From positions 2,790,001-2,854,000 of the forward strand of contig NC_089432.1 in assembly GCF_026210795.1 (NCBI RefSeq): a stretch of DNA of 64,000 nt, read 5' to 3'. A model generated the notes under the pieces. That model had not been told where the DNA came from, searched no databases, and saw only the letters and a list, made by a program, of their open reading frames with translations. Position numbers and translations under genes: made by a program. The stretch comes from Rhizophagus irregularis (lineage: Eukaryota; Glomeromycota; Glomeromycetes; Glomerales; Glomeraceae). Positions 1 to 64,000 of the stretch are shown in pieces (positions within the stretch are counted from its first letter, which is position 1; every line of letters begins with the position of its first letter).

Positions 1-163
1 TTATTAATACCCTGTAATAAATCATCGTTTGTTAATTTTATTGCGCTATTCGTTTTAAAAAAAGCTCGACTAGGGAGAAATTCTTGGAATCAAAAATATT
101 TAGTTTATTTTCATAATAAATACATGTATTCTTTAATATTTCATTTTATGTGTTTACTACTAA

Positions 164-1714
164 TTAATTTCCTTTTATAAAATCACTTGTACGAATCACT
201 AAGCTAGAATAACTTTGCACTTTAATATTATACAACCCAAATTCTTTCACTTCATTGTTAAATGAAGATAAATCACTACTATGACCTCTAAGATCATATA
301 ATGGAGTTATAAAGAAAGATAAATACTCAACTCTTTTCTTTTTTAAGATATATTTTTTTATAGAAGGTAAAATATCTTGACCTTCAATACTATAGATTAA
401 TAATTTCTTAATAAAAGTATTTTGAGAATTTTTTAGAAATACTTCAAAATCAATTATTTTAATATGATGAAGAAATAAATGTAAATATTCTAATTTATAA
501 GGAATATGTTGACCTAAATTTTGTAATATAATTGAACTACATCCATTACTGTCATATGATGTACTGATTGAAAGATGATTAAGATTTTGTTTAATACTTT
601 CAATTAAATATAATACTGGATAAATAATTTGATCATCATTTCCAATTAAGTCAAGATATTTGATATTTTTACAATATTTTATAATTAATTCTAATATTTT
701 TTGTTTTGATGATGAATTAGGTATAAATCCAAATTCATACCCAAAATTTTCTAAATAATCACCGAATTTTTGTAATAATAATTGTAATGATTCAATTTGT
801 AATAATTCGTTTATAAATAAAGATTTCAATTTAAATGATTTAGTTAAATTAATAATTTGTTTAGTAAAATCATTATTTAAAGAAGTACATTTAATGATAT
901 GAACTGATTCTAAAACATTTAGTCGTTCAAAAATTCTATTTAAATTGGTTATACTGTTAAAATCAACACAATAAAAAATGATTGTATTTAAAGTATTTGA
1001 ACAATTATAATCTTTTGATAATAATAATGATTGATATAAAGGAAAATTATTATGACGTAAGAAAATTCTTTTAAGATTTTGATGTAAATTAATTATTTGA
1101 AATATATAATCATTATTGTCGTTTTTGAGAACACCTGAAGTATTAATATAAAGGTTTAAATTTCTAATATTGTGAATGAAATTTATACTTTTTAAAATTA
1201 ACCCAAGTATAGTATTAAGACACGGGTAATAATAATTACCTGAGATCTCAATTTCAAGAGTATGTAAATTTACTTCATTTTCAATAAAAATTTTAAATAA
1301 TGATATATTAATCAATTTTCTAATATCAGATGCTCTATATTCGGGGTTTAAAGGTTTAATAGCAGTTTCAACCCACTTTTCAACAGAGATAATAAACTTA
1401 AATGTATTCAAATATTTTAAAAACTTGAGATAATTGAACAGGGTATTCGAAGGTAATGAATTATTAATAATTTTACATTCATTTAATTCCGTCTTAATAT
1501 CATCAGTTATATTATGTAAGTAAATTTCAATAAAATTATAGTTTCCGGTACGTGATGAAAAAGGATTTTCCCACAATAATGGGATCGCTAAACGACACCA
1601 TAATCTGTTGATTAAAGTGCACGAATATAAAGTTGAATGATCATTTTGAAAATATTTTATAACTCCATAAGTTAATTCAGGTAAATCTCCTGAAAATATT
1701 TTTGAACATGTCAT
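164..1714 (-). CDS. F-box/LRR-like protein, single exon
   Basis: An uninterrupted 516-codon reading frame with no introns. The N-terminus (MTCSKIFSGDLPELTYGVIK, then LYSCTLINRLWCRLAIPLLW at about residues 28-47) has the F-box-like pattern in which a Leu/Pro-rich helix is followed by sLxSCxLINRxWCxxAIPxLW. The rest is Leu/Ile/Asn-rich with irregular LxxLxL spacing, as in degenerate leucine-rich repeats. In this family the F-box binds Skp1 of an SCF ubiquitin ligase and the LRR-like part selects substrate; no substrate can be named here. The same MTC start and F-box layout recur in the gene at 17818-19293, so they are paralogues. The start is the first Met of the frame and sits directly on the F-box. 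No break is visible. Confidence 0.8.
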   Translation of the reverse strand: MTCSKIFSGDLPELTYGVIKYFQNDHSTLYSCTLINRLWCRLAIPLLWENPFSSRTGNYNFIEIYLHNITDDIKTELNECKIINNSLPSNTLFNYLKFLKYLNTFKFIISVEKWVETAIKPLNPEYRASDIRKLINISLFKIFIENEVNLHTLEIEISGNYYYPCLNTILGLILKSINFIHNIRNLNLYINTSGVLKNDNNDYIFQIINLHQNLKRIFLRHNNFPLYQSLLLSKDYNCSNTLNTIIFYCVDFNSITNLNRIFERLNVLESVHIIKCTSLNNDFTKQIINLTKSFKLKSLFINELLQIESLQLLLQKFGDYLENFGYEFGFIPNSSSKQKILELIIKYCKNIKYLDLIGNDDQIIYPVLYLIESIKQNLNHLSISTSYDSNGCSSIILQNLGQHIPYKLEYLHLFLHHIKIIDFEVFLKNSQNTFIKKLLIYSIEGQDILPSIKKYILKKKRVEYLSFFITPLYDLRGHSSDLSSFNNEVKEFGLYNIKVQSYSSLVIRTSDFIKGN

Positions 1715-3298
1715 ATTTGTAAATTTTTGAAAGTGAAAAAAGGGGAGTTAACAAATTTTTATTTTGTCGAATTGGGTAAATTATATCGATTTTTTGCCGA
1801 TATTGTCGCACAATTACGCCAATTAATCATGTGTCACAGTGTTACTCTGTTACATGTTTTAATGATTTAGCGCAATTTTAAACTAATGAAATCTAATTAT
1901 GGCAAAGATATACATAGTAAAGATATGCATATTATTCAAGTTTTAAATATTCCGAGTACTCAATGCGTTCAAGATTTATTTGTTTCAATTTCATGTAAGT
2001 TTATACTAAAATATATGGAAATAAGGAAAGTATACAGAATTTATAACCATATATTTCCGTATCTATTTTTTTAATAAGGAATATTTCTCACATACGTTAA
2101 ATTCTACATAGAAATCAACAAAATGTTCCATTTTTATTATAATGATTCGTCAATCAAAAAAATTATTGTCCAGAGCGTAGTCAAAGGACATTCTATTTTA
2201 AAGTGACGGTGATACGGCTGGCCGAACTGGACCTATTTCGACCAGTTAGGAATATTCGGCTCCCGTCGAAATATATCAAAATTTTAAGTAACGGCAAATC
2301 GTCAGAGAAAGAGGAAGAAGAAGAAGATATCGATGTTGATTTGGTGATTTGTATTTTATTCTGACAATCATTAGTAAAAATGTTAACGATAATTCTTTTT
2401 ATATAGAAAATCGAAAATTAAAACGAGACCGGTATGCAAGATATCGGCTATTGAGCGACAGAAAGCCGAAGAATGGCCTACTAAGAGAAGGAAGAAGGGG
2501 AAAAGGTGGTTTGTGCATCCGACTTCCTCTTATTCAAGAGTTGCCATGTTCCCTAAATACATTTCTCATTAATACTATTTTCACGTTCACGTTTATTTCA
2601 CTGATACTAGGTAAATATTTTGCTGGTAGTTAATCACGTGAAGAATCATCGCGAGATTACTCCTCTTCGGACTAATAAAACTTAATACATAAAACTTATT
2701 AAGAGTTTTAATTAACGTATTTGGAAGCTCTTTCAGACTGGACTCAGCATAGCGGTCTTTCATATAAATGTCGATCATTTTGTCGATCATTTTGTCGTTT
2801 TGTCACATTTTACAAAATTCGCTAATTAAATTAAATTTTTATCAATAGTTATAATAATTGTAAGAACCATCAAGACATTAATAAATTTAAGTGTTAAATC
2901 AAGCAAATAAAAACAAATATAAATATTAAAAAAATAAATTTTAAATTATAATATTTTACGGTGAAGTTAAACGTAAATAAAATAAATTTAACGTAAACTT
3001 AATTATAAAATCAACCATTAAATTAACCTTAATTAGCTCCAAATTATATTATTGACATAATTTAAATGAGTTTAATGCCTCCTCCAATTTCTATTTATAT
3101 CTTCATCAGCGAAAACAACTACATTATCATCATTATCCTCTAAACTTGCCTGGAATATCTTGCAATTATCTTTATTAATACCATTACAAAGTTATTTAAT
3201 CTAAAAGGAAAATCGCAAACTTTTTTTTCCAGAAACTTTTAACTGCTTTTCTGTGTAAACAATGTTATGATTTTTGAAAAAACTTCGGTAAAGGAGTA
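1715..3298. other. intergenic region, no supported gene
   Basis: AT-rich spacer. Short frames at 1886-2074 (+) and 2349-2633 (+) lack recognisable domains. A more GC-balanced patch at about 2160-2540 contains an acidic stretch (EKEEEEEDI) and a basic stretch (TKRRKKGKRW) in one frame and may be a decayed coding fragment, but I cannot identify it. 2640-3298 is featureless AT-rich sequence. Confidence 0.4.
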
Positions 3299-3306
3299 AT
3301 TATCAC

Positions 3307-4023
3307 TAGGGATGGTTAGGTCGGTCCTGGTCCGGTCCTGGTCCTGGGACCTATAAGTCCTATTGAACGAACCTGCGGACCAGGTCCTGTTAGGACCAGT
3401 CCTGGACCTGGTCCCAGGACCTGGTCCTGACTAAGTTATTTATAGATTTTATGAATTTTAGTAATAATTAAATATTAAAAAAGTGAGTTGCGATATCGGG
3501 ATTCACTTTTTTATATTGATTTTATATAAAAAAAGTGAGTTGCGGTATCGGGATTCACTTTTTTATATTGATTTTATATAAAAAAAGTGAGTTGCGGTAT
3601 CGCGATTCACTTTTTTATATTGATTTTATATAAAAAAAGTGAGTTGCGGTATCGCGAGTCACTTTTTTATATTGATTTTATATAAAAAAAGTGAGTTGCG
3701 GTATCGCGATTCACTTTTTTATATTGATTTTAATATAAAAATGTGAATCGCAATATCGCAACTCATTTTTTATATGATTTTAATAATATAAAAATTGTAT
3801 TGCAATATTGCAGTGCACTTTTTTATAATTTATAATTACTTAAAATCAAATTTACAGCAAATTATACATATATAATTTAAACATATAGGTCTCTTATAAC
3901 CTTATTGGCTAGGACTTTTTAGGACCTGGTCCGCTTCTGGTCCAAAATTTGGACCTAAAGATCTGCAGACCAGGTCCTAGGACCAGGTCTTTAGGTCCAG
4001 GACCTAGGACTTTACCATCCCTA
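3307..4023. mobile_element. hAT-type MITE, 717 bp, 8-bp TSD
   Basis: The termini are TAGGGATGGT (3307-3316) and its inverse ACCATCCCTA (4014-4023), flanked by a perfect 8-bp duplication ATTATCAC (3299-3306 and 4024-4031). An 8-bp target duplication with TAGGG-type ends is the signature of hAT elements. Subterminal regions are packed with GGTCC/GGACC motifs. There is no transposase frame, so it is non-autonomous. The centre holds a 52-bp palindromic tandem repeat. Confidence 0.9.
3481..3740. repeat. 52-bp palindromic tandem repeat inside the hAT MITE
   Basis: Five units with an exact 52-bp period start at 3481, 3533, 3585, 3637 and 3689. Each has the core AAGTGAGTTGCGGTATCG followed by its imperfect inverse ending in TCACTTTTTT, so every unit can fold into a hairpin. 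One or two diverged copies in the inverse sense follow up to about 3820. Confidence 0.9.
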
Positions 4024-4031
4024 ATTATCAC

Positions 4032-4703
4032 GCATCTGGTCAATTATTTTTGTTTGATTAATAATTTGTTGAGAAGTATTAAAATTATTTGTTTGATGTC
4101 TAATACAACTGTGAAAGTTTTCTACATAATATAATAATCATTAAAGATATGAAGAGAACTTTTGATAATTTCTGCCAATAAAAAACGTCACTAAGAAATG
4201 CTAATGGCGGCGGTATCGATAAAAATTTTCCACATACGAAGCATTGCTTCTTCGTAAACTTCCCAACAACCACTTCCGAAAAATTATTGGATAAAAATCC
4301 AAAACTACATTTTTCTGTCCAGGATAATCCATAGGGGCAACTAAAATATTTTCTTCACAAAAAAATAAAAAATGGAGTTAATTTTAAACAATCGGTAATA
4401 TTAAAAATATTAAAATAATTTTTATTAAGATGTAGAAATATAAAAAAATACGTTGTCAATAATATAATCTTTGACAGTTTCAGTTTCTGATGTAAATCAG
4501 CTAGCTGAATCTTTTTTTTTGAATAGTTTCTTTTCTCACTATAAGTCCAGCATTTGGCAAAGTATCAATTTCCGATACGGAAGTTCCTGGTGCATTCAGC
4601 AAAAATCCTACACCCTCTTTTACGCCTACATTCCTTTTTTTCTTACTGAAATTAATTTTATTTTTTTAATTCTCAGTTTTCGCAATTGCAGAAATATAGT
4701 TAA
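4032..4703. other. intergenic, possible decayed coding fragments
   Basis: No supported gene. On the minus strand a stretch at about 4530-4625 reads FLLNAPGTSVSEIDTLPNAG and one at about 4230-4350 reads ENILVAPMDYPGQKNVVLDF. Both look protein-like but are short, flanked by stops and frameshifts, and I recognise neither. Confidence 0.3.
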
Positions 4704-5010
4704 ATGTTATTAAGTTGTTATGTCTTAGGTAAAGGAACTATTTTCTCGATCCCTCTTAGCGATAAAATTTCTATTGAAAAAGAAGAGTACTTCATAGAAT
4801 CGTTAACTATCGATATCCTCAAGAAGTATATCTGGAAACATGAAGAAAAAAAATCTTAAATTTGCTGACAATGCTTCTGAACTGGAACTTTGGCATGTTA
4901 ATGTTGTCAAAGAAGTTGTTGGTGTTTTTAACAAAGTTGATATTAAACAAAAGCTTGAAGGAAATAAAATGAAACCTAATTTTCTGTTTAGCAGAACAAG
5001 GTTGCCATAA
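4704..5010 (+). pseudogene. Crinkler (CRN) N-terminal fragment, frameshifted
   Basis: From ATG 4704 the frame reads MLLSCYVLGKGTIFSIPLSD and continues to KKYIWKHEEK. It then hits a stop after an A-run at about 4846-4853. The adjacent frame resumes with LKFADNASELELWHVNV and runs to a stop at 5010. The order (LSCxVLGKxxxFSI, then a helix, then LELWHVNV) matches the ubiquitin-like N-terminal domain of Crinkler proteins as found in Glomeromycotina. No P-loop NTPase or nuclease C-terminus follows. It is therefore a truncated, once-frameshifted remnant. The assignment is by remembered family pattern only. Confidence 0.6.
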
Positions 5011-5019
5011 CTTCCTTGA

Positions 5020-5355
5020 TCATTGCATCCACTTGTTCACCTTCACCAGAATGAGGGTTATAGATAGTAATAAATTTTTAAAATAGTGAAATATGTTAGA
5101 AAATGCGTGGAGACCTACTTTATTTGAAGTTAGGAATGACATTCCTAAAATGCAAATATCTTTAAAGTGCGCATGCGACATCTTTACCCAAGCTCCCTTA
5201 TTATTTATGCTAACATGAAAACTATCATTTAAGGGATCTGCTAATTCAATTCTAAATGAGCATAACACTTCCTCGCTGATATAGGTCACTGAGGACCCAG
5301 TATCAATGAAGAAGATTATCATCTTGATCTTATTTTTTATCTTGACTGTTGTCAT
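5020..5355 (-). CDS. retropepsin-like aspartic protease ORF fragment
   Basis: A 111-codon frame whose N-terminal third reads IIFFIDTGSSVTYISEEVL. The Asp-Thr-Gly-Ser catalytic motif follows hydrophobic residues, as in single-domain retroviral-type aspartic proteases. It is followed by INNKGAWVKMSHAHFKDICI, which ends in an ILGMSFL motif like the second strand pair of that fold. Such domains in fungi usually come from retrotransposon gag-pol or domesticated copies. No reverse transcriptase or integrase is seen nearby, and the region after residue 85 looks unrelated. Probably a fragment; the exact start is unknown. Confidence 0.5.
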   Translation of the reverse strand: MTTVKIKNKIKMIIFFIDTGSSVTYISEEVLCSFRIELADPLNDSFHVSINNKGAWVKMSHAHFKDICILGMSFLTSNKVGLHAFSNIFHYFKNLLLSITLILVKVNKWMQ

Positions 5356-5370
5356 GCAGAAAAGGCAGGT

Positions 5371-6776
5371 TCAAGATAGAAGGAGAAGTTTAAGAATGAA
5401 AGTAGTTAAGAATTTTAATGAAATAAAAATTGAGACAATTATGTTGTTGAGGATATAGGTATTTATGAGAATAATAATAAAAAGAATGTAATAGAGCAAT
5501 GGTAGATATTGAAGTAATGATAGATGGTGAGAGGTTTCAAATTGAAATATTAAATTGTAAAATTTGTTATTTGAAAGAAATTTTGATTTGGTACAGTTGA
5601 TATTGATATTTGAAAATCTGTTTTTTGATTTTTTCCTTGAGGAAATTTAAGGGTATATATATATTTTTAAAAACCCTTTGAATACATAGATACATAGTGA
5701 TTAATAATAAAATAGATAAAAAAAATCAAGATTATCTATGAGTCACAATTAATTTATAAGTTATTTAACCTAAACTAGTAATATTAATTGATTTAATGAT
5801 GACTAATATGTATAATTGTGGCTTATAATACATAGTTACTAATATGATTTATTCCCTATAAACCATATAATTAACTTAAATATACTTGCATAATTAATTA
5901 CATATTATGATATTGTGTAATATTCCTATATTATTAAAGTTTTTATTTTTGTTAATTAAAATAAATTTATTAAATTTTATTCAAGCTAAATTTATTTTTG
6001 ATATATAGTTTAACAGTAGTTTTAGTATTGTATGTATACATTACTGAAAAAATAAACTCAGCTCTTGAGTGTACTAGTGTAAATAAATTAAACACGCGTG
6101 ATATACATAACAAAAATGACATTTTGATAGTTACACAAGAACCTAAAATATAATATTTCCTAGTTGGAGTTGTAGTGTGTACTATACTTACGTTTCGGAC
6201 AATAAAAAAAGGTATACTGAAGTCTATTTCTTATTAATCATGTACTGATTGTAATATACTGCGTATTGATAAAATATGTTAGTTTGTATTATTACTCATA
6301 CATCTAATCTCTAATCTCATAATTAACATGATGTAAAGTATTATTATTATTTTATTTAATAAAAAAACTTACTATAGTATGGAGTAACACGCAATAAAAA
6401 CTTGTCAAACACCCTTTTAAATAGGTTAAATAGGTAAAGATCTGTATATGAGATAAGAAATTACTTTGATATTTTGTTATTAGATGACATAAAGAGACAT
6501 GAGGTATAATGCAACAATACAAACTCACTCAGGTGGGATATAAAAGCAAAATGTTTTTTTTTTAAAACGGTTTGTTATTTAAATGGTTAAAATACGCAGA
6601 AATAATTAAATATCATAAAATTTGTCATATCTAATTTTGTACCTATAATTTATACTGAATTATTTAACTATCAAAGTTATTTGCATTTTATACAAAATGT
6701 GAGGATTTAATGAATTATAAAATCGGCCAATAAATTCTTTTAATTAAATTGAATTTGGTTTATTATCTGGATTTGA
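5371..6776. other. intergenic AT-rich region, nothing recognised
   Basis: About 1.4 kb with no open frame of note on either strand, no inverted repeats that I could pair, and only A/T homopolymer runs. Confidence 0.5.
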
Positions 6777-8164
6777 ATCCCAACATCTTTTCATTAATTA
6801 AGTCGATATAACATTATGGTGCAATTTTGTCGTTTATTTCAGGTCTAATTCCATTACATATTTTTAATGCCAGAACCCCATCATGGGCACAATCATCAAA
6901 AGGTTGCCTTCTAGTTGCTATAACATACATAATCATACCAAAGCTATATATATCTGCTGCTTGAGTATAAGGTTTTCCTTTTAATACTTCAGGAGCTATA
7001 TAAGGTATAACTCCATAAATACTTATCATCAATTTTTTTACTCCCATATCAGAAATACATGCAACATAATCAATAGACTCATTATTTTCATTATGATACT
7101 GATCAAATTTTGTAAATTTTGTAAATAATATATTTCCAATATGAAAATCACGATGAACCATCTGTTTTTGATAAGGATGGTCAGTCGGTCTTTCGGTCCT
7201 GGACGGTCCTGCCCGGTCTTTGGGAAAGTTATAAGGAATGCACCCTTGAATTTTAAGGCGCAGCAAGTATGGCTAAAGACCAATAAATGTCAAAATTTGG
7301 CCTTTATACTTCTTTTTTTAAGACCAGCAGAGGCGAAATTGGAAAAAGACCGAAAAAAGCAAAAAATACTGGTTTTGGCAAAATAAAAACCTGCCTAGCT
7401 CTAAATTGGGTGATTAGATTGAGACCAAAATTTACCACTTTTTGGTCTTTAATCAGTTCTGTTGTGCTACAAAAAATTGGAAGCACAGCCTTATTACTTT
7501 TCCAAAAATTTCCTAAAGACCGATCAGGACCGATCAAAGACCGCAGGACCGACTGACCATCTCTAGTTTTTGATGAATTTTATTAAGTCCTTCAATAGTA
7601 TTAGTTAATACACTTAATTCATTAAATCAATCAAAAACTTCATACTTTTTATTTAAATAACTATTGAAATCTCCACCTTCTGCATATTCAATAACCATAA
7701 TATAATCATTTGTAGTTGGATTTTTAAATTATAAAGAAATTTCATACCTCATTTATAAATTCACCAAGGAAATTTTGTGAATTATGTAAACATTTTAAAG
7801 CAACTTTTGTATTTGATTCTCTTTTCCATTTATAATCAAGACTCATTCCAGGTCCTATATTACAATAGGATAATAAACCATCATTCCATATTACCGAATA
7901 TACTGTAGAGAAACCACCTTTACCAATTTCTTTAATATCATTAAACTGATCATATGGTATCCATTCAAATATCATACCAGAATCACTAGAATTATGATCA
8001 ATATTTAATTTTATTTCTTGAATTAAATCACTAATTTTGTTATTTTCATGATTTGTTTGACATGACATACAACTTTTATTATTTAATTCAAACTGATTAT
8101 TGTATTTTTTGCTACAGTTTTCACAATAATATTTACATTGCGGCGGATTTATGAAATTTGGCAA
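6777..8164 (-). pseudogene. TKL-like protein kinase pseudogene
   Basis: Minus-strand pieces of one zinc-ribbon kinase. The first exon piece (8164-7742) has a zinc ribbon (YYCENCSKKY ... KSCMSCQTNH), a WIPYDQF motif, a Gly loop (IGKGGFSTVYS) and the VALKCL lysine, and ends FINEV at a donor. The rest has IMVIEYAEGGDF, a catalytic loop (MVHRDFHIGNIL), SDMG in place of DFG, and YIAPEVLKGKPYTQAADIYS. Lesions: most of the second exon before the hinge is missing; a TGA replaces an expected Trp (about 7640); a 394-bp MITE sits in the codons before VHRD; and an in-frame TAA after NDKIAP (about 6812) is followed by a frameshift that ends near 6777. A second MITE cuts the 5' end. Not translatable as a kinase. 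Confidence 0.85.
7172..7565. mobile_element. hAT-type MITE, 394 bp, inserted in kinase catalytic loop
   Basis: Ends TAAGGATGGTCAGTCGGTC and the inverse of TAGAGATGGTCAGTCGGTC, with a perfect 8-bp duplication GTTTTTGA at 7164-7171 and 7566-7573. The subterminal GGTCC/GACCG motifs relate it to the 3307-4023 element. No transposase frame is present. Removing the element plus one duplication copy leaves the kinase frame continuous over the insertion site, so the site was coding when hit. Confidence 0.9.
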
Positions 8165-8439
8165 AAACCCTGGTGCGCCCTCGGGAATTAAAATTGACTT
8201 ACAGAAACATTAAGCCTTTTTTTCTAAAAAATGTCAAATATGACGCACCTTTAACACTGGAAAAATTGGTTAGGTAACGGAAAAATTGGTTAGACGCAAG
8301 ATTTGGGGTACAAAAAATTTTTTAGGGCTCATTTTGACCGTTCACTAATAAATTTGGGAAATTTGGTGACTGAAAGACTGTCAAATATTTATTTAATTTG
8401 ACATGACGGACAAATTTAGGGTATTTCATAAATCCGCCG
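8141..8439. mobile_element. 299-bp inverted-repeat element in kinase locus
   Basis: A perfect 17-bp terminal inverted repeat, CGGCGGATTTATGAAAT at 8141 and its inverse ending at 8439. Only TG flanks both sides, so the target duplication is 2 bp or unresolved and the superfamily is unclear. It lies between a hinge-exon fragment and the zinc-ribbon exon of the pseudogene. Confidence 0.75.
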
Positions 8440-8995
8440 TGATGAGTATAAAAACTAGAACAAAATCTCTTGTATTTGGATTTTGAGATACTCCATAACT
8501 TTCCTCAACTGAATATAAGATCTATTAAAATATAAAATCAATATATTATTTTCATTAATAATTAAATTAAATTAAATTTTCAAAAAAACTTCATGCCTCA
8601 TTTAAAAACGCGTGATTAATATTTTGTGAATTATATAGATATTTTAATAAAATCTTTTCATCTGATTCCCTTTTGTAATTCCTTCTTATTTTGCTATAAT
8701 ATAATGGTCCATCCTTCCATATTGCTGTAGCAAAGACACTATTTTCTATTTCTTTAACATCAATAAACTTATTGTATGGTATCCATTCAAATATCATATC
8801 ACCATATTCATTGAGTTTTAATTGCATCTTTTTGATGAAGTCATCAATTTTCTCATTTCCACTAGTCCAGTCTGCAAAATCATTTTTTAAACGATTCATT
8901 TCACGTGATTTACACCAATTATTATAAGCATTCTCGTCATATTTGTTTTCACATTTTAAACAATAATGATTAATATAATTATTATTAAAGACCAA
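8440..8995 (-). pseudogene. kinase first-exon cassette, decayed copy
   Basis: 8995-8591 (minus) encodes a zinc ribbon (HYCLKCENKYD ... NWCKSRE), a WTSGNEKIDDFIKKMQ motif and EWIPYNKF. The Gly-rich loop is then destroyed (KEIENSVFATAIWKDG) and the VALK lysine region reads ILLKYLYNSQ. It ends at a FLNEA donor-like site. The next fragment (about 8530-8440) is the start of the following exon, up to the kinase hinge (SYGVSQNPNTRDFVLVF). The loss of the glycine loop and the missing rest of the domain make it non-functional. Confidence 0.75.
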
Positions 8996-9195
8996 AATAT
9001 AATCTCTTGTATCTGGATTTTGAGATATTCCGGAGACTAGAAATATGATTTAACCTATCAAATACAAAAAATCAAAAATTAATCTTATATTGTATTTAGT
9101 TTAAATAAATAAAAATTCAAATACCTTATTTAAAAATTCGTCAGTAATTTCTTGTGAATTATTTATATATTTTAAATAAACTTTTTCCTTATGTT
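8996..9195 (-). pseudogene. third kinase cassette remnant
   Basis: Minus strand at about 9050-8996 reads SGISQNPDTRDYILVF, a kinase hinge exon, and runs without a break into the zinc-ribbon exon of the copy at 8995. About 9190-9120 encodes the end of a first exon (VYLKYINNSQEITDEFLNKV) followed by a donor. This is the third head-to-tail repeat of [first exon end + hinge exon start] in this locus. Confidence 0.65.
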
Positions 9196-9673
9196 AGACT
9201 ATTATTTCAAGTTATTTTCGTATTAGGTTAATACCCGAACCAATTTTGATATATACTCGTTTGATTTTGTATTTTTGTATCAATGTTAGAATATAAGAAT
9301 GAACCTATTTTGAAATATTTCTATTAATTATTTGTTCAATTTATCGAATGGTATTTGTATGTTATCGTTATACGAATTCAACGTTAAATAAAGTCACACG
9401 TACTGTACATTAAAAAAAAAATTTTCAAATTGATAAAATTTTCGAATAATTTGTATCACTCGGTTGAAAATTAATAGGACTCAATATTGTACGACTTAAC
9501 TGTTATTTAATGATTGCGTAATTTGTATTACACAAAAAAAAAAGGAAAAATATTTCCCGACATAATTAAGGCAAAAAATATATAATTGGTGAAGATCAAA
9601 TTTTAGGTAACATTAAATTTATATATAAAGTTCCCATTCACGACATTTTTTCTTTTTTATATTTAAAAAAAAA
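9196..9673. other. upstream region of the BTB gene
   Basis: AT-rich spacer that should hold the promoter of the plus-strand gene starting at 9674. A poly-A/T-rich stretch precedes the ATG. No specific motif could be assigned. Confidence 0.35.
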
Positions 9674-12151
9674 ATGGATGGTAATAAATTATTACGAAAA
9701 TTATCACAAAATTTACTTGAAGTTTTAGATGATGGCGAATATTACGATATTATGATTGAAGTTGGTGATGGTAAAACTCACGCAAAAATATTTCGTGCTC
9801 ATATGGCCATATTAAATTATCGTTCTCCTTATTTACGAGAAATTTTATTTGAAAATAAATGGAAGAATTATGATGGAACTTTAGTACGAATTGAATTACC
9901 AAATATTTTGCCGGAAATTTTTCAAGTAATTTTAAGGTATTAAAAAAAAATATATTATTTATGCATTTTATAATCATATAATTTTTTTTTTTAATCGTGA
10001 ATGATTTTTTTTATTTATTTAGATATATTTATGGAGGGAAGTTAACTTTGAAAAATTATGATAATTTATATATAATTAAATTATTGATTGCTGCTAATGA
10101 ATTAAGTATTAAGGAATTGGTTATTTATATACAATTATTTTTGATTAATAACAGAGCAAATTGGTTGGAACAAAATTTTTATTTGATATATCAGACAATT
10201 TTTGAAAGTTATTCTTTCTTAGAACTTCAAAATTATTGTAATAATTTAATGTCAAAAAATCCGAATAAGATATTCGAATCATTAGATTTCCCTTCAATTC
10301 CAGAAAAAATTTTTATTTCGATTATTCAAAATGATAATCTTCAAATGGATGTAGTTCAAATATGGAAAAATGTTCTTAAATGGGGTCTTGCACAAAATCC
10401 GGAGCTTTCTTCAGAACCTCTTAGTTATTCAAAAGATGATTTTAATAATTTAAGGAATACCTTAGAACAATGTATTCCTTTTATTAAATTTTATGATTTA
10501 ACTTCTAAAGAATTTTCGGATAATATATTACCTTATAGGAAAATTATACCAGAGGAATTATATTTGGATTTATTACAAAGCTTTTTAAATTTACACCCTG
10601 ATAGCAAATTAAATATATCAAAACCTCATATGGTTAAAGAAATTAATCCTTCTCAACATAATATAAATAAATCGATAGAAATATTTAATCCTGCACCTTT
10701 TAGCAGAACTAATAAACGTCGTGTTAGAAGATATAGACAGGTATTTTTAATGACTTTTATGATTTTATCAAGAAATATATTTTATTTTTTAAGTTTGATT
10801 TATGAATCGCTTATTAATATTTTTTTGAAATTATATTTAGAGGTTAAAGAAGGTAAATTTTTCAAATTCTCCAAAGAAATTAATTTACGTCCAATTAATA
10901 TTTTGAATTAATTTTGAATTTTTTTTTCTTTTTTTTTTTTAATCACATATAAAGATTTTTTCCCAGATTGACAGTGAAAATTGTAGTCGTGGTTTTGGTC
11001 GTGGTTTTGGTCGCGGTCGCGGTCGTGGCGGTCGTTTTGGTAGAGGTCGTGATGAAGGCGATGAAGGAGAGGTATTGATTTAATTTTATCACGAAATAGA
11101 TTTATATATATATATGTTATTTTGAAATTTATGATCAAACATTTTTTTTTTTAATCACGTATAAAGATTTGTTTTCGTGGTGGTTACGGTCGTGGTCGTG
11201 ATGAAGGAGAGGTATTGATTTAATTTTATCATGAAATAGATTTATATATATATATGTTATTTTGAAATTTATGATCAAATTTTTTTTTTTTTAATCACGT
11301 ATAAAGATTTTTTCCCAGATTAACAGTGAAAATTGTAGTCGTGGTCGTGGTCGTGGTCGTGGTCTTGGTCGTGGTCTTGGTCGTGGTCGTGGTCGTGGTG
11401 GTCGTGGTTACGGTCGTGGTCGTGATGAAGGAGAGGTATTGATTTAATTTTATCACGAAATAGATTTATATATATATGTTATTTTGAAATTTATGATCAA
11501 AATTTATTTTTATTGCTTTATTTTAAAAGACGCCTATAAATTATAGTTCATGGGATAGAGTAGTACTTGTAAGAGATACATGGAATACTGAAGAGCATTT
11601 AAAGTATACATGGGAGAAACCTACGAAGGATGCATGGGACTTCACATTGGATGGTTCTGCAGGTGAATGGGGTGAAACGCCAGTAGCGCCGCAGTCTGCA
11701 GGTGGATGGGGTGAACTCATTGAAGAACCAGAAGCAGGTGGATGGGGTGAAGAGCCAGAAGCGTTGCAGTCTGCAGGTGGATGGGGTGAAGAGCCAGAAG
11801 CGCCGCAGTCCGCAGGTGGATGGGGTGAAACGCCAGTAACGACAGCTACAGGTGGGTGGGATGAACTCATTGAAGAGCCAGAAGCGCCGCAGTCTGCAGG
11901 TACTGCAGGTAGTTTGGATGATACGCAAGTAGCGCCGCAATTTGTGGATGATGTGAAAACATCTATTTCTAGTGATTATGTTTCTGGACGGAGTACAGAA
12001 AAGGTAACTATAAAAATATTTATTAAGTATTTTATATTTAATTTAAAATTCATGAATATAATTTATCTTTTACGACAAGGATCCTCAGAGTAGCACGATT
12101 ATTGAGAATAGCAATACGAAAAAGAAAAAAAACAAAAAAAAGAAAGTATAG
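9674..12151 (+). CDS. BTB-BACK protein with RGG and WG repeats, seven exons
   Basis: Proposed exons: 9674-9936, 10023-10740, 10967-11071, 11167-11211, 11319-11435, 11530-12003, 12080-12151. Every junction is GT/AG, and after exon 2 all are phase 0 with exon lengths divisible by three, giving 597 aa. Residues 15-105 are a BTB/POZ domain (YYDIMIEVG, FRAHMAILNYRSPYLREIL, VILRYIYGGKL) and about 115-250 a BACK-like helical region. Residues 328-416 are Arg-Gly-rich (RGRGRGG, GRGRDEGE repeats). 417-574 carry six Trp motifs in repeats (GGWGEEPEA, GGWGELIEE) after four more Trp. The last exon ends in a Lys/Asn run. BTB domains dimerise or bind Cullin-3; RGG segments bind RNA; WG/GW repeats can act as Argonaute hooks. 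A role linking them is inference. Reading through intron 2 instead gives a 383-aa BTB-BACK form stopping at 10911 with a hydrophobic tail. Confidence 0.7.
10941..11529 (+). repeat. threefold tandem exon-intron duplication (RGG exons)
   Basis: Three successive blocks share the acceptor context AATCACGTATAAAGATTT, an RGG exon ending GATGAAGGAGAG, and a near-identical intron starting GTATTGATTTAATTTTATCA. The first and third exons both begin with (C)CCAG then ATTRACAGTGAAAATTG; the middle one uses the earlier AG and is only 45 nt. All exons are phase 0-0, so copies can be gained or lost without changing frame. Confidence 0.85.
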
Positions 12152-13126
12152 TCATATGCAGATTTGGTGAAATAATGACGTAATTAATGAAAGTTTTTCA
12201 GGTTTTTGTTTTTATTCTAAATTTCCAATTCTTATTTACCCAAAACAATCTTAAACTCAATGTAGTACTAGTTATATAAATAAGAATTTACTAATATTAA
12301 CGTTAATGACTCACACTCTTATATCACCATTTGACTATTTGACAGTACATCTACTTATTTAAGATATTAAAATGATCGATTTACGTCTGAAATTTCGACA
12401 AAATTATCAACCAGTGTAAGACCTAAGCCCGTGATAAGTCACGTTGCCTTAGGCTTAACAAAATAATACTTTATTAATAATATAAATAAATACAAATATA
12501 TGCTTGATAATTACTAAATTAAATCATATAAAATCTGAAAATTTCAACTTTCCTTTTATTTACTATGTATATAATCAAATAGTTTTAATCGCGAAATTAC
12601 TAGTTTTATTTAAGTTAGATTTTTTAAACTTTTAAATCTTATCATATTTGAAATAATTTCAATGAATTTTATTATAACAAAAATATAAAATAAATAAGTA
12701 CATAATTTCGAAATATGGTCACTAAAATTTAAAATTCTATTTAACGTAATTTTCACTAAAAAAATTAAAATAAAAACAAAAAAAAAATACTATATTTCTA
12801 AATACACTCAAAAAAGTTAATGCTAATGTATAATTACTATAATGTCATTAATATTGCTGGTCAATTACTTAATATTATGATTTTTATACAATACTTTTAA
12901 ATTCTACATCGGAACCTAAAAAAAATCAACCAACAAATAAATTAATACATTAGTTTAGATATGGAAGATATGAATAAAAAAGTAATATTAGTAATTCATA
13001 TATAAACTAAAAAAAGTTACATTTTAATTAATGATCAATTGCTAATTCGAAAAGATTCTAAAGATTCTATTTAATAAATAAAAATTTCATTAGTATCCTT
13101 AACAATTTTTTAAAAAAATTAAATTA
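12152..13126. other. intergenic AT-rich region
   Basis: About 1 kb between the convergent BTB gene and a kinase pseudogene. No coding frame, inverted repeat or RNA gene was recognised. Confidence 0.45.
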
Positions 13127-14469
13127 TTAATTAACAACTGAAAAGTCTTTGCTTACTATATTATCATTCTGTTCGTAATAATCATCAGAATTGTTTGGTT
13201 CAGGAAGATTATTAAAATTGAGAAATCTTCTTGTGTAAATAGCTTCTGAATGCGTCATATATGATATTCCTAAACAAGTTGAAGATTTACTGCTATTTGA
13301 TGAATTTTTGTTAATATTATCTGCTTCTTTAATTTGTGTTTGTAATTCTATTGTTTACTTATTTCTGAATTTACAATTCCATGTGTATAAAATATTTTCA
13401 ATTTCTTCTGCTTTTGGCCGTTTTAATGGATCTGAATCTAAGCACCTTTTAATCAAATATATAATTAATTGAGGTACTTTAATATTAAATCTTGGTCTGA
13501 GTCCTTGACAAATTCCTATAGCTAAATTTTTATTATGGCTTATATTATGGTATGATGGTAATCCAGAAATTACTTCATACATAATTATACCAAAACTGTA
13601 AATATCAGCAGCCTTGGTATAATTTTTTCCTCTTAAAATTTCAGGAGCTATATAAAGTAAAATACCATATACCTTATTTTTTATGCATCATAATTTGCAG
13701 GTTTGCATAATCCCATGTCAGTTATAACTGCATTATGTTTAAGCTTTAATATGTTACCAATATGCAAATCTCGATGAATGAATTCCTTTTCATGAATATA
13801 TTTAAGTCCAAGTATAGTTTCTTATAAATAATCAATCTTTTTATTCCAATCTAATGTACTATAATATTTATCTAAATAATTTCGTAGACTTCCATCTTCT
13901 GCATAGTCTAAAATCATCATATAATTTCTGTTTCTGGATCCTGAGTTATTCCATAAAATTCAATAATATAATTATTGTTTAATTTTCCTTTATTATGCAA
14001 CATAATCTATAGGCAAGTAAAGTTATAATATATTAGTAAAATTAATAATTTTAGTATTTAATTACTTTAATAAATTTAATTAATAAAGTTAATATACCTC
14101 ATTCATGAATTCCAATGTGACATTTTTTGAATTATCTAAACTTTTTAGTGCCACAAACTTGTTTTTATTATTTCTTTTCCAATTTTTATTATTGAAATCC
14201 AATTTATCTATATAACCATCAACCCAATTTGCTCTATACACTTTGCCAAACCCTCCTTTTGTAATGTATTTAATATCTTATAACCTATCATAAGGTATCC
14301 ATTCTAATACTGTTTTAAATACTTTATATCTAACATGAGCCAATAGCTGAGTATCTTGAATAAATTTATCAATATTATTATTACCACTAGTCCAGTTTAC
14401 AAAATTTTGTTGAATATGAATTGCATTACATGTATAATTACATTTTTTACATTTATCTTTCAAAACCAT
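13127..14469 (-). pseudogene. TKL-like zinc-ribbon kinase pseudogene
   Basis: Minus strand. Zinc ribbon (KCKKCNYTCNA), WTSGNNNIDKFIQDTQ, EWIPYDRL, then an in-frame TAA just before DIKYITKGGFGKVYRANW. FVALKSL follows and the exon ends at FMNEV. Further on: a stop in the alpha-E region (about 13820), an intact FIHRDLHIGNIL, and ITDMGLCKP followed by a stop and frameshift (about 13685). Then YIAPEILRGKNYTKAADIYS, KRCLDSDPLKRP, a TAA (about 13357) and a C-terminal tail with SEAIYTRRFLNFNNLPEP, ending at 13127. At least three stops and one frameshift make it non-functional. The motif order equals that of the intact kinase at 42304. Confidence 0.85.
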
Positions 14470-15445
14470 TATATAATTATTTGTTTCTGGGTTTTGAGTT
14501 ATTCCATAAGATTCATTTATCTACAAATATAATACGTTAGCAAAAATACAAATTTCAAAATTTTCATTTAATATATTAGATATAGTAGTACCTCATCCAT
14601 AAATTTTGATTTAATATTTTTTGGTTATTTAATATTTTTAGAATCACAACAGTATTTCTATTTCTTCCCCAATTTTGTTTTTTATAATTCCATTCATAAA
14701 TATATCCATCAATCCAATTTGCTCTAAATCTGCTTTTTATAGTGTTATTAAATCTCATTCCAATGTTGTTTCTGCGTTTTCATGAGCTGATAACTGAGTA
14801 TCTTGAATAAATTTATCAATATTATTTTATTACCACTAGTCCAGTTTACAAAATTTTGGTTGAAAATAAATTGCATTACATGTACAATTACATTTTTTAC
14901 ATCTATCATTCAGAACCATCATATAATTATTTGTTTCTGGATTTTGAGTTATTCCATAAGATTCATTGATCTACAAATATAGTTTACATTAGCAAAAGTG
15001 CAAATTTTAAAATTCATTTAATAAATTAGATATACTTCATCCATAAATTTTAATTTAATATCTTTTAAACTTTTAAGAGTTACAAGTACGTTATGACGCC
15101 GTCTATTCCAATTTTGATTTTAATCATTCCATTCATAAATATATATCCATCAATCCAATTTGCTCTATATGTTTCGCCAAATCTACTTTTTATAGTGTTA
15201 TTAAATCTATTAAAACGTATCCATTCTAATGCTGATTTTGCAATATTATGAGCTGACAACTGAGTTTCTTGAATAAATTTATCAATATCATCATTACCAC
15301 TAGTCCAATTTCCATGTTGGAAAAGTACTGCATTACACGTGTAATTACATTCTTCACATATTTTATTTAATTCATTAACATTCGATGACTTAATTAGCTT
15401 CTTGATACTTTTAATAAAAGAATCTATTACCACAAATGAATTCAA
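14470..15445 (-). pseudogene. two extra kinase first-exon cassettes, decayed
   Basis: Reading leftward from 15445: a zinc ribbon (KICEECNYTCNAVLF), WTSGNDDIDKFIQETQ, EWIRFNRFNNTIKSRFG and YRANWIDGYI, frameshifted, with an exon end (KFMDEV) near 15040. Then a hinge exon (SYGITQNPETNNYMMVL) is fused directly to another zinc ribbon (DRCKKCNCTCNA, 14930-14870), with stops, a partial kinase start (14758-14576) and an exon end. A second hinge exon at about 14520-14470 is fused to the zinc ribbon of the pseudogene at 14469. The unit repeats about every 470 bp. Confidence 0.75.
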
Positions 15446-17817
15446 ATTGATAAAATTACTAAATAATATAAAAGGCGACTGAAAAAAAATTGTTTAAATT
15501 CATAAGATCATATAAATTTAGCCGCTGATCAGTTGATCATCCTGGTGTAATTCCGTAGTATACCTAGTAAATTTATTAATTATGAGGCGCAGTATTATAT
15601 TTAGAATTAGCGTAGTAGTTTAAAATTGTATGACGTTATAAATGTAACGTCCGAGATAACGTTAAACTAAATAACATGTGATTTGAGTAAATCTATAATT
15701 AGATTTGGGAAGGGAACTATAATCAGAGTACTTACATATTAAGAAGGAAATTTGAAGGTCAAAAGAAGGAAAAATTCAAAATTTCAAAAACATGAAAAAC
15801 GATAAAGTTCCAAAGTGTGCAGTTTGATTGAGTATGAAATTTGGAGAATTTAAAATTTTATAGTTTTGAGTTGAAAAAGGGTAAAATGTTTCTTGGAGAA
15901 AGTAACTTAAGATATTATAAAAAGGGGTAAATTTTGATTTTTGGATACGAATTTGGGGATTTTATTATTAGTCATATTTAGTTATATTAAAGCAAGCATA
16001 GCAAAATGTATAAAATATAAAAATAAACTGTATTTCTCATCTAATAATTACATCCTACTAGAAGTATGAGTCCTTTTTTATTGAATGGTCAAAGATAGAG
16101 AAAATTACTGTAAATTTTATATTTGCACCATATTATTTAACAAAAAACAATTTCGCTAATAAATATTAAGTAATATTAAGCAAAATGTGTCATATAATCG
16201 TTTGAAGTTTATAATTATCAGCATTAATTGGAATAAAAAAATTAGGTTGGCAATAGTCCATAATAAATTTAGAATTATATCTACTATTTATTTTGAAAGA
16301 ATAAGAAGCTATTATTGTTCCAGTAAATTTCTCTAAGGGTTTATCAGGGATTAATTCACAAAGAGATTACGTGGCGATAAAGCAGGATACGGAACATGTC
16401 TCAGTGTCACATAAAATTCATGTTATATCAACGTAAGTCATATATATATTAGTTAGAGGAAAAATAAAACTTATTTACAACATATTGTTTACTACTAAGC
16501 ATCAAATGACAATACTTTTTATACAGACTAACCGTACATTTCCCTAATAAAATAATAAAATTTAAAATTTATCTCATTAAATCTTGTTACTAGAATAATA
16601 ATAATAATTTGTTTAAATTATATCATTTTATATTCCTTGTGATAATATTTCAATTTAATTATCTATATTCTTATTGAATGTACACTAAATACATTAGCTT
16701 TCCGTCGGGTTCTGTTTTTTTTTATTTCATTTATTTATTTTACTAATTAGAATGAATGTATTTAATTATTTTTATTTTTGATTTAATTTTCATTTAATTT
16801 GATGGATGGACTTTAAAGTTTTATTTTACTTTATTCATCATTAATTTTGTATTTTTGTGTGTACTATATAATTATAATGTAATCAATGTAATAATAAAAA
16901 AATTCATTTCTATTTTAGAAAAATTAATAAATTATATATAAATTATATAAATTCAAAAAAAAAATTTTTTAAAATGAGTTTTTAGCAGGATATGTGTATT
17001 ATTTGTTCTTAATTTATTATTTAGTATTTAAGTACTAGAACTATCAAGAGGAATTTATAAACAACTTTTTGATTAATAATATTATTGCTAAATGAGATTG
17101 TAATAAAACTTAATATTTTCATTTTGGTTGATATTAGTTTACAAGATAATCACCTACCTAATTAATAGAATTTTTTTTTAAACAAAAAAAAAAGATATTA
17201 AATCACATTTCTGTTTTAATAAATAATTAATACAATTTGATTACTTCTAATAGCATTAATATGAAGAGGTTATTCTTTAAGAAAAAATTTTCCTGTAAAG
17301 TCTTAAAATAATTTCAGCTTTAAATACAGGAACCCATTTGGATACAGAATTATTCTTTGGAATAAAAGATATCAATTTAATTTCCATGATTTGTATCATA
17401 TTTCCTTAAAACTCACAATGGTTTTCCTTATAGTGTAATCTGTGATATCTCATATATCTCATTTGGTAACAAAGAAATAAAAATAAGTTTTGTGAACATA
17501 ATTATTGTATTTTTTTTTCATTAAGAAATAATTTTGAATTAAAACAGTTTATATTTTTAATGAATATATAAATTTTTTTCAAAAGAAAATAATTGGTCAA
17601 ACCAATTTTTTTTTGTTAATTAATTTCTATAGTAATTATCACAATTAACAAATTTTTATTTTATATGATAATACACAAATTATAATTAAAATTTCCGTAT
17701 TACTGCTAATATTATTAATATTATAATATTATTCAGTTTATTATTCTTGAATCATAAACACTAAAGTAGATATCCATCATATGAATAGTATACAGTATAA
17801 TCATATATCATATTTCA
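15446..17817. other. intergenic AT-rich region
   Basis: About 2.4 kb with no frame, repeat pair or RNA gene that I can support. AT content rises towards 17 kb, with many homopolymer runs. Confidence 0.45.
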
Positions 17818-19293
17818 TTAAGTTAATCCAAAATTTTTTTCCAATTTAATTTCAAATTTCTTAATAATACCTAATTTAATATATTTATCAATAGCTATTT
17901 TTATATCCTCTATATTTATATTTGATTCAATAATGCAATGATTAGAAGCAAAAATAATCAGTGAAAATGATCTATATGATACATTATGATTTTGCCAGTT
18001 TTTAGAAAATTCCTCCAAGTCATGAAGAAGATAATTTATTTGCATTCTAAAATAACAATCTAAAATTAAAGTATGAAAATATTTTTGTGAATAATTTGCT
18101 AAAATCTTGAATAAGGTTTTACCACTTTGCCAATCCTTATAACAAAGTTCAATAATTTCTAAATATTGACAATTATTTAAAGTTAGTTTCAATGATTTTT
18201 TCTCCCTAATATTAGAGTATAAAATTCTAAGATTTGGACAAAGTTTAGCTAGAGTTAAATTCATTAATAAACTATAGTAGTACATATTAAGTATGTATAA
18301 TTCTGTTAAATTTTTTCCATTAATTTCCAAAAATTTACATACACTGTGTAGCAGCATATCAATGCCAGTGTCAGTTGAAAATATGTAGTAATTGATTCTT
18401 AAAATCTTCAATTGTGAAAAATAAACATACTGTAATTGACCAAAACCAGAATAATCAAAATATAAATCTATATGGAGTTCTTGTAAATTTTTGAACATAG
18501 CTATAAATGATAAGGTTATATCACACCTATATAATGCTAACTTTGTTAATGTTAAAGAATGCTTAATTAACGAAGTGGTTATTTTATCATCATAATTATT
18601 ATAACGCTTAAGATTTACAATTTTTAGATTATTTTGTACAGAAATTAAATCTGTTAACCAATTTGAAATTTGAGATTCAAAAACTATAGTTAATGATTGC
18701 ATATTATGACATAGTTGAGTCATTTGATAAAAAAATTCAGAACAAATATTCGAACCACATTTTAATTCTGTGAGATTTTCTAAATGAATTTTTGCTTCAG
18801 GTAAATAAATAAATTTAATATTTCCTGAATTTGAATGCTTGAAATCCAAAACTTTTAATGATGAAATTTGATTCATAAACATTTTTAATATTTCTTGTGA
18901 TAAGATTTCTAAAACAGTTGATTGCTGATTTTTAAGTAAATACTGAATCATTTCATTAATTTTACAAATTGAAATACTTTTGCAAAATGATGCATAATTA
19001 AACAATGGAGGCTTCCGAACCATAATGGTAATATTAACACCATTCTTAATTAAAAGCTTTTTTGATTCTTTAGGAAGACAACCAATTAAAGTAGTAATAA
19101 TTGATGTTGATATATCACGAGGTTTATCATAAAAGTAAAACTTACAAAACTTCCAAAAATTCCTCCATAAAATTCTAACTGCAATTTCACAACAAAGTTG
19201 ATTAACTAATAGACAAGAATATAAAGTATTTTTATCATCATTTAAATATTCTAATATATCATTAAGACAATCATAAGGAAGTTGACAAGTCAT
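17818..19293 (-). CDS. F-box/LRR-like protein, single exon
   Basis: 491 codons from the Met at 19293 (MTCQLPYDCLNDILEYLNDD). The frame is open for 38 more codons upstream to 19407. That extension has no family resemblance, and the MTC start matches the paralogue at 164-1714, so the inner Met is preferred. The F-box-like segment is at residues 5-50 (LYSCLLVNQLCCEIAVRILW). The remainder has irregular LRR-like spacing (LTKLALYRCDIT, LQELHIDLYF, LTELYILNMY). Expected role: a Skp1-binding substrate adaptor of an SCF ubiquitin ligase. The target is unknown. No lesion is seen. Confidence 0.8.
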   Translation of the reverse strand: MTCQLPYDCLNDILEYLNDDKNTLYSCLLVNQLCCEIAVRILWRNFWKFCKFYFYDKPRDISTSIITTLIGCLPKESKKLLIKNGVNITIMVRKPPLFNYASFCKSISICKINEMIQYLLKNQQSTVLEILSQEILKMFMNQISSLKVLDFKHSNSGNIKFIYLPEAKIHLENLTELKCGSNICSEFFYQMTQLCHNMQSLTIVFESQISNWLTDLISVQNNLKIVNLKRYNNYDDKITTSLIKHSLTLTKLALYRCDITLSFIAMFKNLQELHIDLYFDYSGFGQLQYVYFSQLKILRINYYIFSTDTGIDMLLHSVCKFLEINGKNLTELYILNMYYYSLLMNLTLAKLCPNLRILYSNIREKKSLKLTLNNCQYLEIIELCYKDWQSGKTLFKILANYSQKYFHTLILDCYFRMQINYLLHDLEEFSKNWQNHNVSYRSFSLIIFASNHCIIESNINIEDIKIAIDKYIKLGIIKKFEIKLEKNFGLT

Positions 19294-22641
<3,348 letters not shown>

Positions 22642-22974
22642 ATTCGATAAACCGGATTACGTGATAATTAACCAATAACATTTAAGTTACGTGTGCGGTA
22701 AATCTTAATTTTGGCCAGAATTATAAAAATCTTAATTCCGGCCGAAGTTATACATTACTTATATAAAATATTTTATATTCAATTTCATATGACCTCTATA
22801 ACTTAAAACTAAGATGAAAAATTAAAATATAGCGTATATTAATTTTATTAGCATGAATTTTTTTAAAAAAATTCGGTATAATAGATTTTCAATATATCGA
22901 AATATTTTCGCTATACCGGATATCCCGATAAACCGGATATTTTTAGTGGAACCGATAGATCCGGTTTATCGAAT
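22642..22974. mobile_element. 333-bp inverted-repeat element (ATTCGATAAACCGGAT ends)
   Basis: A perfect 16-bp inverted terminal repeat, ATTCGATAAACCGGAT at 22642-22657 and its inverse at 22959-22974. The interior contains GGCCAGAATTAT-type motifs also seen near 32.8 kb and 45.9 kb. No target duplication could be read with confidence. The AT-rich sequence from here to 23834 and between the next elements shows no gene. Confidence 0.65.
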
Positions 22975-23834
22975 TTCACTATGTATTTACAATCAGCAGG
23001 AATATTTTAAAATTCACATTAAATAAACTAAAACACAAAGACCTTTTTCAATAACCTGCCTCAGTTTTTAATTAATTTGATTTAAATTTTTTTATCAAAT
23101 AAATTTAACATGCGTTGTTGAATTATTTTCTACAACAATAGGTTTTTTGGTAAGTTTGAAGTATTTTTGTTTCGAAGCTTATTTAACATTTTTAATTTTT
23201 TTTCTTTTTTTTGCAGATATTGGTAGATCGAGCCTCCTGAAATTGTTGAAAATTAAAAAAACCCATTTATTGCTCTCTTTTTTTGCTTCTTTTTAAAGAA
23301 TTTGTAGTAACCATCATATATTTAAATGAAAAAAAAAAATTGTAGAAATTGTAATCATGAAAACATTTTTCATTTTTTTTTAAGTTTTAAATTATAGTTC
23401 ATCCGTTTTTTTGTTATAACTATACTTACAGTATATTAGAGCATTAAAGTATGTATTTAAATTTAATCAAAATTATTGTCTATTGTCTTGATAATATATC
23501 AGGCTTAGATTTTATTTTAATTTTTATTTTTGTATCAAAATGAAACTTAAACTATAGTACGAACTGTAAAAGTGACGTTTAGTGATATAAAACAAAATAT
23601 ATAGTAAAAATAAGGCCTCTCAAGAACAACCTCCATCGGTTAAAAGAACAACTTAAACTAATTGATAAGGGGCAAGTTTAAAAGAAATAAAAAAAAAATC
23701 AATTCAAATAAAGATAAGAGAAAAATTAATTTAATATATCCGATTCTTTAAAATTGCTGTTTGATCCATGCGTTTTTCCAGGACCAGGTAGTATAAATTA
23801 ATAATTCTTTTATGCAGAGCCGAATTCAACGTTA

Positions 23835-24044
23835 CAACTGATTTCATAATGTGCGGGACACTTAGCAAATTTTAAAGAACTCGGAAGTATTCGGTAAAGC
23901 TTGATATAAAATAAAAATTATACGCTAATTTTGGAGTACTATTCCGAGAATGGTGGTATAATTTTATCTTATTTTGAACTTTTACCGAATATTTCTGAGT
24001 TCTTTAAATTTTGCCAAGTGTCCCGTACATTATGAAATCAGCTG
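23835..24044. mobile_element. 210-bp MITE, CAACTGATTTCATAAT ends
   Basis: Left end CAACTGATTTCATAATGTG and right end the inverse of CAGCTGATTTCATAATGTA, with matching inner arms (GGGACACTTAGCA / GGGACACTTGGCA). TA precedes the left end and follows the right end, compatible with a Tc1/mariner-type TA target. It is one of two neighbouring copies of the same family. Confidence 0.7.
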
Positions 24045-24225
24045 TAAATATTTTCGTTATTATCTTAAAACGCCGCAGTACCCGAGTTTATTAGCCGGCA
24101 CTATGTAATGCTGGTCAAATGGAAGCGATCTACATGATTTCTCTCATTCTAAGCAAATAACCTGATAACCAGGACCTTGACCTTTCTATATATAGCTCAG
24201 GGTCTTAGTAGTTGCTTGCTAATAA

Positions 24226-24474
24226 CAGCTGATTTTATAATATGCGGGACAATCGGGACATCCATCATTTTTACTCCATGCCGAGAGAAACTCGGTAAGA
24301 TTCGGTATAACTCAGAATAAAATAAAAACTACACCACGGTGCTCGGACCAGTGCTCCGAAGTCCGAATCAAACAATATGGTTTTACCTTATTCTGAACTT
24401 TACCGAGTTTTACCGAATGTACCGAGATGTCTCTCGGTAACTATTAGGTGCCCCGTATATTATGAAATCAGCTG
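24226..24474. mobile_element. 249-bp MITE, second CAGCTGATTT family copy
   Basis: Ends CAGCTGATTTTATAATATG and the inverse of CAGCTGATTTCATAATATA, with inner GCGGGACA / GGGGCACC arms. Its interior differs from the 23835 copy, and no TA duplication is readable on the right side. 24475-25141 contains only AT-rich spacer with a short (TA)n run near 24850. Confidence 0.65.
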
Positions 24475-25141
24475 AAATGAAAAAAACTTAGCCTTGAGCC
24501 CTCTGAATAACGACGCATTTTAGATTTTTCGTGATCCGTGAGTTAATTGCAAAGTATCTGGAATCTGGCGTGGCATCAAAATAAAAGTAAAAATTTTATT
24601 TTAAAATAAAACTATTTAAGATTTTGGAATAAAATATTATGTATTGAAATATATTGGTGTTGAATGGGTAGAACGAAAATCAGGTATATATCAAATTACT
24701 AATGGTTGATATAAATTTGCACCGAAATCATATATCCGCGTCAGATATAGAAAATGTACCACATGTTATATATAAAAGAAAAGGATTATTTCATTTTTGT
24801 TTTCATATCTTATATATCTTGTAATACTTGTAATGAAAAGAAAGACCTTATATATATATATATATATTGTTTAATTGCACAGTAAATATTAGTGAGTTAT
24901 AATAACAAATAACGCAATATCGTACAGTATGAAGCTTATTAAATCCAATTGTGAATTTATCCGAAAAAAATGATATTTTTATTATTTGAAAATACGTATA
25001 TAAAAAGAGAAAAAAAAAGCTTGTCTATAAGTAAATGTACTATGATAATTGAAAAAAGTCTATAGAAATTGAATAATAATTGTGATGAATTATGCAAAAT
25101 TAATAAGTTAATTCTTTTTAAAAAAAAATTGTTTCCTTTTT

Positions 25142-26507
25142 TTAAACGATATCTTCAACAATTTTATGAGGATCTAAACCCTCAAATACGATTCTATAAA
25201 CGGTTGTAAATAGAGGAAATCTATCGAGGAGAGAAAAAAATAAGGAATTAAGTAAATTTTTGAATGAAATATATTTTTTATAAAAATATTAAGTTTACTT
25301 ACTCTTTCTCCAATCCTTTTCGATGTAAAACTAAGTAGATTTCTTTTGCAGTAAGCGTTCCTTGTAATTTTTGACCATTGAGAAGTTCTTTCTCCAATTG
25401 TTCAAATGACTAGGAAGTGATTCATATAAGATACGTTAAGATACGTTAGCATACAAATACTAAACTATATAAAAATGCACATATAATATATTATATAACT
25501 ACTAATTACCTTTCCTGTAACAATGAATGCCTCAGCAGCTTTTCTATTTCTACCGCCATAACAAGTTGTAATTACATCAGCAATACCACAGCTTTCAAAG
25601 AAAGTTTCATCCTTGATACCCTTATAAAACATTTTAATATACTTTTTCATCTCCAATAAACCAATTCTAATAATAGCAGCTTTGGTATTTTCACCCAATT
25701 TTAAACCATCAATCATACCAGCACCTATAGCGATAACATTTTTTAATGCACCACATAATTCAACCCCTAAAACATCATCGACTATATTAACCTTAAAATA
25801 TTTTGTTTCAAATAACCTTTTAAATAATTTTCCTTCATGACGATTCTTATATCCAATTGTTGTTTCGGAAAACTTTTCTTGTGCAATTTCATTTGCTAAA
25901 TTTGCACCAGAAAGTGTACAAACCGAAATTTTCAAAGCTTCTTTGATCAAATGTGATATTGGACGAATTCCTGATTCTGTGGTATAAAATCCTTTAACTA
26001 AAGAGATAGCTTTAACTTTTGGATGAACATTTCCTTTTAATTTATCACATACACCATTTACAAACTGAAACAAAAAAAAAATATATTTTTATGTTATAAG
26101 TGAAAGTTCTTCAAAAATATTGTTACACTGAAATAAGTAAATAATAGTACCTGATGAGGAATAACTATTACTAAAATCGTAGCACCTTTGGCAGCTTCCA
26201 CGACATCAGGTACAGCTACAACATTTTCAGGAATACTAACTCCGGGTAAATATTTTACATTTTCATGTTTTTCGTTGATTAGATCAGTTAATTTTCTTTC
26301 GCCGATCATTTCTTCAAAAACCCACATTTTAATTTCATGTTCGAATCCACTCTGTTGAACAACATTTGTTCCTAATATCTTCGCAACCACAGTACCCCTG
26401 TAGAAAGTAGATTTTGATTAGTAACGAACGTTTGTATTACTGTCTAAAGATAATAATATTATATACCAATTTCCACTTCCAATCACAGCGACTTTCTCTT
26501 TAATCAT
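25142..26507 (-). CDS. GPD1: NAD-dependent glycerol-3-phosphate dehydrogenase, five exons
   Basis: Exons (minus): 26507-26467, 26397-26151, 26064-25510, 25409-25303, 25220-25142. All have GT/AG borders and the frame is unbroken, giving 342 aa, the usual cytosolic length. It reduces dihydroxyacetone phosphate to sn-glycerol 3-phosphate with NADH (EC 1.1.1.8), supplying glycerol for osmotic balance and glycerolipids. The N-terminal Rossmann motif [11 protein letters not shown] (G10-x-G12-N-W-G15) is split by intron 1 inside the Trp codon. Catalytic lysines are seen in SLVKGF (K120) and [14 protein letters not shown] (K204), numbering that matches the animal enzyme. The substrate-binding [11 protein letters not shown] motif follows. 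The C-terminus ends [14 protein letters not shown]. No mitochondrial or peroxisomal N-terminal extension precedes the first Met. This is the only clear housekeeping gene in the window. Confidence 0.95.
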
Positions 26508-26897
26508 TGTATGAACAAGATATCTTTTTAAAATTATGAGATGATAATTGTTGTTTATATAATGAAATTTTGATTGATTAATTGATGTAAGCAATAATGC
26601 AATTTCATGATTTTTTTTCCCACCGCCTTCACCGCCTTTATATAAAATTTTTTGGAAAACAATGATATAAAAAAATTAGATTAAAATTGTATGACAAATA
26701 ATTTATTAGCCCCTGGATTATCTGTCCATGTGGCATAGTTCTCATAGAGGTTCATCAATACCCTCCCTATTTTTTTATTAAAATGCAATAATCCGTGATA
26801 ATACGTGATAAAAATTTTTTAGTAAAAAATATGTTCCGATAGAGTGTTTTTGTTTGTGCGTCAAAGTTGGGCTGTGACGTAATATCCATTTATTATA

Positions 26898-27342
26898 GCA
26901 CATCTGAAATGTGTGTCAGGTTGACGGCGCAGTGTGGCGCAGCGATTTTTCCAAAAAAAATTAAATTGCAATTTTTTTTATTTAAAATAAAACCTTTAAA
27001 TTACTGCACTAGATGTATTTTCGTCCGCTCTGCAAATTTACTTAGAGTATATACGGGCGGTTTAGAAGGCCATTTTCGAGTTATTTAACAAAAACCGTTT
27101 TTTTGACAAATCCAATTTTGGAAATGATCGGCAAAGACGATAAAATCAGTTGTTATATACTAAAGTCAAAATCTACGTCCAAAACCTCCTTCCGTTTATA
27201 AGTGAATTTTGTAAAACAGATGAAAATACATCTAATGTGTAAATTTGAAAGCATTACATTAAAAAGAAAATCTTCAACTTAGATTTTTTTTGAATTACTG
27301 CGCCACACTGCGCCGTCAACCTGACACACATTTCAGACGTGC
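26898..27342. mobile_element. 445-bp MITE with 45-bp TIRs and 9-bp TSD
   Basis: Terminal inverted repeats of 45 bp with one mismatch, beginning GCACATCTGAAATGTGTG (left) and GCACGTCTGAAATGTGTG (right, inverse). A perfect 9-bp duplication TTTATTATA lies at 26889-26897 and 27343-27351. A 9-bp duplication with long TIRs suggests a Mutator-like non-autonomous element. The short open frame at 26867-27088 crosses its left end and is not a gene. 26508-26888, upstream of the dehydrogenase gene, holds no other feature that I can name. Confidence 0.9.
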
Positions 27343-27351
27343 TTTATTATA

Positions 27352-28853
27352 AGCCTATACTCACCCCATGTGATATATGTAATCCTACGTTACACTCATA
27401 TAAGACCTTTAAAGACGTAATAAATGTCATGGCCATTATGTGCATGTGCGCCCACCTGTCAATAATTTAATTAATATAAATGGGGGAATGGTTTCTTATT
27501 ACGGAATGTCATTAAAGTGGCTCATGCTAATTTGGGTTTTTGCATCATTTTCGCACATTATTTACGTAATCATTTTTGTAATTATTTTAGTAAGGAAAGA
27601 AAATGTCATTATTTTGGATCTGAAATAAAATATTAAATTTTTTGAAAATTCATTTTATTCAAAAAATTTGTATATATTTTTTTCACATGAAAATCATCCT
27701 GATCACCAGATTGAGAATTCGACACGATCAGAATCCCGCCTCGTTATAACACAAGTCATTTTGCCGACATGATCAACATAGTATTAACGATGAAATTTTG
27801 CATTTACAGTAATAATAATAAGAAAGCAAGGAATATTTTTAAATTCTAACCGTTATATCTGAGAAAAGATTACAAAGGAATAATTAGATTGATGCAATAT
27901 AACCTTGAATTATTAATGGATTTTGTAATCAATTCTTTTACATTTCGGCACTAGAAATAATTTGAAATTAAAGCGCAATAAGGAGTGAGACGCAGATAAT
28001 TGGTGAAATGACTGTCTATAAATTGTACTGTAACCATCAGCCATATGAATAAAAGTTACTCGTAATTTTAAATAATTTTGATTGTCTAGTCTAAATAAAA
28101 AATAAAATTATTACGCAAAATTTTATTCGCCAAAATTTTAAATCGCGAACTTTCACTTTTAAAACGGATGTTTGTTTATAAATTTTAAAAGAGAATTAAA
28201 CTTTGTAATATTAAATTGAAATTATAAAATCAATAAAAAAATAATTTAACTAAATAGTAATCAGAAACTGTACAATATTAAACATAGAGAGATATACGAT
28301 CCCCGATCAAATTTTCATCAAAAAAAATTAAAATATTGATAAAAAATACTAAATTTTCTTATTATATTCTCTTATTATATTTAGAAAGTATGTTGTTTTT
28401 ATCTTATATCGTTTCAAGATTCAATTTATTATTGTTTGAGAAAATGTTATTCACAGATAGATTTTTTTTTTTTTAAATAATTTGAGTAACTAAAAAGAGT
28501 ACATACAATAGACAATAAAATCTTTTTTTTTTGTAATTGATTTGAAACGAAAAAAAAATTTTGAAAATACAATATTATTTTTTTTTGTTCTAATAAGTAA
28601 TAAATAAATCTATATAAATAAAAAAATTTGATGATTTATTAGATTATCATTGTTCTTAAATTCATATTAACCATACGGATTTACTCGATAATCAGAATCA
28701 CGTTATAACACAAAAATCGACGCTTATAATCATAATCCCAAAAATTCAAATTATCCCGACACTCATCCCGAAACTTAATATCTTTCATGAATAAAAAATA
28801 TTTATTTAAAAATTTTAATAATTATATTAAAAAAAAATTTATATCTTTATTAT
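27352..28853. other. intergenic AT-rich region
   Basis: No supported gene. Two loosely similar patches (about 27705-27770 and 28675-28780) share motifs such as CGTTATAACACAA and may be decayed repeat ends. Confidence 0.35.
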
Positions 28854-29921
28854 GGGGATTGCTAACCATCGCCTGGATTTTTTTTTTCAAATATGTCACA
28901 ATATATAGAGTAAATTTATTAATCGGCTGATGGCTGATTTTTTTAACATAGCTATTTTGATCGGTTAAACTTAAAATTTTATTGCGAAGATATTTTTTAA
29001 AAAAATTTTTTTGCAAACATATTTATTCAAAATAATCTTATTTAATGAAATTTTATTTGCAGATATTAAAATTTAAGTCACACATTTACGATTTTAAAGA
29101 AAAAAATCACCGTATTTATTTTAATGAAGTGATACAAATAAAAAAAATAATAGTAACAAATAAAAAAGATAAGTAAATTACAATGATCAAGGAGACGAAA
29201 AGAAGTGATGGGAAGATGAAGAGGAGTAATAGGAAACGAAAAGGAGTGATGAGAGACAAAAAGAAATGATGGGAAGTAAACAGGAGAGAAAAAGAAATAA
29301 TGGAAAATGAAAAGATGTAATAGGAAATAATGGGAGACGAAAGGATGGAATAATGAGAATTAATACAAAAAATAAAAAGATGGTCATGATAGGAGGTTGG
29401 GTAATGATAGGAAACCAAGTAAAAATGAAACTATAAAGTAAAAAAAAAATGAAGTTAGTAAGAAACGAAATATAAGATAGAAACGAAATAAAAAAAATAA
29501 ATAAAAATAAAAAAACATACCTTTATTAATTATAGAACCGAAAGAACTAATTATCTAAAAAAAAGTGAAATAAAATTAGTGAAAACAAAATATGAAACAA
29601 AAACAAAATAAAAAAAAAATAAAAAAAATGAGTAAGAAACGAAACGTAAAGTGAAAAACAACTGAACCTTAATTGCAGAACCGGAACCTAAAAATAATGA
29701 AATGGAGTTAGTAAGAAACAAAGTGTAAGCAGAATGTAAGTTAGAAATAAAAATAAAAGAAAAGAAAAATACCTTGAGACCGAAAGAACCAAAGAAACGA
29801 ACCTATACTGAAAACGAGATTCGATTAATAAACATGTTACCAATCTGGCCAATCAAAAATATTAAATCTGTCACGTGATCGAAGACCCAGGCGACGCCCA
29901 GGCGACGTTTAGCAATTCCCC
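28854..29921. repeat. 1.07-kb dispersed element, GGGGATTGCTAA ends
   Basis: The left end GGGGATTGCTAACCATCGCC (28854) is inverted, with a few differences, at the right end (CAGGCGACGTTTAGCAATTC, then CCC, to 29921). The right part is repeated in inverse orientation at 63357-64000 (shared AATTGCTAA..GTCGCCTGG, CACGTGACAGATTTAATATT, CGAATCTCGTTTT). The purine-rich centre gives long open frames on the minus strand rich in Phe/Ile/Ser (29116-29418) that I regard as by-products of composition. A target duplication is not readable. Confidence 0.65.
29190..29360. repeat. degenerate ~20-bp purine-rich minisatellite
   Basis: Eight or so imperfect units of the form GGAAACGAAAAGGAGTGATG (variants GAAGATGAAGAGGAGTAATA, GGAGACGAAAGGATGGAATA) lie inside the dispersed element. 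The inverse copy at the right edge of the window shows the matching pyrimidine-rich units. Confidence 0.7.
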
Positions 29922-30653
29922 TTATTTAATATAAATAAATTTGTTTTTTCTGACTAAATAACATTAATAATAATTATTAAAAATATTAATAAAATTTAAA
30001 TTTTAAAATAAAACATCAATCTTTTCAAATATTTTAAAAATGAAATATATTAGAAATACAAATATAGAAAATTATTATGACTAAAATAAAAAATAAAAAA
30101 AGATAATAAGTGTCGGGATCAGGATTGACATTCAGATTGTCCTGCTGATTGCCAGCACGATCCATTCCCAGGGGTTAAACGTGAAATCACGATTAATTTC
30201 ATTTAATTTAGGTGTTTAAATTTGTTGGTGTTTTAAATTTACTGCGGTCCGAAAAGATCTTAAACTAGTGGGGAGTTGTGGTAATCCCGGAAATACTGTA
30301 TTATAAGAAACTTATTATGGAAACAATTTATTTTAATTGGTGATCTTAACAGGAATATCTTAAGCATGTGATTATTTAGGAGACTAGGGGTTTATTGAAA
30401 TGATCATCATTTTTATGGGAACTTATAATTTTGGGGAAAACTAATTTTATTGATTCTACATAATGTTAACTGAGAAATTAGTATTTAATGACTTGAAATT
30501 CGTTTTAGAAAAATTTAGATATTTAATTTTTCCTTTATTTTTGCAGCGTCAGCATGTTTAATTTTTATTTTAATATTTTTATCAAACATGTATTACTAAT
30601 GAACTCGGACATGAAATAGCAGATGCAATAAGTCTAGTGGTACTTTTTCTATG

Positions 30654-30796
30654 GGTATCAGGACATTTCGCCGAAAGCCATTTCGCCGAAAAATAATCTC
30701 TGGCCTGAGTTATTTATAATTCTGCATAATGTTGGCCCTATTTTTCGGCGAACCGTCCTTTCGGCGAAATGGCTTTCGGCGAAATGTACCGTAACC
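30654..30796. mobile_element. 143-bp MITE, TTTCGCCGAAA arms, 9-bp TSD
   Basis: Arms contain ACATTTCGCCGAAAGCCATT then TCGCCGAA on the left and the inverse on the right (ending 30796). The outer ends are GGTATCAGG and the inverse of GGTTACGGT. A perfect 9-bp duplication TTTTCTATG occupies 30645-30653 and 30797-30805, consistent with a Mutator-like target duplication. 29922-30644 and 30806-31512 contain nothing else that I can support. Confidence 0.85.
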
Positions 30797-31512
30797 TTTT
30801 CTATGTCAGACCAAGATAATAAACAGGTTTATATTGATTTTAATTTTTGGCCAAATGAAATATTATTAAATCTGGCCAAAATTATAACTTTCAGCCAGAA
30901 TTGAGAGGTGTTCCGATAGTGAACTTTATCAACACTTATTTTATTTATTTTATTTTTTGAAGTTTAAACATTAAAAAGTTTATAAATTTCAATAAATATC
31001 TTGATGTGTATATTTATTAGAAAAACAATTGATTTTTATCTGGATATTACTCGATAAAAAAGTAAAGGGGTATAAACGGTAATACCCCCGTTATGTGAGT
31101 TGGATAATACTTTTTTTGATTTGGGTATGATCCGGATCCAGAAATTCTGACGGGTCGCAGCTCTAATTTATTGTACTCTTTTAATTACTTAAAAAAAAAA
31201 CAAAAAAAAAATCTTTTGTAATTGTTGATTTTAGTTTGATTCTTGACGAAAAAAAAAGATCAAACAATTATAAAAAAAAATCTTAGAAGTGAACAAAAAA
31301 ATTTTGATTTATGAAAAAATTAGAAATTCAATGTTTAAATGATGAAATCAGGAATTTTACAGTTGACATCAGTGGTAGCTAAAATATTTTGTAAATTTGA
31401 TCGCGGTTTGTTATTAAAAATGCTAATTTTTCAACTAATGATTAATTTTGATTTTCAAATATATAATCAAAAAATAATGAACACACCATCATATAATATG
31501 TTGTTTAAAACT

Positions 31513-31667
31513 GGGGATCGTACAAAATCCCGACGGTCCAAAATCCCGAATGGTACGAAATCCCGACAAATAGCCCGCGTTATGCAGAATTATGCAGAGT
31601 CACGTGATGTGTTTGACCAGCATTAGAGTTCGGGATTTCGTGCCTGTCGGGATTTCGTACCAGACCC
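31513..31667. mobile_element. 155-bp MITE, AAATCCCGAC arms
   Basis: The left arm GGGGATCGTACAAAATCCCG and the right arm (inverse of GGGTCTGGTACGAAATCCCG) form an imperfect inverted repeat with second AAATCCCGAA units inside. No clear target duplication. The frame 31339-31626 crosses it and is not considered coding. Confidence 0.6.
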
Positions 31668-32576
31668 GTTATATTACCTCAATATCATATATTGTACATT
31701 CATTATTGCAATCTTTTGATGGACAAAAACTTATTCAAAACTATGGTTAAATTTGATTTTTAGGTCATCAGAATTTTATGAAAGTAGATGTTCCGGCTGG
31801 AATAACCTTGACTTGAGAGAAGTGCATTTACAATGTTCCCAAGGCATGCATATGAATGGCTTGAAAGAATAGCCAATAACCCCTTGTCAATCCAACGTCT
31901 ATTAAATAATGATATACATTTTTAAATAATGATATACACTTTTAAATATAATGATATACATTTACCAAAATAGTTTATATATTGAAAAAATAAAATCACA
32001 CTACGATAGTAACGTGTCTGATACTATATCGTTGTGATTTATTGGCGATTGCTCAACTGCATGATAGCAAATCATGGATTTCTGCAAAGTATGCTTGCAT
32101 AAAGAGGGACGTAATGAGAAGATTTAACAATAAAGAATATAGTTAACGATAGTGATATTTTTAAATTAACCAGTATTCGGAATTATTGGAACAAGGATAT
32201 TAGTAGATACTCAGAAAGAAAATGACAATAATAAAAATTTTTTTTTACATTTTAAAATCAGCTTAAACTCGTTTGCACTTTCTTTATTAACTTTCGAAAA
32301 TCATTCATTTTTTAGGGTCCATGTAAGGTCAAAATCCTACTTTTAAATCTCAAAAGTTCAAATAATAAATGTTGTTCGTCTTGACTAATTCTACATATTG
32401 TATTATGGTACTATATAGCTACAATTAAATCCTGATGAAAGCGTTGAAATTAATTGTAAAAAAATTTAAGGGTGAACAGTGAACTCTTGATTTACACCTC
32501 CCTATGATAGTCAATTGTAAAAGAAACATATAGAATTCCGGCTAAAATCATATAATAATAAATACTCTAACAATAC

Positions 32577-32930
32577 ATGTCGAAACTCGACAATTTCGGA
32601 ATAATTTCAGGATTCGGCCTTCGGCCAATCATTCCAAAACGAAACTCTAGCCGAAAGTTGAAAGTTGGGCCGAAATTTTCTGGCCGGCATTATGCATCAT
32701 TATAAATTATTTGTAACATTAATGTAACACAAAATTTCATCGCAGCATGAAAATTTCTGTGTCCCGGTTGGCTAAACTTTTATCCTGTGTCACGTGACAT
32801 ATGATTCTGGCCGGCACTAAAAAATTTGGCCAGAATTATAAAATAGTTTCGGACATTGATCTCAAGTTTCGGCCAGAGTTTCGTTTCAGATTTCGGATTC
32901 GTCCATGTTTTCGGAAACAATATAATCAAT
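32577..32930. repeat. imperfect inverted-repeat element with GGCCGAAA arms
   Basis: The left arm (AACGAAACTCTAGCCGAAAG) and the right arm (inverse of AACGAAACTCTGGCCGAAAC) pair imperfectly. The centre contains GTGTCCCGGTTGGCTAAACT and TGTGTCACGTGACA, shared with the centre of the 45728-46827 hAT element (CCCGGTGGCTAAACTATTTT, GGTGTCACGTG). So it is a member or relative of a family of non-autonomous elements. 31668-32576 and 32931-33263 hold no recognisable gene. Confidence 0.5.
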
Positions 32931-33263
32931 TGTAACACAAAAAGAATAAACAAAAGGTGATTACAGTAGTAATACCTAAGACAAAATGATCAACCAGTAC
33001 TGCGATTTCGTGCTTGTACTTGTGATCAATGCTTTTGCGCATAATATAAATATTGTTACCATATATACCTATCTTTATAATAAAGGCGTTTAATAAAGAA
33101 AAGAAAAAAAAATATTTACATTATCTTTTCCAGTCACAGAGAATTTTAATATAATTATATAGTAATGACTCACAGTAATGATAAGGGTAATAATTATATA
33201 TAATATATAGCATATAATTAGAACTCTAAAATTTTTAACAAATTTGCAATGCAATAAAATTAG

Positions 33264-33305
33264 TTTCCAAAGAATTTGAAGGAAGTAGTACCGAGGAATC
33301 TAAAG
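33264..33305 (+). other. candidate coding exon before the microexon array
   Basis: Between an AG at 33262-33263 and a GTATAT donor at 33306 lies a 42-nt stretch reading SKEFEGSSTEESK with one leftover G (phase 1). Its homologue on the minus strand at about 44355-44308 reads EESEINSIKESE and also ends in one leftover G before GTATATT. Conservation of the reading frame, the acidic composition and the donor position supports a real exon. It could be the tail of a kinase-like protein or the 5' part of the gene at 36390. Upstream exons were not identified. Confidence 0.45.
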
Positions 33306-36300
33306 GTATATTAAACTAGCTGAAATATTAAATTTTTATTTGTAAATAATTTAAATACTATCAATAATTGTACCTTATATTATATAAAAATTATATTAAA
33401 TAATTTAGCTCGTAAGTTAATAGGTTATATTATAATTGAATAATAATGGAATTACTTAACATTTCTATTACATTTCATATAACTCATTAAATAATTAATA
33501 ATACTATAGTTGGTAAGTTATTAGTTATTTAAATCTTTAGTTTTTGCTTTATTTATTTTACATATTATTCAATTAACTAATTCTTTATTTAATAAATAAC
33601 TATTTAATATTGTATTACAGAAGGTAAGTTAAACTATCATATTTATTTGTTTAATATTTTATATAATTCAACTGATTATATTCTTAATTTAAATAACCAG
33701 ATTGTAAGTGATATTTAATTTGCAGTAAATATTTTTGTAATGTATTTATATCTAACTAATAATTAATTAACAATACTAGGGTGTAAGTTATAAATACATA
33801 TATTTTATATTATTTATATAATTTAAACTAATTAAATTCTTTATTTAAAAAATTATTTTATAGGTGGTATGTTATTTATTTAATTCTATTATTACTGATT
33901 TATATAATAATTACATATAATTTAAACTAACTAAATTCTTTATTTAAAAAATTATTATACAATCCAATATAGAGAGTAAGTTATTTATTTAATTATTTTA
34001 TTAATTATTTATATAATATTTGCATAAAATTTAAACTAACTAATTTTTTTATTTAAAAAATTATTGAATAACAATATAGAGAGTAAGTTATATTTATTTA
34101 ATTCTATTATTACTTATTTATATAATATTTATATATAATTTAAACTAACTAATTTATTTATTTAAAAAATTATTAAACATATAGAGAGTAAGTTATTTAT
34201 TTAACTATATTATTACTTATTCATATAATATTTACATATAATTTAAACTAACTAATTTTTTATTTAAAAAATTATTTTGTAATTTATTTTAGTTAGTAAG
34301 TTATAAGTTATTTATTTAATTTTATTATTACTTATTTATATAATATTTATATATAATTTAAACTAACTAAATTCTTTATTTACATAGTTTGTAAGTTATA
34401 AGTTATTTATTTAATTCTATTATTACTTATTTAACATTTATATATAATTTAGACTAACTAAATTCTTTATTTAAAATATTATTTAATTATATAGGGCGTA
34501 AGTTATTCTATTTTTACTTATTTAAATAATATTTACATATAATTTAAACTAATTAAATTCTTTATTTAAAAAAATTATTTTATAGATGGTATGTTATTTA
34601 TTTTATTCTATTATTACTTATTTATATAATAGTTATATACAATTTAAACTAAATTCTTTATTTAAAAAATTATTTTATAGATGGTATATTATTTATTTAA
34701 TTCTATTATTACATATTTATATAAGATTTACATATAATTTAAACAAATTCTTTATTTAAAAAATTATTTTACAGATGGTATGTTATTTATTTAATTCTAT
34801 TATTACATATTTATATAACATTTACATATAATTTAAACTAACTAAATTCTTTATTTAAAATATTATATAATAATACAGGGTGTAAGTTATTTATTTAATT
34901 TTATTATTACATATTTATATAATATTTACATATAATTTAACTAACAATTCTTTATTTAAAAAAATTATTTTATAGATGGTATGTTAGTTATTTACTTAAT
35001 TTTATTATTACTTATTTATATTATATATACATATTATTTAAAATGACTAAATCCTTTGTTTAAAAAATTATTTTATAGATGGTATGTTATTTATTTAATT
35101 CTATTATTATTACTTATTTATATAATATGTATTACATATACTAATTTAAACTAACTAAACTCTTTATTTAAATAGTTTGTAAGTTATAAGTTATTTATTT
35201 AATTCTATTATTATTTATTAATATAATATTACATATAATTTAAACTAACTAAATTCTTTGTTTAAATAGATTGTAAGTTATAAGTTATTTATTTAATTCT
35301 ATTATTACTATTATTACTTATTTATATAATATTTTATAATTTAAACTAACTAAATTCTTTATTTAAAAAATTATTTTATAGTTGGTATGTTATTTATTTA
35401 ATTCTATTATTATTTGTTTATATAATATTTACATATAATTTAAACTAACTAAATTCTTTATTTAAAAAATTATATAATATAGGGCGTGAGTTATTTATTT
35501 AATTATATAATATTTATATATAATTTAAACTAAATTATTCTTTATTTAAAAATTATTTTATAGTTGGTATGTTATTTATTTAATTCTATTATTATAATAT
35601 TTACATATAATTTAAACTAACAATTCTTTATTTAAAAAATTATTTAATAATATAGGGTGTAAGATATTCTATTATTACTTATTTATATAATATTTACATG
35701 TAATTTAAACTAACTAAATTCTTTATTTAAAAAATTATTTAATAATATAGGGCGTAAGTTATTTATTATTACTTATTTATATAATATTTACATATAATTT
35801 AAACTAACTAAATTCTTTATTTAAAAAAATTATTTTATAGATGGTATGTTATTTATTTAATTCTATTATTACTTATTTAGATAATCTTTAAATGTAATTT
35901 AAACTAACTAATAAACTCTTTATTTAAAAAATTATTTTATAGATGGTATGTTATTTATTTAATTCTATTATTACTTATTTATATAATATTTATATACAAT
36001 TTTAAACTAACTAAATTCTTTATTTAAAAAATTATTTTATAGATGGTATGCTATTTATTTGATTCTATTATTACTTTATTTATATAATATTTATATATAA
36101 TTTAAACTAACTAAATTCTTTATTTATAAAAATTATTTAATAATGTAGCTCGTAAGCTATTTGTTGTTTCTATTGTTATATTTTATATAGTATTTATTTG
36201 TTGATTGAATTCTTTCATTTAAATTTCTGTTACTTTAGTTGGTAAGTCGTAGGTTATTATTATATATTTTACAAAAACTAATGCCGTATATTATATTAAA

Positions 36301-36389
36301 TTTCTTCTTAAATTTAGAGTAAGTGTTGATTTTAATACTGTAACTTTTAATGTAAACTTTAATATAATTACAATTATTCAAATTTATAG
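33306..36389 (+). repeat. tandem intron / 3-nt microexon array (~31 units)
   Basis: Thirty consecutive sites have the form AG-NNN-GT, with exactly three bases between a consensus acceptor and a consensus donor. The first triplets start at 33409, 33510, 33621, 33701, 33780, 33864 and 33973, and the last at 36043, 36149 and 36239. A final AG-A-GTAAGT follows at 36318. Donors are GTAAGT-like (18), GTATGT-like (10), GTGAGT (1) and GTATAT (1). Most spacers carry ACTAACTAAAT or a related branch-site motif about 30-40 nt before AG. Spacers are 76-109 nt, normal fungal intron size. Triplets: ATG x8, TTG x4, GGT x3, GGC x3, AGA x3, CTC x2, TTT x2, ATT x2, and AAG, GTG, TTA once each. Spacer indels are frequent, but the AG-NNN-GT block never changes length. 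Confidence 0.85.
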
Positions 36390-37559
36390 ATTTGGAAAAA
36401 GTGGAAATATAAATATGGATAATTTTATTTTGAAAAACAAATTAAAATGGATTCCTTATGATAAATTTAAAAATGCTGAATATCTTGATAAAGGAGGATT
36501 TGGTACTATATATAAAGCTAATTGGCTAAATAATAATGGATATAAAGAAGTAATTCTTAAATGTCATAATAATTTAAATGAAAATTTAAATGAGTTTTTA
36601 AATGAAGTATGATAATATATTATTTACTTTTTAGATTAAATATCTAAATTATAATTTATTTATACTAATACATTATTATTTTTTTATAGTGGAAATATCA
36701 CAAAAGTTGCTTAAGTTCAGATAAAATTATTTATTTTTATGGATTTACAAAAGATCCTAATACTTTGAAATATATGGTAGTAATGGATTGTGCAAATAAA
36801 GGTAATTTAAGAGGAAACTTAATGAGAGTAATCAAAAAAAAATGGAGTCAAAAATTATATATGTTATATGAAATTATTTCTGGACTTAATAATATACATG
36901 AACAAAATCTTATTCATTGTGATTTTCATGATGGCAATATTTTAGATCATAATTATGAAGATAATGATAAAATTTATGTTAGTGATTTAGGTTTATGTCG
37001 ACCTGTAAAATCATTTTTGAAAGAGCATAGTATTTATGGTGTATTACCATTTATGGCACCTGAAGTTTTAAGAGGCAAATCTTATACTCCAGCTAGTGAT
37101 ATTTATAGTTTTTCTATGATTATGTGGGAATTTACATCTGGTATACCACCATTTAACGATAAAGCACATGATATCCAACTTAGTTTAAGTATTTGTAAAG
37201 GTGAACGTCCTGAAATTATTGAAGATACTCCACAATGTTATGTAGATTTAATGAAAAGGTGTTGGGATGAAGACTCATTAAATAGGCCATCTTCTAAAGA
37301 AGTTTTAAGTATTATTGAAAATTGGATTTTTCGTTCTTCAGATAAGAAAATTAAAGATATTAATGAAGAATTAAAATACAATATTATGGAATTTATAAAT
37401 GCGCCAATTGGGCATAACAATAATCTTTCTAATGAGTCTCATCCACAGGCATATAATACAAGTCGCTTACTTGGTTTTACTAGTAAAGAATTGAATGAAA
37501 TTCTTGAAAGTAAAGATTCACCAGATTTGGATGATTGTATAGTTTTATTAGGTGTGTAA
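36390..37559 (+). CDS. TKL-like protein kinase, 5' end linked to microexon array
   Basis: Exons 36390-36606 and 36690-37559, GT/AG borders, one frame. An ATG exists at 36415, but the frame is open to the acceptor at 36389. The upstream codons read FGKSGNINMDNFI, which aligns with the WTSGNxDIDKFI motif of sister kinases, so translation probably starts further upstream. Kinase motifs: GGFGTIY Gly loop, VILKC (ATP-anchoring Lys), LIHCDFHDGNIL (HCD, so a non-RD kinase with the catalytic Asp kept), SDLG for DFG, MAPEVLRGKSYTPASDIYSF, and RCWDEDSLNRPSS. The tail has HPQAYNTSRLLGFTSKEL, as in sisters. A donor-like GTGTGTAA at 37551 and an AG at about 37628 could add a short last exon (DTKTVCFYKNL). 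It probably phosphorylates Ser/Thr; partners unknown. Confidence 0.75.
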
Positions 37560-38105
37560 TATAGTATATAAAAAGAATTAATTTGCAAATTATTTATGTG
37601 AGTTAACTTTATTTATTTAATTGTTTAGATACTAAAACAGTGTGTTTTTATAAGAATTTATAGTTTTTTTTTAGTGATATTTGATGTCATGCATTTAACA
37701 GAAATTGTTGTTTAGATTTATTTAAACACTAATAAGGCTAGAGTAGTAAAATATCTTACAAGATTCTTAGTTTGTAATTTAAATAATTCCTTTTTTTATA
37801 GCTTATCCAAGTATTAAATATTATATTCTCTTTTATTTTACTTAGAATTATTTAAACACTAAGACTAGAGTAGTAAATATTTTACAAGTTTCTTACTTTG
37901 CAATTTAAATAAATCTTTTTTTTATAACTTTTCCAGTTATTAGATAAATCATCAAAATAATAATATAAGTATAAAAAATCATTATCAATTCATAAAATTG
38001 AAAATTTTTATACTCATTTAAGTAGATAATTGTTTTTAATTTATATTGTCAACCTTTATTTTTAGTATTATTTAAAGAAAATTTCTCACTGGCAGTCATG
38101 TTGTG
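37560..38105. repeat. spacer with a ~130-bp tandem duplication
   Basis: Two direct copies, about 37713-37800 and 37843-37925, share AGAxTTATTTAAACACTAA, then CTAGAGTAGTAAAATAT and CAATTTAAATAA. Nothing else is recognised. It forms the 3' flank of the kinase gene. Confidence 0.6.
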
Positions 38106-38478
38106 TAGGGATCATGGTTATTAACCGGCCATGACTGGTTATGGCTGTGACCAATATCAGTTGGTCAAAGGCTTCTGACTGACTGTTTAACTGACCATTT
38201 AACCAATTATTTAGCCAAATTTATTCACTTAACACTTTTTTATGAACTTAATCAATAAAAAAAGTTAAATAACAACTTTTTTTTGATTAAATTACACTTT
38301 TTAATGTTTTTTCTTGATTAAAATTCATTAAAAAGAAAAAAGTGATCGGTTAAATGGTTGGTTAAATGGTTGGTTAAATGGTCAGAAAAACGGTTAGCCA
38401 AACTGGTCAGTTGGTCGAAGGCCCTTAACCAGTTATGACCAACTGATAACCAACCATGACCGACCATTGCCATCTCTA
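38106..38478. mobile_element. hAT-type MITE, 373 bp, 8-bp TSD
   Basis: Ends TAGGGATCATGGTTATTAAC and the inverse of TAGAGATGGCAATGGTCGGT, flanked by a perfect 8-bp ATGTTGTG at 38098-38105 and 38479-38486. Interior GGTTAAATGG/TGGTCAG repeats. Non-autonomous. A truncated relative lies at 44932. Confidence 0.9.
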
Positions 38479-38833
38479 ATGTTGTGTGTCAACTTTGTTA
38501 TGTACAATATTTTACTTTAATATATTTTTTGAATGAGATGAACAATCAGGGCGCTGGTAAATGCTAATTTTTATTTGTAATTGCTTTCAACTATTTGGAT
38601 TTATATTCCATGTAGTCTATATATATAAATAAAATGTAGTAAGATTAGAATGTTAATTATATTAAAATTTATTTATTCATTATTGCTGCTTTTTGTTTGG
38701 TAATACTACCAAATAAACTGTAAATTTTATTAATTAATATTTTTGTGATTTACATAATATTCAATTATATCTCTTCAATAAATCTAAAAAAAATAATTAT
38801 GGAATATATAATGAAAATTTATTATTATATAAT

Positions 38834-40943
38834 TTATTCATTTAATTTATATTTAGCATTTTGATATCCTTGTTCAGCAGATTTTTTAAACAAACAAATT
38901 GCTTGACTTATATCTTTTTTAATTCCCATTCCATCTTTATAAAAAAAAGCAAGATTATATTGAGCCAAATAATTTCCTAAATCTGTAGCCTTTTTATATA
39001 ATTCAAATGATTTCTGATAATCAATATTAGTTCCAATTCCTTTTTTATAACACCATCCTAAATTACATATTCCAAGTAAATTTCCTAAACTTGCTGACAT
39101 TTGAAATAATTCAAATGCTTTTTGATCATTAATAAGAACCCCAATTCCATAAAGATAACAATTTCCTAGATTATAAAGTCCACGTGCACTTTCTAAATTT
39201 GCAGCCTTTTGATAAAATTCAAATGCTTTTAGTTGATTAGCAAAGGTTCCAATTCCTTTTTCATAACAATAACCTAAACTAGTTATTCCAAATGTATTAT
39301 TTAAATTTGAAGACTTTTGATATAATTCAAATGCTTTTTGTTCATCAACATTAATTTCAATTCCAAAATAATTAAATACTCCAAGTAAAAAAATAGAATC
39401 AGAATTTTCCTGATTATTAAGTAACCAATTATAAATTTCTTGTGAGGATACATTATGATTATCAAGATATTTAACAACTTTACATTTTCTCATTTTTATT
39501 TCTATATTTTCAAAAAGAGAAATTATTTCAACAACCATTATTTCAAAATCATTCATGATTAGATCTGATGAAATTGAAGGATCTATTTCATTTATATCAA
39601 TCCTACTAAAATTTTGAATAATTTGAGATATTTGTAAATTATTATTAATTACGTTTTCAGAAATTTCATTATAATCGTTTAATTGAATTTCTGAAATAAT
39701 TGTATTTAATTTCATAACAACCTGATTGATAGTTGGACGATTATCTGGTTCATTATTCCAGCAATCTAAAATATAATAAAATAAACTTTTATAAATATTG
39801 TTATTTTAAAATAATATATAATAATTAAATTTAATTAGTATATTTACCAGTATATATTTTTATGTAATCTTTAGGTGTATTGAGAGTGGGCTTCTCTCTA
39901 AGACCTTGTAATATTTCCATAGCCAAACCAACATCATATGGCTCATTACAAAAAGGTGGACGTCCACTAGAAATTTCCCATAAGAGTATGCCAATACTGT
40001 ATATATCACTCTTTTTGCTTAATGTATATATTTGTAATTGATTATTGCTATCTCTTCTATTAAAAATTTGTGGATCGATATAAGTAACCATTCCGAACAA
40101 TTTTGATTGAACATTAGATAATTCTTCAATCCTTTCTGATAATCCAAAATCAGTCAATTTGATGGTATTCTTATTAACTAATATATTATTTGAGTGCTAT
40201 TATTAAATATAATATGTATTAGATACTATAATCTTGCAGTATAATTTAATATAATATAAATTTAATAAATAACCTACCAAATTACGATGTACGATTTCTT
40301 TATCATGTAAGTATGATATTGCATTAGATAATTGAAATGCCAAATTTAATTTATCATTCCAAGTGAGGTTTTCAAAGTATTCACTTAAATAGTATCGAAG
40401 GGTACCATTGTCGGCATATTCCATCACTAACAAATATCTTTTTGAATCATCACTTTGGATTTCTTTTGAAAGAAAAAAAAATTATTTTAGATTTTTTTTC
40501 ATATGCGTATAATATGTATATATTTTTTAAAAATATTTGTAATATCGCACCTGATGTAATACCATAAAAGCGAATTATATTTTCATGAAAATCCATTTCA
40601 CGATGAAGTTTAAGCTAAAAAATAAATGAAATTATAAATTAGAAACATAATTTATTATAATACTTCATAAGAAATAAATACTAATAATCATATAAATTAC
40701 TTCATTAACAATTTCTTTGGTAATGGTATCAAAATTAAAAAAAAGTTTTAACGCTAAATAATTATGAGAATTATTCCAATTTGCACGATATACTTTTCCA
40801 AATCTTCCAAGACCAATTCCTTGAATATTATTAAAATATTTATAATCATAATATTTAATTTGTTTTTTTACAATAGATTCTTCAATCCAATTAATCCACT
40901 CCTTTGAATTATCAATAAATTTAATTTCAGTGTTATTAGACAT
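38834..40943 (-). CDS. kinase-like (pseudokinase) + Sel1 repeat protein, five exons
   Basis: Exons (minus): 40943-40701, 40614-40551, 40462-40278, 40196-39848, 39765-38834. Phases 0,1,0,1, no stop, 590 aa. N-terminal kinase fold: IGLGRFGKVYRANW, LALKLFF lysine, FYGIT, YLLVMEYADNGTLRYYL, then IVHRNL where the catalytic Asp is Asn (N163). DFG is kept (D180), YIDPQIF replaces APE, and SDIYSIGILLWEISSGRPPF follows. Residues about 390-590 are Sel1-like repeats (KAFELYQKSSNLNNTFGITS and relatives, five or more units), superhelical scaffolds for protein binding. Loss of the HRD Asp suggests a catalytically weak or dead signalling scaffold. The same exon phases occur in the three sister genes of this window. 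38487-38833 upstream on this strand is plain spacer. Confidence 0.85.
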
Positions 40944-42303
40944 CGTAAATATCAAATTTTTTACTGTGGAAGTTAATTTACGTCAAAAAGGTTAAAAAGA
41001 TTTAAGAAAAAAAAAAAAGAAAAAAAGAAATTTTATTCCGTTTATAGTTAGTAGAACATGAACACATTCCAAAAAAATAAATTTTGTGTAATTTGTTAAG
41101 TCAGCAAGAAAAAAAATTATGAGTAACAACGTCCTACGTCACACAGATCGTTATGGCCTGCATTTGGTTACATTTGAAAATCTGGGACACAGATCGGAAT
41201 TTTCATACAATTTATTCGGCTTAAAGTCATATTTTAATATTCTAGTATTCTTAAAAATTTTAATATTTAATTTTTTTCCAATAAATGTTTTAAAATTCTA
41301 AAAAAAAAAAATATTAAACTTAATTTATCTGTTATAGCGTAAATGCATATCTTCATAATCTTCATAAGAAAGTGATGATTGCCTTGATAAATTTAATTTA
41401 TAAGTCCATTTATGCGGACAGAAAATAAAAGTCATTTGATTAGACAATTTATTAAAAATCTGTCATGTAGCCGGAGTAAAATATCTGATATAAAACAAAA
41501 AAATAAAATAATCAAGTGATATAAAAGTGAATTTGAAATATTAGCAAAAATTTTGATTATTTAAAAGAAAAATGTTGACAATATATTGTTCCAATAGACA
41601 TTTTGTTATAGGATTAAGAGTACAAAGTTTTAATAAAAAAAAAATAACAAAAGAGTAAAAAAAAACTAATGCTCAAATTATGATGATATTGACACAACTG
41701 ATATAATCATAATAGAGATTTTTAATAAACATGTAAAACTTTAAAACTTAAGGTTTAAACATCCCGCGTAAATTTGGTAATTCATTTTTAATTATTATGT
41801 AATTTTTATTTTCTTTCATAAAAAATATATTAATATAATAATTGAATATTCTTTATTTCAAATTTATTCATAAATAAACAATATTTATGCTCAAGTAAAT
41901 AAAAATACCAATTCAGTTTTATTCATTAATTAGGTTTAAATCAGAAATGTAACGGAAAATTGGTTCCAGATTGTCTGAAATTTTTATTTCAAATTTGATT
42001 TAATTTTTACAAACGATTGTTTATGCTTTCATCAGTAAGAATTTTAAAATTATAAATAATTTATACGATAATCTATTCAATTATAACTAAGAATTTTGGA
42101 AGATGTCTCAAATCTAAAAATGATATTAAAGGGCGGTAATGCAGATCAATAAATCGGAAAAAATACGGCCCGGAAACAAATTAAATGATCACCTGGATTG
42201 TGCAATGATCGGAGTAATTTCCGCTTTTGATTTCTCATTATAAATATAAAAAAAAAATTTTATTTTTCTTTTTTTTTAAATACTTATATTACAAAAATAA
42301 CTA
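40944..42303. other. divergent intergenic region
   Basis: 1.36 kb between the minus-strand kinase-Sel1 gene and the plus-strand kinase, so it should hold both promoters. No motif, repeat pair or RNA gene could be supported. The small frame at 41119-41301 has no known features. Confidence 0.4.
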
Positions 42304-43854
42304 ATGGAACCCGAATTTAGTAAATTAAATATCTCAGGTGGAAATTCTAATTACAAAAATTGTTCATATTGTAATAATCCCTTTACTGAAGAATTATGGT
42401 GTAAAGAATGTGACCCATTTAGAATAATGGAAGGATGGACCAGCGGAAATTCTGATATTGATAAATTTATAAAAGATACAATGTGTAAGCCGAAAAATTA
42501 TAGTCGTGATTATGATAATTATTCATTTCTTGAATGGGTACCATTTGATAGATTTACAGATATAAAAGAAATTGGTGAAGGTGGATTTTCCAAAGTATAT
42601 TCTGCAACTTGGATTAATGGTAAATCATATTATGACGAAAAAAGTGATGGAAGTTGGAAAAAATTAGAACCTGAATCTATGGAAATTGCTTTGAAAAGGT
42701 TAAATGGATCACAGAATATGTCAGATAAATATTTAAATGAAGTACGTTTTTATACTATTTTGTATCTTATTTAATTTATTTCATTTGGGTGTTTAATAGT
42801 ATTAAATTATTTTATTTTAAATTTATTAAAATATAGCTTAAAATACATTGGGAAATTTCTAACAAAAGTGGATTATCATTTTATGGATTAACTAAAGACC
42901 CAGAAACTAAAGAATTTATGATGATTATAGAATTTGCTAGTAAAGGAAATTTGAGAAATGTTCTTTCAAATAACTTTAGTAACATTATGTGGGAATGTAA
43001 AATTAAATATTTAATGTATATATTAGTTGACTTAAAACAATTACATAAATTAGGATATTGCCATAAAGATTTTCATAGTGGGAATATTTTACAAACTGTT
43101 GTTACTTTTATTTCAGACTTCGGATTATCTGGACCAGCAAATGAACAAAAATCAGATGATAAAGTAGTATATGGAGTAATGCCATATATTGCACCAGAAG
43201 TCTTAAACGGAGAACCATATACATCATCATCCGATATTTATAGTCTAGGTGTAATTATGGCTGAATTATCATCAGGAAAACCACCTTTTTACAATAAAAA
43301 ACATGATTTAAGTTTAGCATTAGCCATATGTAATGGACTCAGACCAGAATTTGGAAAAGGAACTCCTGAATTTTATAAGAAATTAGCTTATAAATGCATG
43401 AGTGCCAATCCAAATGAAAGACCAGCAGCTGAAGAATTAAAAAAAATATTTGGTTTCTGGGATAGTTTTATTACAGGTAGTGAAAATAATAAAGAAAAAT
43501 ACGGTTATAAAGGAAAAGAAATTAAAGCAGCATTTGAAGAAGCTGATAAAGAAATACCAAACATCTCAACTTCGTATGAAAAGAATTCTGATGCTGTATA
43601 TACCAGTAGAGCGTTTACATTTAGCGATTTATTACCAAAACCCGTTAATTCATCCATTATTACTTCATATGTTAATAATGAAGGTATTTTCTATTTTATT
43701 TAAAAATTTTATTTTTACTTGAATAATTATTAATTTTATTATTTCAATAGTTAGTGACTCTCAATTAATCGACTTGGAAGTGTCTAATTCAATACAATTA
43801 AAAGGCACTATAGATATTGACGATGAAAGTAAGATTGATTATTTAGTGAATTAA
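42304..43854 (+). CDS. zinc-ribbon TKL-like protein kinase, three exons
   Basis: Exons 42304-42741, 42837-43683, 43751-43854, GT/AG, unbroken, 462 aa. The N-terminus has a CxxC...WCxxC zinc-ribbon-like segment (CSYCNNPFTEELWCKEC) and WTSGNSDIDKFIKDT, then EWVPFDRF. Kinase core: IGEGGFSKVYSATW, IALKRLNGSQ lysine, FYGLTKDPETKEFMMII, CHKDFHSGNIL (HKD), ISDFGLSGP, YIAPEVLNGEPYTSSSDIYS, and KCMSANPNERPAAEELKK. The tail has DAVYTSRAFTFSDLLP and a short acidic last exon (VSDSQLIDLEVSNSIQLKG). All catalytic residues are present apart from Arg to Lys in HRD, so it is probably active. The start is the only Met before the zinc ribbon. It serves as the intact reference for the decayed kinases at 6.8-9.2 and 13.1-15.4 kb. 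Confidence 0.9.
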
Positions 43855-43959
43855 ATATTATTTATTTATAAGTTATAGTATAACAGTATAATTGGTAACT
43901 TAATTCCTTGTAATCTTATGATAAAATTAAGTGACTTAAAAAATTTTATATTCATATAC

Positions 43960-44400
43960 ATATATATTAATAAACTTATGCATGTTTAAAGTTAATATAT
44001 ACTGTATAATTATTTGTAAAATTCTGGTATTATAGCCTACCAGCTGTAAACAAAGAATTTAGTTATTTGAATATTAGTATGTAAAACAAAACTAAAAATT
44101 TAACATAGAATATGATAAAAATAATAAATAATTCCATTATTATTTAATTATAAGATAACCTATTAACTTATGAGCTAAATTATTCAATAAAATTTTTATA
44201 TAATATGGTTAGTTTGTGTATTATGTATTATATATAGGTTTATTTATAGATAAGTATTTAAATTATTTTGCAAATAAAAATTTGATATTTCAACTTGTTT
44301 AATATACCCTCAGATTCCTTGATACTATTTATTTCAGATTCTTCAGAGCTATATACTACCAGAAATTAGTTTATTATATTGCCAATGAACATACTATATA
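43960..44400 (-). pseudogene. degraded second copy of the microexon-array start
   Basis: The reverse strand resembles 33160-33530. An exon reading SSEESEINSIKESE ends at 44308 with G before GTATATT. After about 130 nt comes TTTAG-CTC (44172-44174) followed by ATAAGT, the same triplet as the first unit of the array but with a mutated donor. Further on ACAG-CTG-GTAGGC (triplet 44041-44043) matches the second unit (ATAG-TTG-GTAAGT), with ATAACTAAATTC as branch-like motif. No further units follow. The flank on the upstream side also matches (TCACAGTAATGATAA) and is split by the MITE at 44430. Confidence 0.65.
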
Positions 44401-44429
44401 TATGATTTTTACTTTTATCATTACTGTGA

Positions 44430-44779
44430 TAGGGATTGGAACCAGTTAAGATGGTTAACCGGTTAAAACTATATTTACCATAATTCTAGTCAGATTTATA
44501 TAATGCAGCCCAGAAATATGTAAATTGCGGCCACGTGTTCCTAAACTTGAAGTTTTAATGCCGAATTATTTTCTATTTATTTATAATAATTTTAGTGATA
44601 CATAGTCTTCCTATAACTAAATATGCAAATAAAATCAAAAATTGGTACAATTTGCAGTAAAAAAAGTTTTTAAAATATTTTTAATATTAACCAGTTATTA
44701 ACCGGTTATTAACCGGTTAAGACCCTTGGTTAACCGGTTTTTAACTGGTTAAGGTTTTTTTGGACGGTTCCAATCCCTA
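44430..44779. mobile_element. hAT-type MITE, 350 bp, 8-bp TSD
   Basis: Perfect 14-bp ends TAGGGATTGGAACC and the inverse GGTTCCAATCCCTA. A perfect 8-bp duplication TACTGTGA lies at 44422-44429 and 44780-44787. The interior carries AACCGGTTA repeats. It interrupts the TCACAGTA sequence shared by the two copies of the array 5' region, so it arrived after that duplication. Confidence 0.9.
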
Positions 44780-44931
44780 TACTGTGAGATCAGCACACAA
44801 AAAATAAGTTGCTATAATTTCTAATATTCCATTTTCCCATGATTTCCTAGTATCAAAATTGGTAAAATAATCTTTATTCTTCAAGTGAATAAAATCCTAT
44901 AAAAGCACTTTCTAATTTTATCAGTTGCCAG

Positions 44932-44965
44932 TAGAGATGACAATGGTCAGTCATGGTCGGAAAAG
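44932..44965. mobile_element. truncated hAT MITE end
   Basis: TAGAGATGACAATGGTCAGT followed by CATGGTCGG closely matches the right terminus (inverse) of the 38106-38478 element. No second end is present, so this is a solo fragment. The remaining spacer to 45083 is featureless. Confidence 0.65.
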
Positions 44966-45083
44966 GGGATACTGCTAAATATACGTCACAATCTGTATGT
45001 TCAGTTCTTTTCAAACGGTTAATTAAAAATTATTATTTAAATAATTTTACTTTAATTAATAATTAGACGATTTTAGAGATTAT

Positions 45084-47567
45084 TTAATCAAATTCAACCC
45101 TATCAAATTTTAACTTTTTAAATTTATCCTCTTTAATGTCGAGCCTATTTTTTATATCATTCAGACTATTGAAGGGGCGTTTTCCTTGTTCAATACGGAT
45201 ATCGTTAAATCCAATATGTTTGAGTGATTCAACAGGTGCTGAATTAAAATATATTTTTCGTTTGCTAAGTAAAAGAATAGAGAATGCATTAGCAGATATT
45301 ATAATAAAAAAAAGGAATTCCAAATTTTGCAAACATACCAGATGCAAATTGTGCTCGACTTGCATATGTATATCCATAAAATTCTTGCATTTTTTCCATA
45401 GATACTAATGCGCTATTTGGTCTATCACTTATAGAAAGGTTGTCTTTCTGATCTGCATTTGTTAAGAATAACAAAACCCAATTTGGGTCAATTTTCTCCA
45501 TATTTTCAGTAACCTTATTACATAAGAAAGTTATTCGTTAACCCAACAATTTTAACGATTTGTATGTATACTTTATATATAAAGCAATGTTGTTACCTTT
45601 TTATACTCATTATCGAATAAATCTTGATTAATGATAAGCTTTGAAGTAGTAGTTAGTTTAGCTTGCAGAGCTAAACAAATTTCAGATTCTGAACTTCCAT
45701 CTTTAAGAAGCACAAAGACATCCCAGGTAGTGCTTCGACCCGGATGAAAACCGTCATCCGGATTACACAAAAAAAAAATCTGGATTATATCTGGATTGAC
45801 CCGGATTTTGAATCCGGATCAGATAATCCGGATAGAAACCGGAAACCGGATTGGATTTACAAATGATCGGCAATAATTCTGGCCAGAATTCATAACGCCG
45901 GCCAGAATTACAAATTGTGTAACATTAAATTTTCATGCCAGCCAATAAAAAATTTTTTGCCCGGTGGCTAAACTATTTTCCCGGTGTCACGTGCGTGATG
46001 TTAATTTTGGCCAGAATTACAAATTTGGCCAAAATTATCCAAGACCACGAAATTTACATAATTCCAATTTCATTAAATACTTTTCTTTAAAACAATTTCA
46101 TATTATTTCAGCATTTCTCAGACTATTGTTTTACATTTCTTTGTAAATTAACTAATTATGAAATTTTAAACAAGATATTTTTATATACAGCTAAAGATTA
46201 CTATAAATAGATGTGTTGGGTTAGTAAGGCAATTTTTTAAGGATTTGTTTCTTCTTTCAAAAATTAAAGAATCATTTGAATCAAATTACATAACACTAGT
46301 TTTAATTTTTAAAAAAAGTTGTTATAATTATATAAATTTATAATATTGAACAATTTTTCATTTTAAAACAATAATTATTATTTTGTTGTAGCAAAAATAA
46401 TATAAAGTTTTTTTTCTTTTGAACATTTGAATGTGAAATCTAAAATTATTTGTTATTTGTTAATGTATAAATTTAAATAAACAAATCTGATACAAACTTC
46501 AATAAATAAATTATAATTGAAAAATCTTCTTAAACTTACTGTATTAAAAAGTTTAATAACAAATATAAATTTAATAAATTTTAATAAAAAAATTGGTATT
46601 AGGCGCAAAAATAATTAGCCATAATATTATTTAGATATAGATCTTTATGGATCAGCAAAATTATTATTAATAAAAAAAAAAATAATAAAAATTTCATCCA
46701 GATTCCGGGTCAAACCGGATATTTTTCATCCGGTTTATAATCCGGATGAAACCCGTGAAAATCCGGATATCCGAAAAAAAAAAATCCGGATCAATCCGGA
46801 TTGATCCGGATACGGGTCGAGGCACTAATCCCAGGGTGCTCCAGCAGCATTAAGAAAGATACAACCAGTGTATTTCTTGGTATCATCAAGTAAATCAAGG
46901 TCGAAATAACCATTTCTCATTTCTGTCAAGTTTACATATTTCGCTTTTTGTTTCTCGTAAGTTTTAGTGGCTAAATTATATTAAATTTGAGTTTGAATTT
47001 GATGCGACATTTAAAAACTAAAACTTAATTACCTGGATATCGATGTAGTAATTTGTACAATTTGATATCTTTAGTTTTAGGTAAGACAACTTCAAAATTC
47101 GGAAATTCATGCGAGAATTCCGCACCCTTTAAAAGTGTCTTCAAATTAATTTTCTCATATCCTAGTAAACGAAAAAGACTGAGGCGCAATGCCAAGAATT
47201 TGGCATTAAAGTCTTCAAAATTCTGCCAATTATTTGGATCATCATATTGTAACATGGGTTTCCAATGCATCATCAACAATTCAGGGTCAGTGGAATATTC
47301 AGCGATTGCATATACCCATAGGTAAGGTAAACGAATAAGGTAGTGTGCTTTTGCCGGAACCAGGTTCACAAATCCCATTGAAACAAGATCTCTATAGGTT
47401 AGAAATTTTCCTAATTCGTGGTCCTCAACTTTCACATTCTCTTTTTTAGCCGCTTCCATTTTACCAACTGGAAGACCCAAAATGGCCTTTGCGAGAGGTA
47501 CTGACAAAGAATTTGAAAAATTATCAAGTTGATATTTATTTACAATCCTATGTTTGACGTGTTCCAT
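45084..47567 (-). pseudogene. Crinkler-type effector C-terminal region, broken
   Basis: Exon pieces (minus): 47567-47033, 46970-46828, 45727-45597, 45513-45339, 45264-45084. The first reads MEHVKHRIVNKYQLDN, AKAHYLIRLPYLWVYAIAEY and FRLLGYEKINLKTLL, typical of the helical middle of Crinkler (CRN) proteins. The later ones (DVFVLLKDGSSESEICLALQ with AKLT next, NWVLLFLTNADQ, YGYTYASRAQFAS) resemble the REase-like PD-(D/E)xK nuclease domain of this family. Breaks: a 1100-bp hAT element inside the second coding exon; exon lengths imply a 1-nt deletion in an A-run at the start of the last exon (about 45255-45260); and the frame upstream of the first Met is cut off by unrelated kinase-type sequence at about 47585. 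The N-terminal ubiquitin-like and P-loop parts are missing. Not functional as it stands. Confidence 0.75.
45728..46827. mobile_element. hAT-type non-autonomous element, 1100 bp, 8-bp TSD
   Basis: Ends TAGTGCTTCGACCCGGAT and the inverse of TAGTGCCTCGACCCGTAT. A perfect 8-bp duplication ATCCCAGG lies at 45720-45727 and 46828-46835. Subterminal regions are dense in ATCCGGAT motifs, probable transposase-binding repeats. The centre has GGCCAGAATTA and GGTGTCACGTG motifs shared with elements at 22.6 and 32.6 kb, then AT-rich filler. No transposase frame. It sits in the coding sequence of the Crinkler gene. Confidence 0.92.
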
Positions 47568-47579
47568 AACTTTTCCGAT

Positions 47580-50132
47580 ACCATGGTGGGATGTTAATCA
47601 TTATTGTATAGTTTACAATCAAACGCTAAAATTTAAAACTGATTGTCAAAAATGGTGTTCATATTGTATTATAATTTATACTGGATGTAGGCATTGTTTG
47701 ACAACAAATATTATTTTTGGAATTATAGGTGAATCTCAATGTAAGAAATGCAAAAGAGTATCACTTATTACAATCAAAATGATAAAGATTAAAAAAAAAA
47801 TATCTAAAATTAACACAAATAGCTATAAACAGATTTCCAATTATATGAATAATAATGATAAAAATTCTAATCCACTTGAATTATATAAGTTTATCAAAAA
47901 ACTCGATCTTTTTCCTTTAAAACCATTGATATTCTGGAGTTCATATTCTCAAATTACAAGTTTATTAGGAAATAATGAAAATTCTTTTAAACCAAGTTTA
48001 CCAATTATGTTTATTCCTTTTAATAATAATGAAGATGAATGTCATTATTGTAATAGGAAATACGATAAATTAGATTCATTTGAACCAAAATTTTGTCATT
48101 ATTGTTTACGTTTTCATATTAATTTTATAGCTAAAAATATCAAATATACAATCAAAGACATGTATATATGTGATATTATAAATACATGTAAACATAAACG
48201 ACAAGAATGGTGTGAAATTTGCACTACAATTTTGTTCTTTGATATAATAGTTATAAATTATACAAAGAATAATAGATTTTGTGATTATGAAAATATTATT
48301 GAAAGTAGAAAAGATTGTAAATTATGTGGAAAATTAATTTATGAACAGACTTCAATTGATTCTGAGTATAAACTATGTTCAAATTGCTATAAAATTTCTT
48401 TTGAATGTGTTAAATCAACTTTGATTGAAAAAGCCATTCTAATTCTTTATTTACTATGGTGGGATGCTTATAATCAATGTATAGTTTGTAATAAACTCCT
48501 TGAATTCGAAGGTGATTGTCAAAAATTGTGTTCAAGCTGCTTTATATTTTATATTGGATGTAGATATTGTTTGACAACAAATATTATTTTTGGATATACA
48601 AATCAATCTAAATGTAGTAAATGTAAAAGAATTTTTATTATTGAAATCAGTGGAAATTATATTATTGACAAATTTTTACATTTTACAAATGTTGATAATA
48701 ATGATAAATATTATGAAATAGTTAATTATATTAATAATATTAATAATACCAACAAAAATTCTAATCCATTAAATATATATAGTTTTATTCGTGATAAGTA
48801 TTAGTTATTTACTAATCTAGTAGTATATAAATGGGTTATCATCCGAAGGATGATGGCCCATTTATATACTAAACTAGATCAGTAAATAACTTTTTTATCA
48901 TCCTAGATATACTAATTGGTCCGCCAGTTTATAACTGGCGGAAAAATCCTAAATACCAATTAGTAGCCAGGTGATAAGTTTGATTATCACTCTACAAGAC
49001 CAAAAATAAAATGGGTTTCATATTCACAAATTAAAATTTTTTTAAAAAATAGCAGATGGAGGATTTGGTATTATTTATAAAGCTTTAATTAATGGAAACG
49101 TTGTGACTATAAAAAAAATTTTGGGTTCTCAAGAACCAAATAAATATTTTCTGAATGAGGTAATTAATTTTTAAAATTAATTTTACTTTAAAAAAAAATA
49201 TTTATATAATATACTAATTTGAACTTTAAAATTTTAGTTAAAATCACTTTATCAATTTTATGATGGTAAATTTGAATATATTATTAAATGTCATGGTATC
49301 GCAAAAGATCCTATAACAAAAGAACTTATGTTTATAATGAAATATGCAAATGCATAATTATTTACAAAAGAATTTTGCAGAGATTACCTGGAAGAAAAAA
49401 TTGCATATTTTGTGGCGAATTTCAGATGGGTATTTATAACTTAATTAATAATGATTTTAAAATTATTTAAATAAAATTTTATTAATAACCAATTTTTTGT
49501 TTTAGACTACAAACTATTCATGAAAAAGATTTCGTACATCGAGATTTTCATAGTGGAAATACAGTATATTGATTGAAATAATTGAAAATGATTCATATAA
49601 AATAGATCAATATCTAATTGGAGATTTAGGATTTTCACGACCTGCAAATGACATTCCACAAGATAACATTATATATGGAGTAATGTCTTATATTGCACCA
49701 GAAATATTTAAAGGCATCAAATTTTCTAAATCGTCTGATATTTATTGTATGGTCATGATTATGTGGGAATTGACAACTGGCTGTAAGCCTTTTGCTAATA
49801 TTGAACATGATGTTGGTTTAATTTATAAGATCATTGATGGGAAACGGCCTAATATTACTGACGACACTCCGGACGATTTTACTAATTTAATGAAAAAATG
49901 TTGGAATCCTGATCCTAAAATGAGACCTTCGGCAACGGAAGTTTGTGAATTTTTTAATTCTTGGTCAAATATGGGAATGGATGCCGAATATTTTGATCAA
50001 GCTGAAGAAATAAGATTAGAATTAATAAAATCAAAAATGCTTGGACCAGATTTTAATGAAAAATCTCATCCAAAAGCAATTTATACAAGCAGATCAATAA
50101 CATTTAATACGAATACGAAACCAAGTATGTAA
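47580..50132 (+). pseudogene. multi-zinc-ribbon TKL-like kinase, disrupted
   Basis: 47583-48804 is open: two copies of a Cys-rich module (WWDxxxxCIVxNxxLxF, DCQKxCSxC, GCRxCLTTNIIFG, CKKCKR) near both ends, separated by other CxxC pairs (CHYCNRKYD, CKLCGK) and a partial kinase lead-in (NPLELYKFIKKLDLFPLKPL). A 172-bp insertion (48799-48970) brings a stop. The kinase part is in pieces: ADGGFGIIYKALIN (about 49054), a frameshift after KYANA (about 49355), FVHRDFHSGN followed by a frameshift (about 49560), then an intact frame 49569-50132 with GDLGFSRPAND, SYIAPEIFKGIKFSKSSDIY and KKCWNPDPKMRPSA. The tail has HPKAIYTSRSITFN. It starts abruptly at the breakpoint with the Crinkler gene, so its true 5' end is missing. 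50133-50706 is spacer with a possible short last exon near 50202. Confidence 0.8.
48799..48970. mobile_element. 172-bp fold-back insertion with 8-bp TSD
   Basis: A perfect 8-bp duplication GTGATAAG flanks it (48791-48798 and 48971-48978). Inside is a long near-perfect hairpin (TAGTTATTTACTAATCTAGT ... its inverse, loop at about 48848) and a second short one (CCGCCAGTT TA TAACTGGCGG, about 48921-48941). Its own outer ends do not form a clean terminal inverted repeat. It disrupts the kinase frame at once with TATTAG. Confidence 0.75.
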
Positions 50133-50706
50133 ACATTATTTTTTATATAAATTTGGACAATATTTAAAACATTTTAACATTTAATAATTATTATCATCTT
50201 AGATAATAAACTTATTGATGAATCAGTCAACAATAAAGGTATTAAGTTATTTTTTTAATGATAGAATCAGTACGTAAAGGAATTTATTAATTACTTGATT
50301 CTTTTTCTTTGGAATATATTACAAGGGAATATGAGTTTGATATAAATGAAAATTATGAAATTTAAAGGTATATTTAAAAGCTTTCTATTATTGCTTTTAA
50401 TAATTGCTTTGTCCAATTCAGTATCAAGATAAGATTTCAGAAGTAATCCAATAAATCCAAGGAAATAAGATGCAACTGAAGATTTTACTAAATGAATTTT
50501 TTATCATTTTTATTTTATTTTATTTTATTTTTTTTAAAAAAAGGAATGCATATTAAAGTTAGTAACAATGTTAACACAGAATCTTATGAACAGCTTTTAT
50601 TAAGTTATTTATTTATTTTTCTTAAATTTTGAATATAAATTAAAATAAAAATACATAAAATTGTATAAACTTAACCTATAATAAAGTATGGAAAATTCTA
50701 GAGAAT

Positions 50707-52969
50707 TTATTCTTGTAGGTTTTCTAATTTAATTTGAGCATTTTGAAATCCTTGCTTAGCAGATTGTTTATACCAATAAATGGCTTTATTTATATCTTTT
50801 TCAACTCCATTTCCTGATTCATACAATAAGGCAAGATGATACTGAGCATCGTAATTCCCTAAATCAGCTGCTTTTTTATATAATCCAAATGCCTTTTTTA
50901 TATCAACATTAGTTCCAATTCCAAGATTATAATAACATCCTAATAGAGATATTCCGAATAAATATTTCCCTTCTGCTGATTTTTTAGCTAATTCGAAAGC
51001 TTTATCAAAATCTATTTCAACACCTTCTCCAAATTCATACATCAAAGCAAGGTTATATTGAGCTTTTGGATTTTCTAAAATTGTTGCCTTTTGATATAAT
51101 TCAAATGCCTTTTGCATATTGATTTCAGTTCCAATACCACTACAATAACAATACCCTAATAAATTTAATCCACCCAAGAGCCCAATTTCTGCTAATTTTT
51201 TAGATAATTCAAAGGCTTTTTTATAATTTCTATCACAAACTTCTCCATCTTTATACATATAAACAAGTTTTAATTGAGCCATATTGTTTTCTAATACTGC
51301 AGCTTTTTCATAAAGTTCAAGTGCTTTTTCCTTATTAATATCAGTTACAATTCCATGATAATTAAAATATCCAAGTAAATAAATAGAATTTGAACAATCT
51401 TGATTAATTAAAAGCCAATGGTAAATTTCTTGTATACTAATTTTGCAATCATCAATATAACCGAAAGCACTTTCCCTACATACACTTTCTTCTATTCCTT
51501 CATTTATTTCCTTAAAATAAATATTAACAAATTTATCAATTATGATACTTAAATCTTCTTCAAATATGTTTTCGTGAATTTGTTGTATTGTAGGTTCTAT
51601 TTCGATCATATGAGACAATTTTCCATATCCATACAATAAACAATCATTAGTATCCGATCGAATAACATTGCTTGAATTAAATAATTGGGTTGACTTTGTA
51701 ACCATTGCTCTTAATTTATAAATCACTTGTCTCATTGTCGGTCTTTTATTTGGTTCATTATTCCAACATTCTAAAAAATTAAAAAGCAGTGTATTACGTT
51801 ACATAAAAATTAAGATTTTAATATTAAATTGATATTAATGTAAAATTATAAATATAAAATTATATTTACCAGTATATAAATTAGAATAATCAACGGGAGT
51901 ACCTAAAACGTTTGTTTCTCTGTAACCCTGTAAAATTTTCTTAATTAAATTAGCATCATTTGATTCGTCTTCAAATGATGGTCGACCACTTGATATTTCC
52001 CATAGAATCATTCCAAAAGCGTAAACATGGCTCTTTTCATTTAATGAATATGATTGTATTAATTCATTATTGTCATTTAACCTTTTTGGGTCGATATAAA
52101 GAATTTTATCAAATGAACCTGATTGGTTTTCAGAAACTCTTTTGATTCTATTTAATAATGTAAAATTGGCTAATTTGATGGTTTTCTGATGAAAAAAAAT
52201 ATTCCCAGGGTACTAAAAAAAAATAAAATTTTTTAATTAATATTTATTTATTTTAATGAATTTAACGAAATAAATAAATTACCAAATCATGATACGCAAT
52301 TCCTTTATCATGTAAAAATAATATAGCACATGCTAACTGGTACGCCAATTCATATTTGTCCTTCCAAGTAAGATTATTAAAATTTTCTTTCAAATAATCT
52401 CGAAGGGAACCACCGTTAGCATATTCCATTACTAATAAATATTCTTTCATTTGACCATTTTGATTTTCTAAAGGAAATAATAATTATTATAATTTATCAA
52501 ATTAGTAAACATATTTTAAAAAATTTAATCCAAAATCTTTTAATTATTTATAATATTTTATACCTTTATCAGTAATTCCAAAAAAGTTAATTAAATTATT
52601 ATGAAAATTAACTTTACTTTGAAGTTTAAACTAAATTATGAATAAAATATAATTAAAAAATGATAAATTGCTATATAATGTTTTCAATATTAAAATATTA
52701 TAGACCAAGATATAAAATAAACCAAGATAATATTTTATTTATATAATTACCTCATGAATGAGTTCTTCTTTTAAAATGTCATTGTCAATAATATTAAAGG
52801 ACTTTAATACAAAATGTTGTTCCGAATTTTTACAATTTGCACGATAAATTTGGTTACCAATTTTCTCAATATTATAAAAATTTTCATATTTGTAATACTT
52901 AATATTATTTACTAATATAAAATCTTCAACCCAATTAATTAATTCATTTGAATTTTTGGTGGTTTTCAT
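50707..52969 (-). CDS. pseudokinase + Sel1 repeat protein, five exons
   Basis: Exons (minus): 52969-52751, 52630-52564, 52467-52283, 52212-51870, 51770-50707. Phases 0,1,0,1 as in the sister genes, unbroken, 625 aa. The N-terminal kinase fold is degraded at motifs. The Gly loop is shortened to EKIGNQIYRANC (the GxGxFG core is missing). The lysine is kept in FVLKSF. HRD reads YHD (IAYHDL). DFG reads NFT (N173-F174-T175), so the metal-binding Asp is lost. SHVYAFGMILWE replaces SDVYSFG. Residues about 375-625 are Sel1-like repeats (KALELYEKAAVLENNMAQLK, KAFELAKKSAEGKYLFGISL and so on, about six or seven units). The open frame over five exons, despite these changes, argues for a retained non-catalytic role in protein-protein contacts. 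52970-53663 upstream is plain AT-rich spacer. Confidence 0.82.
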
Positions 52970-53663
52970 TTTATTTTTATCAGACGTGAAAAAATACCAA
53001 AAAAAAAAAAGACGACCGCTGATGAGCCCTTTTTTTGTATGTTACACATTATGTAATTATGATGACTAATCACGGTATTGTAACGCTGTAACGCACGTGA
53101 GATCATGTAACTCACAGACCAATTAAGATTAATTTGATCGGCATTAAATATATGGTTAAAGTTGGCTGAAACAGAAATTTTAACCGATTAAACTCATCAT
53201 CTGATAATAACAATAATAACGATAGCGGGAAAATATATATGGATTGATTAATTGGATTGATAATTAAGAATATGAGGATTTATTAAAAGATTATTTCCGG
53301 AGTACAGTATTTGGAAAAGTGTGTCATAATAATTGTTACGTTGAAAATTTTGATATACTAAATTGTATTCTAATATAGTCTCAGAAATTAAATCGATTGA
53401 AGTTATTCTTCAATATCTCCGTCAGCGTTACTGATAAATAATCTCTTTATTTGATCAACTTTATTTCTAACGAAATATAATAAAAAAATAAATTTTACAA
53501 TTGTTAAATCATTATTAAATATTGTATTAAAATTTTGTAATTCCGGGTTACCGAGAAAATATACGTTTCGTTCAAATTACTTAACCAATGCACCTGTGGG
53601 CTGTGGTTTTGTTGACCGCACAAAACAGTCTATCTATTTGTTATAAAACTTACCCTTTACAAT

Positions 53664-53858
53664 TTAATCAAAAATAGTTTCTTGAGGATTTGATGTACTA
53701 TTAAACTTACATAGTCCATACAATTTTATTGACACTTGCCAAATGTAACAAAATATAATAAATAAATTGGCAGAATGTAAATATAATCTTGGTATTAAAT
53801 TATTTGCTTCAGGAGTTATCCAGTAAATCAATACGGCTAATAACTTTAAGTTCATCAT
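53664..53858 (-). CDS. small hydrophobic protein, duplicated, unknown
   Basis: 64 codons: MMNLKLLAVLIYWITPEANN at the N-terminus, then a second hydrophobic segment (ANLFIIFCYIWQVSIKLYGL) and a short polar end. A homologous stretch exists at 57360-57605 in the same position relative to a kinase-Sel1 gene, with the MM(N/D)L(K/R)L start and WITPEANNL kept. It could be a secreted or membrane microprotein, or the divergent 5' region of the kinase. I do not recognise the family. Confidence 0.35.
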   Translation of the reverse strand: MMNLKLLAVLIYWITPEANNLIPRLYLHSANLFIIFCYIWQVSIKLYGLCKFNSTSNPQETIFD

Positions 53859-54169
53859 AAACTATTACTATTTACTACTATCGGTGTTGTAAATTTTTTA
53901 AAAAATATAAATACTTTCTTTTGTCACTGCAGAATAACTCTTTTATAAAATTAGATAATCTACAAGTAAAATAACGATCCCTTAACTTCTCTGCACTACA
54001 CAATATCTCTTTTCTAAGAAGAAACAGAAGAAACAATAATTTTTTTTCAGTTGCTAATAAAACAGAATAACCAAGAAGACTTTCTTTTTAAAATTAATTA
54101 ATAATTCAATATTGATCTTAATTGAATGTTTTTACATTCTAATAGTATAATAAAGTATTATCATAGGCT

Positions 54170-54505
54170 CTTAATCGAATCAATTAACATCGAACTTAAT
54201 CAATGGTTCGATCACAAAATATTGGCTTTGATTAAAATTGAACTATCTCTTGATCAAACAAATTTGATAATTTGATTGATCAAACTTATCCGAATTGATC
54301 GATCATGAAAATCTGGTGCATAAAAAACTAATTTTTTTTTCTAATTTCTACATAATAAAATAAATTAAAGTAAAAATTAGAAATTTTTAATAAAAGTTCA
54401 ATCATTTAAATTTAATGATCGATCAAAAATTGATTGCACGATTTTGATCGATCACGCACCTGCAAGATCGATCAAATTCCTCGATTGCAACTTTTTGATA
54501 CCCTA
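54170..54505. repeat. GATCGATCA-rich repeat patch
   Basis: Multiple direct and inverse copies of GATCGATCA and TTGATCAA within about 330 bp, absent from the equivalent place of the downstream duplicate. The ends (TAGGCTCTTAATCGA and the inverse of TAGGGTATCAAAAAG) hint at a diverged hAT-like MITE, but no duplication was readable. The flanks 53859-54169 and 54506-54977 show no gene. Confidence 0.45.
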
Positions 54506-54977
54506 ATCTTTAAATATTAATATGGTGCATTTTTTTGCATAAATATAAATTTATATATATATTCTGAAATTTGTTTGTAGTTTGTATAACTTTCCATTTT
54601 ATTCATTTATATTTTAAAGATTTGGCATTTTAGTTATTTATTTCTTTATGCGCCTATCAATCTTAATATCATTTTATACTTTATATAATCCTTGTTTATT
54701 TGTCATTACTCTTTTACCTGCATACTAAACATGGCCTACATTTTATGAAAAATTTTCTAATTTTTAAACGATTGGACATATTACTATTAAATTTTACGTA
54801 AAATTGTACAAAGACAAAAGATCGTCATAATTATATTACACAATAGTGTAACCCGGAAAAATATTTATTAACACTATTTCGAATGATCAACAATTAATTT
54901 TAGGTTTCCATAATTCCATAAAGAGTTTTTTTTTAACCATTTTTGTCGACAATTTTTTTTGTTTACTTAATAGCGCT

Positions 54978-57108
54978 ATGTCTAATAATAACAATATTAA
55001 CATTAACGAAATACAAAGTGAAGAAAATATAAAAGAATGTATTAATTGGATTGAAGAAGCTCTTACTAAGGAATATTTTAAATACTACGAATTCGAAAAT
55101 TTTAAACATATTCAAGAAATTGGTTCCGGAACATTTGGAAAAGTTTACCGTGCAAATTGGAAAAATTTTGAACATTATTTAGCGTTAAAATCTTTTTTTA
55201 AGCCCAGTAATATCACCATAAAAGAAATTGTTAATGAGGTAAATTTATTGAAATACATAAAATAAAATATTTTATCTTTTCTTAATAATAATTATTATAC
55301 ATTCACAATTTAGCTTAAACTTCAACGAGATGTAAATTTTCATGCCAATATTATTCGATATTACGGAATTACAAAACTTGAATCAGGTATTTGATAAAAT
55401 ATTTAATAATTATAATTAAATTATATTAATTTAAACTTTTTTTTTTTTGCAAAATCTAACAAAAATTTTATTTCCCTTTTTTTTTGTTAGAAAATAAAAT
55501 TGATCAAACAAAAAATTATTTGTTGGTTATGGAATGCGCAGATGGTGGTACTCTTCGAGATTATTTGAAAAATAACTTTAATAGACTTACCTGGAAACAT
55601 AAATATAACTTGGCTTACCAATTAGCTTGTTCTGTATCATTTCTGCATGATGAAGGGATTGTTCACCGAGACTTGGTAATCTTTTTATTTAATATAAAAC
55701 GATAATATGTTTATTTCATAAAAGCTAATTTGCCTTTATTTGTACTAGCATTCCTGTAATGTGTTGGTTCATCAGAATTCCATCAAGTTGGCGGACTTTG
55801 GGCTATCAAAAAGGATTGACGAGGCATCTAATTCAAAATCAAAATTACTTGGTATGGTGCCCTATATTGATCCAAAAATATTATTGTTCAACAATTTAAA
55901 ATTAAATGAGAAGAGCGATGTATATAGTATTGGCGTATTGTTATGGGAAATATCAAGTGGGAACCCACCATTTCATGAAGAATCAAATAAGTCTAGTTTA
56001 ATGTATGAAATTTTGTATGGTCGAAGAGAAAAGATTATTCCTAATACTCTTAATGATTATTCTAATCTCTATACTGGTAAATATAATTTCAATATATTAA
56101 ATATAACATTTTTTCTTACTATTCATCAAAATAATTATTTAGTCAAATTATTATTATTAATTATTAGAATGTTGGAAAGGTAAACCAAACAATCGACCAT
56201 TCATGCATGAAGTTGTTGATAGGTTAGAAAATTTTATTTCAAATTTAAATAGTGATATTTCATCCGAGAATTCAAGCATAATAGTTAATGAAATAATTGA
56301 TCTCATTTTTAAGGAAGTTAATAAAAGAAATGTGTCAAAACCACATGTTCTTGATTATATTACTAATCATAGTATAAATTCAAAAGAAATTTATAATAGG
56401 TTATTAAATAATCAAAATACTCCGAATTTCATTTTTTTACTTGGATATTTTAATTATGTAGGAATTGAAACAATTAAGAATCATGAAAAAGCATTTAATT
56501 TATTTATAAATGCATCTGAAGAGGGTCATATGTTAGCAAAATATTTGGTTGGACATTGTTATGAATTTGGAGATGGAATTATAAGAAATGATAAGCTTGC
56601 TTTTGAAAATTATGAAAAATTGGCTAATAAAGATTATGCAATAGGACAATTTAAATTAGGTTGGTTTTACAAAAATGGATTAAGTGTTAAAAAAGATTCA
56701 AAATTAGCTGTATATTGGTATGAAAAAGCTGCAAATAATGGAAATTTGATAGCTATGTCTAATCTTGGCCATTCATATAAAGATGGAAATGGTGTTAATA
56801 AAGATAACCAAAAAGCTTTTGAATTATTTAAAAAATCAGCTGAAGGAGAATTTTCAGGTGGAATAATGATGTTAGGATATTGTTATGAACTTGGTATTGG
56901 AATTGATATTGATAAGCAAAAAGCAGCTGAATTATACCAAAAAGCTGCAAATTTAGGACATAAGGCAGCACAATATAATCTAGCATTGATGTATGAAAAA
57001 GGAAACAGTATTGAAAAAGATTTGAATAAAGCAATTTATTGGTATGAAAAATCTGCTAATCAAGGAGATAAAGATGCTCAAAATAAATTAAACATACTCA
57101 AAATTTAG
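54978..57108 (+). CDS. protein kinase + Sel1 repeat protein, five exons
   Basis: Exons 54978-55238, 55314-55386, 55491-55675, 55749-56076, 56168-57108. GT/AG, unbroken, 595 aa. Kinase motifs are complete: IGSGTFGKVYRANW, LALKSFF lysine, YLLVMECADGGTLRDYL, IVHRDL (D172), LADFGLSKRI (D189), YIDPKIL in the APE position, SDVYSIGVLLWEISSGNPPF, and CWKGKPNNRPFMHEV. From about residue 380 a Sel1-like repeat array (FNLFINASEEGHMLAKYL, AVYWYEKAANNGNLIAMSNL, AAELYQKAANLGHKAAQYNL and others, six or more units) forms the C-terminal half. It is presumably an active Ser/Thr (TKL-like) kinase with a protein-binding solenoid. It is the intact partner of the tandem duplicate at 58674. Confidence 0.9.
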
Positions 57109-57359
57109 AAACAATTTATGTAGATTATTTAAAAAATATGTTCGTTTTATTTACATAGAAAAGTAACATTCCAAATTTGTAGTATTGTTTTTTAACAAAA
57201 ATTATGGTTTAAATCTTGTATAATAAATGATTAATTTTTTTGTTAAAACGTTAAAATATTTATGATGACTCTAAAGAAATAAGTGATAGAACATTAGTAA
57301 AGGCAAATTACCAAAATTAAACTTATTTGTTTTGTATTGCTATTCGTCAATGGTTAATT

Positions 57360-57605
57360 CTACAAGAGCAATTGGCTAGTTTTTTTTTGAGCTAAAAGCT
57401 GTTTCTTGAGGACTTGAATTATCATTACTAAACTTATGCAGTCTATATAATTATAACTAAAAAGTTGTACAATGCCAAGCAAATGTAGCAAAAATAATAA
57501 AAGAATTAATTGAATTTGCAGAATGTAACATAGTTCTGGCATTAAATTATTTGCTTCAGGAGTTATCCAACTGAACATGGCTAATACTAACCTTAAGTCC
57601 ATCAT
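57360..57605 (-). pseudogene. second copy of the small WITPEANN frame
   Basis: Starts MMDLRLVLAMFSWITPEANN like the frame at 53664-53858. After NNLMPEL the reading frames diverge because of a 1-bp difference, and this copy runs into a long Leu-rich read-through. The nucleotide match continues beyond (TTCTTGAGGA near 57398). Either one copy is frameshifted or neither is coding. 57109-57359 and 57606-58102 are spacer. Confidence 0.3.
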
Positions 57606-58102
57606 AAACTATTACTGCTATCCGGTGTGGAAGATTTTTTTTTAAAAAAAAATAAATAGTATTTCTTTGTCTCTCTCGTTTTCCTCATAATTCTATTAAT
57701 TTAAAATAATCACCGCTAGATAATCTACAAGTCATACAATGACCCCTTAATTTCTCAACCAAGAAGAAGCAGAAGAAACAACAAATTTTCTTCAGTGCTA
57801 ATAAAAAGAGAATAGCCAAGTCGTTAAATTATCTTTTTAAAAATTAATCAATACCGACAGTTTATTATGCAACTATCAGAGAATTCTTATCTTAAAAGTA
57901 TATTGTATATGCTTCATATAGTCTTTATTTAGTATTCGTCCTTACTATTTTTTGCATGCTACACGAGATACATATTTTTGCGAAATTATTTCTAATTTTT
58001 CAAATGATTCTGGCCGCTTTTCCAACTTTTACATAAAGGTATAGTTAAAATGCATAACAACGTTTTTATTTTTATTAATGGTTATCAAAATATACAGTAG
58101 TT

Positions 58103-58492
58103 ATTGAGTATGATATATACCTCCGATGGTTGTATAGTAGTATAGTGTAAAAAAACTATACTGTATAAATAAAAGCTATATACCGTATATAAATCGTATA
58201 AATAAAAAATTTTATCAGTCATTTACTAATTGGTGATTTATGTTATACAAACAGTTACTAAGCTGTATAAAAAAATGTAAGCCTGATAAAACAGTTACGG
58301 CACACGTGACCTCATAACTGCGGCACTATCGTGCCGAGTAACTATTAAATACTGTATAGATAAAAAATTATACTGTATGGATAAAAAATTATACTGTATG
58401 GATAAAAAATTATACTGTATAGATAAAAACTATACTGTATAGATTTTTGTCAACTATACTATACAACATCGGAGGTATATATCATACTCAAT
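58103..58492. mobile_element. 390-bp MITE, ATTGAGTATGATATATACCT ends
   Basis: Inverted arms begin ATTGAGTATGATATATACCT at both ends and continue CCGATG(G)TTGTATAGTA, about 36 bp. The interior is rich in TATACTGTATA motifs, including four to five tandem copies of a ~21-bp unit, ATACTGTATGGATAAAAAATT, at 58362-58445. No target duplication could be read. It lies about 180 bp upstream of the start codon of the duplicated kinase and is absent from the sister copy. Confidence 0.7.
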
Positions 58493-58673
58493 ATCGTTTA
58501 ACCGTATCAAAATGCATAACGATAAGATTGTATTGTGTAACTGGAAAATTATTAATAAACACTATTTCGGATAATCATCAAATAATTTTAGGTTTGTTAC
58601 GTGACAATCTTATTTATACACAAGGGGTTTTTTTTCCGATTATTTCTGTCAACAAATTTTACTTCATTACACC

Positions 58674-60953
58674 ATGTCTAATAATAACAATATTAACGAA
58701 ATACAAAATAAAGAAAATACAAATGAATGGATCAATTAGATTGAAGAAGCTCTTACTAAAGAATATTTAAAATATTACGAATTTGAAAATTTTAAAAATA
58801 TTCAAGAAATTGGTTCCGGAGCATTTGGAAAAGTTTTCCGTGCAAATTGGAAAAATTTTGAACATTATTTAGCGCTAAAATCCTTTTTTAATCTTAATAA
58901 CATTACCGTAAAAGAAATTGTTAATGAGGTAATTTCTATTTGAATTTGCAATATTCTTCAATAATAATAATTTATTTTTGCGTATTATTTTTATATTTAT
59001 TGTTTTTTTTTTTATAATACATTCATAATTTAGCTTAAACTACAACGAGATGTAGATTTTCATGGCAATATTATTCGCTTTTATGGAATTACAAAATTTG
59101 AGTCAGGTATTGATAAATTATTAAAATAAAATTTATTTAATTAAATTTATTTTTTCTTTTTTTTGCAAAAACTAATAAAACTTTGTTTCTTTTTTTTGTT
59201 AGAAAATAAAATCGACCAAACAAAAAATTATTTGTTGGTAATGGAATACGCAAACGGTGGTACTCTTCGAGATTATTTGAAAAATAATTTTAATAGACTT
59301 ACTTGGACCGATAAATATAATTTGGCTTATCAATTAGCTTGTTCTGTATCATGTCTACATGACGAAGGGATCGTTCACCGAGACCTGGTAATCTTTTTTC
59401 TTAATATAAAATAATAATATGGTTATCATAGAAGCTAACAAGCCTTCATTTGTATAGCATTCCTGTAATGTGTTGGTTCATCAGAATTCTATCAGGTTGG
59501 CGGACTTTGGGTTATCTAAAAGGATCGACGAAGCATCTAGAACACGTTCAAAATTACTTGGTATGGTTCCCTATATTGATCCAAAAGTATTAATGAACAA
59601 CAATCTAAAATTAAATGAGAAAAGTGATGTGTATAGTATTGGCGTATTGTTATGGGAAATATCAAGTGGGAACCCACCATTTTATGAAGAGTCAAATAAG
59701 ATTGGTCTAATCTACGAAATTTCACAAAATCGAAGGGAAGAAATTATTCCTAATACTCCCAATGATTATTCTAATCTCTATACTGGTAAATATAATTTCA
59801 ATATATTAAATACTGTATAAACATTTTCAAAATAATTGTTTGATTAAATAAATATTATTAATTATTAGGGTGCTGGAATGGTGAACCAATCAATCGACCA
59901 AATATACATGAAGTTGTTAATAGGCTAAAATTCATTTCAAATTCTAGTAATAGTGTAACAACTTGTCAACAGAATGATATATCTAACCAAACTAATTCCA
60001 AGTTAAGTGAAATTCTAACTCCTAGTAGTACTATAATTTCATTACATGGAGAATTATCTCAAATGATCGAAAGTTTTAATAATATGAATACAAATGAAAT
60101 AGATATGATGACTAGTACAATTAAGCAAATTAATGATAATGTTTCATCTGAAAATTTAAGCATAATAGTTGACGAAATAGTTGATCTCATTTTTAAGGTG
60201 GGTAATAAGTGGAATGTGGTAGAACAGCATGTTCTTAATTATCTTAATAATCATAATATAAATTCAAAAGAAATTTATAATTGGTTATTAGATAATCAAA
60301 ATATTTCAAATTTCATATTTTTACTTGGGTTTTTTTATTATGCTGGAATTGAAACGATTAGGAATCATGAAAAAGCATTTAATTTATTTATAAATGCATC
60401 TGAAGAGGGTCATATATTAGCACAATATTTGGTTGGACATTGTTATGAATTTGGGGATGGAATTATAAGAAATGATAATCTTGCTTTTGAAAATTATGAA
60501 AAATTGGCTAATAAAGATTACGCAATAGGACAATTTAAATTAGGTTGGTTTTATGATAATGGATTATATGTTAAGAAGGATCCAAAATTAGCAGCATATT
60601 GGTTTGAAAAAGCTGTAAAAAATGGAAATTTGGTAGCTATGTTTAATCTTGGCATTTTGTATATAAATGGAAATGGTGTCGATGAAAATCATCAAAAAGC
60701 TTTTGAACTATTCAAACAATCAGCTGAAGGAGAAGATTTAGATGGAATCATGTTGTTAGGAGATTGTTATAATGATGGAATTGGAATTAATATTGATAAG
60801 CGAAAGGCAGCTGAATTATATCAGAAGGCTGCAAATTTAGGACATAAAGTAGCTCAATATAATCTTGCTACAATGTATGAAAAAGGAGGCGGCATTGAAA
60901 AGGATTTAGATAAAGCAATTTACTGGTATGAGCAATCTACTAAACATATATGA
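58674..60953 (+). pseudogene. kinase + Sel1 repeat duplicate with one nonsense codon
   Basis: Pieces 58674-58928, 59034-59106, 59203-59387, 59458-59785, 59869-60953 match the five exons of the 54978 gene in length and phase. The only interruption is TAG at 58737-58739 (codon 22), where the sister has TGG (WI in CINWIEEAL; here WIN then stop). All kinase motifs downstream are intact: IGSGAFGKVFRANW, IVHRDL, LADFGLSKRI, SDVYSIGVLLWEISS. The Sel1 repeats are open too, ending YEQSTKHI, slightly shorter than the sister. No in-frame Met precedes the Gly loop after the stop. Either a very young pseudogene, a null allele, or a sequence error at one base. Confidence 0.8.
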
Positions 60954-61816
60954 AGATTAAGGAATTATAAGAAAAGTTAGAACCGAGTTATATAAACTTA
61001 TTTTTGGTCTATCTATGAATTGTATCATTTTAATAGAAATATAATTTTTTATTTATTTAAATTATTTATGTAGCATTGGGTTTTTGTTTACAACAAAATC
61101 ATTGTAATTTATAATATTTATAATAAATGATTAAATTTCTGTTTAATGTTTAAAATTGTTGTGCAATTTAAAAGAAAATGACAGAATGATAATGTTCTAA
61201 CCTAAAATTAAAAATGAATAAACCAACAAATTTTATAAATTACCGTAACAATTACATTATCCTAAACACAAGTTATATAAAATTAAAATCTAAAGTATAA
61301 TAACCATTAGTAACAAAATCTAAACTTCATTACTTTGTATATATATAATATCCATCACTAAATTATCAGGTAGTACAATGACCATCCTGGTCAAAATTGT
61401 AAATTTTACGCATAAAATTAACGAAAATACAGTATGTCAATAACTATAGTAACGAAACAAAAATTGATGGGTCATGTAATGGCGAATCATCCACTCCGAA
61501 ACTTTTATAATAGCGGAAGAATAAATTAGATAGTTTTAGGTAGCTTGATTAGTTATAGGGCTAATTATAAATTTTATATTTATTTTTTTTTATTTTTTTT
61601 CTATGTATTTTTGAAAATCATGTAATCTATTTGATTTAAATAATTAATTGCATATTTTTATTCTCGTACTTTAACATTTTAAAGCATCAATGAGAAATCA
61701 AATGATAATGATATTACAAAATACCAATATATGAAAATTTTGATATTTCTGAAATGAAAACTTTATTAATAATATGTAATTTAACATTTTTATATTAGGT
61801 GATAAATTTATATAAT
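60954..61816. other. intergenic AT-rich region
   Basis: The first about 200 bp resemble the 3' flank of the upstream duplicate. Beyond that no gene or paired repeat was found. Confidence 0.4.
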
Positions 61817-61919
61817 CAGTTCTGGTCTGGACCGGTCCCCAAATTTTGGACCAAAGACCATGAGTACTGGTCCCAAGACCGATATAGGACTGGTCTTTGC
61901 TGGGACTGATCCAACCCTA
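61817..61919. mobile_element. hAT MITE remnant, GGTCC-rich
   Basis: Dense GGTCC/GGACC/GACCA motifs and a right end (inverse of TAGGGTTGGATCAGTCCCAG) like the 3307-4023 family. The left end and the target duplication are not recognisable, so this is probably a truncated or short copy. Confidence 0.55.
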
Positions 61920-63356
61920 GTTGTGATGGAAACTACAATCAAAAATATGCTATAATTTTCTTATAAATTTTTCATATTTATCATAAATTTTTCATCTATA
62001 ATGTTTAGTTGATTAGATTTCTAAATAAACAATGTTCATACAGCAAATTTATTATTAAAATGCAAAAGCATCTTAAAACATTAAGCAGAATAAACAAATT
62101 TTAATTAACAAAAAATTTAAGATAATGAAATTTTATTTATAAATAACATTCCCATTGGAAATACTAAAACTAAAGATTAGATCCAGTATTTAATATTCAG
62201 ATTTAAATCCAAATATCAAAAGAAATCAGATATAATAAATCTGGATGGAAAAAAGGAAACCAGATTTATCATATCTAACTAAAACTAATTTGATTTTATA
62301 TCTAAATATAAGTTTCTTTCAGATTCACATTTAAAATTTTTAATTTTCCTCTTCTTTTTATTAATTAATCTTCTAATATTTCTACAATACATTAGAATTC
62401 TTTGAATATAATAATTTTATTTATGTTCAGTGTTAAAAAGTCAAAAAATGAAACTGGTAAAAAATATTTGGAAAAAAATTTTAAGGGGAAAGGGGCTCAA
62501 AAAAGGTGGTAAATTAATAAGAAAATGTTGGATCATCGATTCAAAGACATAATATTGTTGTACAGGTTCTTTCTTTAATTAAATAATACGTTGAGATATA
62601 TCATATGGCCTCATGTCATGTTGTACCGATATACATCTCTAGTAATGATTTGCTGAGTTGCTAATGTAAAAATTTTTTTTTTTTTCCCTAAAATAAATTA
62701 CTATGATATTATTTGGGTTTTTTGTTTTGTAAAATTAATAAGCATATAAATATTGCATTATTTCAACAATTAAAAGTATTTTATTAGATGTTACAGATGA
62801 CCAATAAATTTATAATTTGTGTAACTTATCATGCATTATTGACGTCTCACAATAAACACTTGATTTCTAGAGTGATCGGTTATTTATAAATATGGTAAAT
62901 AATTTATAAACAGAATGAATAATTTATATAAGATACATAATTATTTGAAATATTTTTTTCTCTAAAATTTGAAATTAATGCTAATGTATAGATTTTTCTA
63001 ATATAAATTGTATTATGTGTTAATATTTAATATAACAAATATTCAAAATATTCAAAAGCAACATTTATTTCAATCATTATCCATGTTTATATACTATATA
63101 ATTTAATAATGAAATATGTAATAATTAAATTTTGTAAAGACTGTTAGCTATTTTTATTTTTTTTATTTATTTATTTATTTGTTTTTTTTTTCTTTCTGTG
63201 ATCAATTATTAGAAATTATCACACAGCTAATTTGACAAATCTGAATAAATTTTAAAAAAAATTTCTAATTTACATACAAAATTATCTTGACCTTTATATA
63301 GAAATTTTTTATGACTATTACATAATTTTTGTTACATATAATATATAAAATAGAAA
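61920..63356. other. intergenic AT-rich region
   Basis: 1.4 kb with no supported gene, RNA gene or paired repeat; several poly-A/T runs. Confidence 0.4.
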
Positions 63357-64000
63357 ATTGCTAACCGTCGCCTGGGCCTGGGACCTCGATCACGTGACAG
63401 ATTTAATATTTTTGATTGGCCAGATTGGCCACATGATCGCGTCATGTTTATTTGTTTATCGAATCTCGTTTTTCAGTTTTTTCGGTCTGTTTTTTCGGTC
63501 TCAAGGTATTTTTCTTTTCTTTTATTTTTATTTCTAACTTACATTCTGGTTTCTTACTACTCTGTTTCATTATTTTTAGGTCCTTTAGTCCTTCCGGTTC
63601 TGTAATTAAGGTTCAGTTGTTTTTCACTTTACGTTTCGTTTCTTTATTTTTTATTATTTTTATTTTGTTTCTGTTTCATATTTCGGTTTTCAACGATTTT
63701 ATTTAGATATTTTAGTTCTTTCGGTTCTACAATTAATAATGGTATGTTTTTTTATTTTATTTTTTTATTTTTTTTATTTCGTTTCTATCTTATATTTCGT
63801 TCCTTACTAAACTTCAATTTTTTTTACTTTATCTGTTATGGTTTTATTTTTTACTTGGTTTCATCATTACCCAACCTCCTATCATGATCATTTTAATTTT
63901 TTATTTTTTGTATTACTTCTCATTATTCCATCCTTTCGTCTCCCATTATTTTCTATTACAACTTTTCATTTTCTATTATCTCTATCTTTTTCTCTCCTGT
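63357..64000. repeat. inverted partial copy of the 29-kb dispersed element, cut by window edge
   Basis: AATTGCTAACCGTCGCCTGG at 63357, then GATCACGTGACAGATTTAAT, TTTTTGATTGGCCAGATTGG and TTATCGAATCTCGTTTT, is the inverse of 29921 leftwards. The Phe/Ser-rich frame at 63452-63706 is the pyrimidine-rich strand of this element and is not considered a gene. The copy continues beyond the window. Confidence 0.75.

Follow-up and report, generated by a model that had tools for sequence, protein, structure and literature searches.

The window, a stretch of 64,000 nucleotides of the Rhizophagus irregularis genome, contains a protein kinase gene in which a long array of minute putative exons lies between the N-terminal exons and the kinase exons (Table 1). 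Joining of all the exons gave a single frame of 413 codons, from the ATG at 33165 to the TAA at 37559, and the predicted product comprises a short acidic N-terminus, 31 array codons and the protein kinase, in this order. The kinase part matched PK_Tyr_Ser-Thr (PF07714) with 134.7 bits (curated cut-off 23.1) over positions 4–256 of the 258 of the profile. The ATG of exon 1 and the EFEGS exon share the frame of the array; exon-2-like exons were present in several sibling loci, and annotated relatives, e.g., P0003 (MALNNDKV...), open with an exon-1-like peptide. The kinase exons match strain DAOM 197198, for which Nanopore and Illumina RNA reads are mentioned in PMC10234402. Residues 1–60 of the window product, used as a query, gave no annotated match. 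The N-terminus (MTHSNDKVSKEFEGSS) appears hydrophilic.

Table 1. Features of the array-bearing kinase gene (window positions; a slash marks an exon border).
Feature	Position	Strand	Sequence and remarks
Exon 1	33165..33186	+	ATG ACT CAC AGT AAT GAT AAG G; start codon; MTHSNDK-
Exon 2	33264..33305	+	VSKEFEGSSTEESK; ends AAA G/ (phase 1); donor GTATAT
Array	33306..36389	+	32 introns, 30 three-nt exons, one 1-nt exon
microexon 1	33409..33411	+	CTC
microexon 2	33510..33512	+	TTG
microexon 3	33621..33623	+	AAG
microexon 4	33701..33703	+	ATT
microexon 5	33780..33782	+	GGT
microexon 6	33864..33866	+	GTG
microexon 7	33973..33975	+	AGA
microexon 8	34080..34082	+	AGA
microexon 9	34185..34187	+	AGA
microexon 10	34293..34295	+	TTA
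microexon 11	34388..34390	+	TTT
microexon 12	34495..34497	+	GGC
microexon 13	34586..34588	+	ATG
microexon 14	34681..34683	+	ATG; weak donor GTATAT; frame open whether it is included or, as in the parse, left out
microexon 15	34775..34777	+	ATG
microexon 16	34879..34881	+	GGT
microexon 17	34976..34978	+	ATG
microexon 18	35079..35081	+	ATG
microexon 19	35176..35178	+	TTT
microexon 20	35270..35272	+	ATT
microexon 21	35382..35384	+	TTG
microexon 22	35483..35485	+	GGC
microexon 23	35564..35566	+	TTG
microexon 24	35656..35658	+	GGT
microexon 25	35751..35753	+	GGC
microexon 26	35841..35843	+	ATG
microexon 27	35943..35945	+	ATG
microexon 28	36043..36045	+	ATG
microexon 29	36149..36151	+	CTC
microexon 30	36239..36241	+	TTG
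single-nucleotide exon	36318..36318	+	A; phase 1 to phase 2
Kinase exon K1	36390..36606	+	FGKSGNINMDNF...; internal ATG is the start of public protein P0001
Kinase exon K2	36690..37559	+	stop TAA; PK_Tyr_Ser-Thr domain

All 30 AG-NNN-GT blocks listed in the preliminary description were found, with exon starts from 33409 to 36239, and the recount gave the same 11 kinds of triplet and the same introns of 76–109 nt between the triplet units. The chain of about 31 introns reported there was confirmed in the sequence, but the putative introns number 32: an extra unit at 36318, the 31st (tttAG/A/GTAAGT), with an exon of 1 nt, had been overlooked, and the final intron is 71 nt long, which sets the range of the array introns at 71–109 nt. 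Strong donors and acceptors prevail among the units; the donor is mostly GTAAGTTA or GTATGTTA, and a CTAAC-type branch site is frequent about 37 nt upstream of the TAG acceptor (257 of the 475 introns contained CTAAC, whereas shuffled sequences gave 10.6). The unit at 34681, with the weak donor ATG/GTATAT, was passed over by the parser described below; GTATAT is also the exon 2 donor of the same gene. By eye, the units of the array are tandem copies.

Judged by sequence and frame, the A at 36318 is a single-nucleotide exon, one base between two introns that is needed for the frame. Its omission led to a stop at codon 59 and the use of 5 nt in its place to a stop at codon 53; direct splicing of exon 2 to K1 (33305 to 36390), with both the array and the 1-nt exon absent, shifted the frame and led to a stop at codon 29. 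Skipping of any 3-nt exon is frame-neutral, and the frame stayed open in 29 of the 30 single-unit skips, so stops in the window gene are uninformative on constitutive inclusion.

A two-unit pattern was matched by 2249 neighbouring unit pairs genome-wide (1109 + 1140) and an anchored last-unit pattern, marking the end of an array, at 81 places; since the patterns were built on splice motifs and were strict (ATAG, GTAWGT, spacer 66–96), these figures cover only part of the units. Chance occurrence of AG-NNN-GT was ruled out by the reversed-pattern controls, which gave 0 matches. As an observation, the chain of AG-NNN-GT units was confirmed, and it extends far beyond the window. A kinase exon was located downstream of the array at 19 of the 20 loci read; at L041r, the exception, none was found there, and this locus was therefore not parsed.

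The remaining 19 arrays were parsed with the exon length left free (1–60 nt) and with each exonic base mildly penalised, a setting that gives an advantage to short exons in general but none to 3 nt over 1, 2 or 4. The 650 exons obtained, among which probable parser errors (exons of 20, 23 and 52 nt) were retained, included 611 of 3 nt, 19 of 1 nt, 10 of 6 nt and four of 9 nt. Each array had 12–86 exons and introns of about 96 nt, and the final exon was 1 nt long in all 19 (A in 18 arrays and C in L049). The triplets, with 0.18, 0.66 and 0.03 bits in their three columns, were among the least conserved positions of the unit and were flanked by conserved donor and acceptor columns (1.5–1.9 bits at donor positions +3 to +6); AG and GT were required by the parser, so their full conservation in the parsed units is by construction. 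Units with weak sites escape the parser, as in the one case in the window, and stricter versions, or ones taking upstream AGs, produced truncated chains and false exons of 20–57 nt.

As parsed, 14 of the 19 arrays were open. Among the others, L055 opens once ATG/GTAAGT replaces the overlapping ATGGTAA/GTAAGT; in L044, L046 and L057r the parse contains introns longer than 200 nt or long exons, and L049 has G-rich exons of 8 and 9 nt, the sum of which breaks the frame. Long gaps within some parsed arrays hold units with lost or altered splice sites. Exon 2 is missing from L054 and L056, and the array is still entered at ...G/ in phase 1. At L051 a contiguous 48-nt run (CTC TCA AAG ATG ...; ALKDGADDDHNIEQRL) opens in the manner of an array but is uninterrupted by introns; it could be a copy that has lost its introns or could represent the older state, and it is compatible with the joining of codons, at one locus and with a weak acceptor. 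The peptide of P0106 was considered as a product of microexons, and this was rejected, its source being the ordinary L051 exon with the 48-nt run.

Stops formed in phase 1 across neighbouring triplets (T/AA, T/AG and T/GA, the slash here separating the triplets) were counted and compared with those in shuffled order, excluding pairs across introns of at least 130 nt, where a unit may be missed. No stop was found among 428 pairs of the first 13 parsed arrays, against 13.6 ± 3.0 after shuffling (minimum 3 in 5000 shuffles), nor among 121 pairs of six arrays fetched later (5.5 expected); for all 19 arrays the count was 0/549 with 20.8 expected, and 0/383 against 13.2 after the removal of near-duplicate pairs. 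T preceded AA, AG or GA in no case and AT, AC, GG, GT or GC in 72 cases, the corresponding numbers for other bases being 90 and 211 (Fisher 2.6e-10). Genome-wide, T/AR junctions numbered 1 (at C4:4281150) against 90.2 expected (P 1.6e-48), with T/GA excluded from the count; V/AR pairs numbered 345 and T-ending ones 586 among all 2249. Both P values are nominal, the pairs being non-independent and the units and genes of common ancestry.

The avoidance was specific to neighbours. At lags 2, 3, 4 and 5, 12, 14, 16 and 9 stop pairs were observed against 11.9, 10.2, 8.9 and 7.8 expected, the excess at lag 4 being a sign of dependence among the pairs. Since stops are avoided between neighbours only, it is very probable that adjacent triplets end up joined in their genomic order and are translated.

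We consider it highly probable that the array is coding sequence with one codon per exon, the triplets being joined in phase 1 into the kinase frame. One-codon exons, each adding an in-frame codon, had been put forward in the preliminary description, and they are supported by the neighbour-only stop avoidance, by the frame that runs from the start codon across the array into the kinase and by the frame-restoring 1-nt exon that ends each of the 19 parsed arrays. Recursive splicing would instead treat the 3.1-kb region as one long intron removed stepwise, leaving no triplets in the mRNA. The regular acceptor-donor pairs do look like ratchet points, at which removal also proceeds stepwise through an adjoining acceptor and donor, and exons so short are expected to be difficult to splice. 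Ratchet points (AG/GT) are zero-length exons, however, from which no base is known to be retained, whereas three bases separate AG and GT in 30 of the 30 triplet units of the window; the stop avoidance, meaningless if triplets are discarded, indicates that these bases are probably kept, and the joining of exon 2 to K1 shifts the frame. This explanation therefore seems very improbable. Slightly less credible still is tandem amplification of an intron whose splice sites were inherited without being used, with translation starting at the internal ATG of K1. The units are visibly tandem copies and P0001 does begin at this ATG, but poorly conserved triplets amid conserved splice-site columns, neighbour-specific stop avoidance, the invariable 1-nt exon, and upstream ATG and EFEGS exons that keep the array's frame and resemble the beginnings of relatives such as P0003 all speak against it. 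Neither of these two explanations predicts a constraint on neighbour stops or on the frame, which favours one-codon exons.

Two further alternatives accept the triplets as exons. In one, variable skipping would yield many protein lengths per gene, a diversity at the RNA level, and the frame neutrality of 3-nt skips, with nearly all single skips open in the window, would permit it. Lag-2 stop pairs nevertheless occur as often as expected, so the products of one-unit skips are under no detectable selection for openness, and the splice sites of the units are mostly strong; we regard such selective use as unlikely, and inclusion would be mostly constitutive. In the other, the triplets would be read in phase 0 and be followed by an AGTAA exon of 5 nt, apparently as in some public models. 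P0013 carries runs matching the triplets of its own locus in phase 0, and phase-0 stop triplets are nearly absent (1/611). This absence is not stop-specific, since TAN (0/611) and TGN (1/611) triplets of any kind are nearly lacking, while the phase-1 avoidance is. Exon 2, moreover, ends in phase 1, the 5-nt exon misses the kinase frame, and the one TGA triplet (in L056) would be a stop in phase 0 and is open in phase 1, which makes translation in phase 0 hardly tenable.

Among paralogues, the segment encoded by the array is hypervariable and rich in D, R, N, W, Y and H, and in many members the ends around it are kept (AL.DWF or similar ... FE/LE-FGKSGN). The public model P0001 ignores the array and begins at MDNFILKNK; in P0041, P0049 and P0113 the triplets are apparently threaded in another phase, judged by the peptides. 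If the one-codon-exon reading is right, the N-terminus is wrong in P0001 and can be wrong in other public models of this kinase family, and standard aligners are prone to overlook such exons.

Several known systems share single traits with these arrays. Fungal stwintrons likewise involve consecutive splicing reactions and are propagated as similar copies, but there an internal intron splits the donor, branch or acceptor signal of the outer intron and no exon is kept, whereas here each intron is complete, with a donor and an acceptor to itself, and would leave a codon. The exons of the aphid bicycle and megacycle genes are small but are not known to be single-codon. These genes, putative gall effectors, have about 17 exons on average, over 100 microexons in one member, and resemble the arrays in their many small internal exons of almost always one phase and in their fast divergence, in another organism and with other domains (PMC9168663). 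The Schistosoma micro-exon genes encode secreted proteins and have 10–20 very short exons of 6–81 bp (3–81 in the abstract), mostly 15 bp, and introns of 0.1–5 kb (PMC10526429). The arrays share with them runs of very short exons whose lengths are mostly divisible by three and with which automatic annotation struggles (PMC10526429), and differ in having nearly all exons of 3 nt, 12–86 per array, upstream of a protein kinase, and tandemly related introns of about 96 nt (71–109 nt in the window gene). In plants, a single-nucleotide exon is spliced between two introns in APC11 and VPS55, and intron definition with stepwise splicing was suggested by the APC11 authors (PMC4674806, PMC8831610); those exons are isolated in single genes, whereas the 1-nt exon here closes a series of 3-nt exons and sets the frame. 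The alternatively spliced micro-exon of Drosophila homothorax also has exactly 3 bp but is a single exon outside any array (PMC7392893). Among the best matches listed for open-access PMC papers, no description of such arrays was found.

In the proposed mechanism, each unit would be a complete short intron with its own splice signals plus three exonic bases. The introns would be recognised singly, across the intron, so that the 3-nt exon itself would need no recognition. Removal of each intron would bring a new triplet, attached to the growing upstream exon, to the next donor; the triplets and then the 1-nt exon would be joined serially in phase 1, each codon consisting of the last base of one triplet and the first two of the next, and would place the kinase in frame with the N-terminal exons.

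The array segment is likely to serve as a codon-modular hypervariable part of signalling kinases and could act in recognition or in kinase regulation. Since each cassette would carry exactly one codon together with the splice signals it needs, its tandem duplication, loss or exchange would alter the protein by whole residues. We suggest, tentatively and at somewhat less than even chances, a codon-level diversification device, in which recombined cassettes add, remove and reorder residues in frame and provide more than 70 kinases with a recognition segment, perhaps for self/non-self or partner sensing. The hyphae of this fungus fuse.

We know of no coding sequence that is cut more finely than this array would be. 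If the reading is true, one-codon exons are no longer rare exceptions but line up in long series throughout a gene family; with dozens of sites three bases apart, they would be a limit test for splicing by intron definition, in which the spliceosome works with nearly no exon information. Introns would turn into modules that each carry a single codon and so generate protein diversity, offering a large kinase family of a plant-root symbiotic fungus a simple means of codon-by-codon protein reshuffling.

The chain of 3-nt microexons proposed in the preliminary description at 33306..36389 was recovered with all 30 triplet units and with the claimed spacing of 76–109 nt for the introns between them, but the 31st unit, with the single exonic base A at 36318, had been missed (the final intron is 71 nt). 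The 30 triplets leave phase 1 unchanged, and the shift to the phase of the first kinase exon, K1, is made by the single A. With the predicted splicing, the joined exons amount to 1242 nt and would encode 413 residues followed by TAA. The predicted product, MTHSNDKVSKEFEGSSTEESK-ALEDWCEKKIIWHDDGYDVYFGLGWHDDALE-FGKSGN...-kinase, contains a PK_Tyr_Ser-Thr domain (134.7 bits). Omission of the A, substitution of AGTAA for it, or leaving out the entire array broke the frame within 60 codons.

Features of the window
Feature	Position	Strand	Remarks
Exon 1	33165-33186	+	contains ATG
Exon 2	33264-33305	+	encodes EFEGSSTEESK; ends in phase 1
Array	33306-36389	+	30 AG-NNN-GT units and a 31st unit with one exonic base
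1-nt exon A	36318	+	31st unit of the array
K1	36390-36606	+	kinase exon, starts in phase 2
K2	36690-37559	+	kinase exon
Sel1-repeat open frame	38837-39805	-	
Further protein-kinase exon	42837-43700	+	N-terminal part of the domain absent from the frame
Sel1-repeat open frame	50710-51798	-	
Sel1-repeat open frame	56161-57105	+	
Sel1-repeat open frame	59862-60950	+	

An apparently truncated copy of the kinase-array family lies at window 43900-44400 (-), where exon-2-like GAATCTGAGG|GTATAT is followed by AG-CTC, whose donor reads AT in place of GT (CTCATAAGTTAATAGGTTAT), and by a second unit-like CTG|GTAGGC. Elsewhere, the window carries 6.8 copies of a partly self-complementary 52-bp unit (3472-3827; AAAAAAGTGAGTTGCGG...CGATTCACTTTTTT), a GTCGTG hexamer array (11338-11424), and 39/75-bp repeats (11656-11885) inside a 188-codon open frame (11527-12093).

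In the searched genome (146.7 Mb, 32 contigs), the two-unit pattern gave 1109 + 1140 matches vs 0 in reversed controls, and the first-unit pattern, with up to two mismatches allowed, was found at 50 places. The anchored pattern of the last triplet and the 1-nt exon A occurred at 81 places. Compared by eye, the matches listed include, for at least 74 of these 81, a same-strand kinase match no more than 500 bp downstream; at two more (L043, L044) the kinase exon was read directly, and five had no kinase match among the matches listed. A second array is located 63 kb downstream of the window array on the same contig. Twenty loci were read and 19 were parsed; L041r, where reading the locus revealed no kinase exon after the array, was left out.

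Donors and acceptors were picked by a dynamic program in which AG and GT were obligatory, exon length was free between 1 and 60 nt, and each exonic base carried a mild penalty. The first 14 loci served to train the weight matrices; L053–L058, fetched later and selected via the first- and last-unit patterns, formed the held-out set. Of the 650 exons in the 19 arrays (12–86 exons each), 611 had a length of 3 nt; 1-nt exons numbered 19 and 6-nt exons 10, and the remaining ones were of 7, 8, 9, 20, 23, and 52 nt (1, 2, 4, 1, 1, and 1, respectively). Each of the 19 1-nt exons was the final exon of its array, A in 18 arrays and C in L049. The 7-nt exon has an alternative overlapping 3-nt choice, and those of 20, 23, and 52 nt are probably parser errors. 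All 8- and 9-nt exons belong to L049, in which a block of ~1.7 kb is repeated within one array (5820-9310; G-rich units at 5820, 7537, and 9220); the block bears these exons (GGGAGGGG, GAGAGGGGG), which vary in length by one G from copy to copy.

Joining of neighbouring triplets and reading them in phase 1 implies that AA, AG, or GA cannot open a triplet whose predecessor ends in T. The letters of such potential stops lie ~95 bp apart in the DNA. In the first 13 arrays, phase-1 stops occurred at 0 of 428 neighbour pairs vs 13.6 ± 3.0 with triplet order shuffled within arrays (lowest count in 5000 shuffles, 3); removal of near-identical pairs left 0/383 vs 13.2 expected. The held-out arrays gave 0/121 vs 5.5, and all parsed arrays 0/549 vs 20.8. 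The avoidance was stop-specific, T standing 24 times before AT and 45 times before GG but never before AA, AG, or GA. Phase 2 junction stops numbered 85 vs 77 in the first 13 arrays. Genome-wide, the pattern counts of stop junctions covered T|AR only and gave one vs 90.2 expected (586 x 346 / 2249). The P values of these tests are nominal, uncorrected for shared ancestry of the sequences, for which lags 2, 3, 4, and 5 in the same sequences served as the control: no avoidance was seen there (12, 14, 16, and 9 observed vs 11.9, 10.2, 8.9, and 7.8 expected), and the excess at lag 4 indicates that dependence between units exists.

In 14 of the 19 arrays as parsed, the frame stays open between the final upstream-exon base and the kinase exon; in L039, with no upstream exon recognised, reading was begun at the first unit. 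L044, L046, L049, L055, and L057r were closed, and L055 opens when a shorter overlapping exon is chosen. The EFEGS exon is absent from L054 and L056, yet their short ATG exons also finish in phase 1; the one TGA triplet of L056 is a stop in phase 0, harmless in phase 1. The parse of L051 (C15:1476001-1481500) omits a 48-nt exon, which does not affect the frame because 48 is a multiple of three. This contiguous exon (1447-1494, CTC TCA AAG ATG GCG CTG ATG ...; ALKDGADDDHNIEQRL) precedes the array and resembles an intronless array start, possibly reflecting intron loss of the reverse-transcription type or an older state.

Information content was 1.5–1.9 bits at donor positions +3 to +6, compared with 0.18, 0.66, and 0.03 bits for the triplet itself (481 units). 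The donor seems to use little exon information, which leaves the triplet nearly free to encode anything. CTAAC was present in 257 of 475 introns vs 10.6 after single-base shuffling, at a median of 37 nt upstream of the acceptor. One-codon exons might be made possible by intron definition, the introns being taken out stepwise in an order that we infer.

The window kinase exons match P0001 (R. irregularis DAOM 197198, 353 aa; 85% of query) at 100%, which makes this arbuscular mycorrhizal fungus, or a very close one, the source; this public protein begins within K1. When the first 60 residues of the predicted window product were used as a protein query, two candidates were scored, neither matching at an E value of 10 or below. 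P0003 and P0025 start with exon-1/2-like peptides followed by the kinase, a few other residues replacing the array peptide. P0013 strings together triplet runs from its own locus in phase 0; its return to the kinase frame would fit a 5-nt AGTAA exon, judged from the protein rather than from model exons. In P0041 (R. diaphanus), P0049, and P0113, peptides of a G/I/L/M/R alphabet precede SKFGKS or SKSGKS. Low-complexity G/I/L/M/R stretches are found in four kinases of R. irregularis and R. diaphanus (the latter three and P0013) and resemble triplet arrays translated in a different phase; the peptides suggest that R. diaphanus may also have arrays.

A 3-bp micro-exon is reportedly known in Drosophila. 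Isolated 1-nt exons are described for plants (PMC4674806, PMC8831610). The nearest systems are schistosome micro-exon genes (PMC10526429) and aphid bicycle genes (PMC9168663), fast-changing families with many small exons. Among the matches listed in searches of the open-access PMC literature, preprints excluded, none describes chains of single-codon exons; the consulted parts of the 2023 DAOM 197198 genome paper, which used long RNA reads (PMC10234402), and of a 2024 study of SP7-like effectors from mycorrhizal fungi do not mention them. On a strict reading, these chains could be classed as extreme micro-exon genes.

In alignments within arrays, drawn from at most 300 pairs for each array, the introns on the two sides of same-triplet units scored 0.59/0.62 per base (487 pairs), and those flanking different-triplet units 0.38/0.47 (4329 pairs). 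Such a difference would be expected of a cassette in which intron and codon travel together. D, R, N, L, I, F, K, and W are the commonest residues over 428 array codons. In most arrays the peptide start (AL.DWF or similar) and end ((A/P)FE or ALE ahead of FGKSGN) are conserved. With the first six and last four residues trimmed, the middles from the 14 open arrays showed a median identity between paralogues of 0.25 vs 0.25 for shuffled peptides (91 pairs); for the next 60 kinase residues it was 0.68. Carried on a kinase, this variable segment may have a role in recognition or regulation.
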